Shown here piece after piece: positions 1 to 64,000 of a stretch of DNA of 64,000 nt (position 1 is its first letter; the number at the start of each line of letters is the position of its first letter). The stretch comes from Nitrospirota bacterium. GTDB taxonomy: Bacteria > Nitrospirota > Nitrospiria > Nitrospirales > Nitrospiraceae. Below the pieces are notes generated by a model, which saw only the letters and a program-made list of their open reading frames with translations, had not been told where the DNA came from and searched no databases. The position numbers and the translations under genes are program-made. The stretch is from contig JBFLWP010000006.1 of NCBI GenBank assembly GCA_040757595.1, positions 1 through 64,000 on the forward strand, written 5' to 3'.

Positions 1-18
1 AGCAAGGATATGGGGGGG

Positions 19-1671
19 TTAGCGGGTGGGGGTGGCGGGGGTCGGGCTCGGGGATGGAACCGAGGGGCTGGCGGTTTTTCGGGAGCGGAGAATGTCCTCC
101 AGGTTCAGGAGCGCCTCCCGGCCGGAATTGTGCTCGATCCCGCGGATCAGGTTGCCGTCGGCATAGGCGGGGGAGGGGCTGATCACGCCGCCCTTCCCGG
201 TTTCGGCCTGGGACAGGGACCCGGACCAGGAACGGGGGTCCCGGCTCCCGTGCTTCTTCTGCCAGGCGGCCAGGCAGGCCTTGGCGATGAATTTGTTCAG
301 CGGCGCGGGGTTGTAGAGGAGCTTTCTGATGCTCCAGGGGGTCAGCAGGAGCGGGTTGTAGCCGGCGGAAAGGTACCCCTCAGCCAGGAGCCGGGATTCC
401 AGCTCCGTGTTCGGCTGGATGCCCAGGAAGAACATGAGCGGAAACACCCGCTCCTCCCCCAGGATCGAGGCGACGACCTTGTAGGACTCGACGCTCTGCA
501 GCAGCGTGTCCTCGGTCTCCTTCGGGGAGTTGAGCGAGTAGTTCAGGATCACCTTGCCCCGGAAGCCGGCCTCGGCCAGGTACCGGCAGCCGTCGTAGAG
601 CCGCTCCAGCTTGAAGCCCATGTGCAGATTGTTCAGGACGTCCTGGGAGCCGGACGTGATCGCCACCTCCAGGTCGCCGACGCCGGACCGCACCATGAGC
701 TTCGCCAGGTCGGGGGTGATCAAGGAGGTGCGGATGTACCCGGACCATTGGAGCTCGAGCCCCTCCCGGACGATCCGCTCCAGGATCTCGGTGCACTGGG
801 GGTAGGCTTCCCTGCCGGTGATGAACTGGGCGTCGGTGAACCAGAACCGCCGCGCCCCCCACTGGTGATAATGTTGCGCGATGTCCTTGACGACCATCTC
901 GGGCGGCCGGTACCGGACCCGCTTGCCCTCGATGTAGGGATAGAGGCAGAAGGCGCAGTCGTAGGGACAGCCGCGCTTGGTCTGGACGCCGATGCTCTCG
1001 TCGAGGTACTCGCGGTATTGCGGGAAGATGGAGGTCAGGTAGGGGAGGTCCACGGTCAAGGCGTCCAGCAGCACGGGGGCCCGCTGCTCCCCCTTCGCCA
1101 CGCGCCCGCCTTCGCGGACGATGTAACGTTCGCCCTCCAGCGCCCCCCCGTTCAGGACCTTCAGGATCGCGTCTTCCCCCTCGCCCAAAATCCCGACCGT
1201 TCCCTCGGGAAGCTTCTCGATGAGCTGGTCGGCGAAGGCGGTGAAGGCGCCGCCTCCGATCATGATCGCAGCCTTGGGGAACTCCCTGCGGATCAGCCAG
1301 GGGTAGGAGAGGGCCGTGCGGATGTCGTGGTAGTACCGGTAGAGCTGCGTCAGCCCCTGGACCGAGGCCGCGATCCGCTTGAGCGGGTTGCTCGCGTAGT
1401 AGAAGTTGAACGCATGTTCGAGCGAGGCGTCCCCTTCATGGGGCGAGAAGATCTGGATGTCCCGCCAGGAGAAACAGACGAGGTCCGGGGCGAAGGCCGA
1501 GGCGGCCTCCCGCAGCATCCGCGCCCGCTCCTGCTGAGGATAGAGCGACAGGTCCAGGATGCGCTGCCGGACCTCGGGTCGGCGCCGGTGGATGAAATCG
1601 GCCAGATAGGTCGTTCCGATCGGGTAGACCTTCTTGCAGGGGAGGAAGACGTAGAGAACCGAATTCATCAT
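19..1671 (-). CDS. B12-type radical SAM protein
   Basis: A 550-residue radical SAM enzyme of unknown product. The motif CPYDCAFC supplies Cys235, Cys239 and Cys242 for the 4Fe-4S cluster that cleaves S-adenosylmethionine. The 230 residues before it resemble the cobalamin-binding Rossmann region found upstream of the barrel in this superfamily (GGGAFTAF near 139-146, GEGEDAIL near 163-170), but I see no clear cobalamin-ligand histidine motif. The last ~30 residues are Ser/Pro/Thr-rich low complexity. Two ATG codons are adjacent at the start and no strong ribosome binding site precedes them. It lies downstream of ubiE in the same direction, separated by a heptamer hairpin array. Family assignment is firm; substrate is unknown. 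Confidence 0.85.
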   Translation of the reverse strand: MMNSVLYVFLPCKKVYPIGTTYLADFIHRRRPEVRQRILDLSLYPQQERARMLREAASAFAPDLVCFSWRDIQIFSPHEGDASLEHAFNFYYASNPLKRIAASVQGLTQLYRYYHDIRTALSYPWLIRREFPKAAIMIGGGAFTAFADQLIEKLPEGTVGILGEGEDAILKVLNGGALEGERYIVREGGRVAKGEQRAPVLLDALTVDLPYLTSIFPQYREYLDESIGVQTKRGCPYDCAFCLYPYIEGKRVRYRPPEMVVKDIAQHYHQWGARRFWFTDAQFITGREAYPQCTEILERIVREGLELQWSGYIRTSLITPDLAKLMVRSGVGDLEVAITSGSQDVLNNLHMGFKLERLYDGCRYLAEAGFRGKVILNYSLNSPKETEDTLLQSVESYKVVASILGEERVFPLMFFLGIQPNTELESRLLAEGYLSAGYNPLLLTPWSIRKLLYNPAPLNKFIAKACLAAWQKKHGSRDPRSWSGSLSQAETGKGGVISPSPAYADGNLIRGIEHNSGREALLNLEDILRSRKTASPSVPSPSPTPATPTR

Positions 1672-1679
1672 ACGGAAAT

Positions 1680-1770
1680 GGTCGGGGGGCAGCGGTTGGT
1701 GGTCAGGGCGAGCCGTGGCATTTTTCGTCTGTCGTCACCGACCCCTTACCCCTGACCATTGGTCACCACT
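1680..1770. repeat. Heptamer hairpin array, GGTCAGT family
   Basis: Left arm of 7-bp units (TGGTCGG, CGGTTGG, TGGTCAG) at about 1680-1715 and a complementary arm (CACCGAC, CCCTGACC, GGTCACCAC) at about 1736-1770, separated by a short unique loop. It fills the gap between ubiE and the radical SAM gene and would form a hairpin in a joint transcript. Confidence 0.7.
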
Positions 1771-2624
1771 CATTTTACTGCGACGTGGATGGCCACGATC
1801 CCGCCGCTCAGGTTTTCGTAGTCCACGTGTTGGAATCCGGCCTTGAGCAGCAGGGCCTTCAGCGCCTCCTGGTCCGGAAAAGCCCGGATGGAGGCAGGGA
1901 GGTACCGATAGACGCCGGTCCGGTCGTGCGCGACGAGGGTGCCGATCCAGGGGAGCAGGCGGAACGAGTACCAGTCGTAGAGCCCCCGCAGCCAGGCCCG
2001 GGCCGGATGGGAGAACTCCAGGCAGACGAACCGGCCTCCCGGCTTGAGCACCCGCAGGATCTCGGCGAACGCGGCGGGCAGGTCTCCCACGTTTCTGATG
2101 CAGAAGCCGGTGGTCACGGCGTCGAAGCTGGCTTCGCGGAATCCCAGCCGCTCCGCGTTGGCGCGCAGGCAGGTGACGCGGCCGGCGAGCCCCCGCCGGG
2201 CGACCTTGCGAAGCCCCTCGCGCAACATGGCCTGGTTCAGATCCGCGGCGACCACGCGGCCGGCCGCCCCCATCCGCTCATCGATCAGGATGGCCAGGTC
2301 CGCGGTGCCGGCGCCGATGTCCAAAACACAACGCGGCACATGACCCGTTGCATTCTCCAGAGCAACGGGTCCCCCGACCTCGCCGCTACGGACGCCGCAG
2401 GGGCTGGCAAGCGGCGCCATCACATGTTCGACCGCTCTGTGCTTCCACCCGTGGTGCAGGCCGAAACTCAGGAGCGAATTGTTCAGGTCGTAGAACCGGG
2501 CGATCGCGGTGAACATCCGCTGGACCGCCTGCTCCTTCCCCTTGCCCGACCAGTCGGGCACCGTGCCGGGGGGCGGCGCAACGTGCGCCTGCCGATCCAC
2601 CGGCTTGTCCTCGAGCCGAAGCAT
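1770..2624 (-). CDS. ubiE: Demethylmenaquinone/ubiquinone C-methyltransferase, MenG/UbiE family
   Basis: SAM-dependent methyltransferase of quinone biosynthesis that adds the ring methyl group in menaquinone (or ubiquinone) formation. The family signature near the N-terminus (FYDLNNSLLSFGLHHGWKHR, residues 44-63), motif I (VLDIGAGTADL, 100-110), the FCIRNVGD segment and LRVLKPGGRFVCLEFS are all present, and the length of 284 is slightly above the usual 230-250. The excess is an unusual segment at about residues 71-98, between the N-terminal helix and motif I, rich in Gly, Pro and Val, whose DNA contains a perfect 10-bp inverted repeat. The reading frame is intact across it. In a complex I-bearing bacterium the product quinone would be the electron acceptor of the nuo operon in this window. 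Confidence 0.9.
   Translation of the reverse strand: MLRLEDKPVDRQAHVAPPPGTVPDWSGKGKEQAVQRMFTAIARFYDLNNSLLSFGLHHGWKHRAVEHVMAPLASPCGVRSGEVGGPVALENATGHVPRCVLDIGAGTADLAILIDERMGAAGRVVAADLNQAMLREGLRKVARRGLAGRVTCLRANAERLGFREASFDAVTTGFCIRNVGDLPAAFAEILRVLKPGGRFVCLEFSHPARAWLRGLYDWYSFRLLPWIGTLVAHDRTGVYRYLPASIRAFPDQEALKALLLKAGFQHVDYENLSGGIVAIHVAVK
2342..2371. repeat. Perfect inverted repeat inside ubiE
   Basis: Arms GACCCGTTGC (2342-2351) and GCAACGGGTC (2362-2371) around a 10-base loop. It lies in the extra segment of ubiE relative to the family and keeps the frame open, as expected for a small palindromic element inserted in frame. Confidence 0.75.
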
Positions 2625-2783
2625 TCGGTGAACGTAGACTCCGGCTCAACGCTTTGTCAAGCTGATGCCGCACGTGACGACGGGCAGCCGAGCCGTTCGC
2701 GAGGTCTCGTCGGATTGGGGAAACTGTTGCTTTCCTGTGGTGATCTACCTATGATGCGGCTGGGCTTTCCGGAAGGACATTCC

Positions 2784-3227
2784 ATGCGCAGAGGGGCCAG
2801 AGCGTCGCGCGTTCTCAGAGGGGCCGCAGCCGTGTTCTCGGCCGCGCTGCTCGTCGGCTGCGCCGCCATCGCCGGCTATGATCCCACGTCGTACAAGACG
2901 GCCACCGACCTCAAGGCGGAAGCGTTGCTTCTTGTCGAAAAGGCCAAAGATCCGCCGTCACAGCACGCCGCCGCGATTGAGGGCCTGCGAATCAAGCTTC
3001 GCCAGGCGTTGGAATACGAAAGGGGCAAGGGGGAGCGAAACCGGCATTCCCGAGAATTGTGGGAACTGCTCGGCGATCCCAACGGCAACCTGCTGGGCGG
3101 GTTCCTGAAAAAATGGGAGACCGAGAACAAGGGGCAAAGCCCCGCCTTCCTGGAGGGCATGAGCAAGAACATCGCCGAGGCGTTCGACAAGATCATCGAG
3201 CTGGAGAGGCACAAGGTGAAGGACTGA
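2784..3227 (+). CDS. Small lipoprotein of unknown function
   Basis: A 147-residue protein. The start at 2784 is chosen because GGAAGGA lies six bases upstream; an in-frame ATG at 2751 is possible but lacks a site. The N-terminus is basic (MRRGARASRVLRG), then hydrophobic (AAAVFSAALLVGC), ending in the lipobox LVGC, so it should be lipidated by the lipoprotein pathway and anchored in the envelope. The rest is charged and probably helical (KTATDLKAEALLLVEKAKD, FDKIIELERHKVKD). I recognise no domain. It is divergent from ubiE and is followed 24 bp later by another small helical protein, so the two may form an operon with the histidine kinase downstream. Confidence 0.75.
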   Translation: MRRGARASRVLRGAAAVFSAALLVGCAAIAGYDPTSYKTATDLKAEALLLVEKAKDPPSQHAAAIEGLRIKLRQALEYERGKGERNRHSRELWELLGDPNGNLLGGFLKKWETENKGQSPAFLEGMSKNIAEAFDKIIELERHKVKD

Positions 3228-3251
3228 CCGTCTTAAGCGCGGGGTCATCCC

Positions 3252-3575
3252 ATGTTCGACTTCGAGAAATTCTTTCAGGAAGTGAAGGCGGGCGCGGTGG
3301 AGATCGCCAAGCAAGAAGCGGCCGGCTTCGTCAAGGAAGCCACCAGCGATGGCACGGCCTTCCTGGACGCCGTGAAGGCCGATCTGCACGCCTGGGCCGA
3401 GCAGTACGCCGAGGGGAAACTCTCCAAAGAGGACTTTGAATTTCTGGTCAGGGGCAAGAAGGACCTCGCCAAGATGGAAGCGCTCACTCAAGCCGGCCTG
3501 GCCGCCATCCGGGTGGACCGTGTCCGCGTCGCGCTCATCGATCTGGTCATCACCGCGGCCGGCAAGCTCGTCTGA
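3252..3575 (+). CDS. Small helical protein, unknown function
   Basis: A 107-residue soluble protein without signal peptide or membrane segment. It is rich in Ala, Lys, Glu and Phe and looks entirely alpha-helical (FDFEKFFQEVKAGAVEIAKQ at the N-terminus). It starts 24 bp after the lipoprotein gene and ends 26 bp before the GAF kinase, all on the same strand, which suggests co-transcription. No family recognised; coding status is supported by operon spacing and codon pattern consistent with its neighbours. Confidence 0.65.
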   Translation: MFDFEKFFQEVKAGAVEIAKQEAAGFVKEATSDGTAFLDAVKADLHAWAEQYAEGKLSKEDFEFLVRGKKDLAKMEALTQAGLAAIRVDRVRVALIDLVITAAGKLV

Positions 3576-3601
3576 TCCAGCGTAACCTTCAGCGAGGACC
3601 C

Positions 3602-4933
3602 ATGAGCCAGCCGCGCGACTCCTCGAAACCTTCCGAACGCCGGAGCGAGCCCCGGCGCGAGCAGGACCGGCGTCTCGTCCAGCGGGACCGCGAGCTGGAG
3701 GCGGCGCGCCTGGTCTGCCAGGCCCTCTCCCAGCAGATTCACACCGACAAGCTGGTCGAGCAGTCCCTCCGGACCGCGCTCGAGGTCGTGGGCGCGGAGG
3801 CCGGCTCCGTGCTGCTGGCCGATCCCAAGTCCCGCCAGCTCGTGTTCCGGCACGTCGTGGGGGAGAAGGCGGCGATGCTCAGGGGCCTGGCCATCCCCTG
3901 GCACAAGGGCCTGGCCGGAGCCGTCTTCTCGTCGGGCGAGCCGGAAATCGTGGCGGACGCCAAGCAGGATCACCGGCACTACCCGGACATTGACCGGATG
4001 ACCGGCTTCCACACCCGCGACATGATCGTGCTGCCCCTCAAGCAATGGGGGCGCGAGCCGATCGGCGTCCTGGAGGTCATGAACAAGCGGAAGGGGCGGC
4101 TGAACCAGGACGACGTGGCCCTGCTGACGATCGTCTCCGCCCTCTCGACCGCGGCGATCGAGCAGGCCCGTCTCTTCGAAGAGGCCAGGATGGCCGAAGT
4201 CGTCCACCGGCTGGGCGACATCGGGCACGACGTCAACAACCTGCTCGTGCCCGTGAGCCTGAGCGCCTCGGTCGTCAGGACCGAGCTCGACCATCTGTTC
4301 GCCCGGCTACCGGACTCGGACGCCAGCAGGGTCCGGGCCAGCTACCAGCTCTGCAAAGAGGCGCTCGGCACCCTGGAGGACACGGTCCGCCGCATCCGCG
4401 ACCGCATGAAACAGGTGGCCGATTGCGTCAAGGGCTTGAAGACGCCCCCGCAGTTCGGGCCTTGCCGTCTGGCCGAGGTCGTGGACAGCGTCGTCAAGGT
4501 CCTGGGCTTCGTCGCCGGGGACAAGGGGATCACGCTGCACACCGACGGACTGGCCGACCTGCCGCCGATCCAGGGGGACGAGCAACGGCTCTACAGCGCC
4601 TTCTACAACCTCATCAACAACGCCATCCCGGAAGTGCCCAGGGGCGGCTCCATCACGGTCCGCGGGGAGCTGGACAAGGCCGGCAACGCGCTGCTCGTCT
4701 CCGTCAGCGACACGGGGCGGGGGATGCCCAAGGAGGTCCGGGACAGCCTCTTTTCCGACCAGACCATCAGCCGGAAGGCCGGCGGCACCGGGCTGGGCAC
4801 CAGGATCGTCAAGGACGCCGTGGACGCCCACGGCGGCGCGATCACGGTGGAGAGCGCCGAGGGCGCCGGGACGACGTTCCAGATCCGGCTGCCGTTCCAG
4901 CCGCCGTCCGGGCCAGCCGGCCCGCGCGCCTGA
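3602..4933 (+). CDS. GAF-domain sensor histidine kinase
   Basis: A 443-residue soluble kinase. After a charged N-terminus there is a GAF domain (about 45-190; RGLAIPWHKGLAGAVFSSGE and PLKQWGREPIGVLEVMNK are typical). A histidine-phosphorylation helix follows with His209 in LGDIGHDVNNLL, then a catalytic ATP-binding domain with N-box YNLINNAIPEV, G1 box SDTGRGMPKE and G2 region GGTGLGTRIVKDAV. No membrane segments, so it senses a cytoplasmic ligand or redox state. No response regulator is adjacent, so the partner is unknown. It is the last gene of a three-gene plus-strand group before the uvrA accessory region. Confidence 0.88.
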   Translation: MSQPRDSSKPSERRSEPRREQDRRLVQRDRELEAARLVCQALSQQIHTDKLVEQSLRTALEVVGAEAGSVLLADPKSRQLVFRHVVGEKAAMLRGLAIPWHKGLAGAVFSSGEPEIVADAKQDHRHYPDIDRMTGFHTRDMIVLPLKQWGREPIGVLEVMNKRKGRLNQDDVALLTIVSALSTAAIEQARLFEEARMAEVVHRLGDIGHDVNNLLVPVSLSASVVRTELDHLFARLPDSDASRVRASYQLCKEALGTLEDTVRRIRDRMKQVADCVKGLKTPPQFGPCRLAEVVDSVVKVLGFVAGDKGITLHTDGLADLPPIQGDEQRLYSAFYNLINNAIPEVPRGGSITVRGELDKAGNALLVSVSDTGRGMPKEVRDSLFSDQTISRKAGGTGLGTRIVKDAVDAHGGAITVESAEGAGTTFQIRLPFQPPSGPAGPRA

Positions 4934-4972
4934 CCCTCTGTCACGCGGGCTGCATGGCATAATCCTGCCGCG

Positions 4973-5083
4973 ATGAGCGGAACGATCGTCATTCGCGGCG
5001 CCCGCGAGCACGAATTCGTCACGACCTTCCTCGCGCGCTGGGGCGAGGCGGCGGAGCGGCCCTCGTCGCGCCGCCGGCGGTGA
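4973..5083 (+). pseudogene. Degenerate copy of the uvrA 5' end
   Basis: This 36-codon frame begins MSGTIVIRGAREHE, almost the same as the intact UvrA start at 6091 ([14 protein letters not shown]), then diverges and stops. The similarity extends upstream: gcatggcataatcctgccgc here against gcatgatataatcccgccgc before uvrA. The third-base differences show the copy is not recent, or came from a different uvrA allele. About 1.1 kb of acquired DNA separates it from the intact gene. Confidence 0.7.
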
Positions 5084-5440
5084 CGGGATAGCCCGTGCCT
5101 CCCGATGTCGAAAGTACGCGACTCGCTTATGCTCGCCGCTGCTCAGTTGGGTGAGGAGCCATCCACTTTTTATTAGGGCTCTTCCGGAAATCGTGTGGGT
5201 TACCACTTCTTGTATTTTCCAGACCTTCGAAGGCTAACGAACGATTCCGAGCTTTGTAGACCTCAGCTAAGTTTGCTAGGGCAAAACAGCTTGCTCCCCC
5301 GTGTTTACAGGAAGGGTCGAAGCAGGCCTTTGCAAAAGCCGCATGAAATGAGCCCCCATTTTTCCGCTTTCTGCGCTTGAGAGGATGTGTACCCCTTTGA
5401 GACAGAAGAGTTCTGCAACCCACACAAAAGCCGGAAGGGC
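5084..5440. other. AT-richer stretch without a recognisable gene
   Basis: Clearly lower in GC than its surroundings. Short open frames exist on both strands, for example a minus-strand frame of 98 codons at 5127-5423, but none has a recognisable family, a ribosome binding site or convincing codon use. It sits between the uvrA remnant and the fic remnant and probably holds decayed upstream parts of the acquired fic gene. Confidence 0.5.
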
Positions 5441-5988
5441 CATCAATTTGAGGCCATTCACCCGTTTCTCGACGGGAATGGGCGTATCGGTCGTCTGCTC
5501 ATCACGCCGTTCCTGGTTGGGAGGAATATTCTTCCTACGCCGCTCCTCTATCTCTGAGTGCGCACTTCGAGGCCTCGCGATCTGAATACTATGCGCGTTT
5601 GCGAGGAGTGAGCGAGCAGGGGGACTGGGTTGGCTGGCTTCAATACTTCCTGACGGGCGTAGCCGTACAGGCGGCCGATGCTCTACAGCGGGCTGAACGG
5701 ATCAACACCCTGCTCGTTTCGTGGAGAAAGACTGTGTCGGGTGCAAGTTCCAAGGTCCCTCTTCGATTGATCGATGCCTTGGCCACCAATCCGTTCATAA
5801 CGATCAAGGGCGCCGCGAAGCGATTGAAGGTTGCATTTACGACAGCACAGCGGGCCATAGAGAAGCTGGAAGAGGAAAAGATTCTGAAACAAGTTACCGA
5901 TGCGATGCGTGAGCGGGTGTACTGCACAAAGACGCTGCTGGAAATCCTTGAGCAGCCCGCGTGGCCGGCCCCTTCTTCCCCGGGTTAG
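5441..5988 (+). pseudogene. Fic-family protein, truncated and frameshifted
   Basis: The remnant opens with the Fic AMPylase active-site motif [12 protein letters not shown] (from about 5459), preceded by HQFEAI and followed by [20 protein letters not shown], then a TGA at 5555-5557. Reading shifts frame there and continues as SAHFEASRSEYYARLRGVSE through the winged-helix C-terminus (FITIKGAAKRLKVAFTTAQR) to a stop at 5988. The normal N-terminal half is missing. Intact Fic proteins transfer AMP to target hydroxyls and often act as toxins; this copy should be inactive, although a frame of about 129 codons with the C-terminal DNA-binding-like part could still be translated. It sits just upstream of uvrA in acquired DNA. 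Confidence 0.8.
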
Positions 5989-6048
5989 CTTCCCTCCCCA
6001 TGCCTCTACCGGCTGTGTTGCCTTCACCTTCGCTGGAACAACGCATGA

Positions 6049-6054
6049 TATAAT
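6049..6054 (+). promoter_or_regulatory. Likely -10 box of uvrA
   Basis: A perfect TATAAT 36 bp before the uvrA ATG, with no good -35 box at standard spacing. The related CATAAT stands at 4958-4963 before the degenerate uvrA start, so the duplication carried the promoter. AGGAG at 6078-6082 is the ribosome binding site. Confidence 0.45.
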
Positions 6055-6090
6055 CCCGCCGCACGAAGGACTTCGCCAGGAGACGCGTTG

Positions 6091-8604
6091 ATGTCCGGCT
6101 CCATCGTCATCAAGGGCGCCCGCGAACACAACCTCAAGAACCTGGACGTCGAGATCCCGCGCGACAAGCTGGTGGTCATCACCGGCCTGAGCGGGTCCGG
6201 CAAGTCCTCCCTGGCCTTCGACACGATCTACGCCGAGGGGCAGCGCCGCTACGTCGAGTCCCTCTCCGCCTACGCCCGCCAGTTCCTGGAGCAGATGGGG
6301 AAGCCGGACGTGGATTCGATCGAGGGGCTCTCCCCGGCCATCTCGATCGAGCAGAAGAGCACCAGCCACAATCCCCGCTCCACGGTCGGCACGGTCACGG
6401 AAGTCTACGACTACCTCCGGCTGCTCTTCGCCCGCATCGGCCGGCCCTTCTGCTTCAACTGCGGCGAGGAGATCACGGCGCAGACCGTCCAGCAGATGGT
6501 GGACGCGGTCCGCACCCTGCCCGAGGGGACCAAGTTCCAGATCCTGGCCCCCATCGTACGGGGCCGGAAGGGAGAGTACCGGAAGGAGTTGCTCGACATG
6601 CGGCGGGCCGGCTACGTGCGGGCGCGGATCGACGGCCGCCTCGTGGACCTGGGCGAGGACGTCCCGCTCGACAAGCAGAAGAAGCACACGATCGAAGTGG
6701 TCGTGGACCGGCTCGTCATGAAGGAGGGGGAGGCGCTGGCCCGGCGGCTGGCCGATTCCGTGGAAACCTCGCTCAAGCTGGCGGACGGGCTGGTCGGCGT
6801 CCTGACCGAGGACGGGCAGACCAGGCTCTACAGCGAGAAGCTGGCCTGCATCCGCTGCGGCGTGAGCTATCCGGAGATCACCCCGCGGGTCTTCTCCTTC
6901 AACAGCCCCCACGGGGCCTGCCCGGCCTGCGACGGGATCGGCTACGCCCTGGCGCCGGGCTGTCCCGCGGAAGAGGAAGACTTCACGCTGCTGGACGTCT
7001 GCCCGGTCTGCAAAGGCGCGCGGCTCAGGCCGGAGAGCCTCTCGGTCAAGATCAGCCGGCAGTCCATCGCCGAGGTCACCAAGCTCTCGGTCCTGGCCGC
7101 GGCCGACTTCTTCGGCTCGTTGAAGCTCAGCGAGCGGGAGCAGTTCATCGCCCAGCGGATCCTGAAGGAGATCCGCGAGCGGCTGGGCTTCCTGGTCAAC
7201 GTGGGCCTGGACTACCTGACCCTGGATCGGCCGGCCGCCACCCTCTCCGGCGGCGAGGGGCAGCGCATCCGCCTGGCGACGCAGATCGGCTCCGGCCTCG
7301 TCGGCGTGCTCTACATCCTCGACGAGCCCTCGATCGGCCTCCACCAGCGGGACAACCGGCGGCTCCTCCAGACGCTCATCCGGTTGCGCGACATGGGCAA
7401 TACGGTGGTGGTGGTCGAGCACGACGCCGAGACCATGCTGGCGGCGGATCACATCCTGGATTTGGGGCCCGGCGCCGGGGCGCACGGGGGGCGGATCATC
7501 GCCCAGGGCACGCCGGCGGAGGTCATGGCGGCCCCGGCCTCGCTCACCGGCCAGTATCTGCGGGGGGAGCTGACGGTCGCGCTCCCCAAGCGGGACCGCA
7601 AGCCCAAGGGGACCCTCAGCGTCGTCGGCGCGAGGAAACACAACCTCAAGGGCATCACGGTCCGCGTGCCGCTGGGCCTGTTGACCTGCGTGACCGGCGT
7701 GTCCGGCTCCGGCAAGAGCACGCTGGTGCTGGAGGTGCTGTTCCACTCGCTCTCGCAGCTCCTGTACCACAAGAAGCCCAGGATCGACGGGTGCAAGGAG
7801 CTGGCCGGCGTCGAGGCGCTGGACAAAGTCATTGACATTGACCAGTCCCCGATCGGCCGGACCCCTCGGTCCAATCCCGCGACTTACACCGGCCTCTTCA
7901 CGTTCATCCGCGACCTCTTCACCAAGCTGCCTGAGTCGCGGGTGCGCGGCTACAAGCCGGGCCGCTACAGCTTCAACGTCAAGGGCGGGCGCTGCGAGGC
8001 CTGCCAGGGCGACGGCCTCATCAAGATCGAGATGCACTTCCTGCCCGACATCTACGTGACCTGCGAAGTCTGCAAGGGCCAGCGCTACAACCGGGAGACG
8101 TTGGAGATCCAGTACAAGGGGCGGAGCATCGCGGACGTGCTGAACATGACCGTGGACGAGGCCCTGGAGTTCTTCGACGCGATTCCCTTCATCAAGGCCA
8201 AGCTCCAGACCCTGCACGACGTGGGGCTGCACTACATCAAGCTGGGCCAGTCGGCCACGACGCTCTCCGGCGGGGAGGCGCAGCGGGTGAAGCTCTCGCG
8301 GGAGCTCTCGAAGCGCGCGACCGGCCGGACCCTCTACATCCTGGACGAGCCGACCACCGGGCTGCACTTCGCCGACATCCAGCGGCTGCTGGACGTCCTG
8401 AACCGGCTGGTCGAGGCGGGCAACACGGTCCTCGTCATCGAGCACAACCTGGACGTGATCCGGAACGCCGACTGGCTGATTGACCTGGGGCCGGAGGGAG
8501 GGGACCGGGGCGGGCAGGTGGTGGCCGAGGGGCGGCCGAGGGACGTGGCGCGCGTCGCCAAGTCCTACACGGGCCAGGTGCTGAAGGAAGCGGGCGTCGG
8601 GTGA
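6091..8604 (+). CDS. uvrA: Excinuclease ABC subunit UvrA, lacking the insertion domain
   Basis: DNA-damage recognition ATPase of nucleotide excision repair; it loads UvrB on damaged DNA. Both ABC modules are complete: Walker [10 protein letters not shown] and GVSGSGKST, signatures [12 protein letters not shown] and [12 protein letters not shown], and Walker [13 protein letters not shown] and [12 protein letters not shown]. The zinc-module pairs CIRC/CPAC and CEAC/CEVC are present. The protein is 837 residues against about 940 usually. The deficit is one place: after CPACDGIG only ~17 residues precede [12 protein letters not shown], so the ~100-residue insertion domain is absent. The ATG at 6091 follows AGGAG at good spacing. 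Both ends of the gene are duplicated nearby (4973 and 12339). uvrC lies at 29566. Confidence 0.95.
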
Positions 8605-8860
8605 CGACGGGATGGCTGGTGAGGCCGTCGGCACGATGGGTTGCTGTGGGACGGCTTTTGACACCGTACCGTTGGCCTCGCGCCTTTAGCCGATTAGCAG
8701 AACGGCGCTCGGCACCCGGTCGGGCTCGTGTGCAGGCCGTTCCCGCCATACCGCTGCCTCGCCACGCATCCCGTCCACCTGCGATCTCAGAAAAAAAGAT
8801 GGAATCGGCTGACGGCGCCGATGGCCCTCAGCCGCAGTTCTCGCTCGTTCAGGGGCAGTG
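8572..8860 (+). repeat. uvrA 3'-end/leader repeat, copy A
   Basis: Begins inside the last codons of uvrA ([10 protein letters not shown] and stop) and continues through the spacer. It matches 12339-12615 in three blocks: the uvrA end, a middle block around cgttggcctcgcgcc and gattagcagaacgg, and a final block spanning ATGGCCCTCAGCC. The middle block is about 90 percent identical by eye. The final block contains an imperfect palindrome around the ATG. Confidence 0.7.
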
Positions 8861-8895
8861 GTGATCGAACGTCCGATGCTCGCGAACCCTTATGA
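8821..8895 (+). pseudogene. Truncated frame starting in the leader palindrome
   Basis: A 24-codon frame beginning MALSRSSRS that stops at 8893-8895. The intact genes at 9508 (MALNRPIQDI) and 12585 (MALSHFIQNI) start in the same palindromic leader. This looks like the stub of a third gene cut off before the IS200-type element. Confidence 0.35.
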
Positions 8896-8959
8896 CAGGC
8901 CTCCAACTCTCTGGCCGGGAAAAGGTTGCGACCCGTTCATAAAAACCTGCCCTTGGATA

Positions 8960-9481
8960 CCCCCCAGCTTGCTGGGGGGAGGAAAAGGGCGAGCCCGCAG
9001 AGCGGGCTCTGCATGGTATCCTGCCCGGCATGGGGCTTCGCCGGGCACGCGGTGCGGTTTACGATCTCAAGTATCATCTGGTCTGGGTGCCCAAGTATCG
9101 GCGGATGGTGCTGCGCGGGCGGCTGGCGCAGCGGCTGCAGGAGATCTTCGTTGGGATTGCCGCCCGGTATGAGTTCGAGATTGACACGCAAGAGATCATG
9201 GACGATCACGTGCATCTGTTTCTGTCGGCCCCGCCTCGGTATGCCCCAGCCGAGGTGGTGCAGATTCTCAGGAGTATCTCGGCCCGGAAGGTGTTTGAGG
9301 AGTTTCCGGACGTGAAGCGAGCGCTGTGGGGCGGCGAGTTGTGGAATGACGGGTATTTTGTCCGCAGTGTGGGGGACAAGGTGACGGCTGAGGTGATTCG
9401 GAACTACATGAAGCATCAACGTGATCCTGAGCAGTTAGGCTTGGATTTATAGTCTTGAATGCCCCCCAGCTTGCTGGGGGG
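8960..9481 (+). mobile_element. IS200/IS605-family insertion sequence
   Basis: A single Y1 transposase gene bracketed by identical 20-base hairpins, CCCCCCAGC-TT-GCTGGGGGG, at 8960-8979 and 9462-9481. Subterminal hairpins without terminal inverted repeats are characteristic of this family, whose single-stranded transposition recognises them. The left end has a second hairpin, AGCCCGC-aga-GCGGGCT (8992-9008). Exact cleavage sites lie slightly outside the hairpins and cannot be set from one copy. The element splits the leader repeat region behind uvrA. Confidence 0.85.
9030..9452 (+). CDS. tnpA: IS200/IS605 transposase TnpA (Y1 HUH family)
   Basis: A 140-residue transposase, the full length for IS200-type TnpA. 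The HUH metal-binding motif is in DDHVHLFLSAPP and the catalytic tyrosine in VIRNYMKHQ near the C-terminus. The N-terminal YDLKYHLVWVPKYRR is the family signature. It catalyses single-strand cleavage and rejoining at hairpin ends. Both catalytic motifs are intact, so the element may be active. No accessory TnpB is present in the element, so it is a minimal IS200-type unit. Confidence 0.93.
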   Translation: MGLRRARGAVYDLKYHLVWVPKYRRMVLRGRLAQRLQEIFVGIAARYEFEIDTQEIMDDHVHLFLSAPPRYAPAEVVQILRSISARKVFEEFPDVKRALWGGELWNDGYFVRSVGDKVTAEVIRNYMKHQRDPEQLGLDL

Positions 9482-9489
9482 TTCTTTAC

Positions 9490-9540
9490 TCCTTTGTGAG
9501 GGCGCCGATGGCCCTCAACCGCCCTATTCAGGACATTCTG
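9490..9540 (+). repeat. Leader palindrome core, copy C
   Basis: GAGGGC-gccgatg-GCCCTC around the ATG at 9508, followed by a stretch (ccctattcaggacattc) closely matching the same position in copy B (actttattcagaacattg). Only the end of the leader is present because the IS element lies immediately upstream. Confidence 0.6.
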
Positions 9541-10563
9541 AAACGGCGACGCTCGGAAATGATCTCCATTCCACCAGGCAGTAAGTATGCGGCGCTTGCT
9601 CTTCCGATCCGCCATCTTCGACAGCGGATGTCAGACTCAGTGTCGCTTGGGAGTGAGCTCTATGCCACGAGAACCCTGCCATTTCCTCTTCCCGATCATT
9701 GGAAGGAATGGCTGGGAACGATCCAGGCGGAGGCACTGAAAAGCGCTAATTTCTTTCTCTTGACCCACGCCGCGTCGAAGAATCCAGAGGTCCTCGATCA
9801 AGAGAATAAAGACCTCATCGAGAAGATTCACCAGCTCTATTTCGGATTCCTCATAGCCGGTCCTTACGTGGGCCATGACGACGGCCTGCTTATGACAGGA
9901 ACCAGGCAGGAATCTGAGGTGGATGTTCGGCAAATCCAACACTATGATCCCGTTTTTGTCTCACCCGGATGTCATGGCGCTCACCTGGATGACGTGATGC
10001 TTCACGAAGCCAGGCGAATCGCCGATGGCGTGGCTCCATTGGAGGGCGCTGGAGAATACAGTCGTATGTGGCGGATTACACGTGCGTTCTGCGCGGCTGT
10101 CCGTGCTCACGAGTTAGGAGTCAGGCTGCATCAATTTGTCCGCTCCATCGAGGGCTTCGTCCTTCCAGATATTGGTCAGACCAAGCGGCAGATGCGGGCC
10201 CGAACGCGACTATTTCTCGGTTCTGGGCACGAAGCCCTGGTTGACTCGCTGTTCGATATCCGTAGTGCAGTCGAGCACCTCCACGAGCCCCTCGGGGCAG
10301 TCTCAGGCATTAACGATACTGACAAAGAGCTCAAGCTGGCTGAGTTGTGTTACAAGAGTGAAGCCATAGCGAGGTACTGCCTCTGCAGGCTGTTCACAAA
10401 CCGTGAGCTTTGGTGCCATTTCAAGGACGACGCGTCTCTTAAAACATTCTGGTCACTCGACTCGGACGCGAGACAAAAGATATGGGACGCCCCACTAGAT
10501 ACCGCCAAGGCGTTCAGCCATTTCAAGCGAAACAGTGCTGCTCTTTCGCTCAAGATGAGATGA
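9508..10563 (+). CDS. Hypothetical protein in uvrA accessory region
   Basis: A 351-residue soluble protein of unknown family, read from the ATG at 9508 because the same MAL(S/N) start and palindrome recur at 8821 and 12585; a GTG at 9496 and ATG at 9559 are alternatives. No signal peptide or membrane segment. The middle contains YFGFLIAGPYVGHDDGLLMT and a helical C-terminal half with RSAVEHLHE, which loosely resembles the R-x4-H motif of HEPN RNases but lacks other support. GC content is lower than the host average, suggesting acquisition. It lies between the IS element and the HTTM-like gene. Confidence 0.6.
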   Translation: MALNRPIQDILKRRRSEMISIPPGSKYAALALPIRHLRQRMSDSVSLGSELYATRTLPFPLPDHWKEWLGTIQAEALKSANFFLLTHAASKNPEVLDQENKDLIEKIHQLYFGFLIAGPYVGHDDGLLMTGTRQESEVDVRQIQHYDPVFVSPGCHGAHLDDVMLHEARRIADGVAPLEGAGEYSRMWRITRAFCAAVRAHELGVRLHQFVRSIEGFVLPDIGQTKRQMRARTRLFLGSGHEALVDSLFDIRSAVEHLHEPLGAVSGINDTDKELKLAELCYKSEAIARYCLCRLFTNRELWCHFKDDASLKTFWSLDSDARQKIWDAPLDTAKAFSHFKRNSAALSLKMR

Positions 10564-10650
10564 AGTAGGTCGGAGTTGTTTTGACGTGACACATAATAGT
10601 CGAGGCCCAGGAATTAGAGGGACGCTTGCATCGTCTGCCAAACAGTTCTA

Positions 10651-10713
10651 GCCATGGGCCATAAGCCATCAGCTATTAGCTCTTTGCTATTCCCCATACG
10701 CCATTCGCTCTCG
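10651..10713. repeat. Heptamer array, GCCATAA family, single arm
   Basis: Nine consecutive 7-bp units in phase: GCCATGG GCCATAA, GCCATCA GCTATTA, GCTCTTT GCTATTC, CCCATAC GCCATTC and GCTCTCG. No clear opposite arm is found. It separates the hypothetical gene from the 3' end of the HTTM-like gene. Confidence 0.7.
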
Positions 10714-10737
10714 GTGCCGTGGTCCGGGCCCCTCGAT

Positions 10738-12174
10738 TCACCACCGGCACGCCGATGCTTCCCCGTCGTCTTGAACCGCACGGAAAGCCATGAGCTTCCG
10801 CTCCCAGAACGTGAGCGGGCGCATGAGGTCGGGATTGCGTGTGGCGTCTGCGGTGGTGTGCCACGCTCCATTGCGCTCGTACGCGATCGCGATGTTCCTA
10901 AACCCGATGTCTCTCCACAGTTGAAGGGTCCTTTGCACCTCCATGAACGGGACCCGGGCACCCGGAACCTCGGCAAGCCAGCGTGAGTTGCGGCGCACCC
11001 ATCGCTCGCCCCCGGCCAGCCGCACCCACAAGGGCCACCGCTCGGGGGGAACCCGGTCGACGAACTCGACCCGAGCCAGATCGCCCTGATAGCCCGCGAG
11101 GAAGAACTGTCCAGCCGGAATCAGCACGTGATTCGTCTGACCGGCCTCGGTGCGCAGGTTGCTAAACATGGAGTAGTTCGCCACAGTCTTCAGCCCGAGA
11201 TAAGGAGTGGCGCCGTTCACCAGAGCGATCAGCGGGATCAGCCATGCCAGCCCTCCGCCGGTCCATCCGCGGACGGCGACCATCGGCTCGCCCTTGGAGA
11301 AAATCGGGAACAGGATCGGCCAGATCATCAGGGTCCAGAGAGCGCAGATCACGCTGTCGGCCCGAAGGCTCCAATCGGGCCGCGCGAGGATGACCGAGCT
11401 CCCGCGCATCCCTTGAAAGTAAAAGCTCGTTGCGGATAGCGCGACGAGACACGTGATGAAGCACGTCCTCGCCCATTCCGGGGTCCCGGAGATGTTCTTC
11501 TGGATGCCCTCCCATGGGAAGAAGAACAGATAGAGAGCAAACGCCACGGTCGAGAAGTCGAAGAACTGGGCCCACCCGAGGCCCGTGTGGAAGAGCAGCC
11601 CGATGATGGCGCCGATATGGGAGAACCGCGGCCACAACAGGAAGACCAGAATGGCGGTCTCGACGATCAAGGTTAGAGGGATGTTGAAGGCGAAGGCCGA
11701 AACGTTCTCGGGCCGCTCGGGAAAGCCGTGAAGTTCGAACATCTTGGCCAACTGACCCGTGGCGCAACTGACTGCAGGATCGAAAAACGAGCTGTTCAGC
11801 TTGTGGAAGACGGCGAAGAAATAGAGGACGGCGACCGTGGCGCGCAGGGGCCCCCGAACGTTTTCCCAGAGCCGCCGCCTTCGTGAGCCTGCGTCATCGG
11901 TCCGGAGCGCTTGCCCACATCCGATCAGGAGGCAGGTGTCCACCAAGAGGGCCAGGACCGAGTGGTTGGCCGCGGCCGGAAGATCGAGAGAGAGAAGGGC
12001 CGCGTGCGCCAGGGAGAAGGTCGCGATAGCCCAGATTCGCTCAGGGTACAGGAAGAGCAGGATCGCGAAGGGATAGAGCGGAAGGCCGGCCAGGGGCTGC
12101 CCCTCCAGATGGTGAAGGACGGCCGCCAGGGCCCAGATCACGGAGAACAACCCGAGAGGAGTCTCGACACGCAA
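10738..12174 (-). CDS. HTTM-like multi-pass membrane protein
   Basis: A 478-residue integral membrane protein with about ten hydrophobic segments in the first 330 residues, then a soluble C-terminal part (from about 350) containing RTEAGQTNHVLIPAGQFF and ERWPLWVRLAGGERW. The pattern, including FFAVFHKLNSSFFDP and the WEG segment, fits HTTM proteins, membrane relatives of vitamin K-dependent gamma-carboxylase. Bacterial members mostly have no proven reaction, so no substrate is claimed. It runs opposite to its neighbours inside the acquired segment. The start codon is uncertain. Confidence 0.7.
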   Translation of the reverse strand: MRVETPLGLFSVIWALAAVLHHLEGQPLAGLPLYPFAILLFLYPERIWAIATFSLAHAALLSLDLPAAANHSVLALLVDTCLLIGCGQALRTDDAGSRRRRLWENVRGPLRATVAVLYFFAVFHKLNSSFFDPAVSCATGQLAKMFELHGFPERPENVSAFAFNIPLTLIVETAILVFLLWPRFSHIGAIIGLLFHTGLGWAQFFDFSTVAFALYLFFFPWEGIQKNISGTPEWARTCFITCLVALSATSFYFQGMRGSSVILARPDWSLRADSVICALWTLMIWPILFPIFSKGEPMVAVRGWTGGGLAWLIPLIALVNGATPYLGLKTVANYSMFSNLRTEAGQTNHVLIPAGQFFLAGYQGDLARVEFVDRVPPERWPLWVRLAGGERWVRRNSRWLAEVPGARVPFMEVQRTLQLWRDIGFRNIAIAYERNGAWHTTADATRNPDLMRPLTFWERKLMAFRAVQDDGEASACRW

Positions 12175-12286
12175 CGCTGGGTCGTCCTCCCTTCAGCAAC
12201 GCATCGTGCCGAACCCTGCGGCTGGCACCCTTGGTGCTCGCCCTTTACACGTTCGCGCAGCTTCGGAGGAGCAATAAAGCACCTGC

Positions 12287-12311
12287 CGCGACGGGCGTCA
12301 AGCCCGTCGCG
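12287..12311. repeat. Perfect 10-bp hairpin at the repeat junction
   Basis: CGCGACGGGC (12287-12296), loop gtcaa, GCCCGTCGCG (12302-12311). It lies directly before the duplicated uvrA 3' end and upstream of the minus-strand HTTM gene. No T-run follows on either strand, so a terminator role is doubtful; a recombination or insertion scar is possible. Confidence 0.6.
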
Positions 12312-12338
12312 TGGCCAAGGTGGAAGGTCGCATAGGGG

Positions 12339-12615
12339 CCAGGTGCTGAAGGAAGCAGGCGTCGGGTGACGACGGGCGGGCGCGTCGGGTAGTGCGCCTG
12401 ATGCGGTGATGCCAGGTGGCCGATGGCATCGTATCGTTGGCCTCGCGCCTCTAGCGGATTAGCAGAACGGCACTCGACACCTTGTTCGGCTACTGGCGGG
12501 CAGCTTGCGCCAGGCCGCCAGCCTCAGCGCCCATCCCGCCCACCCGCGCATCTCTGAAAAATATGGAAGCGGCTGAGGGCGCTCATGGCCCTCAGCCACT
12601 TTATTCAGAACATTG
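12339..12615 (+). repeat. uvrA 3'-end/leader repeat, copy B
   Basis: The first 30 bases repeat the end of uvrA (encoding [10 protein letters not shown] and stop) with one difference, and the following block matches copy A. Near the end the palindrome GGCTGAGGGC-gctcatg-GCCCTCAGCC is near-perfect and contains the start codon of the next gene at 12585. No uvrA body is attached. The stretch 12175-12584 holds nothing else recognisable apart from the hairpin at 12287. Confidence 0.75.
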
Positions 12616-13397
12616 ACAGGTCCTCAACAACTGAAGAGAATCGATCCAAATCGATGGAAGACTTAACGGCTTCACTGCCGATCCCAAACACCTTGGCTAC
12701 GCGAGTCGGATTAATACCCGTGAGGTGTGGACCAGTTCGTTTTGCTATTGGATCACCGAAGGGGGTTACTTCTAACTCTTGGCGCGTGTGGACGAATAAG
12801 CACGGCGATGTCTGTATCGCTTGTCGCGACGCTTTCAGGGAAGCGAAAGTGAGCCTCCATCCATCAGGACGCTGGCGGATGGCGTTCACCGCTGAAGCAG
12901 TGGCGAAGAACAGCAACCTGCTCCCTAGCGATCACGACAGAGCTTGGGAAGTCTGGGACCAACCACCAGCTTTCTTGCCAAACACTGTCATCGCTTTTCG
13001 GCTTGTGTTCCCTACTTCAGAACTTTCAATCCGGCCGGAGCAACGAAGACCAAGCGAATGGACGAACGTGATCCACATTGAAGCAGCGCCCCCAGGGAAG
13101 GTGACGGTTTTGACTCTTTTTGTGACCGCTGGTGACGTGGTACCGACCCGCGAGTCTGAGCCAAGCTTCTGTCTGGCGTCGCTGGACATAGGCGGTGGTC
13201 GCTGCGCACAGCTCGTAGCTCATGGTGACCCGGAGGGAGACTTGCAACACCTTATAGAGTGCAGTGTCGCCGAGGCTCGCAGGCAGGCAGAATCCGCAGG
13301 AGTTCAGCTTCCAGATGAAGCTTACGGATATTTCTTTGGCAGGCGGGACGATGGCTCTCGCTTCCTCGTTAGTGCTCGTATGAGCCGGGGCGTATAA
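12585..13397 (+). CDS. Hypothetical protein after the leader repeat
   Basis: A 270-residue soluble protein of unknown family. The start MALSHFIQNIDR lies inside the leader palindrome; MEDLTASLPIPN at 12654 is an alternative start. Predicted beta-rich segments (VTVLTLFVTAGDVV, CLASLDIGGGRCAQLV) but no recognisable catalytic motif. GC is lower than average, as for the orphan gene at 9508, to which it shows no similarity beyond the first dozen residues. It is followed by a toxin-antitoxin pair on the same strand. Confidence 0.6.
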   Translation: MALSHFIQNIDRSSTTEENRSKSMEDLTASLPIPNTLATRVGLIPVRCGPVRFAIGSPKGVTSNSWRVWTNKHGDVCIACRDAFREAKVSLHPSGRWRMAFTAEAVAKNSNLLPSDHDRAWEVWDQPPAFLPNTVIAFRLVFPTSELSIRPEQRRPSEWTNVIHIEAAPPGKVTVLTLFVTAGDVVPTRESEPSFCLASLDIGGGRCAQLVAHGDPEGDLQHLIECSVAEARRQAESAGVQLPDEAYGYFFGRRDDGSRFLVSARMSRGV

Positions 13398-13493
13398 GGG
13401 TTCCTGGACCTGCTTCTTGCCCCGTGCGTCGTTAGGAGCGTAGGTGAACTGGAGTATAATGCGACCCTGAATCCCCTGGAGGGGAGGCATCCG

Positions 13494-13721
13494 ATGGCGA
13501 TCAGGAATCCCGCGGTTCAGAGCAATCCCGAGGTCATGGGCGGCACCCCTGTGTTTGTGGGAACGCGCGTGCCTTTCCAGACGCTGCTCGATTACATCGA
13601 GGCGGGAGATACTCTCGACGAGTTCCTCGATGACTTCCCGACCGTCACCCGCGAACAGGCCATTACCGCTCTAGAGCAGGCAAAGGAGGCGCTGCTCGCT
13701 GATGCGCGTTCTGCTCGATGA
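13494..13721 (+). CDS. DUF433 antitoxin-like protein
   Basis: A 75-residue protein of the DUF433 family (VMGGTPVFVGTRVPFQTLLDYIEAG, then a short helical segment DEFLDDFPTVTREQAITALE), a small winged-helix-like fold used as the antitoxin partner of DUF5615 PIN-like proteins. GGAGGGGAGG precedes the ATG. Its 3' end overlaps the next gene by 20 bp, the usual translationally coupled arrangement. Confidence 0.88.
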   Translation: MAIRNPAVQSNPEVMGGTPVFVGTRVPFQTLLDYIEAGDTLDEFLDDFPTVTREQAITALEQAKEALLADARSAR

Positions 13722-14022
13722 GTGCGTGCCTCGAAAGCTGAAAAAGAATCTGGAAAGACGCGATGTCCACACCGTTCCTGAGATGGGCTGGGCGGGAAAA
13801 AAGAACGGGGAACTCTTGCGGCTGGCGGCTGAGAGATTCGACGTGCTTCTGACGGTCGACCGAAGTCTCATCTATCAGCATGATCTACCCAGTGTTTCGA
13901 TCACCGTTATTTCTCTTGACGCTCGGAGCAACCGGCTGGCTGACTTACTGCCGCTCATGCCGCAGGTTCGCTCTCGGCTCCTTCACATTCAGCCCGGCCA
14001 GATGATTCGCGTGGGTTCCTAG
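13702..14022 (+). CDS. DUF5615 PIN-like toxin
   Basis: A 106-residue protein of the DUF5615 family, related to PIN ribonucleases. Acidic residues expected in the active site are seen in LLDECVPRKL near the N-terminus and DVLLTVDRSL in the middle. It overlaps the DUF433 gene by 20 bp, so antitoxin and toxin are made together. RNA cleavage is inferred from fold relationship only. A second, unrelated PIN/Phd module lies at 58895-59601. Confidence 0.88.
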   Translation: MRVLLDECVPRKLKKNLERRDVHTVPEMGWAGKKNGELLRLAAERFDVLLTVDRSLIYQHDLPSVSITVISLDARSNRLADLLPLMPQVRSRLLHIQPGQMIRVGS

Positions 14023-14109
14023 CGATCGGCTTCAGCCGACGCTGCGCCCACGTGGGGCAACCTTCTCTTACCCCTCCTGGCAAGGGGCGATCGAGGAGAG
14101 GAACGGGTG

Positions 14110-14164
14110 GCTATCGGCCACAGCTCTATGTTCTGTGCCATACGCCATCAGTCATAGGCTCTTC
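14110..14164. repeat. Heptamer array, GCCATCA family, short
   Basis: Units such as GCTATCG and GCCACAG, then GCCATAC, GCCATCA, GTCATAG and GCTCTTC in 7-bp phase. It ends about 14 bp before the HerA-like ATPase start; no opposite arm is evident. Confidence 0.55.
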
Positions 14165-14178
14165 TAGAGGCGCTTAGC

Positions 14179-16629
14179 ATGCAAGACTTCGAAAAGCTCG
14201 GCGTGTTCTATCTGGGGCGGCCGTACGACCTGGCGAAGAAGAAGCCCAGGACCGGCTGGCTGCTCTACGAATCCAAGGACCTGGTCACCCACGCGGTCTG
14301 CGTCGGGATGACCGGCAGCGGGAAGACCGGCCTCTGCCTGGCGCTGCTGGAGGAGGCGGCGATTGACGGCATCCCGGCCCTGGTGATTGACCCCAAGGGA
14401 GACCTGGGCAACCTGCTCCTGACCTTCCCGCAGTTGCGGGGCGAGGACTTCGCGCCTTGGATCAACGAGGACGATGCGCGCAAGAAGGGGCTCTCCCCGG
14501 CCGACTATGCGGCGCAGCAAGCGGAGCTGTGGAAGAAGGGACTGGCCTCCTGGGGCCAGGACGGGGAGCGGGTCCAGCGGCTGAAGGAGGCCGCCGACTT
14601 CGCGATCTACACGCCAGGGAGCACGGCCGGCCTGCCGGTTTCCATCCTCAAGTCGTTTGCCGCTCCCGCCCAGGCCGTCCGGGACGATCTGGAGTTGCTC
14701 CGCGAGCGGATCAACACGGCCGTGACCGGCCTCCTGGGGCAGCTGGGGATCGAGGCCGATCCGATCCAGAGCCGGGAGCACATCCTGCTCGCGACCATCC
14801 TCGAAACGGCCTGGAGGCAGGGGGCCGATCTGGACCTGGGCGGGCTGATCCGGCAGATCCAGGCCCCGCCCTTCGCCAAGGTCGGGGTTCTGGCCCTGGA
14901 GTCCTTCTACCCGGCGAAAGAACGGTTCGGCCTGGCCATGAAGCTGAACAACCTTCTGGCCTCGCCCGGCTTCTCGTCCTGGATGAAAGGGGTGCCGCTG
15001 GACGCGGATCGGCTCCTCTACACGCCGGAGGGGAAGCCCCGCATCGCCATCGTCTCGATCGCGCATCTGACCGACGCCGAGCGGATGTTCGTCGTCTCCC
15101 TGCTGCTGAACGAGGTGGTCGGCTGGATGCGCCGACAGTCCGGCACGACCAGCCTGCGGGCGGTCGTCTACATGGATGAGATCTTCGGCTACTTCCCGCC
15201 CGTCGCCAACCCGCCGTCCAAGGCTCCGTTGCTGACGCTGCTCAAACAGGCCCGGGCCTTTGGGGTCGGGGTGGTCCTGGCCACCCAGAATCCGGTGGAC
15301 CTGGACTACAAGGGGCTGGCTAATACTGGCACTTGGTTCATCGGACGGCTCCAGACGGAGCGGGACAAGGCCCGGGTGCTGGAAGGACTGGAAGGAGTCG
15401 CGGCCACAACGGGCAAGAGGTTCGATCGGCAGAGGATGGAGCAGCTTCTGGCCGGACTGGGCAATCGGATTTTCCTCCTGAACAACGTGCACGACGACGC
15501 GCTGGAGGTGTTCGAAACGCGCTGGACCCTCTCCTACCTCCGCGGTCCGCTGACGCGGAATCAGATCAAGGCGCTCATGGAGCCGCGTAAGACGTTAGAC
15601 GTGAGACGTGAGACGGTAGAAGGAGTTCGGAAAGAAGATCTCGCCCAACCGACCGGCGCACCTCTGTCGCCTGACGTTTCACCTTTCACGTCTTCACGTC
15701 CGATCCTGCCGCCCGGCGTTCCCCAGTACTTCGTGCCGGTCCGGGGCGTGCGGCCGAAGGGCGGCCCCCTGGTCTATCAACCGATGGCGCTCGGCTCCGG
15801 AACGGTGCGCTTCGTGGACGCCAAGAGCAGGGTGGAGGTGACGCGCGAGCTGGTCTTCCTGGCCCCCGTCACCGATCGTCCGATTCCGGTGGATTGGGAG
15901 GAAGCGACGGAGGCCGAGGTAACCATCGCCGACCTGGAGTCGTCACCCCAGGAGCCATGCCGGTATGGGGACTTGCCGTCTTCGGCGGGCAAGCCCAAGA
16001 GCTACGAAGCCTGGGGGAAGGACTTCGCTGGCTGGCTCTACCGAACCCAGGCAATGGAACTGTTCCGCAGCCCCGGCCTGAACCAGGTGTCCGCCCCAGG
16101 CGAATCGGAGCGGGACTTCCGGATCAGGCTCCAGCAACTGGCGCACGAGCAGCGGGACCTGCAAACCGAGCGGCTGCGGGCGAAGTACGCGGTCCGATTC
16201 ACCGCGCTCCAGGAGCGGATCCGGCGCGCCGATCAGGCCAAGGAGCGGGAGGCGGAGCAGGCCAAGCAGCAGCACCTGCAGACCGCGATTTCCTTCGGCG
16301 CGACGCTGCTCGGGGCGTTTCTGGGGAGAAAGACGGTCAGCGCGACGACCCTGGGCAAGGCCGCGACCGCCGCCCGCGGCGTGGGCCGCTCGATCAAGGA
16401 GGCGAAGGACGTGGCCCGGGCGGAGGAGAACGTCGAAGCGCTCCGGAAGCAACTGGCCGATCTGGAGGCACAGTTCCAGGTTGAGGCTGACGCGCTCGCC
16501 GCGACCTTCGATCCGCTCAAGGAGGAGCTGGAAACCGTGACGATCCGGCCCACGAAGGCCAACGTTTCCGTGAAGCTGCTCGCGCTGGCCTGGGTGCCTA
16601 CCGTAGAAGACGTGAGACGTAAGACGTGA
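14179..16629 (+). CDS. HerA/FtsK-like ATP-binding protein
   Basis: An 816-residue P-loop ATPase of the HerA/DUF87-like group. Walker A is GMTGSGKT (43-50), followed by PALVIDPKGDLGNLL, and Walker B is in RAVVYMDEIFGYFPP, with the sensor region LATQNPVDLDYKGLANTGTW. The C-terminal third is charged coiled coil (about 640-790) with a short Ala/Gly-rich hydrophobic stretch, ISFGATLLGAFLG. Such proteins are DNA or protein translocases; no nuclease or defence partner is adjacent, so the role is open. A heptamer array (15587-15702) is translated in frame, giving the low-complexity linker between the ATPase core and the rest, and a second array supplies the stop codon. Confidence 0.85.
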   Translation: MQDFEKLGVFYLGRPYDLAKKKPRTGWLLYESKDLVTHAVCVGMTGSGKTGLCLALLEEAAIDGIPALVIDPKGDLGNLLLTFPQLRGEDFAPWINEDDARKKGLSPADYAAQQAELWKKGLASWGQDGERVQRLKEAADFAIYTPGSTAGLPVSILKSFAAPAQAVRDDLELLRERINTAVTGLLGQLGIEADPIQSREHILLATILETAWRQGADLDLGGLIRQIQAPPFAKVGVLALESFYPAKERFGLAMKLNNLLASPGFSSWMKGVPLDADRLLYTPEGKPRIAIVSIAHLTDAERMFVVSLLLNEVVGWMRRQSGTTSLRAVVYMDEIFGYFPPVANPPSKAPLLTLLKQARAFGVGVVLATQNPVDLDYKGLANTGTWFIGRLQTERDKARVLEGLEGVAATTGKRFDRQRMEQLLAGLGNRIFLLNNVHDDALEVFETRWTLSYLRGPLTRNQIKALMEPRKTLDVRRETVEGVRKEDLAQPTGAPLSPDVSPFTSSRPILPPGVPQYFVPVRGVRPKGGPLVYQPMALGSGTVRFVDAKSRVEVTRELVFLAPVTDRPIPVDWEEATEAEVTIADLESSPQEPCRYGDLPSSAGKPKSYEAWGKDFAGWLYRTQAMELFRSPGLNQVSAPGESERDFRIRLQQLAHEQRDLQTERLRAKYAVRFTALQERIRRADQAKEREAEQAKQQHLQTAISFGATLLGAFLGRKTVSATTLGKAATAARGVGRSIKEAKDVARAEENVEALRKQLADLEAQFQVEADALAATFDPLKEELETVTIRPTKANVSVKLLALAWVPTVEDVRRKT
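15587..15702. repeat. Heptamer hairpin array inside a coding region
   Basis: Left arm GTAAGAC GTTAGAC, GTGAGAC GTGAGAC (15587-15614) and complementary right arm of TTCACGT/CTTCACG-type units (about 15670-15702) with a ~55-base loop. All of it is read in frame by the HerA-like gene. Confidence 0.75.
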
Positions 16630-16632
16630 GAC
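16603..16632. repeat. Heptamer array, GACGTGA family, at gene end
   Basis: GACGTGA, GACGTAA, GACGTGA in direct 7-bp register from 16609. The TGA stop codon of the HerA-like gene (16627-16629) falls within the array. No opposite arm is visible before the fadL stop at 16638. Confidence 0.7.
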
Positions 16633-16637
16633 CGTGC

Positions 16638-17993
16638 TTATTCCGGCCAGTAGCTCAGGGTGACCAGGGCCTCGTAGCCGCCCACCGAGAGCGTGGTGTT
16701 GTTGCCGTACCTGGCGCTGTCGTAGGTGACGTTGTTGGTGAGCGCGTAGGTGAAGTTGCCGTCCAGCCGCAAGGTCTTGGCCAGGTGGTACCAGGCGCCG
16801 CCCGCGAAGTGGTGCACGGTGATGTTGGCCGAGGTCGGGTCGAGGGTGCTCTTCGGGACCGGGTTGTTCCCGAAGTTGTAGCCGGCGTGCACGTTCAACC
16901 GATCGGTCACGTCGTAGGAGGCTCCGATCGCGGTCACGTACTGGTCCCGCCACTGGTACTGCAGGACGATCTGGTCGGTGGGCATGGCGGCGTTGTTGCC
17001 GTTCTTGAGGTTGATCACCACGTTGTTCAGCGCGGCGTCCCAGTTGATCCATTGGAACTTGAACGAAAGGAGCAGGTCCTTGTTCGGCCGGAGGGCGACC
17101 CCGGCGGACAGGTCGGCCGGCCACTTGAACCCGTTCACGTCCGCGTCGTAGGTCACCTTGCCGATCCCTACCTGGTTGCGGGTGATCTGTCCCCGGCTGA
17201 ACGGCAGCGGCGCCGCCATCGTGTAGGCGAGGCCCAGCGTCACCATCTCGTTCATCTGATACATCGCCCCGAATTTCGGGGTGAGCGCGAAGGCGTAGGC
17301 ACAGGAGCCTGGCGGGGCCACGCCGTTCATCCGGTCGCATTTGCCGGTGGTCTCGAATCCGGTCGGCGTGTTGGGCAGGACCGCCAGGGACACGTCCGAA
17401 TAGGAGATGGCCAGGGCGACTCCCAGCGAGAGCTTGTCCGTCACCTGGTAGGCGATGCTGGGGGTCAGCTTGTAGTGGCGGATCTGGCTGGAGGTCTTGT
17501 CGGTCGTGCCGAGCGCGGTCCGCACGTCCCGGAAATCGGAGGCGGTCCCGCCCACGGTGAAGAAGCCGATTCCCACCGTCACCGGGGTGTCGGCGATGTG
17601 CCGGATGTACCCGGCGTTCGGGATGATGAGCGGATCGTTCTCGCCCTCGCGGTTGGTCGAGCTGTTCCTGAGCCGCAACTGCGGCTGGAGCATGGTCACG
17701 GAGAGGCCGGCGTGCTGGGTCTTGACCTGGGTCATCCCGGCCGGGTTCGTGTTCATGGCCGAGAAATCCGTGGCCACGGCGGTGTCGGCACCGGCCAGGT
17801 CGGAGGAGATGCCCCCGGAGCCGATCAGGTTGAGGCCGTTCGTGGCCCGGGCCGGCGCGGACGTGAGGAGCGTCACCAGCACCGCGATCAGAATGGCCGG
17901 GCCCCAGCCGGAAGCGGGGCCGGCCAGCCGATCCCGCCTGGGGCGAGCCGGCTCCCGTGCGCGGAGGCGAGGGGCTGATTGACGCGCTGCCAC
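16638..17993 (-). CDS. FadL/OMPP1/TodX-family outer-membrane transporter
   Basis: A 451-residue beta-barrel porin of the family that takes up fatty acids and hydrophobic compounds. The GTG at 17993 is chosen because GGAGGAG stands five bases upstream; a longer frame exists but lacks a site. A basic N-terminus and hydrophobic helix (ILIAVLVTLLTSAPARA) form the signal peptide. The mature protein opens with NGLNLIGSGGISSDLAGADTA and MNTNPAGM, the plug-domain NPAG hallmark, and ends in aromatic SYWPE strand residues. A stem-loop directly precedes the ribosome binding site. The gene converges with the HerA-like ATPase only 8 bp away. Confidence 0.92.
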   Translation of the reverse strand: MAARQSAPRLRAREPARPRRDRLAGPASGWGPAILIAVLVTLLTSAPARATNGLNLIGSGGISSDLAGADTAVATDFSAMNTNPAGMTQVKTQHAGLSVTMLQPQLRLRNSSTNREGENDPLIIPNAGYIRHIADTPVTVGIGFFTVGGTASDFRDVRTALGTTDKTSSQIRHYKLTPSIAYQVTDKLSLGVALAISYSDVSLAVLPNTPTGFETTGKCDRMNGVAPPGSCAYAFALTPKFGAMYQMNEMVTLGLAYTMAAPLPFSRGQITRNQVGIGKVTYDADVNGFKWPADLSAGVALRPNKDLLLSFKFQWINWDAALNNVVINLKNGNNAAMPTDQIVLQYQWRDQYVTAIGASYDVTDRLNVHAGYNFGNNPVPKSTLDPTSANITVHHFAGGAWYHLAKTLRLDGNFTYALTNNVTYDSARYGNNTTLSVGGYEALVTLSYWPE

Positions 17994-18006
17994 GTAGACT
18001 CCTCCA

Positions 18007-18027
18007 ACCCTCTCCCTGCGAGGGTTC
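18007..18027 (-). promoter_or_regulatory. Stem-loop beside the fadL ribosome binding site
   Basis: On the minus strand AACCCTC (7 bp), a 7-base loop and GAGGGTT immediately precede the GGAGGAG of the FadL-type gene. A hairpin abutting the ribosome binding site could modulate translation; this is inferred from sequence only. Confidence 0.4.
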
Positions 18028-18036
18028 TCTCCTGGC

Positions 18037-18159
18037 AGGATGTTGAAAGAGTCCGCCAGCTCTGTTCTCGCGGCGCTCAGAGGCTCAACGTACCGAAAAG
18101 AGTACGCCTCGCCTCCTCGCTGGCTGCGGCCGCGCTGGACGACCTTTTTGAACATCCTG
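18037..18159. repeat. 123-bp palindromic intergenic element
   Basis: Ends are inverted repeats: CAGGATGTTGAAAgAGTCC at the left and GGACgACCTTTTTGAACATCCTG reversed at the right, with internal near-symmetrical text around gaaaagagtac. I recall closely similar elements as a common intergenic repeat in Nitrospira genomes. It lies between the fadL and UPF0114 genes. The rest of 18160-18324 contains a further short repeat-like piece (tttttcaacagcctcctag) and no gene. Confidence 0.7.
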
Positions 18160-18324
18160 TGGTGTCCTCTGATTGCGTCCGCGATCTCGCGCCGTGCTGT
18201 GTGCGGAGGTAGCAAATGGTTTTTCAACAGCCTCCTAGGGGAAATCCATATCTCACGCCGACCGAAATTTGTCAATTCATACGGCGGATCGGCGAGACGT
18301 TGATCCGCCGCCAGTCGGCTTGCG

Positions 18325-18894
18325 TCAGTGCCGCTTCTCCTTCTGCATCAGCTTGTCCGTGGTAGCCAGCAGAATCGCCGACCCGAGGAACGTCAGGTGG
18401 ATCAGGATCTGCCACTTGACGTGCTCCTGGCTGACGTTGGCGATGTTGACGAAGGCTTTGAGCAGGTGGATGCTGGAGATTCCGATCAACGAGGCCGCCA
18501 GCTTGACCTTGATCGTGCCGGGATCCACGTGGCTCAGCCAGTCGGGCCGGTCCCGGTGTCCCTCCAGGTCCAGCTTGCTCACGAACGTCGCGTAGCCGCC
18601 GATCACGACCATCGTCAACAGGTTGGCCACCATCGTGATGTCCACCAGCGACAGCACGCCGAGCATGAAGATCGTCTCAGGCAGCTCTCGAATCTCGGCG
18701 ACCATGTGCCACAGTTCGGTGATGAACTTGTACGCGTACAGCAGCTCCGCCACGATCAGACCGCCGTACAGCGGCGCCTGGATCCACCGGCTGGCGAAAA
18801 CGACGATTTCGAAGCCGTGCTCGATCCGGCTGACACCGCCTCCGGAGCCAGGCACGGCGGCTGGGACATGGGACGGCTGGGCGACGTTCGACAT
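18325..18894 (-). CDS. UPF0114 (YqhA) family membrane protein
   Basis: A 189-residue inner-membrane protein of the YqhA/UPF0114 family (TIGR00645). Segments match the family: FASRWIQAPLYGGLIVAELLYAYKF, LSLVDITMVANLLTMVVIGGYATFVS and KVKLAASLIGISSIHLLKAFVN. Three to four transmembrane helices and a charged C-terminal tail (TDKLMQKEKRH). No biochemical function is established for the family. It stands alone between a repeat element and the sensor cluster. Confidence 0.9.
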   Translation of the reverse strand: MSNVAQPSHVPAAVPGSGGGVSRIEHGFEIVVFASRWIQAPLYGGLIVAELLYAYKFITELWHMVAEIRELPETIFMLGVLSLVDITMVANLLTMVVIGGYATFVSKLDLEGHRDRPDWLSHVDPGTIKVKLAASLIGISSIHLLKAFVNIANVSQEHVKWQILIHLTFLGSAILLATTDKLMQKEKRH

Positions 18895-19147
18895 AGGACC
18901 TCCTTCTGGTTGTGGACTGTTGTGCCTGCTTGGGCGTCGTGGCGTCGAGCGAGGCCGACCGGACGCCTTGATCCACCGATGTTGCGAGGGGGGACGTGGC
19001 GGGAAGGCGATGAGGCGGCCTGGGGCGGGAGGAGAGGCGTCAGGCCAACCGAACCCCGGATCGTCGCGGACGCGCTCGCCGCAAGCGGGGGCTATCTTAG
19101 ACCGGACGGTCCGGAGAATTCCACCTGCGTGAGGAGCGGAGCGCGCC

Positions 19148-21526
19148 TCATTGTTTCAGGGCTTCCCGGACCTTGCGCGTGAGGGTCTTCTCGGTGAAGG
19201 GCTTGGGGAGAAAATCCATGTCGTTCTGCCAGAAGTCGTGGTGCAGGCTCGGATGGTCCGCGTATCCGGACATGTAGAGGACTCTCAGGCCAGGGCGGAC
19301 GGCCAGAAGACGGTCCGCGAGCTCCTTCCCGCTCATGCCCGGCATCACGACGTCGGTGAGCAGCAGGTGGATCTGACCGGAATGCCTCTGGCAGACCTGC
19401 AGCGCGGCGTGGCCGTTCCCGGCTTCCAGCACCGTGTAGCCGATTTCCCGGAGAATGTCCGCCGCCAGCTCGCGCACCATGGGCTCGTCTTCGACGAGCA
19501 GGATCGTGGGGGAGCCAATGACGGCGTCGGAATGGGGCGCGGGGGAATCGGCGGCCTCGCCGGTTCCTTCGGCGCGGGGCCAGTAGATCCGGAACGTGGA
19601 TCCCTGGCCGGGCTCGCTGGATGCCAAAATCGCGCCCCCGCTCTGCTCGACGATCCCGTACACGGTGGCGAGCCCCAGACCGGTCCCCTTGCCGGGAGCC
19701 TTGGTGGTGAAGAAGGGATCGAAGATGCGGGCGAGCGTGTCCGCGTCCATGCCGAACCCCGTGTCTTTGACCGCGAGCGTGACGTAGGTCCCCGGTTGGA
19801 TGGGCGGGGAGGCGGGCTCGACCGCCTTGTCCAGATGGACGCTTCGGGTCTCGATCGTCAGACGGCCGCCGCCGGGCATGGCGTCGCGCGCGTTGGCGGC
19901 CAGGTTCAAGATGACCTGCTCGGTCTGTCCGGGATCGGCCCTGATGCAGCCCAGGTTCGGCTCCAGGGAGGTCGTGAGTTGGATGTCCTCGCCGATCAGG
20001 TGCTGGAGCAACGGCGCCACCTTGGCGATCATCGCGTTCAGATCCAGCACCTTGGGTTCCAGGACTTGCTGCCGGCTGAAGGCCAGAAGCTGACGGGTGA
20101 GAGAGGTCGCCCGCTCCCCCGCGTTGGCGATGACCTCGATCTTTCGCCGCGCCGGGTCCTCGGGCCCGATTCGCCGGAGCAGCAGCGCGCATTGTCCCAC
20201 GATGACGGTCAGCAGATTGTTGAAGTCGTGGGCCACGCCGCCGGCCAACCTCCCGATCGCTTCCATCTTCTGGGCCTGCCAAAGCTGGTGCTCGACACGC
20301 TGCCGTTCGGTGATGTCGCGGATGATCGCGCTGACATACCGCCGGGTGCCCGCCTGCCAGCTTGAGAGCTCCAGCTCCAGGGGAAACTCGCCGCCGTCCT
20401 TCCGCAGCCCCGTCATGACGACGGTTTTGCCGATCAGCGAGGACTCGCCGGTTGAGACGAGCCGCTCCAGGCCGCGGAGGTGAGGCTCCCGGAATCGCTC
20501 CGGCATCAGGCACGTCAGGGGCAGGCCGGTCAATTCGCCCCGGCCGTACCCGAAGATGCTCTCGACGCTGCCGTTGCACAGGAGTATGGTGCCCTGCTGA
20601 TCCGAGACGATGACCCCGTCGGGGGTGGATTCGATGATCGAGCGGAATCGGGCCTCGGACTCTCGAAGCGCCGCCTCGACTCTGGCCCGCTCGACGTTTT
20701 CAGATTGAAGGCGCTCGACGGCGCCGGCCAGCTCCTCGGTTCGTTGCCGGACCCGGTCCTCCAACTCGTCGTGCGCGTGACGGAGCGCCTCCTGGGCTCT
20801 CCGCCGCTCTTCGACCTGCCGGGTGAGGTCGGCGATCAGGCCCTCGTTGGCGAACCGGAGGGTCAGGGAGGTGGCCAACGTGTCGTGCATCTTGCGGGCG
20901 ACGAACGCCATGATGACCGTGAAGAGGGCCACCATCCCGCCCATGGCATATCCGAGAGGGTCCCCCTGAGCCAGAAAGCGCAGAGCGAGCGGCACCAGGG
21001 TCGGGATCGCGAAGCTGAGGAACGCTTCCCTGACGGGGGACAGGGTAGTGACCGCCCCCGCAGTCATGCCCGCGAGCACGAACGAGAGAAAGACCTGATG
21101 CGCGATGGAGTGTTCGGGAAACAGGAACAGCGCAGTTGAGCCCCACCCCAGGCCGGAGAGGGCGGCGCCGGCGACGAAGAGCCGGCCCCACCGGCTCATG
21201 GCGGAAGGGGCCGGTTGGCGCCGGCGGAACCGGCGCACCAGCAGAAAACGCCCGCTGGCCAGCGCCAGCGTATAGGCGAGCCAGCCCAGGAGCGCGGTCG
21301 TGGTCACGACGGGCCACTGGATGACGGTCAGGATCAGGCTGTTGACGACGATCGCGATGAGGCCGAAGGGGGCGTTGAGATAGAGCAGCCGAATCTGCTC
21401 GGCGCGGAGCGCCTGAGAGCCCAAGCCGGATGGGCCCGAGGCCGGGTCCATGGGAGCGGGCTCGGCGTTGCCGAACGTCTCCGCCTGCCGCAAGGGAGGG
21501 TCCATTGAGCCACAGGCCGGCGGCAC
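19148..21526 (-). CDS. Membrane hybrid histidine kinase (7TM-like, PAS, HK, REC)
   Basis: A 792-residue hybrid kinase. Six or seven hydrophobic helices occupy about residues 45-215, then a coiled coil, a PAS domain (about 295-410; FRSIIESTPDGVIVSDQQGTILLCN) and a HisKA domain with the phospho-acceptor in [11 protein letters not shown]. The catalytic domain follows ([51 protein letters not shown]), and the C-terminal receiver has its aspartate in [15 protein letters not shown]. The receiver without an output domain implies phosphorelay. Start is uncertain, as two further in-frame ATGs follow within 30 residues. It is preceded by its own promoter-like sequence. Confidence 0.93.
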   Translation of the reverse strand: MPPACGSMDPPLRQAETFGNAEPAPMDPASGPSGLGSQALRAEQIRLLYLNAPFGLIAIVVNSLILTVIQWPVVTTTALLGWLAYTLALASGRFLLVRRFRRRQPAPSAMSRWGRLFVAGAALSGLGWGSTALFLFPEHSIAHQVFLSFVLAGMTAGAVTTLSPVREAFLSFAIPTLVPLALRFLAQGDPLGYAMGGMVALFTVIMAFVARKMHDTLATSLTLRFANEGLIADLTRQVEERRRAQEALRHAHDELEDRVRQRTEELAGAVERLQSENVERARVEAALRESEARFRSIIESTPDGVIVSDQQGTILLCNGSVESIFGYGRGELTGLPLTCLMPERFREPHLRGLERLVSTGESSLIGKTVVMTGLRKDGGEFPLELELSSWQAGTRRYVSAIIRDITERQRVEHQLWQAQKMEAIGRLAGGVAHDFNNLLTVIVGQCALLLRRIGPEDPARRKIEVIANAGERATSLTRQLLAFSRQQVLEPKVLDLNAMIAKVAPLLQHLIGEDIQLTTSLEPNLGCIRADPGQTEQVILNLAANARDAMPGGGRLTIETRSVHLDKAVEPASPPIQPGTYVTLAVKDTGFGMDADTLARIFDPFFTTKAPGKGTGLGLATVYGIVEQSGGAILASSEPGQGSTFRIYWPRAEGTGEAADSPAPHSDAVIGSPTILLVEDEPMVRELAADILREIGYTVLEAGNGHAALQVCQRHSGQIHLLLTDVVMPGMSGKELADRLLAVRPGLRVLYMSGYADHPSLHHDFWQNDMDFLPKPFTEKTLTRKVREALKQ

Positions 21527-21572
21527 TCGCCCGCCGCGCGCGAGCGTCCGGCCTCCTTAGGGAACAGGCATG

Positions 21573-21601
21573 GTAGTACGCCCTGCCGTCTTTGTTGTCA
21601 A
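21573..21601 (-). promoter_or_regulatory. Sigma70-like promoter of the hybrid kinase
   Basis: On the minus strand TTGACA (21596-21601), a 17-bp spacer and TACTAC (21573-21578), 47 bp before the kinase start at 21526. The -35 box is perfect, the -10 box is weak. Confidence 0.45.
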
Positions 21602-21673
21602 GGAACGTCGTGGAGGGACGCCGGCTGTGCGATTGTGGTCTGGGAGGATGAACCGGAAGTTCGGAGGCGACGA

Positions 21674-23614
21674 TCAGCCGGCGCCTCGCTGGTTCCGAGG
21701 AGCGTCCAGCACCTCCCGGATTTTGCGTCCCAGGGTTTCGGGCGAGAAGGGCTTCTGGAGGAAGACCACGTCCGCGTCCAACACCCCATGGTGCACGATG
21801 GCGTCGTCCGTATATCCGGACATGTAGATCACCTTTACCTCTTCCGGGCGCAAGAGCGCGATGCGTCCGGCCAGGATGCGGCCGCTCATCCCCGGCATGA
21901 CCACGTCGGTCACCAGCAAGTGCAGGACGCCTTTGTGCTCCTGAGCGATGCGCAGGGCCTCCTTGCCGTCCTGGGCGATCAGCACGGTATAGCCGTATTG
22001 CTTGAGCATGTCGCCGACCAGTTGCCGGACTCTCTCGTCATCTTCCACCAGCAGGATGGTTTCCGTCCCGAGCGGCGGCGCAACGCCTGCGGCTTCCGTG
22101 GCGCTTGATACAGCGGTTTCCTCTGTCCGCGGCAGGTAGACCTTGAAGGTGGTGCCGCGGCCCGGCTCGCTGTAGACCCAGACGTGCCCGGCGCTTTGCT
22201 TCACGATGCCGTAAACGGTGGCCAGGCCCAGGCCGGTCCCCTTGCCCGGTTCCTTCGTCGTGAAGAACGGCTCGAAGATCCTGGCCCGGGTGGCCGCATC
22301 CATCCCGCACCCCGTGTCGCTGACCGCCAGCATCACGTAGCGGCCTGGGGTGGCGCCGATGTGGGTCTGCGCATAGGTTTCGTCGAGCTCCACGTTTCTG
22401 AGCTCGACGGTCAGATGCCCCCCTTGCGGCATCGCATCCCGGGCATTGGTGGCCAGGTTCATGATGACCTGCTCGATCTGCCCGGGATCGGCTTTCACGC
22501 GGCCCAGCACTGGGTCGCTCACCGTCTTGAGGATGATGTCCTCGCCGATGACCCGCCGCAGCAGGTTGTCCATGTTGGCGAGCACGACCTTCAGATCCAA
22601 GATCGCCGGTTGGAGCACCTGCTTGCGGCTGAAGGCCAACAACTGCCTGGTCAACGCGGCGGCGCGCTCGCCGGCCTTGCCGATTTCCTCGACCTCCTTC
22701 CGGAGCTGGACGTCCAGGTCCGTCCGCGTCAGGAGGAGCTCGCTGTAGCCCTTGATGACCATCAGCAGGTTGTTGAAATCGTGGGCCACTCCCCCGGCCA
22801 GTCTCCCGACCGCCTCCATCTTCTGGGATTGGCGCAACTGCTCCTCCAGGCGCTTGTGCTCCGAAATGTCCCGGGCGATCGTGGAGTAGTACTCCACCTC
22901 TCCCGCGGCGTTCCTGTGACTGAGGATGACCTGGGAGACCGGCACCTCGCGCCCGTCTCGGGTGAGCAGGGCGGTCTCGCCGCTCCAGACCCCCGCACGC
23001 AGGGCGGTGGGAAGGCCTTCCGCCATCACGAGCTGTTTCGCCCAGTCAGGGTGGTAATCGGAAATGACCGTGCCCGAGATGTCCTCGCCCTCCCCGATCC
23101 CTAGCAGCTTCCGGCCGGCCTGGTTGACGTACAGGGGACGGCCGTCCCTGTCCGCGGTTCCCACGAAATCCGTGGTCGCCTCGAGAATGGCCAAGAGACG
23201 CCGTTGCGTCTCTTCCGCCTTCTTGCGCTCATGCCGTTCCTTCGCTTCATGGACGGCGCGGCGCACCACCGGCACCAGCCGGGCGAGGCGGGTCTTGAGG
23301 ACGTAGTCGGTGGCGCCGGCTTTGAGCGCCTCGATCGCCGCTTCCTCGCCGATGGTGCCGGAGATGAAGATGAACGGAATGTCCGGATATCGCTGCCGTG
23401 CCAGGGCCAGCGCCGACTTGCCGTCGAAGGATGGGAGCGTGAAATCGCAGAAGATCAGGTCGAAGCTGTTTTCCTCCAGGGCCGACAGGAAAGTCTCGCG
23501 GCTCTCGACGCGAGCGACATCGAGCGTCAGGCCTTCCGCTTCCAGCATGCCCTGCACGAGCGCAGCGTCGGAGGGATTGTCTTCCACGTGGAGGATGTGC
23601 AGGGGCGAGGCCAT
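21674..23614 (-). CDS. Soluble hybrid histidine kinase (REC, PAS, HK, REC)
   Basis: A 646-residue cytoplasmic protein with receivers at both ends. The N-terminal receiver ([19 protein letters not shown], aspartate in [13 protein letters not shown]) is followed by PAS (about 145-255), HisKA with [11 protein letters not shown], the catalytic domain ([33 protein letters not shown]) and a C-terminal receiver ([14 protein letters not shown]). The ATG at 23614 is chosen: it follows GAGG and lies just after the stop of the single-domain response regulator upstream, giving tight coupling. It is closely related in kinase and C-terminal parts to the 19148 kinase, suggesting local duplication. Confidence 0.93.
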
Positions 23615-23622
23615 CGGGATCC

Positions 23623-24078
23623 TCACTTGGGTTTCGGCGCGCTTCCAGGCGGCGGTTCGTTGATGATGGCCCAGAAGGTTCCCAGTTGCTGGACCGCGTC
23701 GATGAACTGCTGGAAATCGATGGGCTTCACGACGTAGGCGTTGGCGCCCAGCTCGTACCCTTCCACGAGATCCTTCTCCTCGCGCGAGGAGGTCAGGATC
23801 ACGACGGGGATCGTTTTGAGCCGCGCATCGGCCTTCATCGTGCGGAGCACTTCGAGCCCGTCCACCTTGGGCATCTTGATGTCCAGCAGCATCACGGCCG
23901 GGTTGTCGGGGGCGCGCATTTTGAACTTCCCGCGGCTGTAGAGATAGTCCAGGGCCTCGGAGCCGTCGTTGACGACCAGCACCTCGTTGGCGAGGTGCAG
24001 CTCCTCCAACGCGGCCAGGGTCAGCTCCACGTCCTTGGGATTGTCTTCCGCCAGCAGGATGCGTTTCAGGTCTGTCAT
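23623..24078 (-). CDS. Single-domain response regulator (Rcp1-like)
   Basis: A 151-residue CheY-like receiver without output domain. Acidic pocket AEDNPKD (10-16), phospho-acceptor Asp66 in MLLDIKMPKVDG, and Lys118 in AYVVKPID. The insert YLYSRGKF after helix 2 is typical of Rcp1-type regulators that pair with phytochrome-like kinases. Its start overlaps the stop of the kinase upstream (ATGA at 24075-24078), and the hybrid kinase starts right after its own end, so it is likely the shuttle between the two kinases. Confidence 0.95.
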   Translation of the reverse strand: MTDLKRILLAEDNPKDVELTLAALEELHLANEVLVVNDGSEALDYLYSRGKFKMRAPDNPAVMLLDIKMPKVDGLEVLRTMKADARLKTIPVVILTSSREEKDLVEGYELGANAYVVKPIDFQQFIDAVQQLGTFWAIINEPPPGSAPKPK

Positions 24079-25913
24079 GCCGCTCCTCCGCGTATGCCGG
24101 GTAGGGAAAAGTAAAAGGTGGCGCCCTTGCCGACTTCCCCTTCGGCCCAGGTCCGTCCCCCGTGCCGGTGGACGATGCGGCGGACGTTGGCCAAGCCGAT
24201 GCCCGTGCCCTCGAACTCGTTCGCGCTGTGCAGGCGCTGGAACACGCCGAAGAGCTTGTGGGCGTATTGCATGTCGAACCCGACGCCGTTGTCCTTGACG
24301 TAGATCACGGTCTCACTGGCCGGTGGCTGTTCGAGGCGGCCGACCTCGATGACCGCCCGTTCCCGTGGGCCGGTGTACTTGACCGCGTTGCCGATCAGGT
24401 TGAGGAATACCTGTTTGAGCATGGAGGGGTCGCCCTGCACGGTGGGGAGCGAGTTGATGTGCCACGCGATCGTGCGGCCGTCCGTGTCCGGCTTCAGATC
24501 GTTCAGCGTCTCTTTGACCAGCCGGTCGAGGGGGACGGCCGCGAGGCGCATTTCGGCCCGGCCCATCCGGGAGAAGATCAGCAGGTCGTCAATGAGACGG
24601 CCCATCTGCTTGGCTGAATCCGAGATCGTCTGGAGGTACCTCGCTCCCTTCTCGTCGAGGGAAGGGGCGAGATGCCGGCGCAACAGGTCCGTAAACCCGT
24701 CAATGTGGCGCAGCGGGGCGCGCAGATCGTGGGACACGGAATAGGCGAAGGCCTCCAGCTCCTTGTTTGCCTCCTCCAGGGCAGCGCCCCGGCGCTCCAG
24801 CTCGCGGTTCAGCTCATGCAGGGTCTCCTCCTGGCGTTTGCGCTCGGTGATGTCGCGCGCGGTGGCATACATGGTCCCGTCCGGCTGGGGGACCGACTTC
24901 CACGACAGTATGCGCCATGAGCCGTCCTTGTGCCGGTACCGGTTTTCGAACTGCAGGACCTTTTCGCCGCCAACGACCTGCCTCTCGACCTCGCGGAGCG
25001 TGGCCGCACGGTCGTCGGGATGCACGAAGTCGAGAAAAGGCCGCGCCAGCAGTTCCTCGTTGCTCCACCCCAACGTCTGCGTGAACGCGGGACTGACGCG
25101 CTTGAAATGGCCGTCCTTGTGGGCGATGCAAAGCATGTCCAACGAGAGCATGAAGAAGCGGTCGCGCTCTTCCTCGGCCCGCTTTCGCGCGGTGATGTCG
25201 AAGACGGTCGAGCGACTCGACACGTACTTGCCTTCCGCATCCATGATGGCGGTGGCGTTCAGGAGTACGGGCAGGATCGTGCCGTCTTTTCTGACCATCT
25301 CGAATTCGAGATCGCGCACGGAGCCTTCTGCCTTGAACCGCGGAAATGTCGCGTGGAAAATTGCTTGGCTCTCGGGAGTCAAGAAGTCGCTGGCCTTCAT
25401 GTTGCCGATCACTTGGTCGCGCGTGTAGCCGAGCCATTGGAGTTCGGTGTCATTGATGGCAACGAAGACGCCGTCCTTGTCCAATGAGTGGTATCCGCAA
25501 GGTGCATTGTTGTACAGGTCGCGAATCGCCTCCGCGGACTTCCTCAGCGCGGCTTCCGCCTGCTCCGCCTTTCTCCTGGCTTCTTCGGCGTCCTCCATCA
25601 TGTTGAGGGCCGCTGTCCGGGAGGTAGCCAACTCCTTGGTCCGCTCGGCCACGCGCACTTCCAACGTCGCAGTCAGCCGTCTCAATTCCTCCTCGGCGCG
25701 GGTGCGCTCTGCGACCTCGCTCTCCAGCGCTCGCTGGCTTCTCTGTGCCTGTCTGACCAGGATGGCGGAGATCCAACAGGCACTGATCGCCAGCAGACGG
25801 TTGCCGAGCGCCATGTGGGTGGTCGGCGGGCCTGCCGGAGAGAGAAAATAGCCCAACACGATCAGCGCGGTGCAGGTGAAGGCTACGAGAACGAGGGTCT
25901 GTCGCTGCTGCAT
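24075..25913 (-). CDS. PAS sensor histidine kinase (phytochrome-type HisKA)
   Basis: A 612-residue kinase without receiver. A hydrophobic pair of helices (about 5-55, including VLGYFLSP and MALGNRLLAISACWISAIL) is followed by a coiled coil, PAS domains at about 127-245 and 250-360, HisKA with His395 in AYSVSHDLRAPLRHIDGF and a catalytic domain (NLIGNAVKYTGP, DNGVGFDMQYAHKLFGVFQ, GTGIGLANVRRIV). The reading frame upstream is also coding: from about 26051 it encodes further membrane helix (FALDLSTPLGIAAPLLFLLP) in the same frame, interrupted by one TGA at 25914-25916. The ATG directly after that TGA is therefore probably internal. The kinase domain itself is intact. Confidence 0.9.
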   Translation of the reverse strand: MQQRQTLVLVAFTCTALIVLGYFLSPAGPPTTHMALGNRLLAISACWISAILVRQAQRSQRALESEVAERTRAEEELRRLTATLEVRVAERTKELATSRTAALNMMEDAEEARRKAEQAEAALRKSAEAIRDLYNNAPCGYHSLDKDGVFVAINDTELQWLGYTRDQVIGNMKASDFLTPESQAIFHATFPRFKAEGSVRDLEFEMVRKDGTILPVLLNATAIMDAEGKYVSSRSTVFDITARKRAEEERDRFFMLSLDMLCIAHKDGHFKRVSPAFTQTLGWSNEELLARPFLDFVHPDDRAATLREVERQVVGGEKVLQFENRYRHKDGSWRILSWKSVPQPDGTMYATARDITERKRQEETLHELNRELERRGAALEEANKELEAFAYSVSHDLRAPLRHIDGFTDLLRRHLAPSLDEKGARYLQTISDSAKQMGRLIDDLLIFSRMGRAEMRLAAVPLDRLVKETLNDLKPDTDGRTIAWHINSLPTVQGDPSMLKQVFLNLIGNAVKYTGPRERAVIEVGRLEQPPASETVIYVKDNGVGFDMQYAHKLFGVFQRLHSANEFEGTGIGLANVRRIVHRHGGRTWAEGEVGKGATFYFSLPGIRGGAA

Positions 25914-26051
25914 TCAGAAGGACAGCCACACAGGCAGGAGAAAAAGCAGCGGCGCGGCAATGCCCAGGGGGGTGGACAGGTCCAGCGCGAAAATCGTGGC
26001 GATCAGCGCGGCGATCGCCACGAGGATTCTGGTTCTCCGTAGGTCCGTCAC
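25914..26051 (-). pseudogene. Upstream membrane segment of the kinase, cut by TGA
   Basis: From a GTG at 26051 the strand reads VTDLRRTRILVAIAALIATI, then FALDLSTPLGIAAPLLFLLP and VWLSF, stops with TGA at 25914-25916, and continues in the same frame as the annotated kinase. Related sensor proteins have this pair of helices continuous with the one after the stop; the membrane protein at 32361 shows the same arrangement (VVFDVLTPLGIVAGVLYIVP). One base change (TGA for TGG) explains it. Confidence 0.65.
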
Positions 26052-26075
26052 GGGTCTTTCTCGCGGCCGCTTCAA

Positions 26076-26693
26076 CTAGGCGATGCGCTCTTCCGAAGCG
26101 AAGGACAGGTCGTACGCGGGCGGCCTTCCTGTTTCTTGAAGCAACTGGTTGATCTGCCGCTTGAGCTCGATCATCCGTCGTTCCCGGCCGACTGCCAGGC
26201 GGTTGAAGCGCTCCAATTCGGCGTTCGCGTGCGCCAGTTCCTTCGCACGGTGCGCCTGCCCTTCTTCCGCCTGCTTGCGATCCATTATCTCGCGACGCAG
26301 TTCCTGGTTCATCGTCTCCAACTGAGCTGGGCTGGGAAGGGCCAGCGCCTTGGGGATCAGCGGCACGAGAAGGATCGCCGTGGCGATGGACACTCCGGCC
26401 GTCATGAGCTTGACGAATCCATCGAGCCAATAGACCGGCTGCCAGAGCGTCCAGACGCCGACCAAGTGCGTCGTCCCGCAGAGAAAGATGAAGCTCCCGA
26501 AGAGAAGGAACACCCAGGGAAAGGCCAGGTCTCGTCTCTTGGAAAGGAAGTACAACAACGTAGCCGGGATCGAGTAGTAGGCTATGGTGATCACGGTGTC
26601 CGAGGCGGCATGGAGCCACAGGAGCCCAGACTGCCACAGGAGACACTGTCCGTGCGGCAGGAACTCGGATGAGAGGAACTCGCGCACCAGCAT
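26076..26693 (-). CDS. Ethylene-receptor-like membrane sensor without kinase domain
   Basis: A 205-residue protein with three transmembrane helices that match the ethylene-binding domain of plant ETR1. Asp32, Tyr39, Ile69, Cys72 and His76 fall at the same mutual spacings as ETR1 Asp25, Tyr32, Ile62, Cys65 and His69, so the Cu(I) ligands Cys72 and His76 (LCGTTH) are conserved. A fourth hydrophobic segment and a coiled coil (LETMNQELRREIMDRKQAEE) follow, but there is no GAF, histidine or ATPase domain. It is 15 bp after the MarR gene and 25 bp before the membrane part of the next kinase, so it may signal through that kinase. Confidence 0.85.
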   Translation of the reverse strand: MLVREFLSSEFLPHGQCLLWQSGLLWLHAASDTVITIAYYSIPATLLYFLSKRRDLAFPWVFLLFGSFIFLCGTTHLVGVWTLWQPVYWLDGFVKLMTAGVSIATAILLVPLIPKALALPSPAQLETMNQELRREIMDRKQAEEGQAHRAKELAHANAELERFNRLAVGRERRMIELKRQINQLLQETGRPPAYDLSFASEERIA

Positions 26694-26708
26694 AGGCTTC
26701 TCCTCTCT

Positions 26709-27191
26709 CTATCCTTTTGTCTTGCTCTTTCCGGGAAGCGTACGGACCAACTTGGTCAGGGCGGTCAGGAGATGCTCCTGCTCGATCGGGTGCAGACTCT
26801 CGACCGCCGTGGCCAGGAAATCAGACCGGGCCGCCTGCTCGGCCTTCTGCCTGCCCTTGGCGGACAGGAAGATGGAAACAGCCCGAGCGTCAGTGTTGGA
26901 ACGGCTCTTCCGGACCAACCCTTTTCTGACGAGAGCTTGAACCGCCTGGCTGGCCGTTGCGGGGGTGATGCCCAGGTGTCCGGCAATAGCGGTGAGGGTC
27001 ATTGGGGGATGCGGGTGCGAGCGGAGGAAGGAGAGGACGTGGCCCTGGGTCGGGCTGATGTGGTGGGCGCCGGACGCCCGCCAGGCATGACTGCGAAGGG
27101 CGAGGCTGATCTTCGTCAGTCCCGTTGAGACCTCCTTGGCAACGGGCTGCCACTCCCTCTCGTGGTGGTCCATGAGCGCCGCTCTACTCAC
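26709..27191 (-). CDS. MarR-family transcriptional regulator
   Basis: A 160-residue winged-helix regulator. The DNA-binding core is MTLTAIAGHLGITPATASQAVQALVRKGLVRKS, followed by the wing NTDARAVSIFLSAKGR and a C-terminal dimerisation helix. It is the first gene of a minus-strand operon with the ethylene-like sensor, a kinase, a receiver and a hybrid kinase, so it probably regulates this sensory operon. The gap upstream (27192-27337) is AT-richer and contains the imperfect palindrome aaaatagcgataatttt, a possible operator. Confidence 0.9.
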   Translation of the reverse strand: MSRAALMDHHEREWQPVAKEVSTGLTKISLALRSHAWRASGAHHISPTQGHVLSFLRSHPHPPMTLTAIAGHLGITPATASQAVQALVRKGLVRKSRSNTDARAVSIFLSAKGRQKAEQAARSDFLATAVESLHPIEQEHLLTALTKLVRTLPGKSKTKG

Positions 27192-27233
27192 CGGCTAGCC
27201 CTCCAACGGTTTGGAGTCAAGATTGTTAGGACT

Positions 27234-27250
27234 TCAAAATAGCGATAATT
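27234..27250. promoter_or_regulatory. Possible MarR operator
   Basis: The AT-rich imperfect palindrome aaaatagcgataatttt lies in the gap upstream of the MarR gene; a TTGACT box (minus strand, about 27216-27211) is nearby. MarR proteins bind such AT-rich dyads of this length, but the assignment rests on position alone. Confidence 0.25.
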
Positions 27251-27309
27251 TTAGGAGTGTATGCGTAGAGCCATTAGGACCGTTCGGGGGGTAGCGGAAT
27301 GAGAATTGT

Positions 27310-27329
27310 GGCCCTATTGCTCTAGGGCC
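27310..27329 (-). terminator. Hairpin after the LuxR-type regulator
   Basis: GGCCCTA (27310-27316), six-base loop, TAGGGCC (27323-27329), starting 9 bp past the stop of the response regulator at 27338. No T-run follows, so it may be a weak or factor-dependent terminator. Confidence 0.35.
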
Positions 27330-27337
27330 GAATGGAC

Positions 27338-28018
27338 CTACTGGCCGGATTTCTTCACAAAAAGGGCAACGGCTTGGGAGCGGCGTGTCACCTGCAGCTT
27401 TTGAAACACGTGGCTGAGATAATTCTTGACGGTCTTGTCGCTCAAGCCAAGTGCAGCGGCGATTTCCTTGTTCGTCTTGCCTTTGGCAACCAAGGCCAGC
27501 ACGCGTTGTTCCTGGGCCGATAATTGCTCCTCCTCCTCCTCCTCCTCCTTTTTCTTTCCCTGTGCGGCCTGTTCGGACAAGGATTTCACACGTGCCAGCG
27601 CGCGTTGGGCCAACGATGGGTCCAGAATGGATTGTCCGGCGGCAACGGTCTCCACCGCTCGGATGAGAGACTCAACGCCGATCTCCTTCAGCAAGTACCC
27701 GTGGGCTCCGGCGAAGATGGATGCGGTGACGGCGTCCTCGTCGGAATAGGATGTCAGGAACAGGACGCGGCAGTCGGCGCAGCGAGCTTGGATTTCCCGG
27801 CAGGCCTCAATCCCACTGCCATCCGGGAGGCGGACATCCATCAGGACGACGTCGGGCTTCAGGCGGCAGGCCTCGGCGACGGCGTCGGCTGCGGTCCCCG
27901 CTTCGCCTACAACCTCGATGCTCTTGGCTCTGCTGAGCGCCGTGCGCAGGCCGACCCGCACGATCGCGTGGTCGTCTACCAGCAGCACACGGATCGGCTT
28001 CGCACGAGGCTTCTGCAC
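27338..28018 (-). CDS. NarL/LuxR-family response regulator
   Basis: A 226-residue regulator. The receiver has DDH at the acidic pocket, phospho-acceptor Asp61 in DVVLMDVRLPDGSG and Lys in YLLKEIG. The C-terminal LuxR helix-turn-helix is LSAQEQRVLALVAKGKTNKE and IAAALGLSDKTVKNYLSHVF. Between them is an unusual linker, KKK followed by seven glutamates (158-164), encoded by an uninterrupted GAG run. It starts 4 bp after the stop of the NarX-like kinase, which is its evident cognate sensor. Confidence 0.95.
   Translation of the reverse strand: MQKPRAKPIRVLLVDDHAIVRVGLRTALSRAKSIEVVGEAGTAADAVAEACRLKPDVVLMDVRLPDGSGIEACREIQARCADCRVLFLTSYSDEDAVTASIFAGAHGYLLKEIGVESLIRAVETVAAGQSILDPSLAQRALARVKSLSEQAAQGKKKEEEEEEEQLSAQEQRVLALVAKGKTNKEIAAALGLSDKTVKNYLSHVFQKLQVTRRSQAVALFVKKSGQ
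27527..27547. repeat. Seven-unit GAG microsatellite
   Basis: Seven CTC triplets on the plus strand, GAG codons on the coding strand, giving a poly-glutamate linker in the response regulator. Slippage would change linker length without shifting the frame. Confidence 0.75.
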
Positions 28019-28022
28019 GGAA

Positions 28023-29489
28023 CTACTCCTTGGGAAAATCCACGATGATTCTCGTGCCCTGGCCGGGGGCGGAGACGACCTCGAATCGGCCGCCGAGCTT
28101 TTGTGCGCGAGTCGTCATGTTGCGGAGTCCATGACCCGACAAGTCATCCTGTCGAGCATCGAAGCCGATTCCGTCGTCGACGATTTCCAGGCGAAGGCGG
28201 TCGGGTTGCGCCCGGAGCGACAGGAACCCGTTTCTGGCTCGGGAATGTCGAAGGCTGTTGCTCAGGGCTTCCCTCGCGATCAAGAGCACCTGCTTCGCTT
28301 GTTCCACGTTCAGGCGAGCAATGGCGTCCGGGTCCAGCCTGAGTCGGAATCGCGGTAACAGTGCGCCCTCCGCGTCATGGACCAGCTTGGCCAATTCAGC
28401 CCGCAGCCGCGTCGAGCTGATGGTGCCGGGATCGATCCCGCTGATATAGTTGCGCACATCCCTTATCACGCCGTTCAAATCCGCAATGGCCCGATCCAGA
28501 TTCCCAGACGCCGCAGTCACGTCTTCCGCGAGGAGTTGCTTGCTTTCTTCAAGGTGAAGACCGACGGCGTAGATCTTCTGGATGATGTTGTCGTGCAGGT
28601 CCTGGGAGAGTTGCTCTCGCTGTCCCAGCATCTCCCAGAGTTGTTCTTCCCTCTGCTGCAAATCCCTCTCCGCCCGCTTGCGCTCGGTGACGTCCTGGGC
28701 CACACCGATCATGGCGATAGACACTCCGTTGGCGTTCCGGATGACCTCCCCGCGTGAATGGTTCCACCAGAAGGTCCCATCCTGGCGGAGAGCTCTGAAC
28801 TGCGTTTCGTACGACCGACCGCTCCGGTAGGTGCAATCAATGGTGGTACGGAGTGCGTCCCGATCCTCTGGATGGACCAGGCTGAGAAATCCCTCGTAGG
28901 TTGCGGGGAAGTCACCGGGCTTGAGGCCGAAAAGGCGGTACAACTGGTCGGACCAAGTCACCGTATTGGTCGGGATGTCCCAGTGCCAGATGCCCAATTG
29001 GGCCACCTGCTGGGCCTGCTCGAGGATTTGCTGGCTCTTCTTCAGAGCCTCCTCCGCCTGCTTGCGTTCGGTGATGTCGGCGACGAATGCGCTGAAGGAG
29101 TAGGACTTCCCCTCCTTCAAAGCCGTCACGGTGAGCTCTGCCGGGAACTCGGTCCCGTCTCGGCGCAAGGCGGTGGTCTCGATGCGCCGGTTCAGGATAG
29201 GGCCATCGCCGCTGGCGAGGAAATGTTGAAGGCCGCGCTCGTGGGCTTCTCGATATCGGGGAGGGATGATCGTGTCGTCGAGTCTTCGCCCAAGCGCTTC
29301 GCCTCGCATCCATCCAAAAATGACTTCGGCCCGTTTATTCCAATCCGTAATCCTTCCGCTCGCGTCCATCCCGATCACGGCGTCGAGCGCGCCGTCCAGG
29401 ATCGCGCGCAGGCGGGCCTCGCGCTGGTCGGGGTTCCGTTGGCTTCTCTTCCGTCGGATGCTTGGGCCGGCCCTTCGTTTCCCTGGCAT
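28023..29489 (-). CDS. NarX-like PAS-PAS sensor histidine kinase
   Basis: A 488-residue cytoplasmic kinase with a basic N-terminus and no membrane segment. PAS domains lie at about 25-145 (LDGALDAVIGMDASGRITDW) and 155-275 (GIWHWDIPTNTVTWSDQLYRL). The HisKA_3 phospho-acceptor is His299 in LSQDLHDNIIQKIYAVGLHL, with a HATPase of the NarX type (LLIAREALSNSLRHSRA, VDDGIGFD, SGHGLRNMTTRAQKLGG). It pairs with the NarL-type regulator 4 bp downstream. A promoter-like sequence precedes it and overlaps the end of uvrC. Confidence 0.93.
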   Translation of the reverse strand: MPGKRRAGPSIRRKRSQRNPDQREARLRAILDGALDAVIGMDASGRITDWNKRAEVIFGWMRGEALGRRLDDTIIPPRYREAHERGLQHFLASGDGPILNRRIETTALRRDGTEFPAELTVTALKEGKSYSFSAFVADITERKQAEEALKKSQQILEQAQQVAQLGIWHWDIPTNTVTWSDQLYRLFGLKPGDFPATYEGFLSLVHPEDRDALRTTIDCTYRSGRSYETQFRALRQDGTFWWNHSRGEVIRNANGVSIAMIGVAQDVTERKRAERDLQQREEQLWEMLGQREQLSQDLHDNIIQKIYAVGLHLEESKQLLAEDVTAASGNLDRAIADLNGVIRDVRNYISGIDPGTISSTRLRAELAKLVHDAEGALLPRFRLRLDPDAIARLNVEQAKQVLLIAREALSNSLRHSRARNGFLSLRAQPDRLRLEIVDDGIGFDARQDDLSGHGLRNMTTRAQKLGGRFEVVSAPGQGTRIIVDFPKE

Positions 29490-29540
29490 GGTCGTTCACC
29501 TTTCAGGAGACGGGGGAGGAATAGGGGGATAGATACGTAG

Positions 29541-29569
29541 AGAGTATTCTTACTTGGCCGTTCTGTCAA
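29541..29569 (-). promoter_or_regulatory. Sigma70-like promoter of the NarX/NarL pair
   Basis: Minus strand TTGACA (29564-29569), 17-bp spacer, TACTCT (29541-29546), about 50 bp before the kinase ATG at 29489. The -35 box overlaps the uvrC stop codon. Confidence 0.5.
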
Positions 29570-31383
29570 GGCGTTGCAAGGGAAAGAGCTTTGCGGATTT
29601 CTGCGGCGGTCTTGGCGTCCACGCCGGCCTCGCGCAACTGCTCGTCCGTGGCCTTGGCGATCGCCTCCAGACTGCCGAACTTGCGGAGCAGGCGGTTCCG
29701 CCTGATCTCGCCGATCCCGATGATCTGGTCGAGCCGGGAAGCCTTCATGGCCTTGCCGCGCAGCTTCCGGTGGTAGGCGATGGCGAAGCGGTGCGCCTCG
29801 TCCCGGATGCGCTGGAGCAGGTGGGTGGCGGGGGAGGTGGGATGGAGGAAGATCGGGTTCTTCCGATTCGGGAGGAACACCCGCTCCTCCTTCTCGCCCT
29901 TCGCCTTGGCCAGTCCGATGATCGGCAGACCCGTCCGTCCGGCCTGCTTGAGGCCGTCCATGGCAGCTGCGAGCTGGCCCAATCCTCCGTCAATCAAGAC
30001 GAGGTCGGGCAGCGGCAGTCCCTCGGTCTCGCCGTAGCGTCGGACCACCGCTTCCTGCATGCTGGCGAAGTCGTTCGCGCCCCGGACCGTCTGAATGCGG
30101 AACCGGCGGTAGTCCGATTTCTTGGCCTCGCCGTCCTCCCAGACGACCATCGAGGCGACGGACTGGTCGCCCATCGTGTTGGAAATGTCGAACCCCTCGA
30201 TGCGCCGGGGAGTCCGCTCCAGGCGGAGCAGCCGCTTGAGCTCCTCCACGGCCTGACGGTCGGTCTCCTCGTCGCGCAGGTGGTCGGCCAGGGCGGCGCC
30301 GGCGTTCTCTTCGGCCAGGAGCAACAACTGGTGCCTGGTTCCCCGCTCGGGGGCGACGAGCTGGACTGGCTCGCCCCTTTTCTCCGACAGCCAGGCTTCG
30401 ATCAAAGCCGCCTCGGCCAGAGCGGTCGGCACGAGCAGCTCCTTGGGCGGCTGCATCTCCTTGTTGTAGAACTGCTCGATCGCGGAGCGGACCAGCTCTT
30501 CGTCCGACGCTTCCGCCGCTTCCGGCCAGAAGAAGTCCTTCCGGCCGATCAGGAGGCCGCCCCGGACGAACAGCAGTTGGAGGTCCACCGCCGCGCCCCG
30601 CCGGGCCAGACCGATCACGTCCTGGTCCGCGGCGGTGGTCTGGGTGATGCGCTGCTTTTCCAGTGTCCGCTCGATCTTGAAGATGCGGTCCCGCAGCCGG
30701 GCCGCCTCTTCGAACTCCTCGCGGTCCGCCGCTGCCTGCATGCGGGTCCGCAGGTCGTCGAGCAGCTCCCGGTCCCGACCCTCCAGGAACTGCCGGACCT
30801 GCTTGACGATCTCGTGGTATTCCGCGCTGGTCTGGTTGCCGATGCAGGGGGCCATGCAGCGCTTGATCTCGAACTCGATGCAGGCCCGCTCCGCCTTTCC
30901 GTCAATCTCGATCTCGCAGGTGGCGAGCGGAAAGACCCGGCGGATCACCTTGAGGGTCTCGCGCAGGGCGTTGGTCGGCACGTAGGGGCCGTAGTAGAGG
31001 GCTCCGTCCTTCTGAACCCGCCGGACAATGGAGAGCCGGGGAAAGGCTTCCTTCACGGGAAGGCGCAGGTAGGGGTAGTGTTTGTCGTCCCGCAGCACGA
31101 CGTTGAACCGGGGCTTGTGGCGCTTAACCAGGTTGCTCTCCAGGATCAGCGCTTCCAGCTCTGACCGGGTCACGAGGGTTTCGATGTCGGCCAGTTGGCT
31201 GAGCATGAAGGTGGTCTTGGGGGTGTGCGTGCCGCCCTTCTGGAAATAGGACCGCACCCGGTCGGCCAGCACGCGGGCCTTGCCGATGTACAGGATCTCC
31301 CCCCGGGCGTTCTTCATGAGATAGACGCCCGGCTGCTCCGGGAGACGGTCGAGCTTGGCTTGTAGCTCAGAAAGATGGATCAT
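29566..31383 (-). CDS. uvrC: Excinuclease ABC subunit UvrC
   Basis: A 605-residue dual-incision nuclease of nucleotide excision repair. The N-terminal GIY-YIG domain (PGVYLMKNARGEILYIGKAR, about 18-37) makes the 3' cut. The UVR motif follows (DREEFEEAARLRDRIFKIERTL). The C-terminal RNase H-like domain (EGFDISNTMGDQSVASMVVW, PDLVLIDGGLGQL) makes the 5' cut, and helix-hairpin-helix motifs (LDQIIGIGEIRRNRLLRKFG) close the protein. Length and all motifs are normal. It works with UvrA, encoded here at 6091; uvrB is not in this window. A heptamer arm begins directly upstream of the start codon. Confidence 0.97.
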   Translation of the reverse strand: MIHLSELQAKLDRLPEQPGVYLMKNARGEILYIGKARVLADRVRSYFQKGGTHTPKTTFMLSQLADIETLVTRSELEALILESNLVKRHKPRFNVVLRDDKHYPYLRLPVKEAFPRLSIVRRVQKDGALYYGPYVPTNALRETLKVIRRVFPLATCEIEIDGKAERACIEFEIKRCMAPCIGNQTSAEYHEIVKQVRQFLEGRDRELLDDLRTRMQAAADREEFEEAARLRDRIFKIERTLEKQRITQTTAADQDVIGLARRGAAVDLQLLFVRGGLLIGRKDFFWPEAAEASDEELVRSAIEQFYNKEMQPPKELLVPTALAEAALIEAWLSEKRGEPVQLVAPERGTRHQLLLLAEENAGAALADHLRDEETDRQAVEELKRLLRLERTPRRIEGFDISNTMGDQSVASMVVWEDGEAKKSDYRRFRIQTVRGANDFASMQEAVVRRYGETEGLPLPDLVLIDGGLGQLAAAMDGLKQAGRTGLPIIGLAKAKGEKEERVFLPNRKNPIFLHPTSPATHLLQRIRDEAHRFAIAYHRKLRGKAMKASRLDQIIGIGEIRRNRLLRKFGSLEAIAKATDEQLREAGVDAKTAAEIRKALSLATP

Positions 31384-31410
31384 GGTCAGTGGTTAGTGGT
31401 CGGTAGATGG
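31384..31410. repeat. Heptamer array, GGTCAGT family, left arm
   Basis: GGTCAGT GGTTAGT GGTCGGT in 7-bp phase at 31384-31404, just upstream of the uvrC start. The complementary arm is at 31847-31878; the four-helix-bundle pseudogene occupies the space that is a short loop in other arrays. Confidence 0.75.
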
Positions 31411-31817
31411 AGAGGCCAAGAAGGGCGGCCTGCCCTTGCCCCGTACCGCAATCTTACGCTCGATACTGCTAATCAGCTTGCCTAATCGCTGCAAGGCCTC
31501 TGCATAGCGATCCAGTAGCTCAAACTCTATTTTATTCGATAGCACTTCGACTTGCCCAGCATAGCGGAGATGCGTGACGGTCTCTCGCGCCTCCCGTCTG
31601 CATCGATAAAGAGATTGGAGATACTCGGTGCTGTATTGGGAATAAAAGCCCTCGGTGAGGTTTGCACACACTGATTCGGATGACCTCAGCATCTGGATGC
31701 GAAGCCGCGGAAATCGGAACTCCATGTTTTTGAAACCTTTTCGACATCGATTGCCAGGGAGAAAAATGTCTGGTACACATCCAATTCCTCAACCTGTTCA
31801 ATCTTTCGCTTTTCCAT
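31393..31817 (-). pseudogene. Four-helix-bundle (23S rRNA IVP-type) protein, frameshifted
   Basis: The family's N-terminus MEKRKIEQVEELDVYQTFFS through EKVSKT is read from 31817. After KT the match jumps frame near 31730 to FRFPRLRIQMLRSSESVCAN, then LTEGFYSQYSTEYLQSLYRC and RREARETVTHLRYAGQ. Neither frame alone makes a complete protein. The family is first known from insertions in 23S rRNA genes but is widespread as a short stand-alone protein of unclear role. Its C-terminal end reads into the GGTCAGT array, and the whole gene sits within that array's loop. Confidence 0.75.
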
Positions 31818-31846
31818 CACCGACCAGCTCCTGCTGTTTTCTCCCT

Positions 31847-31878
31847 TCAGTCCACTAACCACTGACCCTGCGACCACC
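31847..31878. repeat. Heptamer array, GGTCAGT family, right arm
   Basis: TCCACTA ACCACTG ACCCTGC GACCACC, the complement of the arm at 31384. It ends 2 bp before the VOC gene stop. Confidence 0.7.
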
Positions 31879-31880
31879 GT

Positions 31881-32279
31881 TTACACGATGGCCGTGCCCG
31901 GCGGCCGTTCGATCAACTCGACCTCGTAGCCGTCCGGGGCGTCAATGAAGATGAAACGGCTGCCCGAGGAGGTTCTGGTCGGGCCATCGGTGATCTTCAC
32001 GCCCTTGGCGGTCAGCGTTCGGATGGTCTCATCCAGGTTTTCGACCTCGAAGGCCAGGTGCACCAAATCCTCCTGGACCTTCACGGGCCCGCTGGGCGGA
32101 AAGCTGCACAACTCGATCAGTTCCTCGCTGTTGGGCACGGCCAGGAAGGCCAGATGGGAGCCGCGGGGCGACGTCTTGCGCTCGACGACCTGGAGCCCCA
32201 GCACTTCGGTGTAAAACCCGATGGTCTCGTCCATGTCACTGACCCGCATCCGGGTGTGCAGCAATTTCTTGACACGCAT
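31881..32279 (-). CDS. VOC-family protein, glyoxalase I-like
   Basis: A 132-residue vicinal-oxygen-chelate protein with two beta-alpha-beta-beta-beta units. Likely metal ligands match lactoylglutathione lyase: His8 (LLHTRMRV), Glu in ELIELCSF, His in DLVHLAFEV and Glu in GYEVELIER. Motif MDETIGFYTEVLGLQVVER is typical of GloA. It may detoxify methylglyoxal, but other VOC reactions cannot be excluded. It lies between uvrC and a small membrane protein on the same strand. Confidence 0.88.
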   Translation of the reverse strand: MRVKKLLHTRMRVSDMDETIGFYTEVLGLQVVERKTSPRGSHLAFLAVPNSEELIELCSFPPSGPVKVQEDLVHLAFEVENLDETIRTLTAKGVKITDGPTRTSSGSRFIFIDAPDGYEVELIERPPGTAIV

Positions 32280-32360
32280 GGGATCGCTCCGGTTGAAAAC
32301 GGTGAACGCGGCTGCTCGGCGTCAGGCCAGGAGCGGGGAAGCGCCGCATCACGAGCCCGA

Positions 32361-32882
32361 TCAGTTCAAGTGCGCGTGGCTCCTGAGCTCCGGATACAGC
32401 CTGGTGGCGCACTCGGGGCAGAGGCCGTGGGTGAAGCGGGCCTGGCCATGCTCTTCAAAATACTCCTCCAGGAGATTCCAATACCCCTTGTCGTCGCGGA
32501 TTTTCTTGCAGGAGGCGCAGATCGGGAGCAGCTCTCGCAGGCGCCTGGCGTCTTCCTCGGCCCGGAGGCGTTGGACCGAAAGCAGCGCCGTCGCCCAGAT
32601 GGCGGTGACGGCAATCACGCGGTTCGCGACGGTGACCCAGAGGGTGGAGTCGCCTGGAGGGGAAATGAGCACGCCGGCCAGCGTCAGGACGGTGCCGATG
32701 AAGGCCGCGAGGACGACCGCGACCGAGCGGCGCTCCGGCGCCCGCGCGCAGAGGAGCACGGGGACGATGTACAGCACGCCGGCCACGATGCCCAGCGGGG
32801 TCAGGACGTCAAAGACGACAACGGCTCCAGCCAGGACGGCCGCGGCGAACAACACCGGTCGTGAAGGGATGGGAGACGCCAT
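32361..32882 (-). CDS. Small membrane protein with sensor-type N-terminus and Cys-rich tail
   Basis: A 173-residue protein. The start at 32882 is chosen; an extension of 17 residues is possible. Four hydrophobic helices (PVLFAAAVLAGAVVVFDVLT and onward to about 120) resemble the membrane part of the kinase at 24075. There is no kinase. The C-terminus holds LLPICASCKKIRDDKGYWNL followed by HGLCPECATRLYPE, two CxxC pairs that probably bind a metal or serve as redox thiols; this tail recurs at the end of many PAS sensors. Role unknown, possibly a degenerate or minimal sensor. Confidence 0.75.
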   Translation of the reverse strand: MASPIPSRPVLFAAAVLAGAVVVFDVLTPLGIVAGVLYIVPVLLCARAPERRSVAVVLAAFIGTVLTLAGVLISPPGDSTLWVTVANRVIAVTAIWATALLSVQRLRAEEDARRLRELLPICASCKKIRDDKGYWNLLEEYFEEHGQARFTHGLCPECATRLYPELRSHAHLN

Positions 32883-32946
32883 GGGAGCCCCAGCTGCGAA
32901 GACATTATAGGCGGCGCGCCGGGGCTTCCGCACGGGAATCTTTCGG

Positions 32947-33405
32947 CTACGGCGGGTCCTGCTTCCCCTTCTCCTCCACGACGATCGCGGCGTGCATGGA
33001 GACGGGAATGTTGAAAGGCTGCGAGGCTCCCGCCGTGGAGCCGCTGATGATCGTGGCCTGATCCTGCACGGTATAGCTGATGGCGTCTTCCTTGGAAAAG
33101 CATACGCTGGCGGATTGGCCGGGCTCGATCTTCGCTGACTCCTCGTGCCCCCAGAAATAGGAGAAGCCGCGGCTGCAGGAGACCTCGTCGAGCGAGTCCT
33201 CGTAGAAGTAGATCCAGACCGGAGTGGCCTTCCGGTTCACCCAGCGGACTTCGTCTCCGACCTGGACGATCAGGTCGTGGGCCGAGACCCCCTCTTCCCG
33301 AATGAATACCTCGTGGACGACTCCGGTCCTGCTGGCGGTCGGGAGGCCCGCGCAGCCGCTCGTGACGAGCGCCGCCAAGATGATCCACGTCCTCATGCCT
33401 CGCAT
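32947..33405 (-). CDS. Cupredoxin-like lipoprotein
   Basis: A 152-residue exported protein. The N-terminus (MRTWIILAALVTSGCAG) ends in a lipobox with Cys in TSGC, so it should be a lipoprotein. The remainder has a cupredoxin-like arrangement of beta strands (HDLIVQVGDEVRWVNRKATP, KIEPGQSASVCFSKEDAISY), but a complete copper site (His, Cys, His, Met) is not evident: Cys and His occur at other spacings. Binding of copper is therefore uncertain. It faces the M50 protease gene across a heptamer array. Confidence 0.7.
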   Translation of the reverse strand: MRGMRTWIILAALVTSGCAGLPTASRTGVVHEVFIREEGVSAHDLIVQVGDEVRWVNRKATPVWIYFYEDSLDEVSCSRGFSYFWGHEESAKIEPGQSASVCFSKEDAISYTVQDQATIISGSTAGASQPFNIPVSMHAAIVVEEKGKQDPP

Positions 33406-33551
33406 GCCGGAAACGACCGGGGTCCGTTGGGTGCCGGATCGGTCTGGCGCCTCCTTAAACGAAACGCGGGCGATTATACCGAAAATGGGCCGCCCGTGTG
33501 CATGAAATGCGTTGACGCCCCCTCACGGCGGCTGGTAAGGATAAGATCCGA

Positions 33552-33643
33552 TGAATGGTCCGTGGGTGGTGGTCAGCGGTTAGCAAGAAGTCTTGGTGTG
33601 CGCTCCATTCCGCTCCGACCACCGACCATGCTCCACCGACCAC
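33552..33643. repeat. Heptamer hairpin array, GGTCAGT family
   Basis: Left arm GTGGTGGTCAGCGGTTAGC near 33552-33583; right arm CCGACCACCGACCATGC and CACCGACCAC near 33613-33643. It sits between the divergent cupredoxin-like and M50 protease genes and ends 17 bp before the protease start. Confidence 0.75.
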
Positions 33644-33659
33644 TTTTTCTTAGGGAGTG

Positions 33660-34799
33660 ATGAACGGTCCCCATTGGCAGATCGGGCGAATTTTCGGCAT
33701 CCCGATCAAGGTCCACGTGTCCTGGTTTCTGGTCTTCGGGTTCGTGACCTGGAGCCTGGCCACCGGCTACCTGCCCGACATGCTGCCCGGGCTCTCGAGC
33801 GCCCGCTACTGGAGCATGGGCGGCACGGCGGCCCTGCTGCTGTTCGGCTCCGTGCTGCTCCACGAGCTGGGCCATTCGTATGTCGCCCTCCACTACCGTA
33901 TTCCGATCCAGCAGATCACGCTCTTCGTCTTCGGCGGAGTGGCGCAGATGAACCGGGAGCCGCCCGGCCCGCGGGCCGAGTTCCTGATCGCGATCGCCGG
34001 TCCGATCGTCAGCTTCCTGCTGGGCGGGGCGCTGCTGGGCGTGGCTGCCCTGGTCAACGTGGGGCAGGGCCTGGTCGCCCTGGGGTTGCTGCTGGGCGCG
34101 GTCAACGTCCAACTGGGGCTGTTCAACCTGATTCCGGGTTTTCCGCTCGACGGCGGACGGGTGCTCAGGGCCGGGCTCTGGGCCTGGTCGGGCGATTTCC
34201 ACCGCGCCACCAAACACGCTTCCCTGGCCGGTCAGGGGTTCGGGATGGCCATCGGAGCGACCGGGGCGGTGTTGCTGGTCGGCGCCGCACCCGGCTGGAT
34301 TCCCGGGCCGCTGGCGGCGAACGGCGGCTGGATCGGCCTGATCGGCCTCTTCCTCTTCGCAGCAGCGCGGGCGAGTCGCCGGCAGGCGGCCGTTCGAGCC
34401 TCCCTCGCGAGGGCCACGGTCGAGGAGCTGATGGTCCGCGACGTGGTCACCGTCCCCCCGGACCTGACGGTGGAGGCGGCGGTCACGGAGCATTTCCTGC
34501 GGCACGGCTACGGCGGGTTCCCTGTGGTGGAAGACGGGCAGTTGCTCGGGCTCGTGACGGTCCAGGACGTGCAGGCCCTGCCCCAGGCCCTGTGGCCCTG
34601 GCGGCAGGTCCGGGACATCATGCAGGCGCGGAGCAGCGCGATGGAGACCGGACCGCACATGTCGGCCATCGGGGCGCTGGAGCAGATGCTGCGGGAGGGG
34701 CAGGGCCGCCTGGTCGTCGTGCAGGACGGTCGCGTGATCGGGCTGGTGACGAGGTCCGCGATCGGCCGGTTCCTCCAGCTCCGCGGCCTGCGACGCTAA
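33660..34799 (+). CDS. Site-2-type metalloprotease (M50) with CBS domains
   Basis: A 379-residue intramembrane zinc protease. Zinc-binding HELGH is at residues 68-72 in a transmembrane helix and the second motif NLIPGFPLDGGRVLR near 155-170 gives the Asp ligand. About six hydrophobic helices precede two CBS repeats (VEELMVRDVVTVPPDLTVEA and IMQARSSAMETGPHMSAIGA) that usually bind adenine nucleotides and regulate activity. Substrate unknown; relatives cleave anti-sigma factors or membrane remnants. AGGGAG lies close upstream; a GTG at 33657 is an alternative start. Confidence 0.93.
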   Translation: MNGPHWQIGRIFGIPIKVHVSWFLVFGFVTWSLATGYLPDMLPGLSSARYWSMGGTAALLLFGSVLLHELGHSYVALHYRIPIQQITLFVFGGVAQMNREPPGPRAEFLIAIAGPIVSFLLGGALLGVAALVNVGQGLVALGLLLGAVNVQLGLFNLIPGFPLDGGRVLRAGLWAWSGDFHRATKHASLAGQGFGMAIGATGAVLLVGAAPGWIPGPLAANGGWIGLIGLFLFAAARASRRQAAVRASLARATVEELMVRDVVTVPPDLTVEAAVTEHFLRHGYGGFPVVEDGQLLGLVTVQDVQALPQALWPWRQVRDIMQARSSAMETGPHMSAIGALEQMLREGQGRLVVVQDGRVIGLVTRSAIGRFLQLRGLRR

Positions 34800-34806
34800 C
34801 CGAAGA

Positions 34807-34869
34807 GTGTGGTCAGTGGGCAGTGACGGGAAGGAACTGCCCCCCCGACCACAGACCACGCACCATTCC
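34807..34869. repeat. Heptamer hairpin array, GGTCAGT family
   Basis: Arms GTGTGGTCAGTGGGCAGTG (34807-34825) and GACCACAGACCACGCACC (34847-34864) between the convergent M50 protease and BrkB-family genes, where it could act as a bidirectional 3'-end hairpin. Confidence 0.75.
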
Positions 34870-34879
34870 CCGACATCCC

Positions 34880-35695
34880 TCATCGCGCTGCCTGCAGCCG
34901 TCGCACGATGGCGGCCCCGAAGAGCAGCAGCCCCGCCGAGTAATAGATCCACAGCAGGAACAGCACCACGACCAGGAGTGAGCCGTACATCCGGCTGTAG
35001 ACGGAGAGGTGCTGCACGTAGCCGCCGAACAGGTGCTTGGCGAACTCCCAGAGCAGGGCCAGGACCAGCCCTCCGACGGCCGCATCTCGCCAGGCCGGGT
35101 GCTGCTTGGGGATGAACCGGTACAGGCAGGTGGCGGCGATCAGGACGAGGAGGAACGGGAGCAGGTAGGCGAGCAGAAACCGGTGGGCGGTGACGGCGAC
35201 CAAGTCGATGCCGCCGATCCGCGGGGCATAGGCGACGAGCAGGCCGGTGATCTGGGTCACGAGGTAGGACAGGATCATGAGGGCCTCTACCAGCCCCAGC
35301 AGCGCGAACGAGATCGCCGTGGACACGAGCGGACTCCGCTGCCGAGGCGTGCCGAACACCACGTTGACCGTATAGTCCACCTCGTAGAACACCAGCATCC
35401 CGAACCAGACGAACGCCAGGAAGACGACCCACCGCACGACCTGCTCGGAGGCCACCCGTTTCATCTCGTGGGCCAGGTCGTCTCCCAGCGTCGGCAGAAA
35501 TCCCTGCAGGAAGCGCAGCAAGAACTCGTACCCGATGTGCTCCTGGCTCACGATGAAGCTGACCAGGTACAGGAGCAGATAGATCAGCGGGAAGAAGGAC
35601 AGGAGGGCGAAGAAGGCGAGCGATGCGGCCAGGCTCGTGCAGCCGTGCCGGAAGAAGTCGGAGGCGGCGCCTCTCAGGAGTCTGAGAAACCCCAT
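34880..35695 (-). CDS. YihY/BrkB-family inner-membrane protein
   Basis: A 271-residue protein of the YihY/virulence factor BrkB family with six transmembrane helices. Family signature segments are present: LAASLAFFALLSFFPLIYLL, IPKQHPAWRDAAVGGLVLAL and YSRMYGSLLVVVLFLLWIYY. Older annotation as ribonuclease BN was an error in this family; function is unproven. It is the first gene downstream of the nuo operon, separated by a heptamer array, and converges with the protease gene. Confidence 0.92.
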   Translation of the reverse strand: MGFLRLLRGAASDFFRHGCTSLAASLAFFALLSFFPLIYLLLYLVSFIVSQEHIGYEFLLRFLQGFLPTLGDDLAHEMKRVASEQVVRWVVFLAFVWFGMLVFYEVDYTVNVVFGTPRQRSPLVSTAISFALLGLVEALMILSYLVTQITGLLVAYAPRIGGIDLVAVTAHRFLLAYLLPFLLVLIAATCLYRFIPKQHPAWRDAAVGGLVLALLWEFAKHLFGGYVQHLSVYSRMYGSLLVVVLFLLWIYYSAGLLLFGAAIVRRLQAAR

Positions 35696-35732
35696 CAGCC
35701 TACCAGGAGGGTGGGGAATCAGAGAGAAGCGA

Positions 35733-35805
35733 TTGGTGGTCAGTGGTCGGTGAAGAACGGGGTTGTACGGAATGCCTCACAGACCACCAACCCCCGACCA
35801 CTTTC
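35733..35805. repeat. Heptamer hairpin array, GGTCAGT family, after nuoN
   Basis: Left arm TTGGTGGTCAGTGGTCGGTG (35733-35752), right arm CAGACCACCAACCCCCGACC (35780-35799). It lies between the nuoN stop and the BrkB-family start, at the 3' end of the complex I operon. Confidence 0.78.
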
Positions 35806-35822
35806 TCATCACGGGTCTTGGT

Positions 35823-37304
35823 CTACTTCAACGCCAGCACGGCTTGGCTCGTGAGCCAGATCAGCGGGTCGGGGTACAGGCCCAGGAGCACGACGCCGGC
35901 GATCGCGGAGGCCAGCACGATCGTGAGCGCCGGCGTCGCGGCCAGCCGGGGCACGACCGTGACCGACGAGTCCGGCTCCCGCATGTACATGACCATCACG
36001 ACCCGCAGATAGTAGTAGGCCGACACGGCGGCGAAGAGCAGAGCGACGACGGCCAGCCACGCCAACCCGGCCTTCACTGCCGCCATGAAGAGGTAGAGCT
36101 TGCCGATGAAGCCGGCGGTCGGCGGGATGCCCGCCAGCGAGACCATGAACACCAGCATCAGGAGCGCCGCCAGCGGCTGCCGCTTGGCCAGCCCCGTGAA
36201 GTCCTCGATCTCGTCCCCTTCCAGCCCGCCCTTGCGCAGCAGGCCGACCACGGCGAAGGCCCCCAGCGTCATGAAGGCGTAAACGGCCAGGTACAGCATG
36301 ACGCTGGCCAGGCCCAGCGACCGGACGCTCTCGTCCGCCTCGGCCTGACCCGCCACCACGACGCCGATCAGCGCGTAGCCCGCGTGCGCGATGCTGGAGT
36401 AAGCGAGCATCCGCTTGATGTTGGTCTGGACGATGGCCACGACATTCCCCAGGACCAGCGTCGCGACGCAGACGACCATGAACAGACCGTACCAGTTGGC
36501 CTTGAGTCCGCCGAGCCCTTCGAGGAACACCCGCAGAAAGGCTCCGAAGCTGGCGGCCTTGGAGGCCACGGCCATGAACGCGGTCACGGAGGTGGGCGCC
36601 CCCTCGTACACGTCGGGTGTCCACATGTGGAACGGCACCACGGCGATCTTGAAGCCGAAGCCGACGACCAACAGGATCATGGCCAGGAGGAGCGCTGGAT
36701 CGTCGAGCCCCCGAGTTCCGATCGCGGCGGCGATGGCCGCCAGGCGCGTGCTGCCCGCGACGCCGAACAGGAGCGAGATCCCGTACAGCAGGATGCCGGA
36801 GGAGAAGGAGCCCAGGACGAAGTACTTGGCCGACGCCTCGAGCGAGCGGCCCTCGGCCCGCTTGAACCCGGCCATCACGTACAACGAGAGGGACATGAGC
36901 TCCATGCCGAGGTAGATCGTCAGCAGGTCCGCGGCCGACACCATGATCATCATGCCGGAGAGCGAGAGGAGCAGGAACCCGTAGTACTCGGCCAGGTGGA
37001 TGCCCTCCTCCCGCAGGTAGGCCAGGGAGAGGAGGATCGTGAGCCCGCTCACCGCGTAGAGCAGAAGCTTCCAGAAACTCGCGTAGGGATCGATGATGAC
37101 CAGGTCGCTGAACGCGGTGAGTCGGTCCTGGCTTTGCGCGGCTGTGATCACGAAACAGGCGGCGAGCGTGCCCAGGCTCAGCCAGGCCAGCCAGACCTTG
37201 CGTGGGCGCGGAGTGACCGGGTCCAGTGTCAGCACGAGGCAGGCCGCCGCCACGACGAGCAGCTCGGGGAGGACGGCGAGAATGTCGGCCAACGGGAGAG
37301 TCAC
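35823..37304 (-). CDS. nuoN: NADH-quinone oxidoreductase subunit N
   Basis: Antiporter-like membrane subunit of complex I, 493 residues, with about 14 helices. The start is a GTG at 37304 that overlaps the nuoM stop (GTGA), preceded by GGGAGGGT. Conserved elements include LTIYLGMELMSLSLYVMAGF with the key Glu in TM5, FGFKIAVVPFHMWTPDVYEG with the TM7 Lys, and KRMLAYSSIAHAGYALIG. Last gene of the operon, translationally coupled to nuoM. Confidence 0.96.
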   Translation of the reverse strand: MTLPLADILAVLPELLVVAAACLVLTLDPVTPRPRKVWLAWLSLGTLAACFVITAAQSQDRLTAFSDLVIIDPYASFWKLLLYAVSGLTILLSLAYLREEGIHLAEYYGFLLLSLSGMMIMVSAADLLTIYLGMELMSLSLYVMAGFKRAEGRSLEASAKYFVLGSFSSGILLYGISLLFGVAGSTRLAAIAAAIGTRGLDDPALLLAMILLVVGFGFKIAVVPFHMWTPDVYEGAPTSVTAFMAVASKAASFGAFLRVFLEGLGGLKANWYGLFMVVCVATLVLGNVVAIVQTNIKRMLAYSSIAHAGYALIGVVVAGQAEADESVRSLGLASVMLYLAVYAFMTLGAFAVVGLLRKGGLEGDEIEDFTGLAKRQPLAALLMLVFMVSLAGIPPTAGFIGKLYLFMAAVKAGLAWLAVVALLFAAVSAYYYLRVVMVMYMREPDSSVTVVPRLAATPALTIVLASAIAGVVLLGLYPDPLIWLTSQAVLALK

Positions 37305-38920
37305 GGGGTGACCCTCCCGGCGCGAGGCGCGAGGCGCGAGGTCAGAGGACCAAATCCGGCAAAGGACTCCCCATGTCTGGTTTGTCTGATCCCTCGAGCC
37401 TCTAGCCCCGTGCCCCGGACCTGAGCAACCGGCGTGGCCGGTTGCTCTGCATGCTCGACCAGATGGTCCACGGTGGCGTGCATGGGCGTCAGCACCGGAT
37501 TCGGGAAGATTCCGATCCAGAAGACGAGGACGGCCAGGACGCCCAGGAGGGCCAGCTCGCGCCGGTCGAGATCCGCGAGGTGCCCGTGCGCGTTCGCCGG
37601 CCTGACGCCGAAGGCCACCCGCTGGATCATCCACAACAGGTAGGCCGCCGCCAGGATGACCCCCAGCGCCGCCGCCGCGGCGACCGGCTTGCTCCAGAAG
37701 AAGGTCCCGACCAGCACGAGGAACTCGCCGACGAAGCTGTTCGTGCCCGGCAGGCCCAGCGAGGAGAGGGCGAAGATCACCAGGAACGTGGCATAGCGCG
37801 GCATCGGCCCGGCCAGGCCGGCGTTGTCGGCGAGCATCCGGCTGTGCGTGCGCTCGTAGATGATGCCGACGCAGCAGAAGAGTGCGCCGGTCGTGATCCC
37901 GTGGTTGAGCATCTGCATGATCGCGCCCTCGATGCCCTGGGCGTTGACGACGAAGATCCCGAGGGTCACGAAGCCCATGTGGCTGACGCTGGAATAGGCG
38001 ATCAGCTTCTTGAGGTCGGTCTGCGCCAGCGCCATGTAGGCCCCGTAGAGGATGGCCGTCAGCGAGAGGCCGAGCATGAACGGGGCGAAGGTCTCGGTCG
38101 CCTCCGGCAACATGGGGAGCGTGAAGCGGAGGAAGCCGTAGGCGCCCATCTTCAGGAGGACGCTGGCCAGGATCACGCTGCCCGCGGTCGGCGCCTCCAC
38201 GTGCGCGTCCGGCAGCCAGGTATGGAACGGGAACATCGGAACCTTCACGGCGAAGGCCAGGAAGAATGCCCAGAAGAGCCAGTGCTGGAGCGTGGAGGAG
38301 TACTCCACCCGGCTCAGCAGGAGGATGTCGAAGGTCTGCCCGCCCTTGAAGTAGAGCACGAGGATCGCGACGAGGAGCAGCACGCTCCCGGCCAGGGTGT
38401 AGAGGAAGAACTTGATCGCCGCGTAGAGCCGGTTCGGCCCGCCCCAGACCCCGATGAGCAGGTACATCGGGATCAGCATCGCCTCCCAGAACACGTAGAA
38501 CAGCACGAAGTCCAGGGCGGCGAAGACCCCCAGCATGGCGGTCTCCATGATCAGCAGGGTCGCCAGGAATTCCTTCACGCGGGTCTGGATGGCCTTCCAG
38601 GAGACCAGCACGCAGATCGGGGTGAGGAAGGTCGTCAGCAGGAGCAGCGGCAGGCTGATCCCGTCCACGCCCACGCTGTAGCTGATCGGCGGCGAGGTGA
38701 TCCACGAAACCCGCTCGGCGAACTGCATGCGCGGCGTGGCGGGATCGAACTGCAGCCACAGGGGGACCGACAGGACGAAGTCCGCGAGCGACGTCCCGAG
38801 CGCGACCCACCGGGCGGTCGCCTCCCTGACCAGGAACAGGACCGCGGTCCCCGCCAGCGGCAGGAAAATGACCAGGGTCAGCCAGGGAAAGCCGTTGCTC
38901 TGGATGCTCACGTCGCTCAT
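37301..38920 (-). CDS. nuoM: NADH-quinone oxidoreductase subunit M
   Basis: Antiporter-like proton-pumping subunit, 539 residues, starting at the ATG at 38920. Signature segments: FYVFWEAMLIPMYLLIGVWG (TM5 Glu), FFLAFAVKVPMFPFHTWLPD and HVEAPTAGSVILASVLLKMG (TM7 Lys and broken helix), LKKLIAYSSVSHMGFVTLG. The last ~45 residues (after HATVDHLVEH) are atypical for NuoM; their DNA is a GAGGCGA-family heptamer array with its loop (37319-37418). The stop overlaps the nuoN GTG. Confidence 0.96.
   Translation of the reverse strand: MSDVSIQSNGFPWLTLVIFLPLAGTAVLFLVREATARWVALGTSLADFVLSVPLWLQFDPATPRMQFAERVSWITSPPISYSVGVDGISLPLLLLTTFLTPICVLVSWKAIQTRVKEFLATLLIMETAMLGVFAALDFVLFYVFWEAMLIPMYLLIGVWGGPNRLYAAIKFFLYTLAGSVLLLVAILVLYFKGGQTFDILLLSRVEYSSTLQHWLFWAFFLAFAVKVPMFPFHTWLPDAHVEAPTAGSVILASVLLKMGAYGFLRFTLPMLPEATETFAPFMLGLSLTAILYGAYMALAQTDLKKLIAYSSVSHMGFVTLGIFVVNAQGIEGAIMQMLNHGITTGALFCCVGIIYERTHSRMLADNAGLAGPMPRYATFLVIFALSSLGLPGTNSFVGEFLVLVGTFFWSKPVAAAAALGVILAAAYLLWMIQRVAFGVRPANAHGHLADLDRRELALLGVLAVLVFWIGIFPNPVLTPMHATVDHLVEHAEQPATPVAQVRGTGLEARGIRQTRHGESFAGFGPLTSRLAPRAGRVTP
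37319..37418. repeat. Heptamer hairpin array, GAGGCGA family, in nuoM tail
   Basis: Left arm GGCGCGAGGCGCGAGGCGCG (37319-37338); right arm CCTCGAGCCTCTAGCCCCGT (37392-37411). Entirely within the 3' end of nuoM, where it encodes the extra C-terminal tail. Confidence 0.75.
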
Positions 38921-38937
38921 CGCTCGACTAAAGAGGC

Positions 38938-39028
38938 GGACAGTGGAAAGTGGTCTGTGGTCGGTGAGGAAGAGACACGTTGGCGCCAGGCCAACCCACT
39001 GCCCACCGCCCACTACCCACTGATCACC
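38938..39028. repeat. Heptamer hairpin array, GGTCAGT family, nuoM/nuoL
   Basis: Left arm AGTGGAAAGTGGTCTGTGGT and TCGGTGAGG (38942-38970); right arm CCCACTGCCCACCGCCCACT and ACCCACTGATCACC (38995-39028). Fills the nuoL-nuoM gap. Confidence 0.78.
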
Positions 39029-39030
39029 TC

Positions 39031-40923
39031 TTAGAAAAGAAGGTACACCGTCAGGATGAAGACCGCGCCCATGGCCATGCCCAGGGCATAGTGCTGGGTC
39101 TGGCCGCTCTGGAGGAACCGCAGCACCAGCCCGCACCAGCCGATCAGGCTGGCCACCCCGTTGACCGTCGCGTCGATCATGCCCACGTCCACTTTCTTCC
39201 AGAGCCGGTCGGCCAGCGTGAGGGTCGGGCGTACGATCGTTGCGTCGTAGGCCTCGTCCACGTACCACTTGTGGAATGACAACTGATACGCCTGCTGCCA
39301 TCGCCGGGCGAGCCGGTCGGGGAGGTCGGGCGAGACAACGTAGCAATAGTAGGCCGCGGCGATCCCGCCCAGCCCCATCAGCGTTGCGACTGCCATGACG
39401 CCCGCCGCGCCCTCCTGGTGGTCCTCGCCGGCCGAGCCGAGGACCGGGGCAAGCCAGCCGGGGATGCCCAGGTACCCGGCGGCGACGGAGAGGCCGGCCA
39501 GCACGATCAGCGGGACGGTCATGGTCTTGGACGGCTCGTGCACGTGGCCGGCATGGTGCGGGTCCGCGCGGCTTGGCCCCCAGAAGGTCACGAAGACCAG
39601 GCGGAAGCTGTAGAAGGCCGTCAGGAGCGCCGTGAGCAGTCCGAGGGTCGCCAGCGTCTTCCCGAGCGGTCCGGCGGCCCAGGCCGAGACCAGGATCTCG
39701 TCCTTGCTGAAGAAGCCCGAGGTGAGCGGGAAGCCGGCCAGGGCCAGCGAGCCGATCACGAAGGTCCAATAGGTGACCGGCAGCTTGTCCTTGAGCCCGC
39801 CCATGCGCCGCATGTCCTGCTCGTGGTGCAGCGCGATGATAACCGAGCCGCAGCCGAGGAACAGCAGCGCTTTGAACGCGCCGTGGGTGAGCAGGTGGTA
39901 GATGCCCGCCGTGTAGGCGCCCAGCCCGCAGGCCATCACCATGTAGCCGAGCTGGCTCACGGTCGAGTAGGCCACGACGCGCTTGATGTCAAACTGGGTG
40001 AGTGCGATCGTGGCGCCCAGCACCATCGTCGCGGCCCCGACGACCGCGACCGCGTCCATGGCCGCCGGCGACAGGCTGTAGAGCGGGGCCAGCCGCGCCA
40101 CCATGAAGACGCCCGCGGTGACCATCGTGGCCGCGTGGATCAGGGCCGAGATCGGCGTGGGGCCTTCCATCGCGTCGGGCAGCCAGACGTGGAGCGGAAC
40201 CTGGGCCGACTTGCCCACGGCTCCCAGAAAGAGCAGCAGGCAGATCAGGGTCAGCGTGGAGACCTCCCATTCGCCGCCCATCGGGTTCAGCAGGTTGGTC
40301 ATGTCGCCGACGAGGTCGGGCGCCTGGGCGAACACGTGCCGGTATTCCAGCGAGCCGAAGCTGTAGAAGACCAGGAGGACGCCCAGGATGAAGCCGAAGT
40401 CCCCGACCCGGTTGACGACGAAGGCCTTGGTCGCGGCGTCGCAGGCGGACTTGCGCTCGTACCAGTGGCCGATCAGCAGATAGGAGCAGAGCCCGACCGC
40501 CTCCCAGAACACGAAGAGCTGGAGGAAGTTGTCGGCCATCACCAGCATCAGCATCGAGAACGAGAACAGGGCGATGTAGGCGAAGAAGCGGGCGTAGCCC
40601 TTCTCCCCGTGCATGTAGCCGATCGTGTAGACGTGGACGAGGCCGCTCACGGTCGTGACCAGGAGCAGCATGGCCGCGGTCAGCCGGTCGATGGAGAGGC
40701 CGATGCCGATTCGCAGATCGCCCGAGGTCAGCCAGGTATAGAGGGGGACCGAGATCGTATCGCCGCCGGCCACGTCCTGGAACGCGAGGAGCGAGAGGAC
40801 AAACGAGCCCCAGACCGCCGGCACGGCCACCCAGTGGGCCCGGTCCTTGAGCCAGTGCCCGCCCATCCCGACGATCAGGAAGGCGAAGAAGGGGAGCAAT
40901 GGAATCAGCGCGTAGATCATCAA
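39031..40923 (-). CDS. nuoL: NADH-quinone oxidoreductase subunit L
   Basis: Largest antiporter-like subunit of complex I, 630 residues, with the long lateral helix region after the 14-helix core. Conserved parts: LQLFVFWEAVGLCSYLLIGH (TM5 Glu), GKSAQVPLHVWLPDAMEGPT (TM7 Lys), FDIKRVVAYSTVSQLGYMVM, and FFSKDEILVSAW. The C-terminus from about 520 contains the lateral helix (SFHKWYVDEAYDATIVRPTL) and the anchoring TM16. Normal length and no missing key residues. Confidence 0.97.
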   Translation of the reverse strand: MMIYALIPLLPFFAFLIVGMGGHWLKDRAHWVAVPAVWGSFVLSLLAFQDVAGGDTISVPLYTWLTSGDLRIGIGLSIDRLTAAMLLLVTTVSGLVHVYTIGYMHGEKGYARFFAYIALFSFSMLMLVMADNFLQLFVFWEAVGLCSYLLIGHWYERKSACDAATKAFVVNRVGDFGFILGVLLVFYSFGSLEYRHVFAQAPDLVGDMTNLLNPMGGEWEVSTLTLICLLLFLGAVGKSAQVPLHVWLPDAMEGPTPISALIHAATMVTAGVFMVARLAPLYSLSPAAMDAVAVVGAATMVLGATIALTQFDIKRVVAYSTVSQLGYMVMACGLGAYTAGIYHLLTHGAFKALLFLGCGSVIIALHHEQDMRRMGGLKDKLPVTYWTFVIGSLALAGFPLTSGFFSKDEILVSAWAAGPLGKTLATLGLLTALLTAFYSFRLVFVTFWGPSRADPHHAGHVHEPSKTMTVPLIVLAGLSVAAGYLGIPGWLAPVLGSAGEDHQEGAAGVMAVATLMGLGGIAAAYYCYVVSPDLPDRLARRWQQAYQLSFHKWYVDEAYDATIVRPTLTLADRLWKKVDVGMIDATVNGVASLIGWCGLVLRFLQSGQTQHYALGMAMGAVFILTVYLLF

Positions 40924-40928
40924 ATCAC

Positions 40929-41014
40929 GTGTGGTCAGTGATCAGGGGACAGAGGCCCGTGATAAACGCCGCAGGGAGCCAGATTCCTCGCCGACCACTG
41001 ACCACCAACCACTC
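40929..41014. repeat. Heptamer hairpin array, GGTCAGT family, nuoL/nuoK
   Basis: Left arm GTGTGGTCAGTGATCAGGGG (40929-40948); right arm CCGACCACTGACCACCAACC (40991-41010). Fills the gap between nuoK and nuoL. Confidence 0.78.
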
Positions 41015-41021
41015 TTGTTCC

Positions 41022-41327
41022 CTACCACTTCAGCAACTGGAAATCGTCCACGTTGATCGAAGACTTGCTCCGGTAGAGCGCGATGATGATGGCCAGCCCC
41101 ACCGCGACCTCGGCCGCCGCCACGGTCAGCGTGAAGAAAACGAAGACCTGGCCGGACAGGGTCTGGAAATAGTGTGAAAAGGCGACGAAGTTGATGTTCG
41201 TCGCGTTCAGCATCAGTTCGATCGAGAGCAGAATGATGATGATGTTCCGCCGGATCAGCACGCCGACCAGTCCGGTGAGGAACACGATCGTGCTCAGGAT
41301 CACGTAATACGATAAAGGAACCATCAT
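41022..41327 (-). CDS. nuoK: NADH-quinone oxidoreductase subunit K
   Basis: Three-helix MRP-related subunit of complex I, 101 residues, the standard length. IILLSIELMLNATNINFVAF carries the conserved Glu in TM2, and VFVFFTLTVAAAEVAVGLAI the second conserved Glu in TM3, both part of the proton-transfer axis. The C-terminal INVDDFQLLKW is typical. Gaps on both sides hold heptamer arrays. Confidence 0.97.
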   Translation of the reverse strand: MMVPLSYYVILSTIVFLTGLVGVLIRRNIIIILLSIELMLNATNINFVAFSHYFQTLSGQVFVFFTLTVAAAEVAVGLAIIIALYRSKSSINVDDFQLLKW

Positions 41328-41343
41328 TGCAGACCCTAACGTT

Positions 41344-41414
41344 ATGGTCGGTGGTCAGTGGTCCGTGGTCAGTGGGACAGCATGTCTTTTCACCGACCCC
41401 CGACCCCTGACCAT
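41344..41414. repeat. Heptamer hairpin array, GGTCAGT family, nuoK/nuoJ
   Basis: Left arm ATGGTCGGTGGTCAGTGGTC and CGTGGTCAGTGG (41344-41375); right arm CACCGACCCCCGACCCCTGA (41391-41410). Fills the gap between nuoJ and nuoK. Confidence 0.8.
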
Positions 41415-41421
41415 GCTTCTC

Positions 41422-41943
41422 TCACGGCTCGCGAACTCCAATGTCTTTTTTTGCGAGCACGATGGCACCGATCATGGCCACCAGCAGGATCAACGAGGCG
41501 ACCTCGAACGGAAACAGATAGGTGGAGTACAGGACCTCGCCGATCGTCTCCGTGTTGCCCGTGACCTCGGGGGCGGCTGGCTCCAGCAGGATCGGCCTGG
41601 CCGGCTCGTTGGCGTAGCTGCGCTGGAACGCCAGCAGGAAGAGCTCAGTCAGGAGGGTCACGCCCAGCAGGGCCCCGAGCGGGAGCTGGGCGTGGAACCG
41701 GTCTTCGCGCTTCACGTTCAACAGCATCACGACGAACAGGTAGAGGACCAGGATCGCGCCCGCGTACACGATGACCTGCACGGCGGCCAGGAACTCGGCG
41801 CGCAGCGTGACGTAGAGGCCGGCCACGTGGAAGAACATGATCAGCAGCGAGAGGGCGCTGTAGACGGGATTGCGCAGCGCCACCACCAGGATGGAGGTGA
41901 GCACGATGACGCCGGCGAAGTAGAAGAAAAAGAGGGTCTCCAC
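41422..41943 (-). CDS. nuoJ: NADH-quinone oxidoreductase subunit J
   Basis: Five-helix membrane subunit, 173 residues. METLFFFYFAGVIVLTSILV, NPVYSALSLLIMFFHVAGLY and VQVIVYAGAILVLYLFVVML are the conserved helices; the last corresponds to TM3, whose pi-bulge couples quinone chemistry to proton pumping. A ~50-residue loop between TM4 and TM5 (RSYANEPARPILLEPAAPEV) is hydrophilic as in other NuoJ. Length normal. Confidence 0.96.
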   Translation of the reverse strand: METLFFFYFAGVIVLTSILVVALRNPVYSALSLLIMFFHVAGLYVTLRAEFLAAVQVIVYAGAILVLYLFVVMLLNVKREDRFHAQLPLGALLGVTLLTELFLLAFQRSYANEPARPILLEPAAPEVTGNTETIGEVLYSTYLFPFEVASLILLVAMIGAIVLAKKDIGVREP

Positions 41944-41953
41944 GTCGCGCCTA

Positions 41954-42131
41954 GCCCGGATTCTTCATGGATGCCGTAGCGAGACGGACGAGACCGAAGC
42001 CCGCCGAAGCTTCTCGCAAGTGAGAACGACGCAGGCGTACTCCCCGCGGTACGTCGAGGAGGGTGAACGAGAAAAGCTTCGCCGGGCGAGAGGATCGTGC
42101 GTCGTAGTAGGTATTCATGGAGAGTTCGGGC
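41954..42131. repeat. 178-bp element with terminal inverted repeats, nuoJ/nuoI
   Basis: Ends GCCCGGATTCTTCATG (41954-41969) and CATGGAGAGTTCGGGC (42116-42131) are imperfect inverted repeats, with internal inverted pieces around GAAGCTTCTCG and GAGAAAAGCTTC. It abuts the nuoI stop codon and carries no reading frame. I recall similar elements in Nitrospira genomes. It is the only nuo junction with this element in place of a heptamer array. Confidence 0.7.
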
Positions 42132-42674
42132 TTACCCCTCTTTCGCAGGCATGTGCTTGAACGCGACGTTGAAGAAGGCCACGTTGGGGTGTTGAAGCTC
42201 CAGCTTCTTCTCGCGCACGGGGAACGACCGGTCTCCGATGGCGAGCAACTGCTCCTTGTTCAGGAGGAGCTGCCGCTTGTCGTACACCGCCCACTCGAAC
42301 TCGCGCGTCATGCCCAGCGCGTCCACCGGGCAGGCGTCCACGCACAGCCCGCAGAAGAGGCAGCGGGTCATGTCCATGGTGTAGCGCTTCGCGTAGCGCT
42401 TGGTGGGCTCGCCGGGAACCTCGGCGCTCACGACCTTGATCACGCGGGAGGGGCAGGCGGCCTCGCACAGGTCGCAGCCCACGCACTTCTCGGTCCCGTC
42501 GTCGTAGCGGAGCAGGCAGAGCATGCCCCGGTAGCTGTCCGGGAGGGTCCGCTTCTCGTGCGGATACTGGAGCGTGATCGGCTTGTAGCGCAGCAGGTGC
42601 GTGAGCGTGGCCTTCATGCCGACCAGGATCTCGTAAAAGATGATGGTCTTAAACCAAGTCTTGAGGTTTCTCAT
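42132..42674 (-). CDS. nuoI: NADH-quinone oxidoreductase subunit I
   Basis: Peripheral-arm subunit of 180 residues with two 4Fe-4S clusters (N6a and N6b). The two ferredoxin motifs are CVGCDLCEAACPSRVIKV and CLFCGLCVDACPVDALGMT. The N-terminal amphipathic part (LKTWFKTIIFYEILVGMKAT) contacts the membrane arm. It passes electrons toward cluster N2 in NuoB. Length and all eight cysteines are normal. Confidence 0.97.
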   Translation of the reverse strand: MRNLKTWFKTIIFYEILVGMKATLTHLLRYKPITLQYPHEKRTLPDSYRGMLCLLRYDDGTEKCVGCDLCEAACPSRVIKVVSAEVPGEPTKRYAKRYTMDMTRCLFCGLCVDACPVDALGMTREFEWAVYDKRQLLLNKEQLLAIGDRSFPVREKKLELQHPNVAFFNVAFKHMPAKEG

Positions 42675-42712
42675 AAATCCTTGTCCGTCTCGATGGCTCC
42701 CGTCTCACGACG

Positions 42713-42796
42713 CCCTCGGCGAGAGGCTCGCGGCAAGGGGCGAGAGGCCGAAAGCTTCTGAATCCTGCCCTTGCCACGTGCCCTTTGCCTCGCGCC
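42713..42796. repeat. Heptamer hairpin array, GAGGCGA family, nuoI/nuoH
   Basis: Left arm CTCGGCGAGAGGCTCGCGGC and AAGGGGCGAGAGG (42714-42748); right arm CTGCCCTTGCCACGTGCCCT and TTGCCTCGCGCC (42765-42796). Confidence 0.78.
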
Positions 42797-42799
42797 AAC

Positions 42800-43867
42800 C
42801 TACCTCGGGAAGAGGTAAGCTGCGATGGACGTGATCAGGATGTTGCCGAGCGCGATCGGGAGCATCACCTTCCAGCCGAAGCGCATGAGCTGGTCGTACC
42901 GCAGCCGCGGCAGCGTCGCGCGCAGCCAGAAGAACAGGAACAGGAAAAAGTAGACCTTGACCGCGAACCAGAAGGTCCCGGACAGCCAGGCCAGGTGCGC
43001 GAGCCCGCCGTGAAACTGGAGGAACGGCGCGGGCGCGTTCCAGCCGCCCAGGAACAGGGCGGCGGCGATGCAGGAGACCAGGATCATGTTTGCGTATTCC
43101 GCCAGGAAGTAGAACGCGAACCGCATTCCGCTGTATTCGGTGAAGAACCCCGCCACCAGCTCGCTCTCGGCCTCCGGCAGGTCGAACGGCACCCGGTTCG
43201 TCTCGGCCACCGCCGAGATCACGTAGACGACGAACGCGAAAATCTGCGGGAACGGCGGGGCGAAGATGTACCAGTTCCAGAACCAGCCGCTCTGCGCCTC
43301 CGCGATCTTGACCAGGCTCAGCGAGCCGGCCAGGAGCAGCACGCCCACGATCGCGAGCCCCACGTTCAGCTCGTAGCTGATCACCTGCGCCGCCGAGCGC
43401 AGCCCGCCCAGCAGCGAGTATTTGCTGTTGGAGGCCCAACCGCCCAGGATGACCCCGTAGGCGCCGATGGACGTGAACGCGAGGATGTAGAGGATGCCGA
43501 TGTTGATGTCGCTGATCACGAAGGGCTTGAACTGGACGCCGAAGAGCTCGACGGTCTCGTTGGGACCGAAGGGCACGACCGCGAAGCCGATCAGGGCCGG
43601 CACCAGCGCCAGGATCGGGGCCAGGCTGAACAGGAACTTGTTGGCTCCGGCCGGGATGATGTCCTCCTTGAAGAAGAGCTTCAGGCCGTCCGCGATCGGC
43701 TGCAGGACGCCGTAGGGGCCGACCTCCATCGGGCCCATCCGGTCCTGCATCCAGCCCAGCACCTTGCGCTCGGCCAGCGTCAGGAACATCACGGTGAGCA
43801 TGACCACGCCCATGACCACCGCGATCTGGGCGAGAGAAAACGCCAGCTTCAATCCGACTTCAGCCAC
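42800..43867 (-). CDS. nuoH: NADH-quinone oxidoreductase subunit H
   Basis: Membrane subunit forming the quinone-binding chamber with NuoB and NuoD, 355 residues and eight helices. [20 protein letters not shown] and [13 protein letters not shown] are the family hallmark. Acidic loop segment [20 protein letters not shown] and [19 protein letters not shown] hold the conserved glutamates of the E-channel. The C-terminal [20 protein letters not shown] is normal. Confidence 0.97.
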
Positions 43868-43880
43868 AATCCCCTCCGGT

Positions 43881-43969
43881 CTCGTTAAACGTCCCTCGTG
43901 AAGCGTGAAGCGTGTGTTTCCGGGATACTTCTCCCCCTGACGAGATACGAGCGACGCTTCACGAACTAC
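43881..43969. repeat. Heptamer hairpin array, GTGAAGC family, nuoH/nuoG
   Basis: Left arm CCTCGTGAAGCGTGAAGCGT (43895-43914); right arm GAGATACGAGCGACGCTTCA and CGAACTAC (43941-43968). The right arm reaches the nuoG stop at 43966. Confidence 0.75.
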
Positions 43970-46638
43970 GCCTTTTCGACTTTCACCTGCGCCAGCCTGT
44001 AATACGGCACCTTGGTGATCGGGTCAACCGCCACGTCCAGGAGCCGGCGCGCCTCCTGGTCGAAATGCTCCGGGAACTTGGCCACGCCCTCCGGAATGCG
44101 GTCCAGCAAGCTGGCCGTCGTCGTCATCTGGCCGAGGGAATTGGAGACCCGCACCCGGTCCCCCTCCGCCACCCCCAGCCTGGCCGCGTCCGCCGGATTC
44201 AAGGCCAGGGCGCCGCTCGATTGTACCTGCAGCAGCCCCTTGGCCCTGGTCGAGAGCTTCCCCGAATGGAACAAGGATTGCGCCAGCTCCAGCGTCAGGG
44301 GGGCGCCCGGGCCGGCCTGTCCGCCGGAGGCGGCCCAGTTATAGCGGGACGCGAGGTCCTCTGCAAATCCTTCGTTCAGGTACCGGTCCACGGCGTCCCG
44401 GTCCGGCTTGGGCGGGGTCGGGGCCGGCCCCAAAAGCCCGTAGCCGGGGATCAGGCTGCGAATCTCCTTGAGGATCTCCCGGGCGTCGCCGTATTCGATC
44501 GGATAGCCCATCAGGGCCGACAGGGCCGAGAAGACCTCCCAGTCGGGGCGGCTCTCCCCGATCGGTTCGATGGCCTGGCGGACCTGCTGGACGTGACCTT
44601 CGGTGTTGGTGAAGGTGCCGCTCTTTTCTGCGTAGGAACAGGCCGGCAGGACCACGTGGGCGAGCTTCGCCGTGTCGGTCAGGAACAGCTCCTGGACGAC
44701 GAGGAACTCCGCCTGCTGGAGCGCTTCCTCGACCTTCGCCGAGGACGGCAGGGTTCCGACCGGATTCTCGCCCACGACGTAGAGGGCCTTGACGCGACCG
44801 GTTCGGGCCTCCTCCAGGATTTCCAGGAGCGTCCCGCCCTGGTCCTTGGGCAGGTCCTCCTTCCACAGGGAGGCGAGCCGCGCGCGCGCCGCCTGGTCTG
44901 TCAGGTCGGCCGGCCCGGGCAGGAATTCCGGGACCGTGCCCATCTCCACCGCTCCCTGATCGTTGTTCTCTTCGGCCAGCGGCGCCAGCCCGCAGCCGGG
45001 CAGGCCGTGGTGGCCGGTCAGGAGCAGCAGGTCCAGCAGGGTCGCGGCCAGACCAGACCCCTCCGGCGCCCGCAGCACCCCCTGTCCGACGACGACGACG
45101 GCCCGGGCCGTGCGGGCGAAGGCCCGGGCTGCGGCCTTGAAGGAACTGGCGGGCGAGCCGGTCGCCTGCTCGATCGCGCGCCAGTCGAGCGCCCGGACCG
45201 CCTCGCCGACCCCCTGTACGTAGCGCGGCGCCTGCTGGGCGAGGGGCTGGCTCGCCAGGCCCTCCTCGACGACGGCCTTGATCAGCCCGAGCACGGCCGG
45301 CTTGAAGCGCTCGGGCGACGCCGCGAAGTGGTGCGTTGCGAGGTTCGAGATGTTGCTGATGCGCTCGACCGCCGGCTTCAGCGATTCGACCGTGATCAAC
45401 GTCGCGCCCCGCTTCTTCACCGCCTCCTTGATCTTGAGGCCGGTGACGGGGTTGGTCTCGGTGACGTTGGTCCCGACGAGGAGCAGGGCCTCCGCGTGCC
45501 CCAGGTCCTCGAAGCTCACGGTCCACCGGTGGGTGCCCTGCACGCGGCGGAGCGCGCGCACCGCGTTGATCTGGCCGTAGCGGGCGCTGCTGTCGAGCTT
45601 GTTCGTGCCGACCGCCAGCCGCATGAACTTCTGAAAGACGTACAATTCCTCGTTGGTACAGCGGCCGCCGATCAATCCCGCGAAGGCCCGGGGGCCGTGC
45701 TTGAGCTTGATCCGGACGAAGGTTTCGGCCACCAGCTCCAGCGCCTCTTCCCAGGTGGCCGGCGCCAGCTCGCCGTTGCGCCGGACGAGGGGCTGCGTCA
45801 GCCGGTCCGGGTGGGTGCTCACGTGATAGCCGAAGTAGCCGCGCGCGCAGAGGTCGCCGTTGTTGCGGCCGGCGCCGTGGGCGGAGTTGACCTCGATCAG
45901 CTGGTTCTCCTTGGTCTGGATCGTGATCTGGCACCCGTCCCCGCAGTAGGTGCAGACCGTGTCCGCGCGCTTGAGCATCCACGGCCGGTACTCGTACATG
46001 GACAGGCGGCTGGTGATCGCCCCGACCGGGCAGATCTGCACGCAGCCGCCGCAGAACTCGCAGTCCAGCGGGTGTGGGCCGAAGTGCTTGATCTCGGTCA
46101 TCGTCCCGCGGCCGCTCGGCGCGAGCGCCTTCACGTCCATGACCTCGTCGCAGTAGCGGACGCAGCGCAGGCACTGGACGCAGCGGTTCATCTGGGTTTC
46201 GATCAGGGGGCTGAAGTATTCCTTCGGGAAGACCCGCTTGATCTCGACGAACCGGCTGGTCGTGGGCGTGTACTGGTGCGAGAAGTCCTGGAGGTCGCAG
46301 CGGCCGCCCTGGTCGCAGACCGGGCAGTCCAGCGGGTGGTTGGCCAGGATGAACTCCAGCACCGACTTGTGCGCTTGGTCCACCACCGTCGTGGCGGTGC
46401 GCACGACCATGCCCTCGGCCACCGGCGTGCTGCAGGACGTCTGGAGCTTGGGGATCCGCTCGATCTCCACGAGGCACATGCGGCAGTTGGCGTCCGGCTT
46501 GAGCTTGGGGTGATAGCAGAAGTGCGGGATCATCACCCCGGCTTGGCGGGCCGCCTCGATGACGAGCGTGCCCTTCGGCACCGTGATCTGGCGCCCGTCG
46601 ATCGTCAGCCTGACCGGCTCGGCTGTCGTGTGAGCCAT
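43966..46638 (-). CDS. nuoG: NADH-quinone oxidoreductase subunit G
   Basis: Largest peripheral subunit, 890 residues. Order: 2Fe-2S ferredoxin domain ([28 protein letters not shown]), His/Cys-ligated 4Fe-4S motif ([19 protein letters not shown]), two further 4Fe-4S motifs ([30 protein letters not shown]), a fourth Cys set [10 protein letters not shown] in the molybdopterin-oxidoreductase-like domain (about 235 on), then the catalytically inert oxidoreductase fold and a C-terminal MopB-binding-like domain ([20 protein letters not shown]). It passes electrons from NuoF to NuoI. Confidence 0.97.
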
Positions 46639-46646
46639 ACGTTTTC

Positions 46647-46719
46647 AGGCTAGTGGCGAGAGGCGAGAGGCGAGAGGAGGACCGCTCCCATAGCCTCGTG
46701 CCCCGCGCCTCGCGCCTGC
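46647..46719. repeat. Heptamer hairpin array, GAGGCGA family, in nuoF tail
   Basis: Left arm AGGCTAGTGGCGAGAGGCGA and GAGGCGAGAGG (46647-46677); right arm TAGCCTCGTGCCCCGCGCCT and CGCGCCTGC (46691-46719). The array covers the nuoF 3' end (stop at 46650) and encodes its last ~20 residues. Confidence 0.78.
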
Positions 46720-47984
46720 TCCTCGGCCTCCCGGATCAGCTCCTCGTACTCGTGACGCCAGTACTTCAGCGTGCTCAGGATCGGGGCGATCTCCGCGTCC
46801 CCGAAGGCGCAGACCGTCCGCCCCGCGATGTTCTGGCACAAGTCCGTCAGCGTTTCAAGGTCCTGCATGCGCCCGCGCTTGGCCAGGATGCGGCGCAGCG
46901 TCTGCACCAGCCAGGAACTGCCTTCCCGGCAGGGGCTGCACTTGCCGCAGGACTCGTGGTGAAAGAACTCCATCAGCCTGAGCGCCGCCCAGACCATGCC
47001 CGTCCCCTCTTCCATCACGGTCACGCCGCCCGATCCCAGCATCGAGCCGGCTTGGGCCACCGATTCGAAGTCCAACTTCACGTCCAAATGCTCGGCGGTG
47101 AAAAAGGCGGCCGAGGCTCCGCCGGGGATGATCGCCTTCAAGGGCTTCTCCGACCGCATCCCGCCCGCGTGCTCGAAGATCAGCTCCCGGAACGTGATCC
47201 CCATCGGCACCTCGTAGTTCCCGGGCCGCTTCACGTGCCCGCTCACGCAGAAGATGCGCGTCCCCGTGCTCTTCGGCGGGGAGCCGAGGGCCGCGAACCA
47301 ATCGGCCCCTCGATTGACGATATGGGGCAGATTGGCCAGCGTCTCCACGTTGTTCACGACGGTCGGCTTTCCGTAGAGGCCGTGCGTGGCGGGGAAGGGC
47401 GGTTTGACCCGGGGCAGGCCGCGCTTTCCTTCCAGCGATTCGAGCAAGGCGGTCTCCTCCCCGCAGATGTAGGCCCCCGCCCCGCGGTGCACCCAGATGT
47501 CCACGTTCACGCCGGTACCGAGGATGTTCCTGCCTAGGTAGCCGGCCCGCCTCGCCTCGGCCAGGGCCTGCTCCAGAATCTTCGCGCCCAGGACGAACTC
47601 GCCCCGGATGTAGATGTAGGCGGTCTCGGCGCCGATCGCGTAGGCGGCGATGGCGATCCCCTCCAGCAACTGGTGCGGGTCCCGCTCGATCAACTGGCGG
47701 TCCTTGAACGTGCCCGGCTCGCTCTCGTCGGCGTTGCAGCAGAGATATTTCGGGCCGCGGTAGTCCTTGGGGAGGAACCCCCACTTCACGCCAGTCGGGA
47801 ACCCGGCGCCCCCGCGCCCGCGCAGCCCCGACTTCTTCACGATCTCGGTCACGTCGCCCGGCGCGACCTTGCCCAGGACCTTCCGCAAAGCCTGGTACCC
47901 GCCGGCCCGCTCATAGTCGGCCAGCGAGCCGGTGTACCCGGGCTGGGACATGTTCTTCGTCAGGATCAGCTCGTACTTCGGCAT
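46650..47984 (-). CDS. nuoF: NADH-quinone oxidoreductase subunit F
   Basis: NADH-oxidising flavoprotein subunit, 444 residues from the ATG at 47984 (MPKYELILTKNM). FMN/NADH-binding GLRGRGGAGFPTGVKWGFLP, followed by NADESEPGTFKDR, EETALLESLEGKRGLPR and the N3 cluster motif ESCGKCSPCREG, with the fourth Cys in LCQNIAGRTVCAFGD. The final ~20 residues (GAGHEAMGAVLLSPLASRH) come from a heptamer array and are not part of the usual fold. Confidence 0.97.
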   Translation of the reverse strand: MPKYELILTKNMSQPGYTGSLADYERAGGYQALRKVLGKVAPGDVTEIVKKSGLRGRGGAGFPTGVKWGFLPKDYRGPKYLCCNADESEPGTFKDRQLIERDPHQLLEGIAIAAYAIGAETAYIYIRGEFVLGAKILEQALAEARRAGYLGRNILGTGVNVDIWVHRGAGAYICGEETALLESLEGKRGLPRVKPPFPATHGLYGKPTVVNNVETLANLPHIVNRGADWFAALGSPPKSTGTRIFCVSGHVKRPGNYEVPMGITFRELIFEHAGGMRSEKPLKAIIPGGASAAFFTAEHLDVKLDFESVAQAGSMLGSGGVTVMEEGTGMVWAALRLMEFFHHESCGKCSPCREGSSWLVQTLRRILAKRGRMQDLETLTDLCQNIAGRTVCAFGDAEIAPILSTLKYWRHEYEELIREAEEQARGAGHEAMGAVLLSPLASRH

Positions 47985-47993
47985 CACCCTAAC

Positions 47994-48096
47994 CTCGTGA
48001 CGAGTGACGCGTAACGCGCGACGAGGAATTCGACAAGCTTTTGGATCTTCAAATCTGCACCTGTCACGCGTCACCCATCACGCGTCACGCTTCGCG
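47994..48096. repeat. Heptamer hairpin array, GTGACGC family, nuoF/nuoE
   Basis: Left arm TCGTGACGAGTGACGCGTAA and CGCGCGACGAGG (47994-48026); right arm CTGTCACGCGTCACCCATCA and CGCGTCACGCTTCGCG (48061-48096). The right arm overlaps the nuoE stop codon at 48078 and its last codons. Confidence 0.8.
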
Positions 48097-48611
48097 GGTT
48101 CTGGTAAGATGAACGGCCCGCTCTTAAGCGTGGAGGTGCCGTCCCGCTTCAAATCCGCCAGGATCCGGTCCACTTTCTCCTCGGTCAGCTTTTCGTAATA
48201 GTCGTCGTTGACCTGCATCATCGGGCCGGTCCCGCAGGCCGCCAGGCACTCCACCGTGCTAAGCGTGAACAGCCGGTCGGGCGTCGTCTCGCCCGGCTTG
48301 ATGCCCAGCCGGGCGTGCAGCCACTTCAGCAGGGCGTCCGACCCGACGAGCGCGCACATCAGGGACTTGCAGACCTGGATGTGGAACTTCCCGACCGGCT
48401 TCAGGTTCAGCATCGTGTAGAAGGTGACGGTCTCGTACACTTGCGGGGGCGTGACCTTCAGGATCGAGGCGATCTCCTTCATGGCCGCCTCGCTCACGTA
48501 GCCCTCCTCCCGCTGGGCCAGGTAGAGCAGGGGCAGCATGGCCGACCGCCGGACCGGGTACCGATGCAGAATCTGCTCGATCTCGTCCCTATACTTCTCT
48601 CGCAACATCAA
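48078..48611 (-). CDS. nuoE: NADH-quinone oxidoreductase subunit E
   Basis: Thioredoxin-like subunit of 177 residues with the 2Fe-2S cluster N1a. An N-terminal helical part (ILHRYPVRRSAMLPLLYLAQ) is followed by the ferredoxin fold. Cluster cysteines are in VCKSLMCALVGSD and VECLAACGTGPM. It pairs with NuoF in the NADH dehydrogenase module. The last residues before the stop come from a heptamer arm. Confidence 0.96.
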   Translation of the reverse strand: MMLREKYRDEIEQILHRYPVRRSAMLPLLYLAQREEGYVSEAAMKEIASILKVTPPQVYETVTFYTMLNLKPVGKFHIQVCKSLMCALVGSDALLKWLHARLGIKPGETTPDRLFTLSTVECLAACGTGPMMQVNDDYYEKLTEEKVDRILADLKRDGTSTLKSGPFILPEPAKRDA

Positions 48612-48623
48612 TGCTCCTGCAGA

Positions 48624-48720
48624 ATGGTCAGTGGTCTGTGGTCAGTGGATCAGATCCTTCCTGCACTAATCCCGGTCCCCCGACCACGCCTTTCTCTTTC
48701 CACCGACCTCTGACCACTTC
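48624..48720. repeat. Heptamer hairpin array, GGTCAGT family, nuoE/nuoCD
   Basis: Left arm ATGGTCAGTGGTCTGTGGTC and AGTGG (48624-48648); right arm CCACCGACCTCTGACCACTT (48700-48719) with a partial complementary stretch CCCCCGACCACG before it (48677-48688). Confidence 0.78.
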
Positions 48721-48727
48721 TCAGTCT

Positions 48728-50479
48728 TCACCGGTCGCATTCCCCCATCACGATGTCGTAGGTGCCGAAGATCGTGATGATGTCCGAGATCAGGTAGCCC
48801 CGCGCCATGTGGTCGAACGCCCCCATGTGGACGAAGGACGGCGCCCGGATCTTCATCCGGTAGGGCCGCGGGCTCCCGTCGCTGACGATGAAGAAGCCCA
48901 GCTCGCCCTTCGGGGCCTCCGACGCGCAGTAGGTCTCGCCCTTGGGCGGCTTGAAGCCCTGGGTGAAGATGATGAAGTGGTGGATCAGGCTCTCCATGTC
49001 CCGCATGACCATGGGCTTGGGCGGCGGAATCACCTGCGGGAGATCCGCCATGATCGGGCCCTCCGGCATCAGGTCGAGGCACTGCTTGATGATCCGGCAG
49101 CTCTGCTTCATCTCCTCCATCCGGACCCAGTACCGGTCGTAGGTGTCGCCGTTCTTGCCGACCGGCACCTCCCACTCGACCTTGCCGTAGGCCCCGTAGG
49201 GCTCCAGCTTCCGCACGTCGTAGGCGACGCCGGAGCCGCGCAGCACGGGCCCGGTGAGGCCGAAGTTGATCGCGTCCTCCGCCGAGATCACGGCCACGTT
49301 CTTCGTCCGGCCCACCCAGATCCGGTTGCTCTGCAGCAGCGCGTCATATTCCCGGATGTGGTCCGGGAACGTGTCCAGGAACGTCTTCAGCCGCTGGGCC
49401 AGCTCGGGCGTGAAGTCGCTGTCCACGCCGCCGATGCGGTAGTAGTTCAGCGTGAGGCGGGCGCCGCAGAGCTTCTCGAACAGGTCGAGCAGCACCTCCC
49501 GCTCGCGGAACGTCCAGAAGAAGACCGTCATCGCGCCGATGTCCAGAGCCTGCGTGCCGAGCCAAAACAGGTGCCCGACGATCCGCTGCATCTCGGCGAC
49601 GATCGTGCGGACGTACTCGGCCCGCTCTGGCACCGTGATGCCCACGAGCTTCTCGACCGCCCGCACGTAGGCGTAGTTGTTGGTCATCGAGCAGACGTAG
49701 TCGAGCCGGTCCGTGTGCGGGATGACCTGCATGTAATGCAGCCCCTCGGCCAGCTTCTCCACGCCCCGGTGCAGGTAGCCCAGGTCCGGTGTGGCCTTGA
49801 CGATCCGCTCCCCGTCCAGCTCCAGCACGACGCGCAGCACCCCGTGAGTGCTCGGGTGCTGCGGCCCCATGTTCAGGAGCAGCTCCTCGGTCCGGCGGGA
49901 CGAGGGCGGCGCCTCCTCGGCCAGAAACGGCTTCTTCTTCTCGTCCGGAATCTCTCCCTCGACCGCCTCCGCGGGCGGCTCGTCCAGCCGGGGGATGAAG
50001 TCGAACTGGCTCCGCCAGCCGCGGCCCTCCGCGGGGAAGTCCTTGCGGAGTGGGTGCCCCTCGTCGTAGTCCTCCGGCATCAGGATGCGCCGCAGGTCGG
50101 GATGGCCGGCGAACCGGATGCCCATGAGGTCGTACACCTCCCGCTCCATGAAGTCGGCGCCCCGCCAGATGCCGGTGACGGAGTCGATGACGGGATCGTC
50201 CTCGGTCACACGGGCCTTCACCCGGAGGCGCCGGCCGTGCGGGAGGGAGAGGAAGTGATAGATCACTTCGAAGCGCTCCGGCTCGTCCGGATAGTCGGCC
50301 GAGCAGATGTCGGTGATGTGGTCGAAGGCCGCGGAGGGGTCGTCGTGGAGGAACCGCGCCACGTCCAGGATGCGCGGCGCGGCGACCTGCACGGACAGCT
50401 CCGACCGGGCCTCGTCCTCGTGGACCGAGAGCACCGCCTCCGGGAACCGGCTCTTCAACGTGTCAAGCAACGGGTGCAT
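48728..50479 (-). CDS. nuoCD: NADH-quinone oxidoreductase fused subunit CD
   Basis: Natural fusion of 583 residues: NuoC about 1-165 (RVTEDDPVIDSVTGIWRGAD, MEREVYDLMGIRFAGHPDLR), a Pro/Glu-rich linker, then NuoD from about 195 (LLLNMGPQHPSTHGVLRVVL to the C-terminus TYDIVMGECDR). NuoD forms the quinone pocket with NuoB; PQHPSTHG carries the quinone-site His. Arg238 in GYLHRGVEKL aligns with bovine NDUFS2 Arg85, the residue methylated by NDUFAF7, whose homologue heads this operon. Confidence 0.97.
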   Translation of the reverse strand: MHPLLDTLKSRFPEAVLSVHEDEARSELSVQVAAPRILDVARFLHDDPSAAFDHITDICSADYPDEPERFEVIYHFLSLPHGRRLRVKARVTEDDPVIDSVTGIWRGADFMEREVYDLMGIRFAGHPDLRRILMPEDYDEGHPLRKDFPAEGRGWRSQFDFIPRLDEPPAEAVEGEIPDEKKKPFLAEEAPPSSRRTEELLLNMGPQHPSTHGVLRVVLELDGERIVKATPDLGYLHRGVEKLAEGLHYMQVIPHTDRLDYVCSMTNNYAYVRAVEKLVGITVPERAEYVRTIVAEMQRIVGHLFWLGTQALDIGAMTVFFWTFREREVLLDLFEKLCGARLTLNYYRIGGVDSDFTPELAQRLKTFLDTFPDHIREYDALLQSNRIWVGRTKNVAVISAEDAINFGLTGPVLRGSGVAYDVRKLEPYGAYGKVEWEVPVGKNGDTYDRYWVRMEEMKQSCRIIKQCLDLMPEGPIMADLPQVIPPPKPMVMRDMESLIHHFIIFTQGFKPPKGETYCASEAPKGELGFFIVSDGSPRPYRMKIRAPSFVHMGAFDHMARGYLISDIITIFGTYDIVMGECDR

Positions 50480-50489
50480 GGCTCACAAA

Positions 50490-50576
50490 GAGCTGATGGC
50501 TTATGGCTAATGGCCTATGGTTTGGAAAGGCCCGGAACTTTCTTGCCATAAGCTATACGCCATCAGCCATAGGCCC
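50490..50576. repeat. Heptamer hairpin array, GCCATCA family, nuoCD/nuoB
   Basis: Left arm GAGCTGATGGCTTATGGCTA and ATGGCCTATGG (50490-50520); right arm GCCATAAGCTATACGCCATC and AGCCATAGGCCC (50545-50576). Confidence 0.8.
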
Positions 50577-51056
50577 TTACTTCACGAAGACCTTTTCCCT
50601 CTGGATCTTCTCCTGCAGCTTGAGCAGCCCGTCCAGCAGGGCTTCGGGCCTGGGCGGGCAGCCGGGGATGTACACGTCCACTGGCACGACCTGGTCCACG
50701 CCCTGGACCACGCTGTAGCTGTTGTAATGGTTGCCGGACGTCGCGCAGGAGCCCATCGAGATGACGTAGCGCGGCTCGGGCATCTGGTCGTAGATGCGGC
50801 GGATCACCGGCGCCATTTTGCGCGTCACCGTGCCGGCCACGATCATCAGGTCCGACTGCCGGGGCGAGGCGCGGAACACGCCGGCGCCGAACCGGTCGAT
50901 GTCGTACCGGGAGGAGACCGTGGCGATCATCTCGATCGCGCAGCAGGCCAGACCGAAGGTCATCGGCCAGAGCGCGGACTTCCGCGCCCAACCGACCAGG
51001 AGGTCCAGGTTGGTGGTGATCACGTTCGCTTCGAGCTGTCGTTCAAAGAGGCTCAC
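50577..51056 (-). CDS. nuoB: NADH-quinone oxidoreductase subunit B
   Basis: Subunit of 159 residues carrying the terminal cluster N2. The adjacent cysteines of GLACCAIEM, the cysteine of [11 protein letters not shown] and that of [16 protein letters not shown] are the four ligands. It transfers electrons to quinone at the interface with NuoD. Length and motifs are normal. A heptamer array lies on each side. Confidence 0.97.
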
Positions 51057-51067
51057 GATATTCGCCT

Positions 51068-51154
51068 CAGGGCGCGTGGCGAGAGGCTCGGGGCACGGGA
51101 CGCTTCGCTCACGGCTGGCTGCCCCTTGCCTCTGGCCTCGTGCCTCGCGCCTAA
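51068..51154. repeat. Heptamer hairpin array, GAGGCGA family, nuoB/nuoA
   Basis: Left arm CAGGGCGCGTGGCGAGAGGC and TCGGGGCACGGG (51068-51099); right arm CCCCTTGCCTCTGGCCTCGT and GCCTCGCGCCTAA (51122-51154). The right arm touches the nuoA stop codon. Confidence 0.78.
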
Positions 51155-51522
51155 TCCCATTCGAGCGCGCCCTTCTTCCACGCGTACCAGAACCCGACGA
51201 GAAGGATGGCGATGAACAGCGCCATCTCCATGAGCCCGACGAGGCCCAGCTTGCGATAGGCCACGGCCCAGGGAAAGAGGAAGATGATCTCGATGTCGAA
51301 GATCACGAACAGCATCGCGATGATGTAGTACCGCATCGGGAACTGTACGCGGGCGTCCGAGAACAGGGGGCTCCCGCTCTCGTACGGGGCCAGCTTCGCG
51401 CGATACGGCCGGTCAGGCCGCACCAGCGAGCCGACCAGGAGCGAGACCAGCCCGAACGCCAGGGCGATCACGATGAAGACCAGGATCGGAACGTAATTCA
51501 GCGGAACCGCGTCGCTACCCAT
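51151..51522 (-). CDS. nuoA: NADH-quinone oxidoreductase subunit A
   Basis: Three-helix membrane subunit of 123 residues. [20 protein letters not shown] is TM1; [20 protein letters not shown] is the flexible TM1-2 loop at the quinone site (the usual Cys is Ser here); [20 protein letters not shown] carries the conserved Asp and Glu residues of TM2. Start lies 5 bp after the midA stop, so the two are tightly coupled. Confidence 0.96.
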
Positions 51523-51527
51523 CTCGC

Positions 51528-52832
51528 TTACACTCGCGGGCTAGAGGCAATGGGCGAGGGGTTAGAGGCAACACTCTTCCCTATAGCCTCGTGCCTCTCG
51601 CCTTTCGCCTGCGACAATACGTCGCCGAAAAACGGCTTGAACCTGAGCCCGTCCAACTCAAGCCGTTCGAGCCCCTTGTGCTGGATCAGGATCTTGAACG
51701 TCCGGCCCATGCTTTCGGGCCGCAGCAGCCGGATGACCGACTGGAACTCCGGCGAGCCCGGCTCCAGCGTCCCGACCATCTCCTCGACGCCGAGCCCGAT
51801 CAGGAAGCTCATCTGGTTCGTGAAGCCGGTCACGTGCAGGCCCGCCTCTTCGCCCGCCGTCGCCAGGGCGGAAAAATCCACGTGGGCCGTGAGGTCCTGC
51901 TCGCCCACGCGCCGGTACGGGTCCTCCGCGACCGAGTGGCGATGGTAGCACAGCAGCGTTCCCCTGCGCCGGTCCGGCCCGTAGAGGTCCCGGGCCGCGT
52001 GGCCGTAGTCGATCGTGATCGCGACCCCGCGGTTCAGCACGCGCGCCACGTCCTTCATCCAGGCCGGCGCCTTCAGGTTGATCTCCGTCGTATACCCCTC
52101 CGGCAGCGTGATCCCCGCCCGGGCCAGCCGGTCCAGGTAGTCGGCGAGCGCGGGCGTGGAGAGGGGGGCCAGACGCTCGCAGAACCGTCCGTCCCGATAG
52201 TCCACGAAGAGTTCCTTCGCCTCGCCCCCTTCGATCCTGATGCGGTGGACCGGCAAAGCGTCCACCAACTCGTTCGAGAGGAACAGGCCGGTGACGCCGT
52301 CGGTGTCCAGGCCCTCCAGCCCGCTGCGCCAGGTGACCAGATCCGGGCGCCCCAGCCAGGGGGCCAGGTTGCGCCGCTGGGCCTCCCGCATGGCCGGGCT
52401 CCGCTCGACGAGGACATAGCGCAGCCGGTCCAAAAACGGACCGCCGCCCGCTTCGCAGTCCGCCAGAACGTCGCGCACCAGCAGTCCTTTGCCCGCGCCC
52501 ATCTCGACAATCGTGAAGGGATCAGGCCGGCCGAGCAACTCATCAATCTGTCGGGCCTGCCGCGCCAAGGCCTTCGCGAAGACCGGGTGTACGTCGCTGC
52601 TCGTGTAATAGTCGCCGTCCCAGCCGATGCGGTGCTCGCCGGCCTGTTCTTCCCCGTCGCCGGTTGCGCGCATGTAATAGCCGAATTGCGGATGATAGAG
52701 CGCCAGCTCCATGAACCGGACGAACGGAATCGGGCCGGTCGCCTGAATCTCTGCGACGATCGCCGCCACCAGCTCCGGGTGGCCGATGGACCCGGCATCG
52801 GCCTTCTGGGTCTTTTGCGCCAACTTGACCAT
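51528..52832 (-). CDS. MidA/NDUFAF7-family protein arginine methyltransferase
   Basis: A SAM-dependent methyltransferase of 434 residues (DUF185/COG1565), homologous to human NDUFAF7, which dimethylates Arg85 of complex I subunit NDUFS2 during assembly. Family motifs: GPIPFVRFMELALYHPQFGY, motif I TIVEMGAGKGLLVRDVLAD, LSNELVDALPVHR, and TIDYGHAARDLYGPDRRRGT. It is the first gene of the nuo operon, and the target arginine is present in NuoCD. The ATG at 52832 is chosen because a promoter-like sequence overlaps the longer frame's TTG start. The last ~25 residues come from a heptamer array. Confidence 0.92.
   Translation of the reverse strand: MVKLAQKTQKADAGSIGHPELVAAIVAEIQATGPIPFVRFMELALYHPQFGYYMRATGDGEEQAGEHRIGWDGDYYTSSDVHPVFAKALARQARQIDELLGRPDPFTIVEMGAGKGLLVRDVLADCEAGGGPFLDRLRYVLVERSPAMREAQRRNLAPWLGRPDLVTWRSGLEGLDTDGVTGLFLSNELVDALPVHRIRIEGGEAKELFVDYRDGRFCERLAPLSTPALADYLDRLARAGITLPEGYTTEINLKAPAWMKDVARVLNRGVAITIDYGHAARDLYGPDRRRGTLLCYHRHSVAEDPYRRVGEQDLTAHVDFSALATAGEEAGLHVTGFTNQMSFLIGLGVEEMVGTLEPGSPEFQSVIRLLRPESMGRTFKILIQHKGLERLELDGLRFKPFFGDVLSQAKGERHEAIGKSVASNPSPIASSPRV
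51536..51613. repeat. Heptamer hairpin array, GAGGCGA family, in midA tail
   Basis: Left arm GCGGGCTAGAGGCAATGGGC and GAGGGGTTAGAGGC (51536-51569); right arm ATAGCCTCGTGCCTCTCGCC and TTTCGCCTGCG (51583-51613). It forms the 3' end of midA just before nuoA. Confidence 0.8.
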
Positions 52833-52858
52833 AGTCCGAACAGGGTAAAAGAAGGCAT

Positions 52859-52888
52859 AACTTAGCTTTTGCGCGAATGGCAAGTCAA
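52859..52888 (-). promoter_or_regulatory. Candidate promoter of the midA-nuo operon
   Basis: Minus strand TTGACT (52883-52888), 18-bp spacer, TAAGTT (52859-52864), about 27 bp before the midA ATG at 52832. It stands in the short gap after hrpB and is the only evident promoter for the 14-gene operon. Confidence 0.45.
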
Positions 52889-52947
52889 GCCGAAACTCAT
52901 TGAAAGATGAAGAGGTTTGGCCTGGTTCGTTGTGGCCGAGGATCGGG

Positions 52948-55473
52948 TCACGCCCGCGGCTTGGTCCGGCGCGTCGGAGCGGCGGTCAAGGGATCGTCGG
53001 GCCAGGGATGTTTCGGATACCGTCCGCGCAATTCCTTCCTGACGTCCTGATAGGCGGAGGTCCAGAAGCCGGCCAGGTCCTGCGTGACCTGCACGGGGCG
53101 GCCGGCGGGCGAGAGCAGGTGGAGCGTGACCGGCACCCGGCCGTCCGCCAGGCGCGGCGTGTCGCGGCAGCCGAACAGCTCCTGCAGCTTGACCGCCAGC
53201 ACCGGCTGCTCGCCGCTCTCGTAATCCACGCGGAGGCGGGAGCCGCTGGGCACCGTCAGGTGGGTCGGGGCGAGACGGTCCAGTTGCCGCTGCTGCTCCC
53301 AGGTCAGGAGTGCATGGAGGAGACCGGTCAGGTCGAGTCGCTGCACCTGGGCCAGTTTCGTCATCCCGGCCAGATGGGGAGCCAGCCATTCCTCCAGCCG
53401 CGCAGTCAGCGCCGCGTCGGAGAGGTCCGGCCAGCCGGAGGCCGGCCCCTGCACGCGCCGCAGGAGCCGCACCCGCGCCTGCCACTGGCGCAACTCCCTC
53501 GTCCAGGGGAGCGCCTCGATCCCGGCCTGGCGGATGCCGAACAGCAGCGCGGCCGCGACCTGCGCGGGCTCCGGGTTCGGCAACGGCTGGTCCCGGAGCG
53601 TCAGTGCGCCCAACTGCCGCTGCCGCCTGGCCAGCACGGCCTGCGCCCGCTCGTCCCAGGTCACGAAGTCCGTCTCGCGAATCCGATCGGCGCAATGAGT
53701 TTCCAGCTCCTCGATCCCGATCGGCGCGGCCAGGAAGATGCGGGACCATTGGCCGGTCCCGTCCAGGTCGGCGATGACCAGATAGTCCTCCGACGAGAGC
53801 GGCTCCGGCTCGGGGAAGCTCGCGCCGCGGCCGTTGGCCAGCAGATAACGGCCTTCGCCGCCGGGCTGCCGCTGCGCGATCCGATCCGGATAGGCGAAGG
53901 CCAGCAGCAGGCCGAGCCGGTCGAGCCCGCCGGTTCCGCCGCGGGGGGCGGGAAGCTTGAGCTGCTGGCGCAGGAGCTGAGCCACCCGCTGCACCCGGAG
54001 GCTCGCGGCTCGGTCCACCGTCGCCCCGGCCGCTTGGTCGGCCCGCCCGTGCAGCACGTCCAGCCTCAGCCGCAGGTCCGCGTTCCGCCAGCCGGCCGGC
54101 CCGCCCAGCAAGTCGCGCTCGCTCAGGAGCGCCGCCACCTCGCAGGCGAGGCTACCCAGCCCGAGCGGCAGGGCCGCGAGGAGCATGTGCGCGAGGCGCG
54201 GGTGCAGAGCGAGAGCGGCCATGCGCGTCCCGTGGGCCGTGATCCGGCCCCGCTCGTCGAGCGCGCCGAGGCGCGTCAAGAGGTCGCGGGCCTGAGCTAC
54301 GGGGCCGGCTGGCGGCTGATCAAGCCAGGACAGCTCGCGCGGGTCGGTCGTGCCCCAGAGGGCCAGCTCCAGGACCAGCGGCGTCAGGTCCGCTTCCAGG
54401 ATTTCCGGCGGCCGGCGCGGCGCGAGCGTTCGATGCTCCGCGGCCGTCCAGAGCCGGTAGCACGAGCCCGGCTCCAGCCGTCCGGCCCGGCCCCGCCGCT
54501 GCTCGGCCGAGTCCAGCGTGACCCGGATCGTGTCCAGGCGCGTGAGCCCGCTGCGCGGATCGAAGCGCGGCACGCGCAGGAGGCCGGCGTCAATCACGAC
54601 CCGGATGCCGTCGATCGTCAGGCTCGTCTCGGCGATCGAGGTGGCGAGCACGACCTTTCGCTTCCCCGGCGGCGCCGGCGCGATGGCCAGAACCTGCGCC
54701 TCGAACGGCAGGTCCCCGTGGAGCGGGGCCAGGAGGACGTCCGGCCCGAGCCCCGCTTCCAAGAGCCGCCGCTCGACGCGCCGGATCTCGGCCATGCCGG
54801 GCAGGAAGACGAGCAGGCTGCCCGGCTCCTGCGCGAGCGAGCGCTTGATCGTCTGGATGGTCATCTGCACGAGGGCCGGCTCCGGCTGGCCGGACCGGGA
54901 ACGGTCGAGGTAGTGGGTCGTCACGGGAAAGAGCCGGCCCTCGCTCGAGACGACCGGGGCCCGGCCGAGCAGGTCCGCGACCGCGGCGCAGTCCAGCGTG
55001 GCCGACATGACGAGGAGGCGCAGGTCTGGGCGGAACAGCTTTTGAGCCTCCAGGCACAGGGCGAGGCCGAGGTCGGCCTGGAGGCTCCGTTCGTGAAATT
55101 CGTCGAAAAGGACGAAGCCGTAGCCGGCCAGAGACGGATCCTGCTGGAGCAGGCGGGTGAGGACGCCCTCCGTCACCACCTCGATGCGCGTGGACGGGCC
55201 GACCTTCGTGTCCAGGCGAATCCGGTAACCGACCGTCGCGCCGACCGGCTCGCCCAGGGTCGAGGCCATGCGGTGCGCCGCCGCCCGCGCGGCCAGCCGG
55301 CGCGGCTCCAGCAGGATGAGCTTCCGGCGTTCGAGCCACGGCTCGTCGAGCAGGGCGAGGGGAACGCGCGTGGTCTTCCCCGCGCCGGGCGGCGCGGTGA
55401 GGAGCGCGCTCCGCCCCTCCGCGAGCGCGCGGCGCAGGTCGGGGAGGACCGAGTCAATGGGCAGGCAATCCAT
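52948..55473 (-). CDS. hrpB: ATP-dependent RNA helicase HrpB
   Basis: DEAH-type helicase of 841 residues, started at the ATG at 55473 (MDCLPIDSVLPDL); a longer frame exists but reaches into the neighbouring region. Motif I APPGAGKTTRVP, motif II LFDEFHERSLQAD, motif III MSATLD, and motif VI QRRGRAGR are present, followed by the HA2/OB part and the HrpB-specific C-terminus (LASEL-type end replaced by VQVTQDLAGFWTSAYQDVRK). Bacterial HrpB has a poorly known RNA role. Stop lies 60 bp before the midA promoter. Confidence 0.95.
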   Translation of the reverse strand: MDCLPIDSVLPDLRRALAEGRSALLTAPPGAGKTTRVPLALLDEPWLERRKLILLEPRRLAARAAAHRMASTLGEPVGATVGYRIRLDTKVGPSTRIEVVTEGVLTRLLQQDPSLAGYGFVLFDEFHERSLQADLGLALCLEAQKLFRPDLRLLVMSATLDCAAVADLLGRAPVVSSEGRLFPVTTHYLDRSRSGQPEPALVQMTIQTIKRSLAQEPGSLLVFLPGMAEIRRVERRLLEAGLGPDVLLAPLHGDLPFEAQVLAIAPAPPGKRKVVLATSIAETSLTIDGIRVVIDAGLLRVPRFDPRSGLTRLDTIRVTLDSAEQRRGRAGRLEPGSCYRLWTAAEHRTLAPRRPPEILEADLTPLVLELALWGTTDPRELSWLDQPPAGPVAQARDLLTRLGALDERGRITAHGTRMAALALHPRLAHMLLAALPLGLGSLACEVAALLSERDLLGGPAGWRNADLRLRLDVLHGRADQAAGATVDRAASLRVQRVAQLLRQQLKLPAPRGGTGGLDRLGLLLAFAYPDRIAQRQPGGEGRYLLANGRGASFPEPEPLSSEDYLVIADLDGTGQWSRIFLAAPIGIEELETHCADRIRETDFVTWDERAQAVLARRQRQLGALTLRDQPLPNPEPAQVAAALLFGIRQAGIEALPWTRELRQWQARVRLLRRVQGPASGWPDLSDAALTARLEEWLAPHLAGMTKLAQVQRLDLTGLLHALLTWEQQRQLDRLAPTHLTVPSGSRLRVDYESGEQPVLAVKLQELFGCRDTPRLADGRVPVTLHLLSPAGRPVQVTQDLAGFWTSAYQDVRKELRGRYPKHPWPDDPLTAAPTRRTKPRA

Positions 55474-55598
55474 CAGAAAGGGACCAGAAAGGTGAAATCG
55501 ACGCGCATCCCTTGTACAAGGAAAACCTGCTGCAAGCCAAGCGCCGGGAGGAGTATAAAAGGGAGGCGGGTGGGCTTCACGCGGGGGAGGAGAGTCGC

Positions 55599-55796
55599 AT
55601 GGCGGCACTGACCTGGACCTGGGAGACGCCGATGAAGCCGGGCTGGTACTGGTACCGGGGGTCAGGCGAAACCGACCCGTTCATCGTCGAGGTGGACGAG
55701 TCCGGCTGCTTCCAGTGGCCGGACGGCGGCTATCAGGAGGCGAAGCTGGCCAAGGGCCAGTGGGCTGGCCCGATCCCGCCGCCTGAAGAATCGTAG
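55599..55796 (+). CDS. Small hypothetical protein
   Basis: A 65-residue protein beginning MAALTWTWETPMKPGWYWYR, rich in Trp, Tyr and Gly, ending in PIPPPEES. GGGGGAGGAG precedes the ATG at 55599, a strong ribosome binding site. Compact beta-type sequence; proteins with this WxWETPMKPGWYWYR-like opening look like small single-domain proteins of unknown role. Divergent from hrpB. Confidence 0.7.
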   Translation: MAALTWTWETPMKPGWYWYRGSGETDPFIVEVDESGCFQWPDGGYQEAKLAKGQWAGPIPPPEES

Positions 55797-55823
55797 GAGG
55801 AGAACACGCCGAAACGGTCGCTC

Positions 55824-56699
55824 TCAGAAGCGATACTGCACGCCGAATGTCATGCCCAGGGTTTCCGTGCGGCTATTGGGTTCATACGCATCGGCGAGCG
55901 CGCCCGTGGACGGCACATGGTAGAAATTCCTTTTGCTCCCGCCGATATAAATTTGCTCCCAGACGAAGCTGGTCATGAAGCTCCACCGATCGGTCCAGTC
56001 GTAGAACAGCGGCAGCCGCACAATAAAGCCAGGCTGACTATGCAGGTCGAAGGTTTGCCCCTGGATACTCGACGTTTGCGAATGCTGCATTTCGTTCACG
56101 ATCACGGGAATTTTGCCGGCCGCTTCCGGAGCGAAGCGGAACCTTAAGGCGAATGCGTAATCGAGTCGTAGACCGCCGGTGAGAAAGATCCACCGGTACA
56201 ATTCTTCGTTGCCGAGTTGCAGGTTCGGCGCCGTCGTCCGCTCCCACTGACGGTATCCTATGCCCAGAAAGGGCGTGACCCACAGACTCGGTGCCTGCGG
56301 TACGGTCCAGGTCCATCCTACATTGGCCTCCACCGACCAGATCGTGGCGTCGCTAAAATCCGAGAAGGGTCTTATGATGCTGCCCTGGGAAGTCTTGGCC
56401 GGGACGTCCTCCGAATACGTCACGGAGCCGCTGCTATATTCTCCCCGGAACCGTAGGTACAGGCGATTCGGTCCCTGATGCACATAGGTGCCAGCCACGC
56501 CGGGCAGCCAACCGTCCTCCCGGTCCGGCGCTTCTTCACTATAATGGAAGTGGGTGTAGAGGAACTCCACGGTCAGACTGTCCAACAACGGCTCGTCGGC
56601 CAGGACGGACAAAGGCCAGCCTGCGAGCCACATGGCACAGGTGGCTGCCAGCGCCAGAGGCCGGCTTCCTTTCGGACGATGGGGTTTGCGATCTCCCAT
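55824..56699 (-). CDS. Predicted outer-membrane beta-barrel protein
   Basis: A 291-residue exported protein. The signal peptide is basic (MGDRKPHRPKGSR) and hydrophobic (PLALAATCAMWLAGWPLSVLA). The mature part shows alternating hydrophobic/aromatic strands (NRLYLRFRGEYSSGSVTYSE, WVTPFLGIGYRQWERT) and ends in a terminal Phe (TFGVQYRF), the recognition signature for outer-membrane insertion. No family was recognised. It is lower in GC than its neighbours. A lipoprotein gene lies directly upstream on the same strand. Confidence 0.8.
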   Translation of the reverse strand: MGDRKPHRPKGSRPLALAATCAMWLAGWPLSVLADEPLLDSLTVEFLYTHFHYSEEAPDREDGWLPGVAGTYVHQGPNRLYLRFRGEYSSGSVTYSEDVPAKTSQGSIIRPFSDFSDATIWSVEANVGWTWTVPQAPSLWVTPFLGIGYRQWERTTAPNLQLGNEELYRWIFLTGGLRLDYAFALRFRFAPEAAGKIPVIVNEMQHSQTSSIQGQTFDLHSQPGFIVRLPLFYDWTDRWSFMTSFVWEQIYIGGSKRNFYHVPSTGALADAYEPNSRTETLGMTFGVQYRF

Positions 56700-56733
56700 T
56701 GACGTGGGGTCTTCACGATTTGCCGGCGGGGGA

Positions 56734-57351
56734 CTAGCGGGCCCGATTCAGCAACCGGTTGAGCGGGACCGACCGGTCTTGCAGGGCCTTGGCCTGCTCC
56801 GCGCCGGTGACCGGCAGGACCTTGGGATCGAGCAGCCCAACCTGGGCCAGGAGCGAGGCCTGGTCCCAGTAGATGTGCTCGTGGGCGATCTCTCCGCCCT
56901 CGAACCTCATCACGACCACGACGGGCAACACCACGGGCTTTCCGGTCGGCGGGATGCCGGGCAGCATGAAGTCCAATGGCACGTCGTGGGTGAAGCGCAT
57001 GATCAACTCGTCCACGACCTGGTCGCGGCCGACCGTCCGCGAGACTTGCTCCGCTTTCGTGTCGGCCGGCCACTTCCCGACGAAGTAAGTCGCGTAGAAA
57101 CGCCGGACCTCCTCGGCTCCTGCGCCCCCGGTCATCGTCGGCACGTGGAGGAGGTAGGGAGTGGCGGCCATCGTCCGCATCGTCGCGTCCACGTCGTGGT
57201 CCACGAACTCGTGCGTCACATGCGCGTCGAAGACGGCGCCGAGATCATTCGAACCTGGCTGTTGTGAGGCGGTCATGGCAGTCCTCCCGTGATCGGTGCT
57301 GCAAGCGGCTAAGGTGAGGGTCAGAAACAGGATCATGAGACGATGCGGCAT
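56734..57351 (-). CDS. SnoaL/NTF2-like lipoprotein
   Basis: A 205-residue protein. The start at 57351 follows GGAGGGAGGA. A signal peptide (MPHRLMILFLTLTLAACSTD) with lipobox LAAC marks it as a lipoprotein. The mature part has the SnoaL/NTF2-like fold (FDAHVTHEFVDHDVDATMRT, AEEVRRFYATYFVGKWPADT, GEIAHEHIYWDQASLLAQVG), resembling ester cyclases and dienelactone-type NTF2 proteins; no catalytic assignment is possible. A secreted protein gene is divergent. Confidence 0.85.
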   Translation of the reverse strand: MPHRLMILFLTLTLAACSTDHGRTAMTASQQPGSNDLGAVFDAHVTHEFVDHDVDATMRTMAATPYLLHVPTMTGGAGAEEVRRFYATYFVGKWPADTKAEQVSRTVGRDQVVDELIMRFTHDVPLDFMLPGIPPTGKPVVLPVVVVMRFEGGEIAHEHIYWDQASLLAQVGLLDPKVLPVTGAEQAKALQDRSVPLNRLLNRAR

Positions 57352-57450
57352 AGGGGAATCCTCCCTCCTGATGGAAATGCTGTCCGTCGGTGGGCCATTA
57401 TGCCACAGGTTGACCGGTGGCGGAGGTTTCGCTACAACGAAAGCATCGTC

Positions 57451-58014
57451 ATGCGGGCGTCCTCGATCCTGTTCAGCCTGAACCTTATCCTGCTGGCGGC
57501 AGCCGGCTGGTTCGCCGCTCAAGCACGAGCGCAACCGGCACCGGCGCAGGAGGCGCCGCTCGTGCAGGTTCTTCGGGCTCCTGATTGGAAGGGAGGCGTA
57601 GAGTCCTCGGAGGGCGAGTGCGGGGCCACGTCCGGGGAGTTCTCCTTTTGGGTCTATGCCACGGCGACCCGCTGCGGCGTGCCGCGCGAGCAGGCCGAGC
57701 GCGTCGTGTCGGTCCGCCAGCCGGCGCCCGGCATCGCACCGCTCACCGCGAGGGCGACGCTGCCCGGAGGCCGCTACGCCGTCTGGGTGTACGGCATGGG
57801 CCAGCCGGGCCATCCCTGGGTCATCCTCTGTGGGAAGACCTGCGTGCAGGGGGAGGTGCCGCCGCAGCCGGGCTGGGCGCTGGTCGGCTGGGTCGAAACG
57901 CGCGAGAACCAGCTCCTCTTCTTCCGGACCTGGCAGCAGCCGGAGGCCCACCGGTTGGACGTGCTAGCCGTGGTCATTTCCTCCAGCGGGGCCAAACCCG
58001 ACTGGCGACCGTAA
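57451..58014 (+). CDS. Secreted protein of unknown function
   Basis: A 187-residue exported protein with signal peptide MRASSILFSLNLILLAAAGW FAAQARA. The mature part starts Gln/Pro-rich (QPAPAQEAPLVQVL) and contains four cysteines (GECGATSGE, TRCGVPRE, ILCGKTCVQGE) that could form two disulfides in the periplasm. No domain recognised. The stop is followed at once by a heptamer array of the TGAACGG family. Confidence 0.72.
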   Translation: MRASSILFSLNLILLAAAGWFAAQARAQPAPAQEAPLVQVLRAPDWKGGVESSEGECGATSGEFSFWVYATATRCGVPREQAERVVSVRQPAPGIAPLTARATLPGGRYAVWVYGMGQPGHPWVILCGKTCVQGEVPPQPGWALVGWVETRENQLLFFRTWQQPEAHRLDVLAVVISSSGAKPDWRP

Positions 58015-58100
58015 AAATGAACGGTGAAGGCTGAAGTATGAACGATGAAGTGAAGAGGGCCTGTTCCGCGTTCTGCATCATCGTTCAGCGCTTTGCGTCC
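58014..58100. repeat. Heptamer hairpin array, TGAACGG family
   Basis: Left arm TGAACGG TGAAGGC, TGAAGTA TGAACGA, TGAAGTG (58018-58052); right arm GCATCATCGTTCAGCGCTTT (58075-58094). It separates the convergent secreted-protein and TPR genes. Confidence 0.75.
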
Positions 58101-58101
58101 A

Positions 58102-58779
58102 CTACTCCCGAGCAAATTGGGTATCGAGGATCTTGCGCGCTTCGCGAGTGACCTGTTGCGGGTCCTGCTGGGAGGTCTGGACGATCTCCAACAGACGGTG
58201 AGTATCCGCATTATCCGGCTTGAGCCGAACCGCGCGGTTCAGCGCCTCCGCCGCGCCTGTCGGATCACCCTGTGCCATCAGCACCAGGCCGAGATCGGCA
58301 TACGCCTCCGCGTCATCCGGCCTGAGCTGCGTCGCTGTGCGGAGTGCGGCGGCCGCGCCGGGCAACTCTCCGAGCGCCATCAGGGACCGGCCCAGCCAGT
58401 AGAAGGCCTCGCCGTCGCCCGGGCGCAGCCGGACGGCGGCCCGAAGCGCCTCCGCCGCGCCGGCCCAGTCGTGCCGGTCCATCAGGACGACGCCGAGCCC
58501 GCGGTAGGCCTCGGCATAGTTCGGCTTGAGCGTGATCGCGGCCCGGTACTCCTCCGTCGCTCCGGTGATGTCCCCCCGCTGGCCCAGCACTTCGCCGCGC
58601 CGGAAGTGGGTCTCGGCATCCTCGCCGGCGAACGGCGGCGCCGCCCGCAGCACCTCCCGGCTCCGGCTGAACTCTGCTTCCAAATCCGCCTCCGTCGGCC
58701 CCTCCCGTTGAGCGGCTTCTAACGGGCCGGCGGCGGCGACGATCAGGAGGACGGCAAAGCTTCGCGACCATCGCAGCAT
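58102..58779 (-). CDS. Tetratricopeptide-repeat protein
   Basis: A 225-residue protein from the ATG at 58779 (MLRWSRSFAVLLIVAAAG), whose N-terminal helix looks like a signal peptide or anchor. At least four TPR units follow, e.g. ETHFRRGEVLGQRGDITGAT, AEAYRGLGVVLMDRHDWAGA, GEAFYWLGRSLMALGELPGA and AEAYADLGLVLMAQGDPTGA. It is probably a periplasmic protein-interaction scaffold. No partner can be named from the context. Confidence 0.85.
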   Translation of the reverse strand: MLRWSRSFAVLLIVAAAGPLEAAQREGPTEADLEAEFSRSREVLRAAPPFAGEDAETHFRRGEVLGQRGDITGATEEYRAAITLKPNYAEAYRGLGVVLMDRHDWAGAAEALRAAVRLRPGDGEAFYWLGRSLMALGELPGAAAALRTATQLRPDDAEAYADLGLVLMAQGDPTGAAEALNRAVRLKPDNADTHRLLEIVQTSQQDPQQVTREARKILDTQFARE

Positions 58780-58894
58780 GGAGGGCATGGAGCAAATGGT
58801 ACGCCTGGGGGAGCCATCGCACAAGGTAAGTTAGTGCGAACTAAGCTTTGGCGTGAGCGGTTTGGGACACCTTGGACGGGCGCTGCGCGAACTG

Positions 58895-59317
58895 CTAGGG
58901 CTTGGATTTGCGCTTCCGCCTGTAATAGTCCAGAAACTCCGTGGGTGAGAGAACCTTCATCCCCTGGCATTTCCCCGAGGGGAAGTGCTTGACGTTGCCG
59001 GTGATCAGACAGTGGGCCCTACCGGTCAGGGCCACCTCCGGGAACGGCTGGTCGGTTGGATCGGGAAGCGGACTCGCCAAGGGTTCGCCGGCTACAAGAT
59101 AGCCATCTGCCCTGATCTGATCCAGCAGAGCATGGACGGACTCGGGTTTGAAGGGGAACTTGGGCCGGCTGAGGACGTCCTCATACTCGGTCAGGATGCG
59201 GGAGTCGAAACAGAGGGTGAGCGCATCGGAGGCCGCCATGCGCACGATCTCACCGGGTGGGCCGAACGGGGAGAGAAGGCCGGCTACGAGGACGTTCGTA
59301 TCGAGAACGACCTTCAC
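58895..59317 (-). CDS. PIN-domain toxin
   Basis: A 140-residue PIN-family ribonuclease toxin (COG1569-type). Conserved acidic positions: Asp6 in VVLDTNVLVAGL, Glu in LTEYEDVLSRP, and Asp in LPDPTDQPFPEVAL and TGN. The start overlaps the antitoxin stop (ATGA at 59314-59317), giving translational coupling. RNA target unknown. Confidence 0.9.
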   Translation of the reverse strand: MKVVLDTNVLVAGLLSPFGPPGEIVRMAASDALTLCFDSRILTEYEDVLSRPKFPFKPESVHALLDQIRADGYLVAGEPLASPLPDPTDQPFPEVALTGRAHCLITGNVKHFPSGKCQGMKVLSPTEFLDYYRRKRKSKP

Positions 59318-59601
59318 CGACGGCGGGCTTTGCGCGCCGCCCGGATTTCGGCGTTGATCTCGTCAAGCGAGAGCTTGTCGGCGTCAGCCGCTATCGCCTC
59401 CCGCTGCATCCTTTCCACGGCCGTCACGGCCCGCGAACGTCTGATGGCTGCGAGCGAGTCCTCCAGGGTGTCCTCGGACACCGCCGACAGGATCGCGATC
59501 GGCTTGCCGTTCGAAGTCAGAATCACGTCCCGTTCACGGGCCAGTTTGGACCATACTTGACCGGGGCGACCGCGGAGATCTCGTACCGTGATGAACTTCA
59601 T
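59314..59601 (-). CDS. Phd/YefM-type antitoxin
   Basis: A 95-residue antitoxin. The ATG at 59601 with AGAGG upstream is preferred over a GTG three codons earlier. N-terminal MKFITVRDLRGRPGQVWSKL and ERDVILTSNGKPIAILSAVS match the Phd/YefM DNA-binding domain; the charged C-terminal helix (LDEINAEIRAARKARRR) should bind the toxin. It likely autoregulates the pair. Confidence 0.88.
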   Translation of the reverse strand: MKFITVRDLRGRPGQVWSKLARERDVILTSNGKPIAILSAVSEDTLEDSLAAIRRSRAVTAVERMQREAIAADADKLSLDEINAEIRAARKARRR

Positions 59602-59654
59602 GAGCGTCACCTCTGGGTGACGATAGGGTACACAATCGTGTGCCGTCTCGTCAA

Positions 59655-59679
59655 ATGACAGAGGGCGCCGATTGCCTCT
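59655..59679. terminator. Hairpin between the antitoxin and a membrane protein gene
   Basis: AGAGG-gcgccgattg-CCTCT around 59660-59679, followed by TCTGC. It lies after the membrane-protein gene stop (59687, minus strand) and may end that transcript; no strong T-run. Confidence 0.3.
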
Positions 59680-59686
59680 TCTGCGC

Positions 59687-60151
59687 TTACGCCGCCCGGC
59701 GGGCAGCGGCTTCCGCGCCCGGAGCCGGCTCTTCCTGGTAGAGCCAGGCGCCCGCGACGGTCGCGGCCAGGACCTCGATTAATCCGACCAGCATCGCGGT
59801 GACCAGCAGGCGCCTCGGGAACAGCATCATGGGAAACCAGGCGAGCGTGGGCAGACAATAGCCCAGGAACCACACGCCGAGCCCCGCGTACAGCGCGGTG
59901 GTCATTCCGGCGCCGAACCGCGGACGGATCGCCGCGTAGGTTCCGATCGCCGCGATCCCATACGCGAACCCCAGCATGATGAAGAACAGGACGTTCTCCG
60001 GGCTCTCGACGAGGGGCTTGCCGAGCTCCCGCATTGCCTGGCGCCACTGGGGGCCCAGGATCACTCCGTGGAGCAGCCACTCCACCACGTCGATGATGAC
60101 CCCCGCAACGATCCCTCCCAGCAACACTCGGTTCCAGTTGATCGTTCCCAT
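59687..60151 (-). CDS. Four-helix membrane protein of unknown function
   Basis: A 154-residue membrane protein starting at 60151 with AAGGAGGA upstream. Hydrophobic helices: VLLGGIVAGVIIDVVEWLLH, ENVLFFIMLGFAYGIAAIGT, TTALYAGLGVWFLGYCLPTL and LLVTAMLVGLIEVLAATVAG. The conserved-looking IVAGVIIDVVEWLLHGV opening resembles small bacterial membrane proteins of unknown role. The C-terminal tail is Glu/Ala-rich and cytoplasmic or periplasmic by inference. Confidence 0.75.
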   Translation of the reverse strand: MGTINWNRVLLGGIVAGVIIDVVEWLLHGVILGPQWRQAMRELGKPLVESPENVLFFIMLGFAYGIAAIGTYAAIRPRFGAGMTTALYAGLGVWFLGYCLPTLAWFPMMLFPRRLLVTAMLVGLIEVLAATVAGAWLYQEEPAPGAEAAARRAA

Positions 60152-60363
60152 GGCGATCCTCCTTGGGGCGGAGTGAGAACCGATTTCCAGTGGGCCGAGG
60201 ACTGGATCGAGCTTACGCCCGCCAGAAAGGCAAGTCAACGCGCGTACGCCGGTGTCAGGCGATGGCGCTGGTATGGCGCGAGCCGCCCGTGTCCGAGCGG
60301 AAGAGATGGAACAATCTGCAAAGGGAGCCTTTGAACCGCGTCGCTCCCTCCCTCATCGCCGCC

Positions 60364-61023
60364 TCAGTCTTCCCAACATTGCGGGGCCGCCCATCTCCGT
60401 TGGTTCAGCCGTTCGATCAATTGTTTGTCGACCTGAATCACGCACTTGGCTTCCTTGAGGCCACGCTCGCCGTAGACTGCCGCCTGGACGGTCACCGGCC
60501 ATTCTTTGAGTTTGGCTAATCCATCGACAAATTGATCGAAGCGCAAAAAGTTTTGTGCGGGATCGCAGGGAGGGCCGGTTTCGTTGCAACGTACGACCTG
60601 GGGGGCAAAGTACGTTTCGTGGCTTTGTGCGCTTCCACCGCCTATGGGAAACGGCTTCGCATCCTCTGGATCCTTGTGGACGAGTTCGTCGCCTTCCGTT
60701 CGAAACAAGCCCCATTCCTGGCCCGCCTGTTCGTATGTTTTCCCGTTGAGGCTGTACCGGATCGACTCATTCTTTATCACCGCGCCGTAGTCCAATTGCC
60801 CTCTGTTCACGTAGGCCATGCGCGCTGCCAGTCTGACATAGTCCTTGGCTTGCCCCGGGTAGCGGTGAGCTCGAATCAGAACCTGGCTCGGTGCAAACAG
60901 CCGGACCTCAGGTCCGCGGAAGAATCCGTAGAGTTGATAAACAATCCCCCCGAGCGACAAGAGGAAGGCGGCGAATGCAAGAATGTCGGTTTTCCGCTCT
61001 ATTTCGATTCCGAAAAATCTCAT
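60364..61023 (-). CDS. Hypothetical protein with one N-terminal membrane helix
   Basis: A 219-residue protein. MRFFGIEIERKTDILAFAAF LLSLGGIVYQLYGFF gives one membrane anchor; the remainder is soluble, rich in Tyr, Gln and charged residues (RAHRYPGQAKDYVRLAARMA, HETYFAPQVVRCNETG). Lower GC than the surroundings suggests acquisition or weak selection. The next gene follows 6 bp upstream on the same strand order (61030-61398), so the two are probably co-transcribed. Confidence 0.65.
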   Translation of the reverse strand: MRFFGIEIERKTDILAFAAFLLSLGGIVYQLYGFFRGPEVRLFAPSQVLIRAHRYPGQAKDYVRLAARMAYVNRGQLDYGAVIKNESIRYSLNGKTYEQAGQEWGLFRTEGDELVHKDPEDAKPFPIGGGSAQSHETYFAPQVVRCNETGPPCDPAQNFLRFDQFVDGLAKLKEWPVTVQAAVYGERGLKEAKCVIQVDKQLIERLNQRRWAAPQCWED

Positions 61024-61029
61024 GCTCTT

Positions 61030-61398
61030 CTACCGTTCCGCGCCGCTTCTGCCCGCTTTGTCCGCCTTTCTTTCGATTACACCGGTTGAAGGTGGCTCGG
61101 GGGGCGGCATCAATGCTGCCGGCTCTGAGTCCATGGTCGGCGCTGTTGAGAAGGAGGCGGGGGGTGAGCCTTTGGGTTTCCGAGGTTTGTCAGGGGCGCC
61201 AGGGGTGCCTGGCGGGTCCGGCGCAGGCATCTTTTGCGGGTCAGAAGGAGAGCCCTCCATTGAGGTTAGCGGTGGATCTGGCGGGGGCATGGGGGCAGGT
61301 GGAATTGGCGCGGGCATTTCCGCGAAAGCCAAGGTGGAAATGACGGCCAAGCCACAAAGTCCGATCGCGCCAGCGATTCCCAGGGCCGTCGGTTTCAT
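61030..61398 (-). CDS. Proline-rich secreted protein
   Basis: A 122-residue protein with signal peptide MKPTALGIAGAIGLCGLAVI STLAFA and a Pro/Met-rich mature part (EMPAPIPPAPMPPPDPPLTS, PAPDPPGTPGAPDKPRKP, PPPEPPSTGV). Low complexity and presumably extended, exported to the periplasm. It lies just upstream of the anchored hypothetical protein on the same strand. Confidence 0.6.
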   Translation of the reverse strand: MKPTALGIAGAIGLCGLAVISTLAFAEMPAPIPPAPMPPPDPPLTSMEGSPSDPQKMPAPDPPGTPGAPDKPRKPKGSPPASFSTAPTMDSEPAALMPPPEPPSTGVIERKADKAGRSGAER

Positions 61399-61852
61399 GG
61401 GACACCTCCTGTTTGGCCTATTCCGAACGATTGGGTCGTTCAGTTCTTGCGAACCGAAGTCACCTTCGATCGGGCGGAACGCGGACAGATGCCGTTGGCG
61501 GGGTACGCATAACCAACTGAGCCAGTGCTGCTGGATTTGACCGGTTGGGAGGAGGCTCGTGCGACGATCGAGGTCCGAGCGATCGCAAACAGGACGGGGA
61601 GCAACAGGACCTGGCCACCGTGCAGCGTCATGCCGCGGGCCTCCCGGTTCCGTCCATCGGCATCGGGCTCCCGGCGTGGGAAGCCTGATTAGGTACTCGA
61701 TCGGGACGCTCAGACCATACGCCGGTGGCGCGGGTAAATCAACCTGCGTATGTGCTTCGACCGCCGTGCCCTCTTGTTTGGAAGGGGCATGGGGAAAAGG
61801 TCCGGTCGGGGCCTACCCGGTTGTCCGAGCAAGCCCCTTCGGAATCGGGGAG
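61399..61852. other. Gap before the helicase gene, no certain gene
   Basis: A minus-strand frame of 63 codons (61440-61631, MTLHGGQVLLLPVLFAIART) is open but has no family or clear ribosome binding site. I see no array, RNA gene or strong terminator. Promoter sequences for the proline-rich protein are expected in its left part. Confidence 0.5.
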
Positions 61853-63136
61853 CTACTGACGCGGGCCGCGCGATTCGTGGAACCGGCGAGGCTGCCGCCG
61901 GTGGTGCCTGCCGTTGTGAGCGGCCTCCGTCGGATGCGCCGCGTGGGAAGCGTGGGGCGCGTGGGCGTACCCTGGCGCCTGGCTTCCGGCGGCGGTCGGC
62001 ACCGGCCGGCCCAGAAGCTTCTCGATCGAGCGGATCTGGTCGCGGTCGTCCGCCGTCACGAAGCTAGTGGCGCGGCCCTCGGTCTTCATCCGCGCCGTCC
62101 GGCCGATCCGATGCACGTAGTCCTCCGGGCAGTTGGGCAGGTCGTAGTTGATGACGTGGGCGATGTTCGCCACGTCGATCCCCCGGGCCGCGATGTCCGT
62201 GGCCACGAGGATCCGGTACTTCCCGCGCCGGAACCCTTCGAGCGCCGAGCGGCGCTGCGAGAGCCGGCGATCCCCGTGGATCACGGCGACCCGGTGCCCG
62301 GACTGCTCCAAAGTCCGCCCCAGCCGGTCGGCCCGGTGCTTCGTCCTGGTGAAGACCAGCACGCTCTCGCCCGGCTCGTTCAGCAGCTTGAGCAGGAGGG
62401 GCGTCTTCGCGTCGGGCGTCGTGTGGTGGACCGTCTGCGTCACGCCGGCCGCCGGCGTCGCCGGCTTGCCCACCATGACCCGCACCGGGTTCTTCACGGA
62501 GACGCGGGCGAGGGCGCCCAGGTCGGTCGGCATGGTCGCCGAGAAGAGCAGCGTCTGCCGCTCCTCCGGGAGCGCGTCCAGGATCTGGTTGAGTTGGGGG
62601 GCGAAGCCCATGTCGAGCATCCGGTCCGCCTCGTCGAGCACCACGGTCGAGAACTGCGCCAGGTTGATGGTGCCGTTCCACATGTGGTCGAGCAGGCGGC
62701 CGGGCGTCGCGACGATGATCGGCGGCCGGTGGCGCAGCGCCCGGATCTGGGCCTGCATGTCCTCCCCGCCCACGATCACGGCGGCGAAGATCCGCCGGTG
62801 CCGGCCGAGCTTCTCCACGGTCTGCTGGATCTGGATTGCCAGCTCCCTGGTCGGGGCCAGGATCAGCCCGCGCGGGCCATGCCCGTGGGCGTGGAGCGGT
62901 TCGCCCGGTTTGCCGGCCAGCCGTTCGATCATCGGGATGACGAAGGCGGCCGTCTTGCCGGTGCCGGTCTGGGCACAGCCGAGCACGTCGCGCCCCTGCA
63001 GGCCGGCCGGGATGGCTTGCGCCTGGATGGGCGTAGGCTCGGCGAAGCCCGCCTCGGCGATGGCCCGCAGCGTGGCTTCGGACAGGCCGAGCGAGTGAAA
63101 GGTGATCGGAGGTGTAGCCGTAGCAGTCGTCTGCAC
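61853..63136 (-). CDS. DEAD-box RNA helicase, RhlE-type
   Basis: A 427-residue helicase. Q motif ITFHSLGLSEATLRAIAEAG, motif I AQTGTGKT, motif II VLDEADRMLDMGF, motif III FSATMP, motif VI HRIGRTAR. The C-terminus is short and basic (RHHRRQPRRFHESRGPRQ), typical of RhlE-like RNA-binding tails. The start is a GTG with AAGGAG eight bases upstream. A strong promoter lies about 170 bp away, leaving a long structured leader, as often seen for cold-regulated DEAD-box genes. Confidence 0.93.
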   Translation of the reverse strand: MQTTATATPPITFHSLGLSEATLRAIAEAGFAEPTPIQAQAIPAGLQGRDVLGCAQTGTGKTAAFVIPMIERLAGKPGEPLHAHGHGPRGLILAPTRELAIQIQQTVEKLGRHRRIFAAVIVGGEDMQAQIRALRHRPPIIVATPGRLLDHMWNGTINLAQFSTVVLDEADRMLDMGFAPQLNQILDALPEERQTLLFSATMPTDLGALARVSVKNPVRVMVGKPATPAAGVTQTVHHTTPDAKTPLLLKLLNEPGESVLVFTRTKHRADRLGRTLEQSGHRVAVIHGDRRLSQRRSALEGFRRGKYRILVATDIAARGIDVANIAHVINYDLPNCPEDYVHRIGRTARMKTEGRATSFVTADDRDQIRSIEKLLGRPVPTAAGSQAPGYAHAPHASHAAHPTEAAHNGRHHRRQPRRFHESRGPRQ

Positions 63137-63249
63137 AGAAAGACTCCTTTATCGAGGTAATCGCATGAACACTGGGTCAGAGAGCTGAGGGAGGCAGAAT
63201 CGGGAGGGAGTCCGCTCCGAGCAGGAGTCTGATAGCGATGCGATTGTGG

Positions 63250-63284
63250 GGTCCGGCTTGTAGGGCCGTCACGGTCGCCGGACC
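63250..63284 (-). promoter_or_regulatory. Stem-loop in the helicase 5' leader
   Basis: Minus strand GGTCCGGC (63277-63284) pairs with GCCGGACC (63250-63257) over a 19-base interior containing a smaller dyad. It lies between the promoter and the RhlE-type start codon, in what would be a ~160-nt untranslated leader. Confidence 0.4.
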
Positions 63285-63304
63285 ATTCGACGGTGACGGA
63301 GCAG

Positions 63305-63333
63305 AGTATACAGGACAATTCCTTAGAAGTCAA
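63305..63333 (-). promoter_or_regulatory. Strong sigma70-like promoter of the RhlE-type gene
   Basis: Minus strand TTGACT (63328-63333), 17-bp spacer, TATACT (63305-63310). It overlaps the stop codon of the glycosyltransferase at 63323 and is the best consensus promoter in the window. Confidence 0.6.
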
Positions 63334-64000
63334 CCGGCGGCTGTTCGCACAGCCCCGCCGGTCGCGGCGGCACCTTGGGGCCCAGCCCTTCCGCGGCCAA
63401 TCTGAGACGATCGGCGGCTCCCTGTCTGGACAGCCGGTGCAGGAGGAGCCGCAGGAGGGTGGCGGCGGCCCGGGTGATCTCGGACCGGCACATCTTGCTG
63501 GCGGCCCGGAGGCGGTCTTCGAACACGATCGGGACCTCCCGCAGCCGAAAGCCCATGAGCTGGCTGAAGTAGGTCATTTCGACCTGGAAGGCGTAGCCGT
63601 TCGAGCGGATGTCGAGGTGGTCCAACGCGGCGAGCAGCTCCCGCCGGTAGCACCGGAATCCGGCGGTCGCGTCCATTACCGTGAGGCCGAGCAGCCGGCG
63701 GGCGATGTGGTTGGCCGTGCGGCTCAGCAGGAGGCGGAACGGGCACCAGTTCTTCACCCCGCCGCCGGCGCTGTAGCGACTCCCGATCACGAGGTCGGCT
63801 TCTCTCGCGGCGTGGAACAGGTCGGGCAGGGACTCGGGACGGTGGGAGAGGTCGGCGTCCATCTCCACGAAGCAGTCGTACGGCTCCTTGAGCAGGAGGC
63901 GGAAGGCCTGCCGGTAGGCGGACCCCAGGCCCAGCTTGCCCGGCCGATGCAGCACGCGCAGACCGGGATGTCCGGCGCGCAGGGACTCGAGCAGCTCGCC
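63323..64000 (-). CDS. Polyprenol-phosphate sugar synthase (GT2, DPM1-like), partial
   Basis: The C-terminal 225 residues of a family 2 glycosyltransferase; the gene continues past the window end and its start is not seen. The catalytic DxD region is VEMDADLSHRPESLPDL, followed by DLVIGSRYSAGGGVKNW and GFRCYRRELLAALDHLDI. This is the pattern of dolichol/polyprenol-phosphate mannose synthases, which charge a lipid carrier with a sugar. The C-terminus (LLHRLSRQGAADRLRLAAEG) lacks the extra membrane domain of longer relatives. Confidence 0.88.
   Translation of the reverse strand, partial: GELLESLRAGHPGLRVLHRPGKLGLGSAYRQAFRLLLKEPYDCFVEMDADLSHRPESLPDLFHAAREADLVIGSRYSAGGGVKNWCPFRLLLSRTANHIARRLLGLTVMDATAGFRCYRRELLAALDHLDIRSNGYAFQVEMTYFSQLMGFRLREVPIVFEDRLRAASKMCRSEITRAAATLLRLLLHRLSRQGAADRLRLAAEGLGPKVPPRPAGLCEQPPVDF

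Follow-up and report, generated by a model that had tools for sequence, protein, structure and literature searches.

What does a methyltransferase gene do at the head of a bacterial complex I operon, and does its product modify complex I itself? The gene in question, midA, lies in a 64,000-nucleotide stretch of DNA (the window), whose relevant features are collected in Table 1. The first-pass annotation had described it as an NDUFAF7-type gene heading the nuo operon 5 bp before nuoA, and this description holds: the protein falls within the MidA family (PF02636), nuoA starts at 51522, leaving a gap of 5 bp, and profile searches recover a complete nuoA-N set downstream, with all genes on the minus strand. 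The reading developed below, which we consider probable, is that MidA is a SAM-dependent protein arginine methyltransferase, serves as a complex I assembly factor and most likely dimethylates Arg238 of NuoCD.

Table 1. Features of the midA-nuo locus, with positions counted from the first letter of the window.
Feature	Position	Strand	Assignment or remark
hrpB helicase	52948..55608	(-)	PF08482 196 bits; same-strand upstream neighbour of midA
midA	51528..52832	(-)	434-aa SAM-dependent methyltransferase of the MidA/NDUFAF7 family (COG1565, DUF185); the conserved domain covers roughly residues 15-407
MidA C-terminal tail	51528..51615	(-)	degenerate intergenic repeat in frame; repeat families D2 and D5
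nuoA	51151..51522	(-)	PF00507 131.3 bits
nuoB	50577..51056	(-)	PF01058 104.5 bits; Thr76 (IVAGT) is the site bearing Arg in T-type complexes (covariation)
nuoCD fusion	48728..50479	(-)	PF00346 400.9 bits, PF00329 156.7 bits
NuoCD Arg238 codon	49766-49768	(-)	within GYLHRGVEKL; predicted methylation site
nuoE	48078..48608	(-)	PF01257
nuoF	46650..47999	(-)	PF01512 and PF10589
nuoG	43966..46638	(-)	TIGR01973 506.9 bits, over cut-off
nuoH	42800..43867	(-)	NF004741 368.4 bits, over cut-off
nuoI	42132..42674	(-)	TIGR01971 137.2 bits, over cut-off
nuoJ	41422..41943	(-)	NF005164 156.3 bits, over cut-off
nuoK	41022..41327	(-)	NF004320 124.5 bits, over cut-off
nuoL	39031..40923	(-)	NF005141 773.2 bits, over cut-off
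nuoM	37301..38923 (approximate start)	(-)	C-terminal part of ORF 37301-39769; TIGR01972 638 bits, ORF residues 297-773
nuoN	35823..37304 (approximate start)	(-)	C-terminal part of ORF 35823-38810; TIGR01770 460.2 bits, ORF residues 511-983

The identity of the enzyme is well defined. The frame opens with ATG at 52832 and closes with TAA at 51528-51530 (434 codons), and its product matches the Pfam profile Methyltransf_28 (PF02636) with 221.7 bits (E 1.4e-65), far over the curated cut-off of 23.3. Among solved structures in the PDB, its sequence matches solely 4f3n (COG1565), 1zkd (DUF185) and 5ztz (an NDUFAF7 homologue). The predicted fold was compared with the PDB by means of an AlphaFold model whose quality is moderate (pLDDT 69.7); the top six entries were all MidA/COG1565 structures (E 4.6e-26 to 5.5e-22), the next following at 1.8e-7. 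Residues G112, G114, G116, E188, D191, P194, D275, Y276, G310 and D313 are invariant in 49 of 49 homologues, an alignment that takes in Dictyostelium NDUFAF7 (5ztz), 1zkd and 4f3n; both the SAM-binding glycines (G112/G114/G116) and the E-x-x-D-x-x-P motif (E188, D191, P194) are therefore intact. The protein shares 61-72% identity with 17 relatives, and its best 80 genome loci are from Nitrospirota only, with identity of up to 71% (Nitrospira sp.); judged by sequence, the window is from a Nitrospira-like bacterium.

The function of bacterial MidA has so far been inferred mainly in silico (PMC12455994), and the clearest guide to a substrate is the human enzyme, since knock-down of NDUFAF7 lowers methylation of Arg85 in NDUFS2 (PMC3829151; summarized in PMC9006661). 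The human and Dictyostelium NDUFAF7 proteins (PDB 5ztz, 5zu0) share the Pfam family, the fold and the invariant motif residues with the window MidA, and the substrate subunit NDUFS2 corresponds to NuoCD, which is encoded three genes downstream of midA. Residues 187-583 of NuoCD align with residues 34-430 of mature bovine NDUFS2 without a gap and at equal length, which places Arg238 on Arg85 and bears out the counterpart proposed in the first-pass annotation from the motif GYLHRGVEKL. This arginine is dimethylated in cow, human, Pichia and Paracoccus denitrificans and unmodified in E. coli (Carroll et al. 2013, PMC3750175). Dimethylation of Arg238 in the present organism is a prediction.

Conservation of Arg238 was considered as evidence of methylation and had to be rejected, because the arginine occurs without MidA in Nitrospirota and is unmodified in E. 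coli. The complex I of E. coli contains an Arg-type NuoCD fusion, as in the window, and E. coli has no PF02636 protein (among 14 control genomes including E. coli, only three others have one). Across 158 sampled Nitrospirota genomes, PF02636 is present in 126 and a NuoD-family match in 154. Every MidA-bearing genome in which a canonical NuoD was read has the Arg-type form; in three genomes, G163 (nearly complete) and G115 and G156 (both incomplete), MidA occurs with no detected canonical NuoD, which may reflect assembly gaps. A further 24 sampled genomes have an Arg-type NuoD and no MidA that could be found (families f10, f13 and f15 and several single genomes; some are incomplete, and f13 reaches up to 100% completeness), so that methylation would not be required for an Arg-type complex I. 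The interpretation in the first-pass annotation is partly sustained, by the enzyme family, the SAM-site residues, the correspondence of Arg238 with Arg85 and the conserved linkage described below, but not by the arginine itself.

These observations would also fit a different reading, in which MidA takes part in complex I assembly but has a different methylation target, such as NuoB or a second site in NuoCD, or works mainly as a chaperone. Many MidA-free genomes keep the same arginine, no NuoD residue separates Arg-type enzymes with MidA from those without it at the threshold used, and gene linkage implicates complex I but no particular residue. Nevertheless, the family's supported substrate in human cells is the equivalent arginine (PMC3829151), and MidA is absent from the four genomes that have only the threonine form of NuoD, which makes this alternative unlikely.

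These four genomes belong to a wider pattern of arginine exchange between two subunits. In Thermus, threonine occupies the NuoD position, and the space is taken up by an arginine from the partner subunit that bears N2 (Hameedi et al. 2021, PMC8042128). Among canonical Nitrospirota complexes, 119 distinct pairs combine an arginine in NuoD with a threonine in NuoB and seven combine a threonine in NuoD with an arginine in NuoB, with no exceptions. The swap links the site of NuoD R238 with that of NuoB T76 (48728-51056 in the window; loci L280-L285 and L300), and a Thr-type NuoD always comes with an Arg-type NuoB. In G066, G075, G083 and G091 the sole canonical NuoD is the threonine form and there is no MidA, an observation that covers two families, includes one genome that is 77% complete, and is limited in weight by shared ancestry. 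In family f16, MidA is retained in genomes with both NuoD forms. This distribution agrees with MidA acting on the NuoD arginine, and the swap together with the absence of MidA from Thr-only genomes is the new supporting evidence for such a role. A broader proposal, which we regard as evenly balanced, is that Nitrospirota methylate the N2-side arginine of NuoD by an operon-borne MidA, that MidA became dispensable and was lost where the arginine had moved to NuoB, and that families with the arginine and no MidA would have an unmethylated, E. coli-like N2 site. The source genome of the window itself encodes a second, Arg-type complex I NuoD with a linked NuoB (G000:C3:201771-202583) and only one strong MidA, which is on a different contig from this second copy; the single MidA could serve both complexes. 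As a separate observation, NuoD at three loci of family f28 (L305-L307) is about 500 codons long and its PF00346 match is split in two, which suggests an insertion within the subunit.

The second question is whether the position of midA reflects its function. A survey of midA-nuo linkage, suggested in the first-pass annotation, covered 110 loci of the order. At 106 of them, comprising 100 distinct nuoA sequences, nuoA is the next gene downstream of midA and shares its strand; the linkage is retained among these relatives and exceeds chance. In two of the remaining four the contig ends; at the other two the gene after midA is nuoG, beyond an assembly gap (L091), or nuoH (L097), and these were rejected as exceptions, giving linkage in 108 of 108 informative loci. 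The assembly at L097 has nuoH directly after midA and lacks nuoA-G there, either by real rearrangement or by assembly collapse. The same gene order, with different upstream genes, recurs in three more families of the class (L178, L179 and L180), and it is absent from a fourth family (L177 and L200) and from the other Nitrospirota classes examined. The coupling of midA to nuo therefore characterizes a single class, Nitrospiria, in which it is conserved, and is not general. Two apparent cases were discarded: in family f9 some 4-5 kb separate midA from nuoA, with other reading frames between them, partly on the opposite strand, and the NuoB/NuoD-like pair beside midA at L176 is divergent, resembles hydrogenase genes and is encoded on the opposite strand. 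No published report of midA-nuo linkage was found in the literature searched.

A skeptic may hold that this linkage is mere inherited gene order and that the substrate of MidA is unrelated to complex I. The confinement of the arrangement to one class, with one of its families and other classes unlinked, would fit this explanation, as would the frequent occurrence of secA upstream of midA (49 of 59 loci) and a preliminary result on DNA methylation by Wolbachia MidA (PMC12455994). However, the nuo operon is the constant neighbour of midA while the upstream side varies: hrpB is found there only at the window's own locus among the loci examined, most relatives have secA at varying distance, and others have different genes, yet the spacing between midA and nuoA stays tight (median 53 bp among relatives). 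Moreover, at the rearranged loci L091 and L097 midA is still joined to the remaining nuo genes. Gene order without functional meaning is accordingly quite improbable, and the same strand, short distance and conservation in relatives make midA an operon-like, putative member of the nuo operon that may be co-transcribed with it. No promoter-like site was found within 51000-53300, the region around midA, and an Rfam search gave no regulatory RNA near the gene. Elsewhere in the window, at 58895-59610, two overlapping small ORFs resemble, by eye, a PIN-domain toxin and a Phd-type antitoxin.

The 5-bp gap in the window has an explanation of its own. Sequence conserved in the family stops near residue 407, homologues end earlier than the 434-residue frame, and residues 399-434 have pLDDT below 50 in the AlphaFold model; the gap is so short because the last 25 or so codons of midA read in frame through an intergenic repeat. 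The spacers of the nuo operon contain two families of degenerate short direct repeats (at 41352 and 48625, and at 42718-42796, 46648-46722, 51078-51157 and 51539-51615), one of which is translated as the MidA tail and recurs in the spacers 42718-42796, 46648-46722 and 51078-51157. The GGTCAGTGGTC repeat type has 10 matches genome-wide versus none in a reversed control. That midA is a degenerate or inactive relative kept just as a reading frame might be argued from this repeat-derived tail, but the intact invariant positions and the identity to 17 relatives make it extremely improbable.

How far does this locus speak to the origin of the modification? The eukaryotic NDUFAF7 gene is nuclear and free-standing. 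A tree of 48 proteins places Dictyostelium NDUFAF7 together with the alphaproteobacteria (100/99 support). The window MidA is distant from it and falls inside a Nitrospirales clade (96/98 support), apart from the family branch of the eukaryotic and alphaproteobacterial enzymes. Alphaproteobacterial MidA proteins (Rhodopseudomonas 1zkd; Sinorhizobium, Azospirillum, Rhizobium and Qipengyuania) belong to the same family with about 28-32% identity to the window MidA, and their genes are not at nuo but directly after lgt in four records, followed by pgeF in three. Because Dictyostelium NDUFAF7 joins the alphaproteobacteria, whose midA adjoins lgt, the mitochondrial gene cannot be traced to the Nitrospira operon and looks alphaproteobacterial in origin. 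The best PDB match of the window MidA by both sequence and fold is a betaproteobacterial COG1565 protein from Burkholderia (4f3n, 4g67), an entry that shows no function, and a Comamonas midA homologue adjoins a dihydroneopterin aldolase gene rather than nuo. Several genomes in a sister family additionally have a second, divergent PF02636 protein, forming a separate clade away from nuo (L191-L196). Weak second PF02636 matches of about 30 bits were rejected as MidA, being a different protein of about 500 aa, and stronger second copies in family f3 were rejected as nuo-linked MidA, since they form their own clade away from nuo.

The first-pass annotation had taken the genomic context to suggest that the modification is bacterial in origin. 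A bacterial origin as such is supported by the dimethylated arginine of Paracoccus complex I, unlike that of E. coli (PMC3750175), but it is already known and not new, and it cannot be derived from this context; a proteobacterial origin was argued by Shahul Hameed et al. (2018, Cell Reports), as cited in PMC9006661, PMC12455994 and PMC8042128. What the Nitrospira arrangement suggests is that MidA and complex I are functionally connected beyond the alphaproteobacterial branch as well. Given its distance from the experimentally supported alphaproteobacterial and eukaryotic branch, the window MidA could nevertheless have a different substrate.

On the preferred reading, that MidA modifies the N2-side arginine, the enzyme would dimethylate (presumably symmetrically) Arg238 of nascent NuoCD, the HRGxE arginine beside iron-sulfur cluster N2, before or during docking of NuoCD on NuoB. 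This timing is proposed by analogy with human NDUFAF7, which methylates NDUFS2 early, ahead of the 400-kDa subcomplex, and whose methyl mark probably stabilizes the contact with NDUFS7 (PMC3829151). With midA just ahead of nuoA, the modifying enzyme would be made together with its substrate.

In summary, the gene order at this locus is real and well conserved, the enzyme family is a known one, and methylation of Arg238 is a prediction. A stable midA-nuo order in a phylum so distant from Proteobacteria counts as independent evidence of a complex I role for the MidA family. Moreover, within this single phylum the arginine is gained, lost and relocated, which provides matched enzymes (predicted to be methylated, presumably unmethylated, and with relocated arginine) for studying effects of the methyl groups on N2 and assembly. 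If the operon-borne MidA indeed methylates NuoD and relocation of the arginine frees the cell of it, MidA would be an enzyme dedicated to complex I maturation in bacteria far removed from Proteobacteria, and one phylum would constitute a natural experiment on how methylation affects the N2 cluster and complex I assembly.
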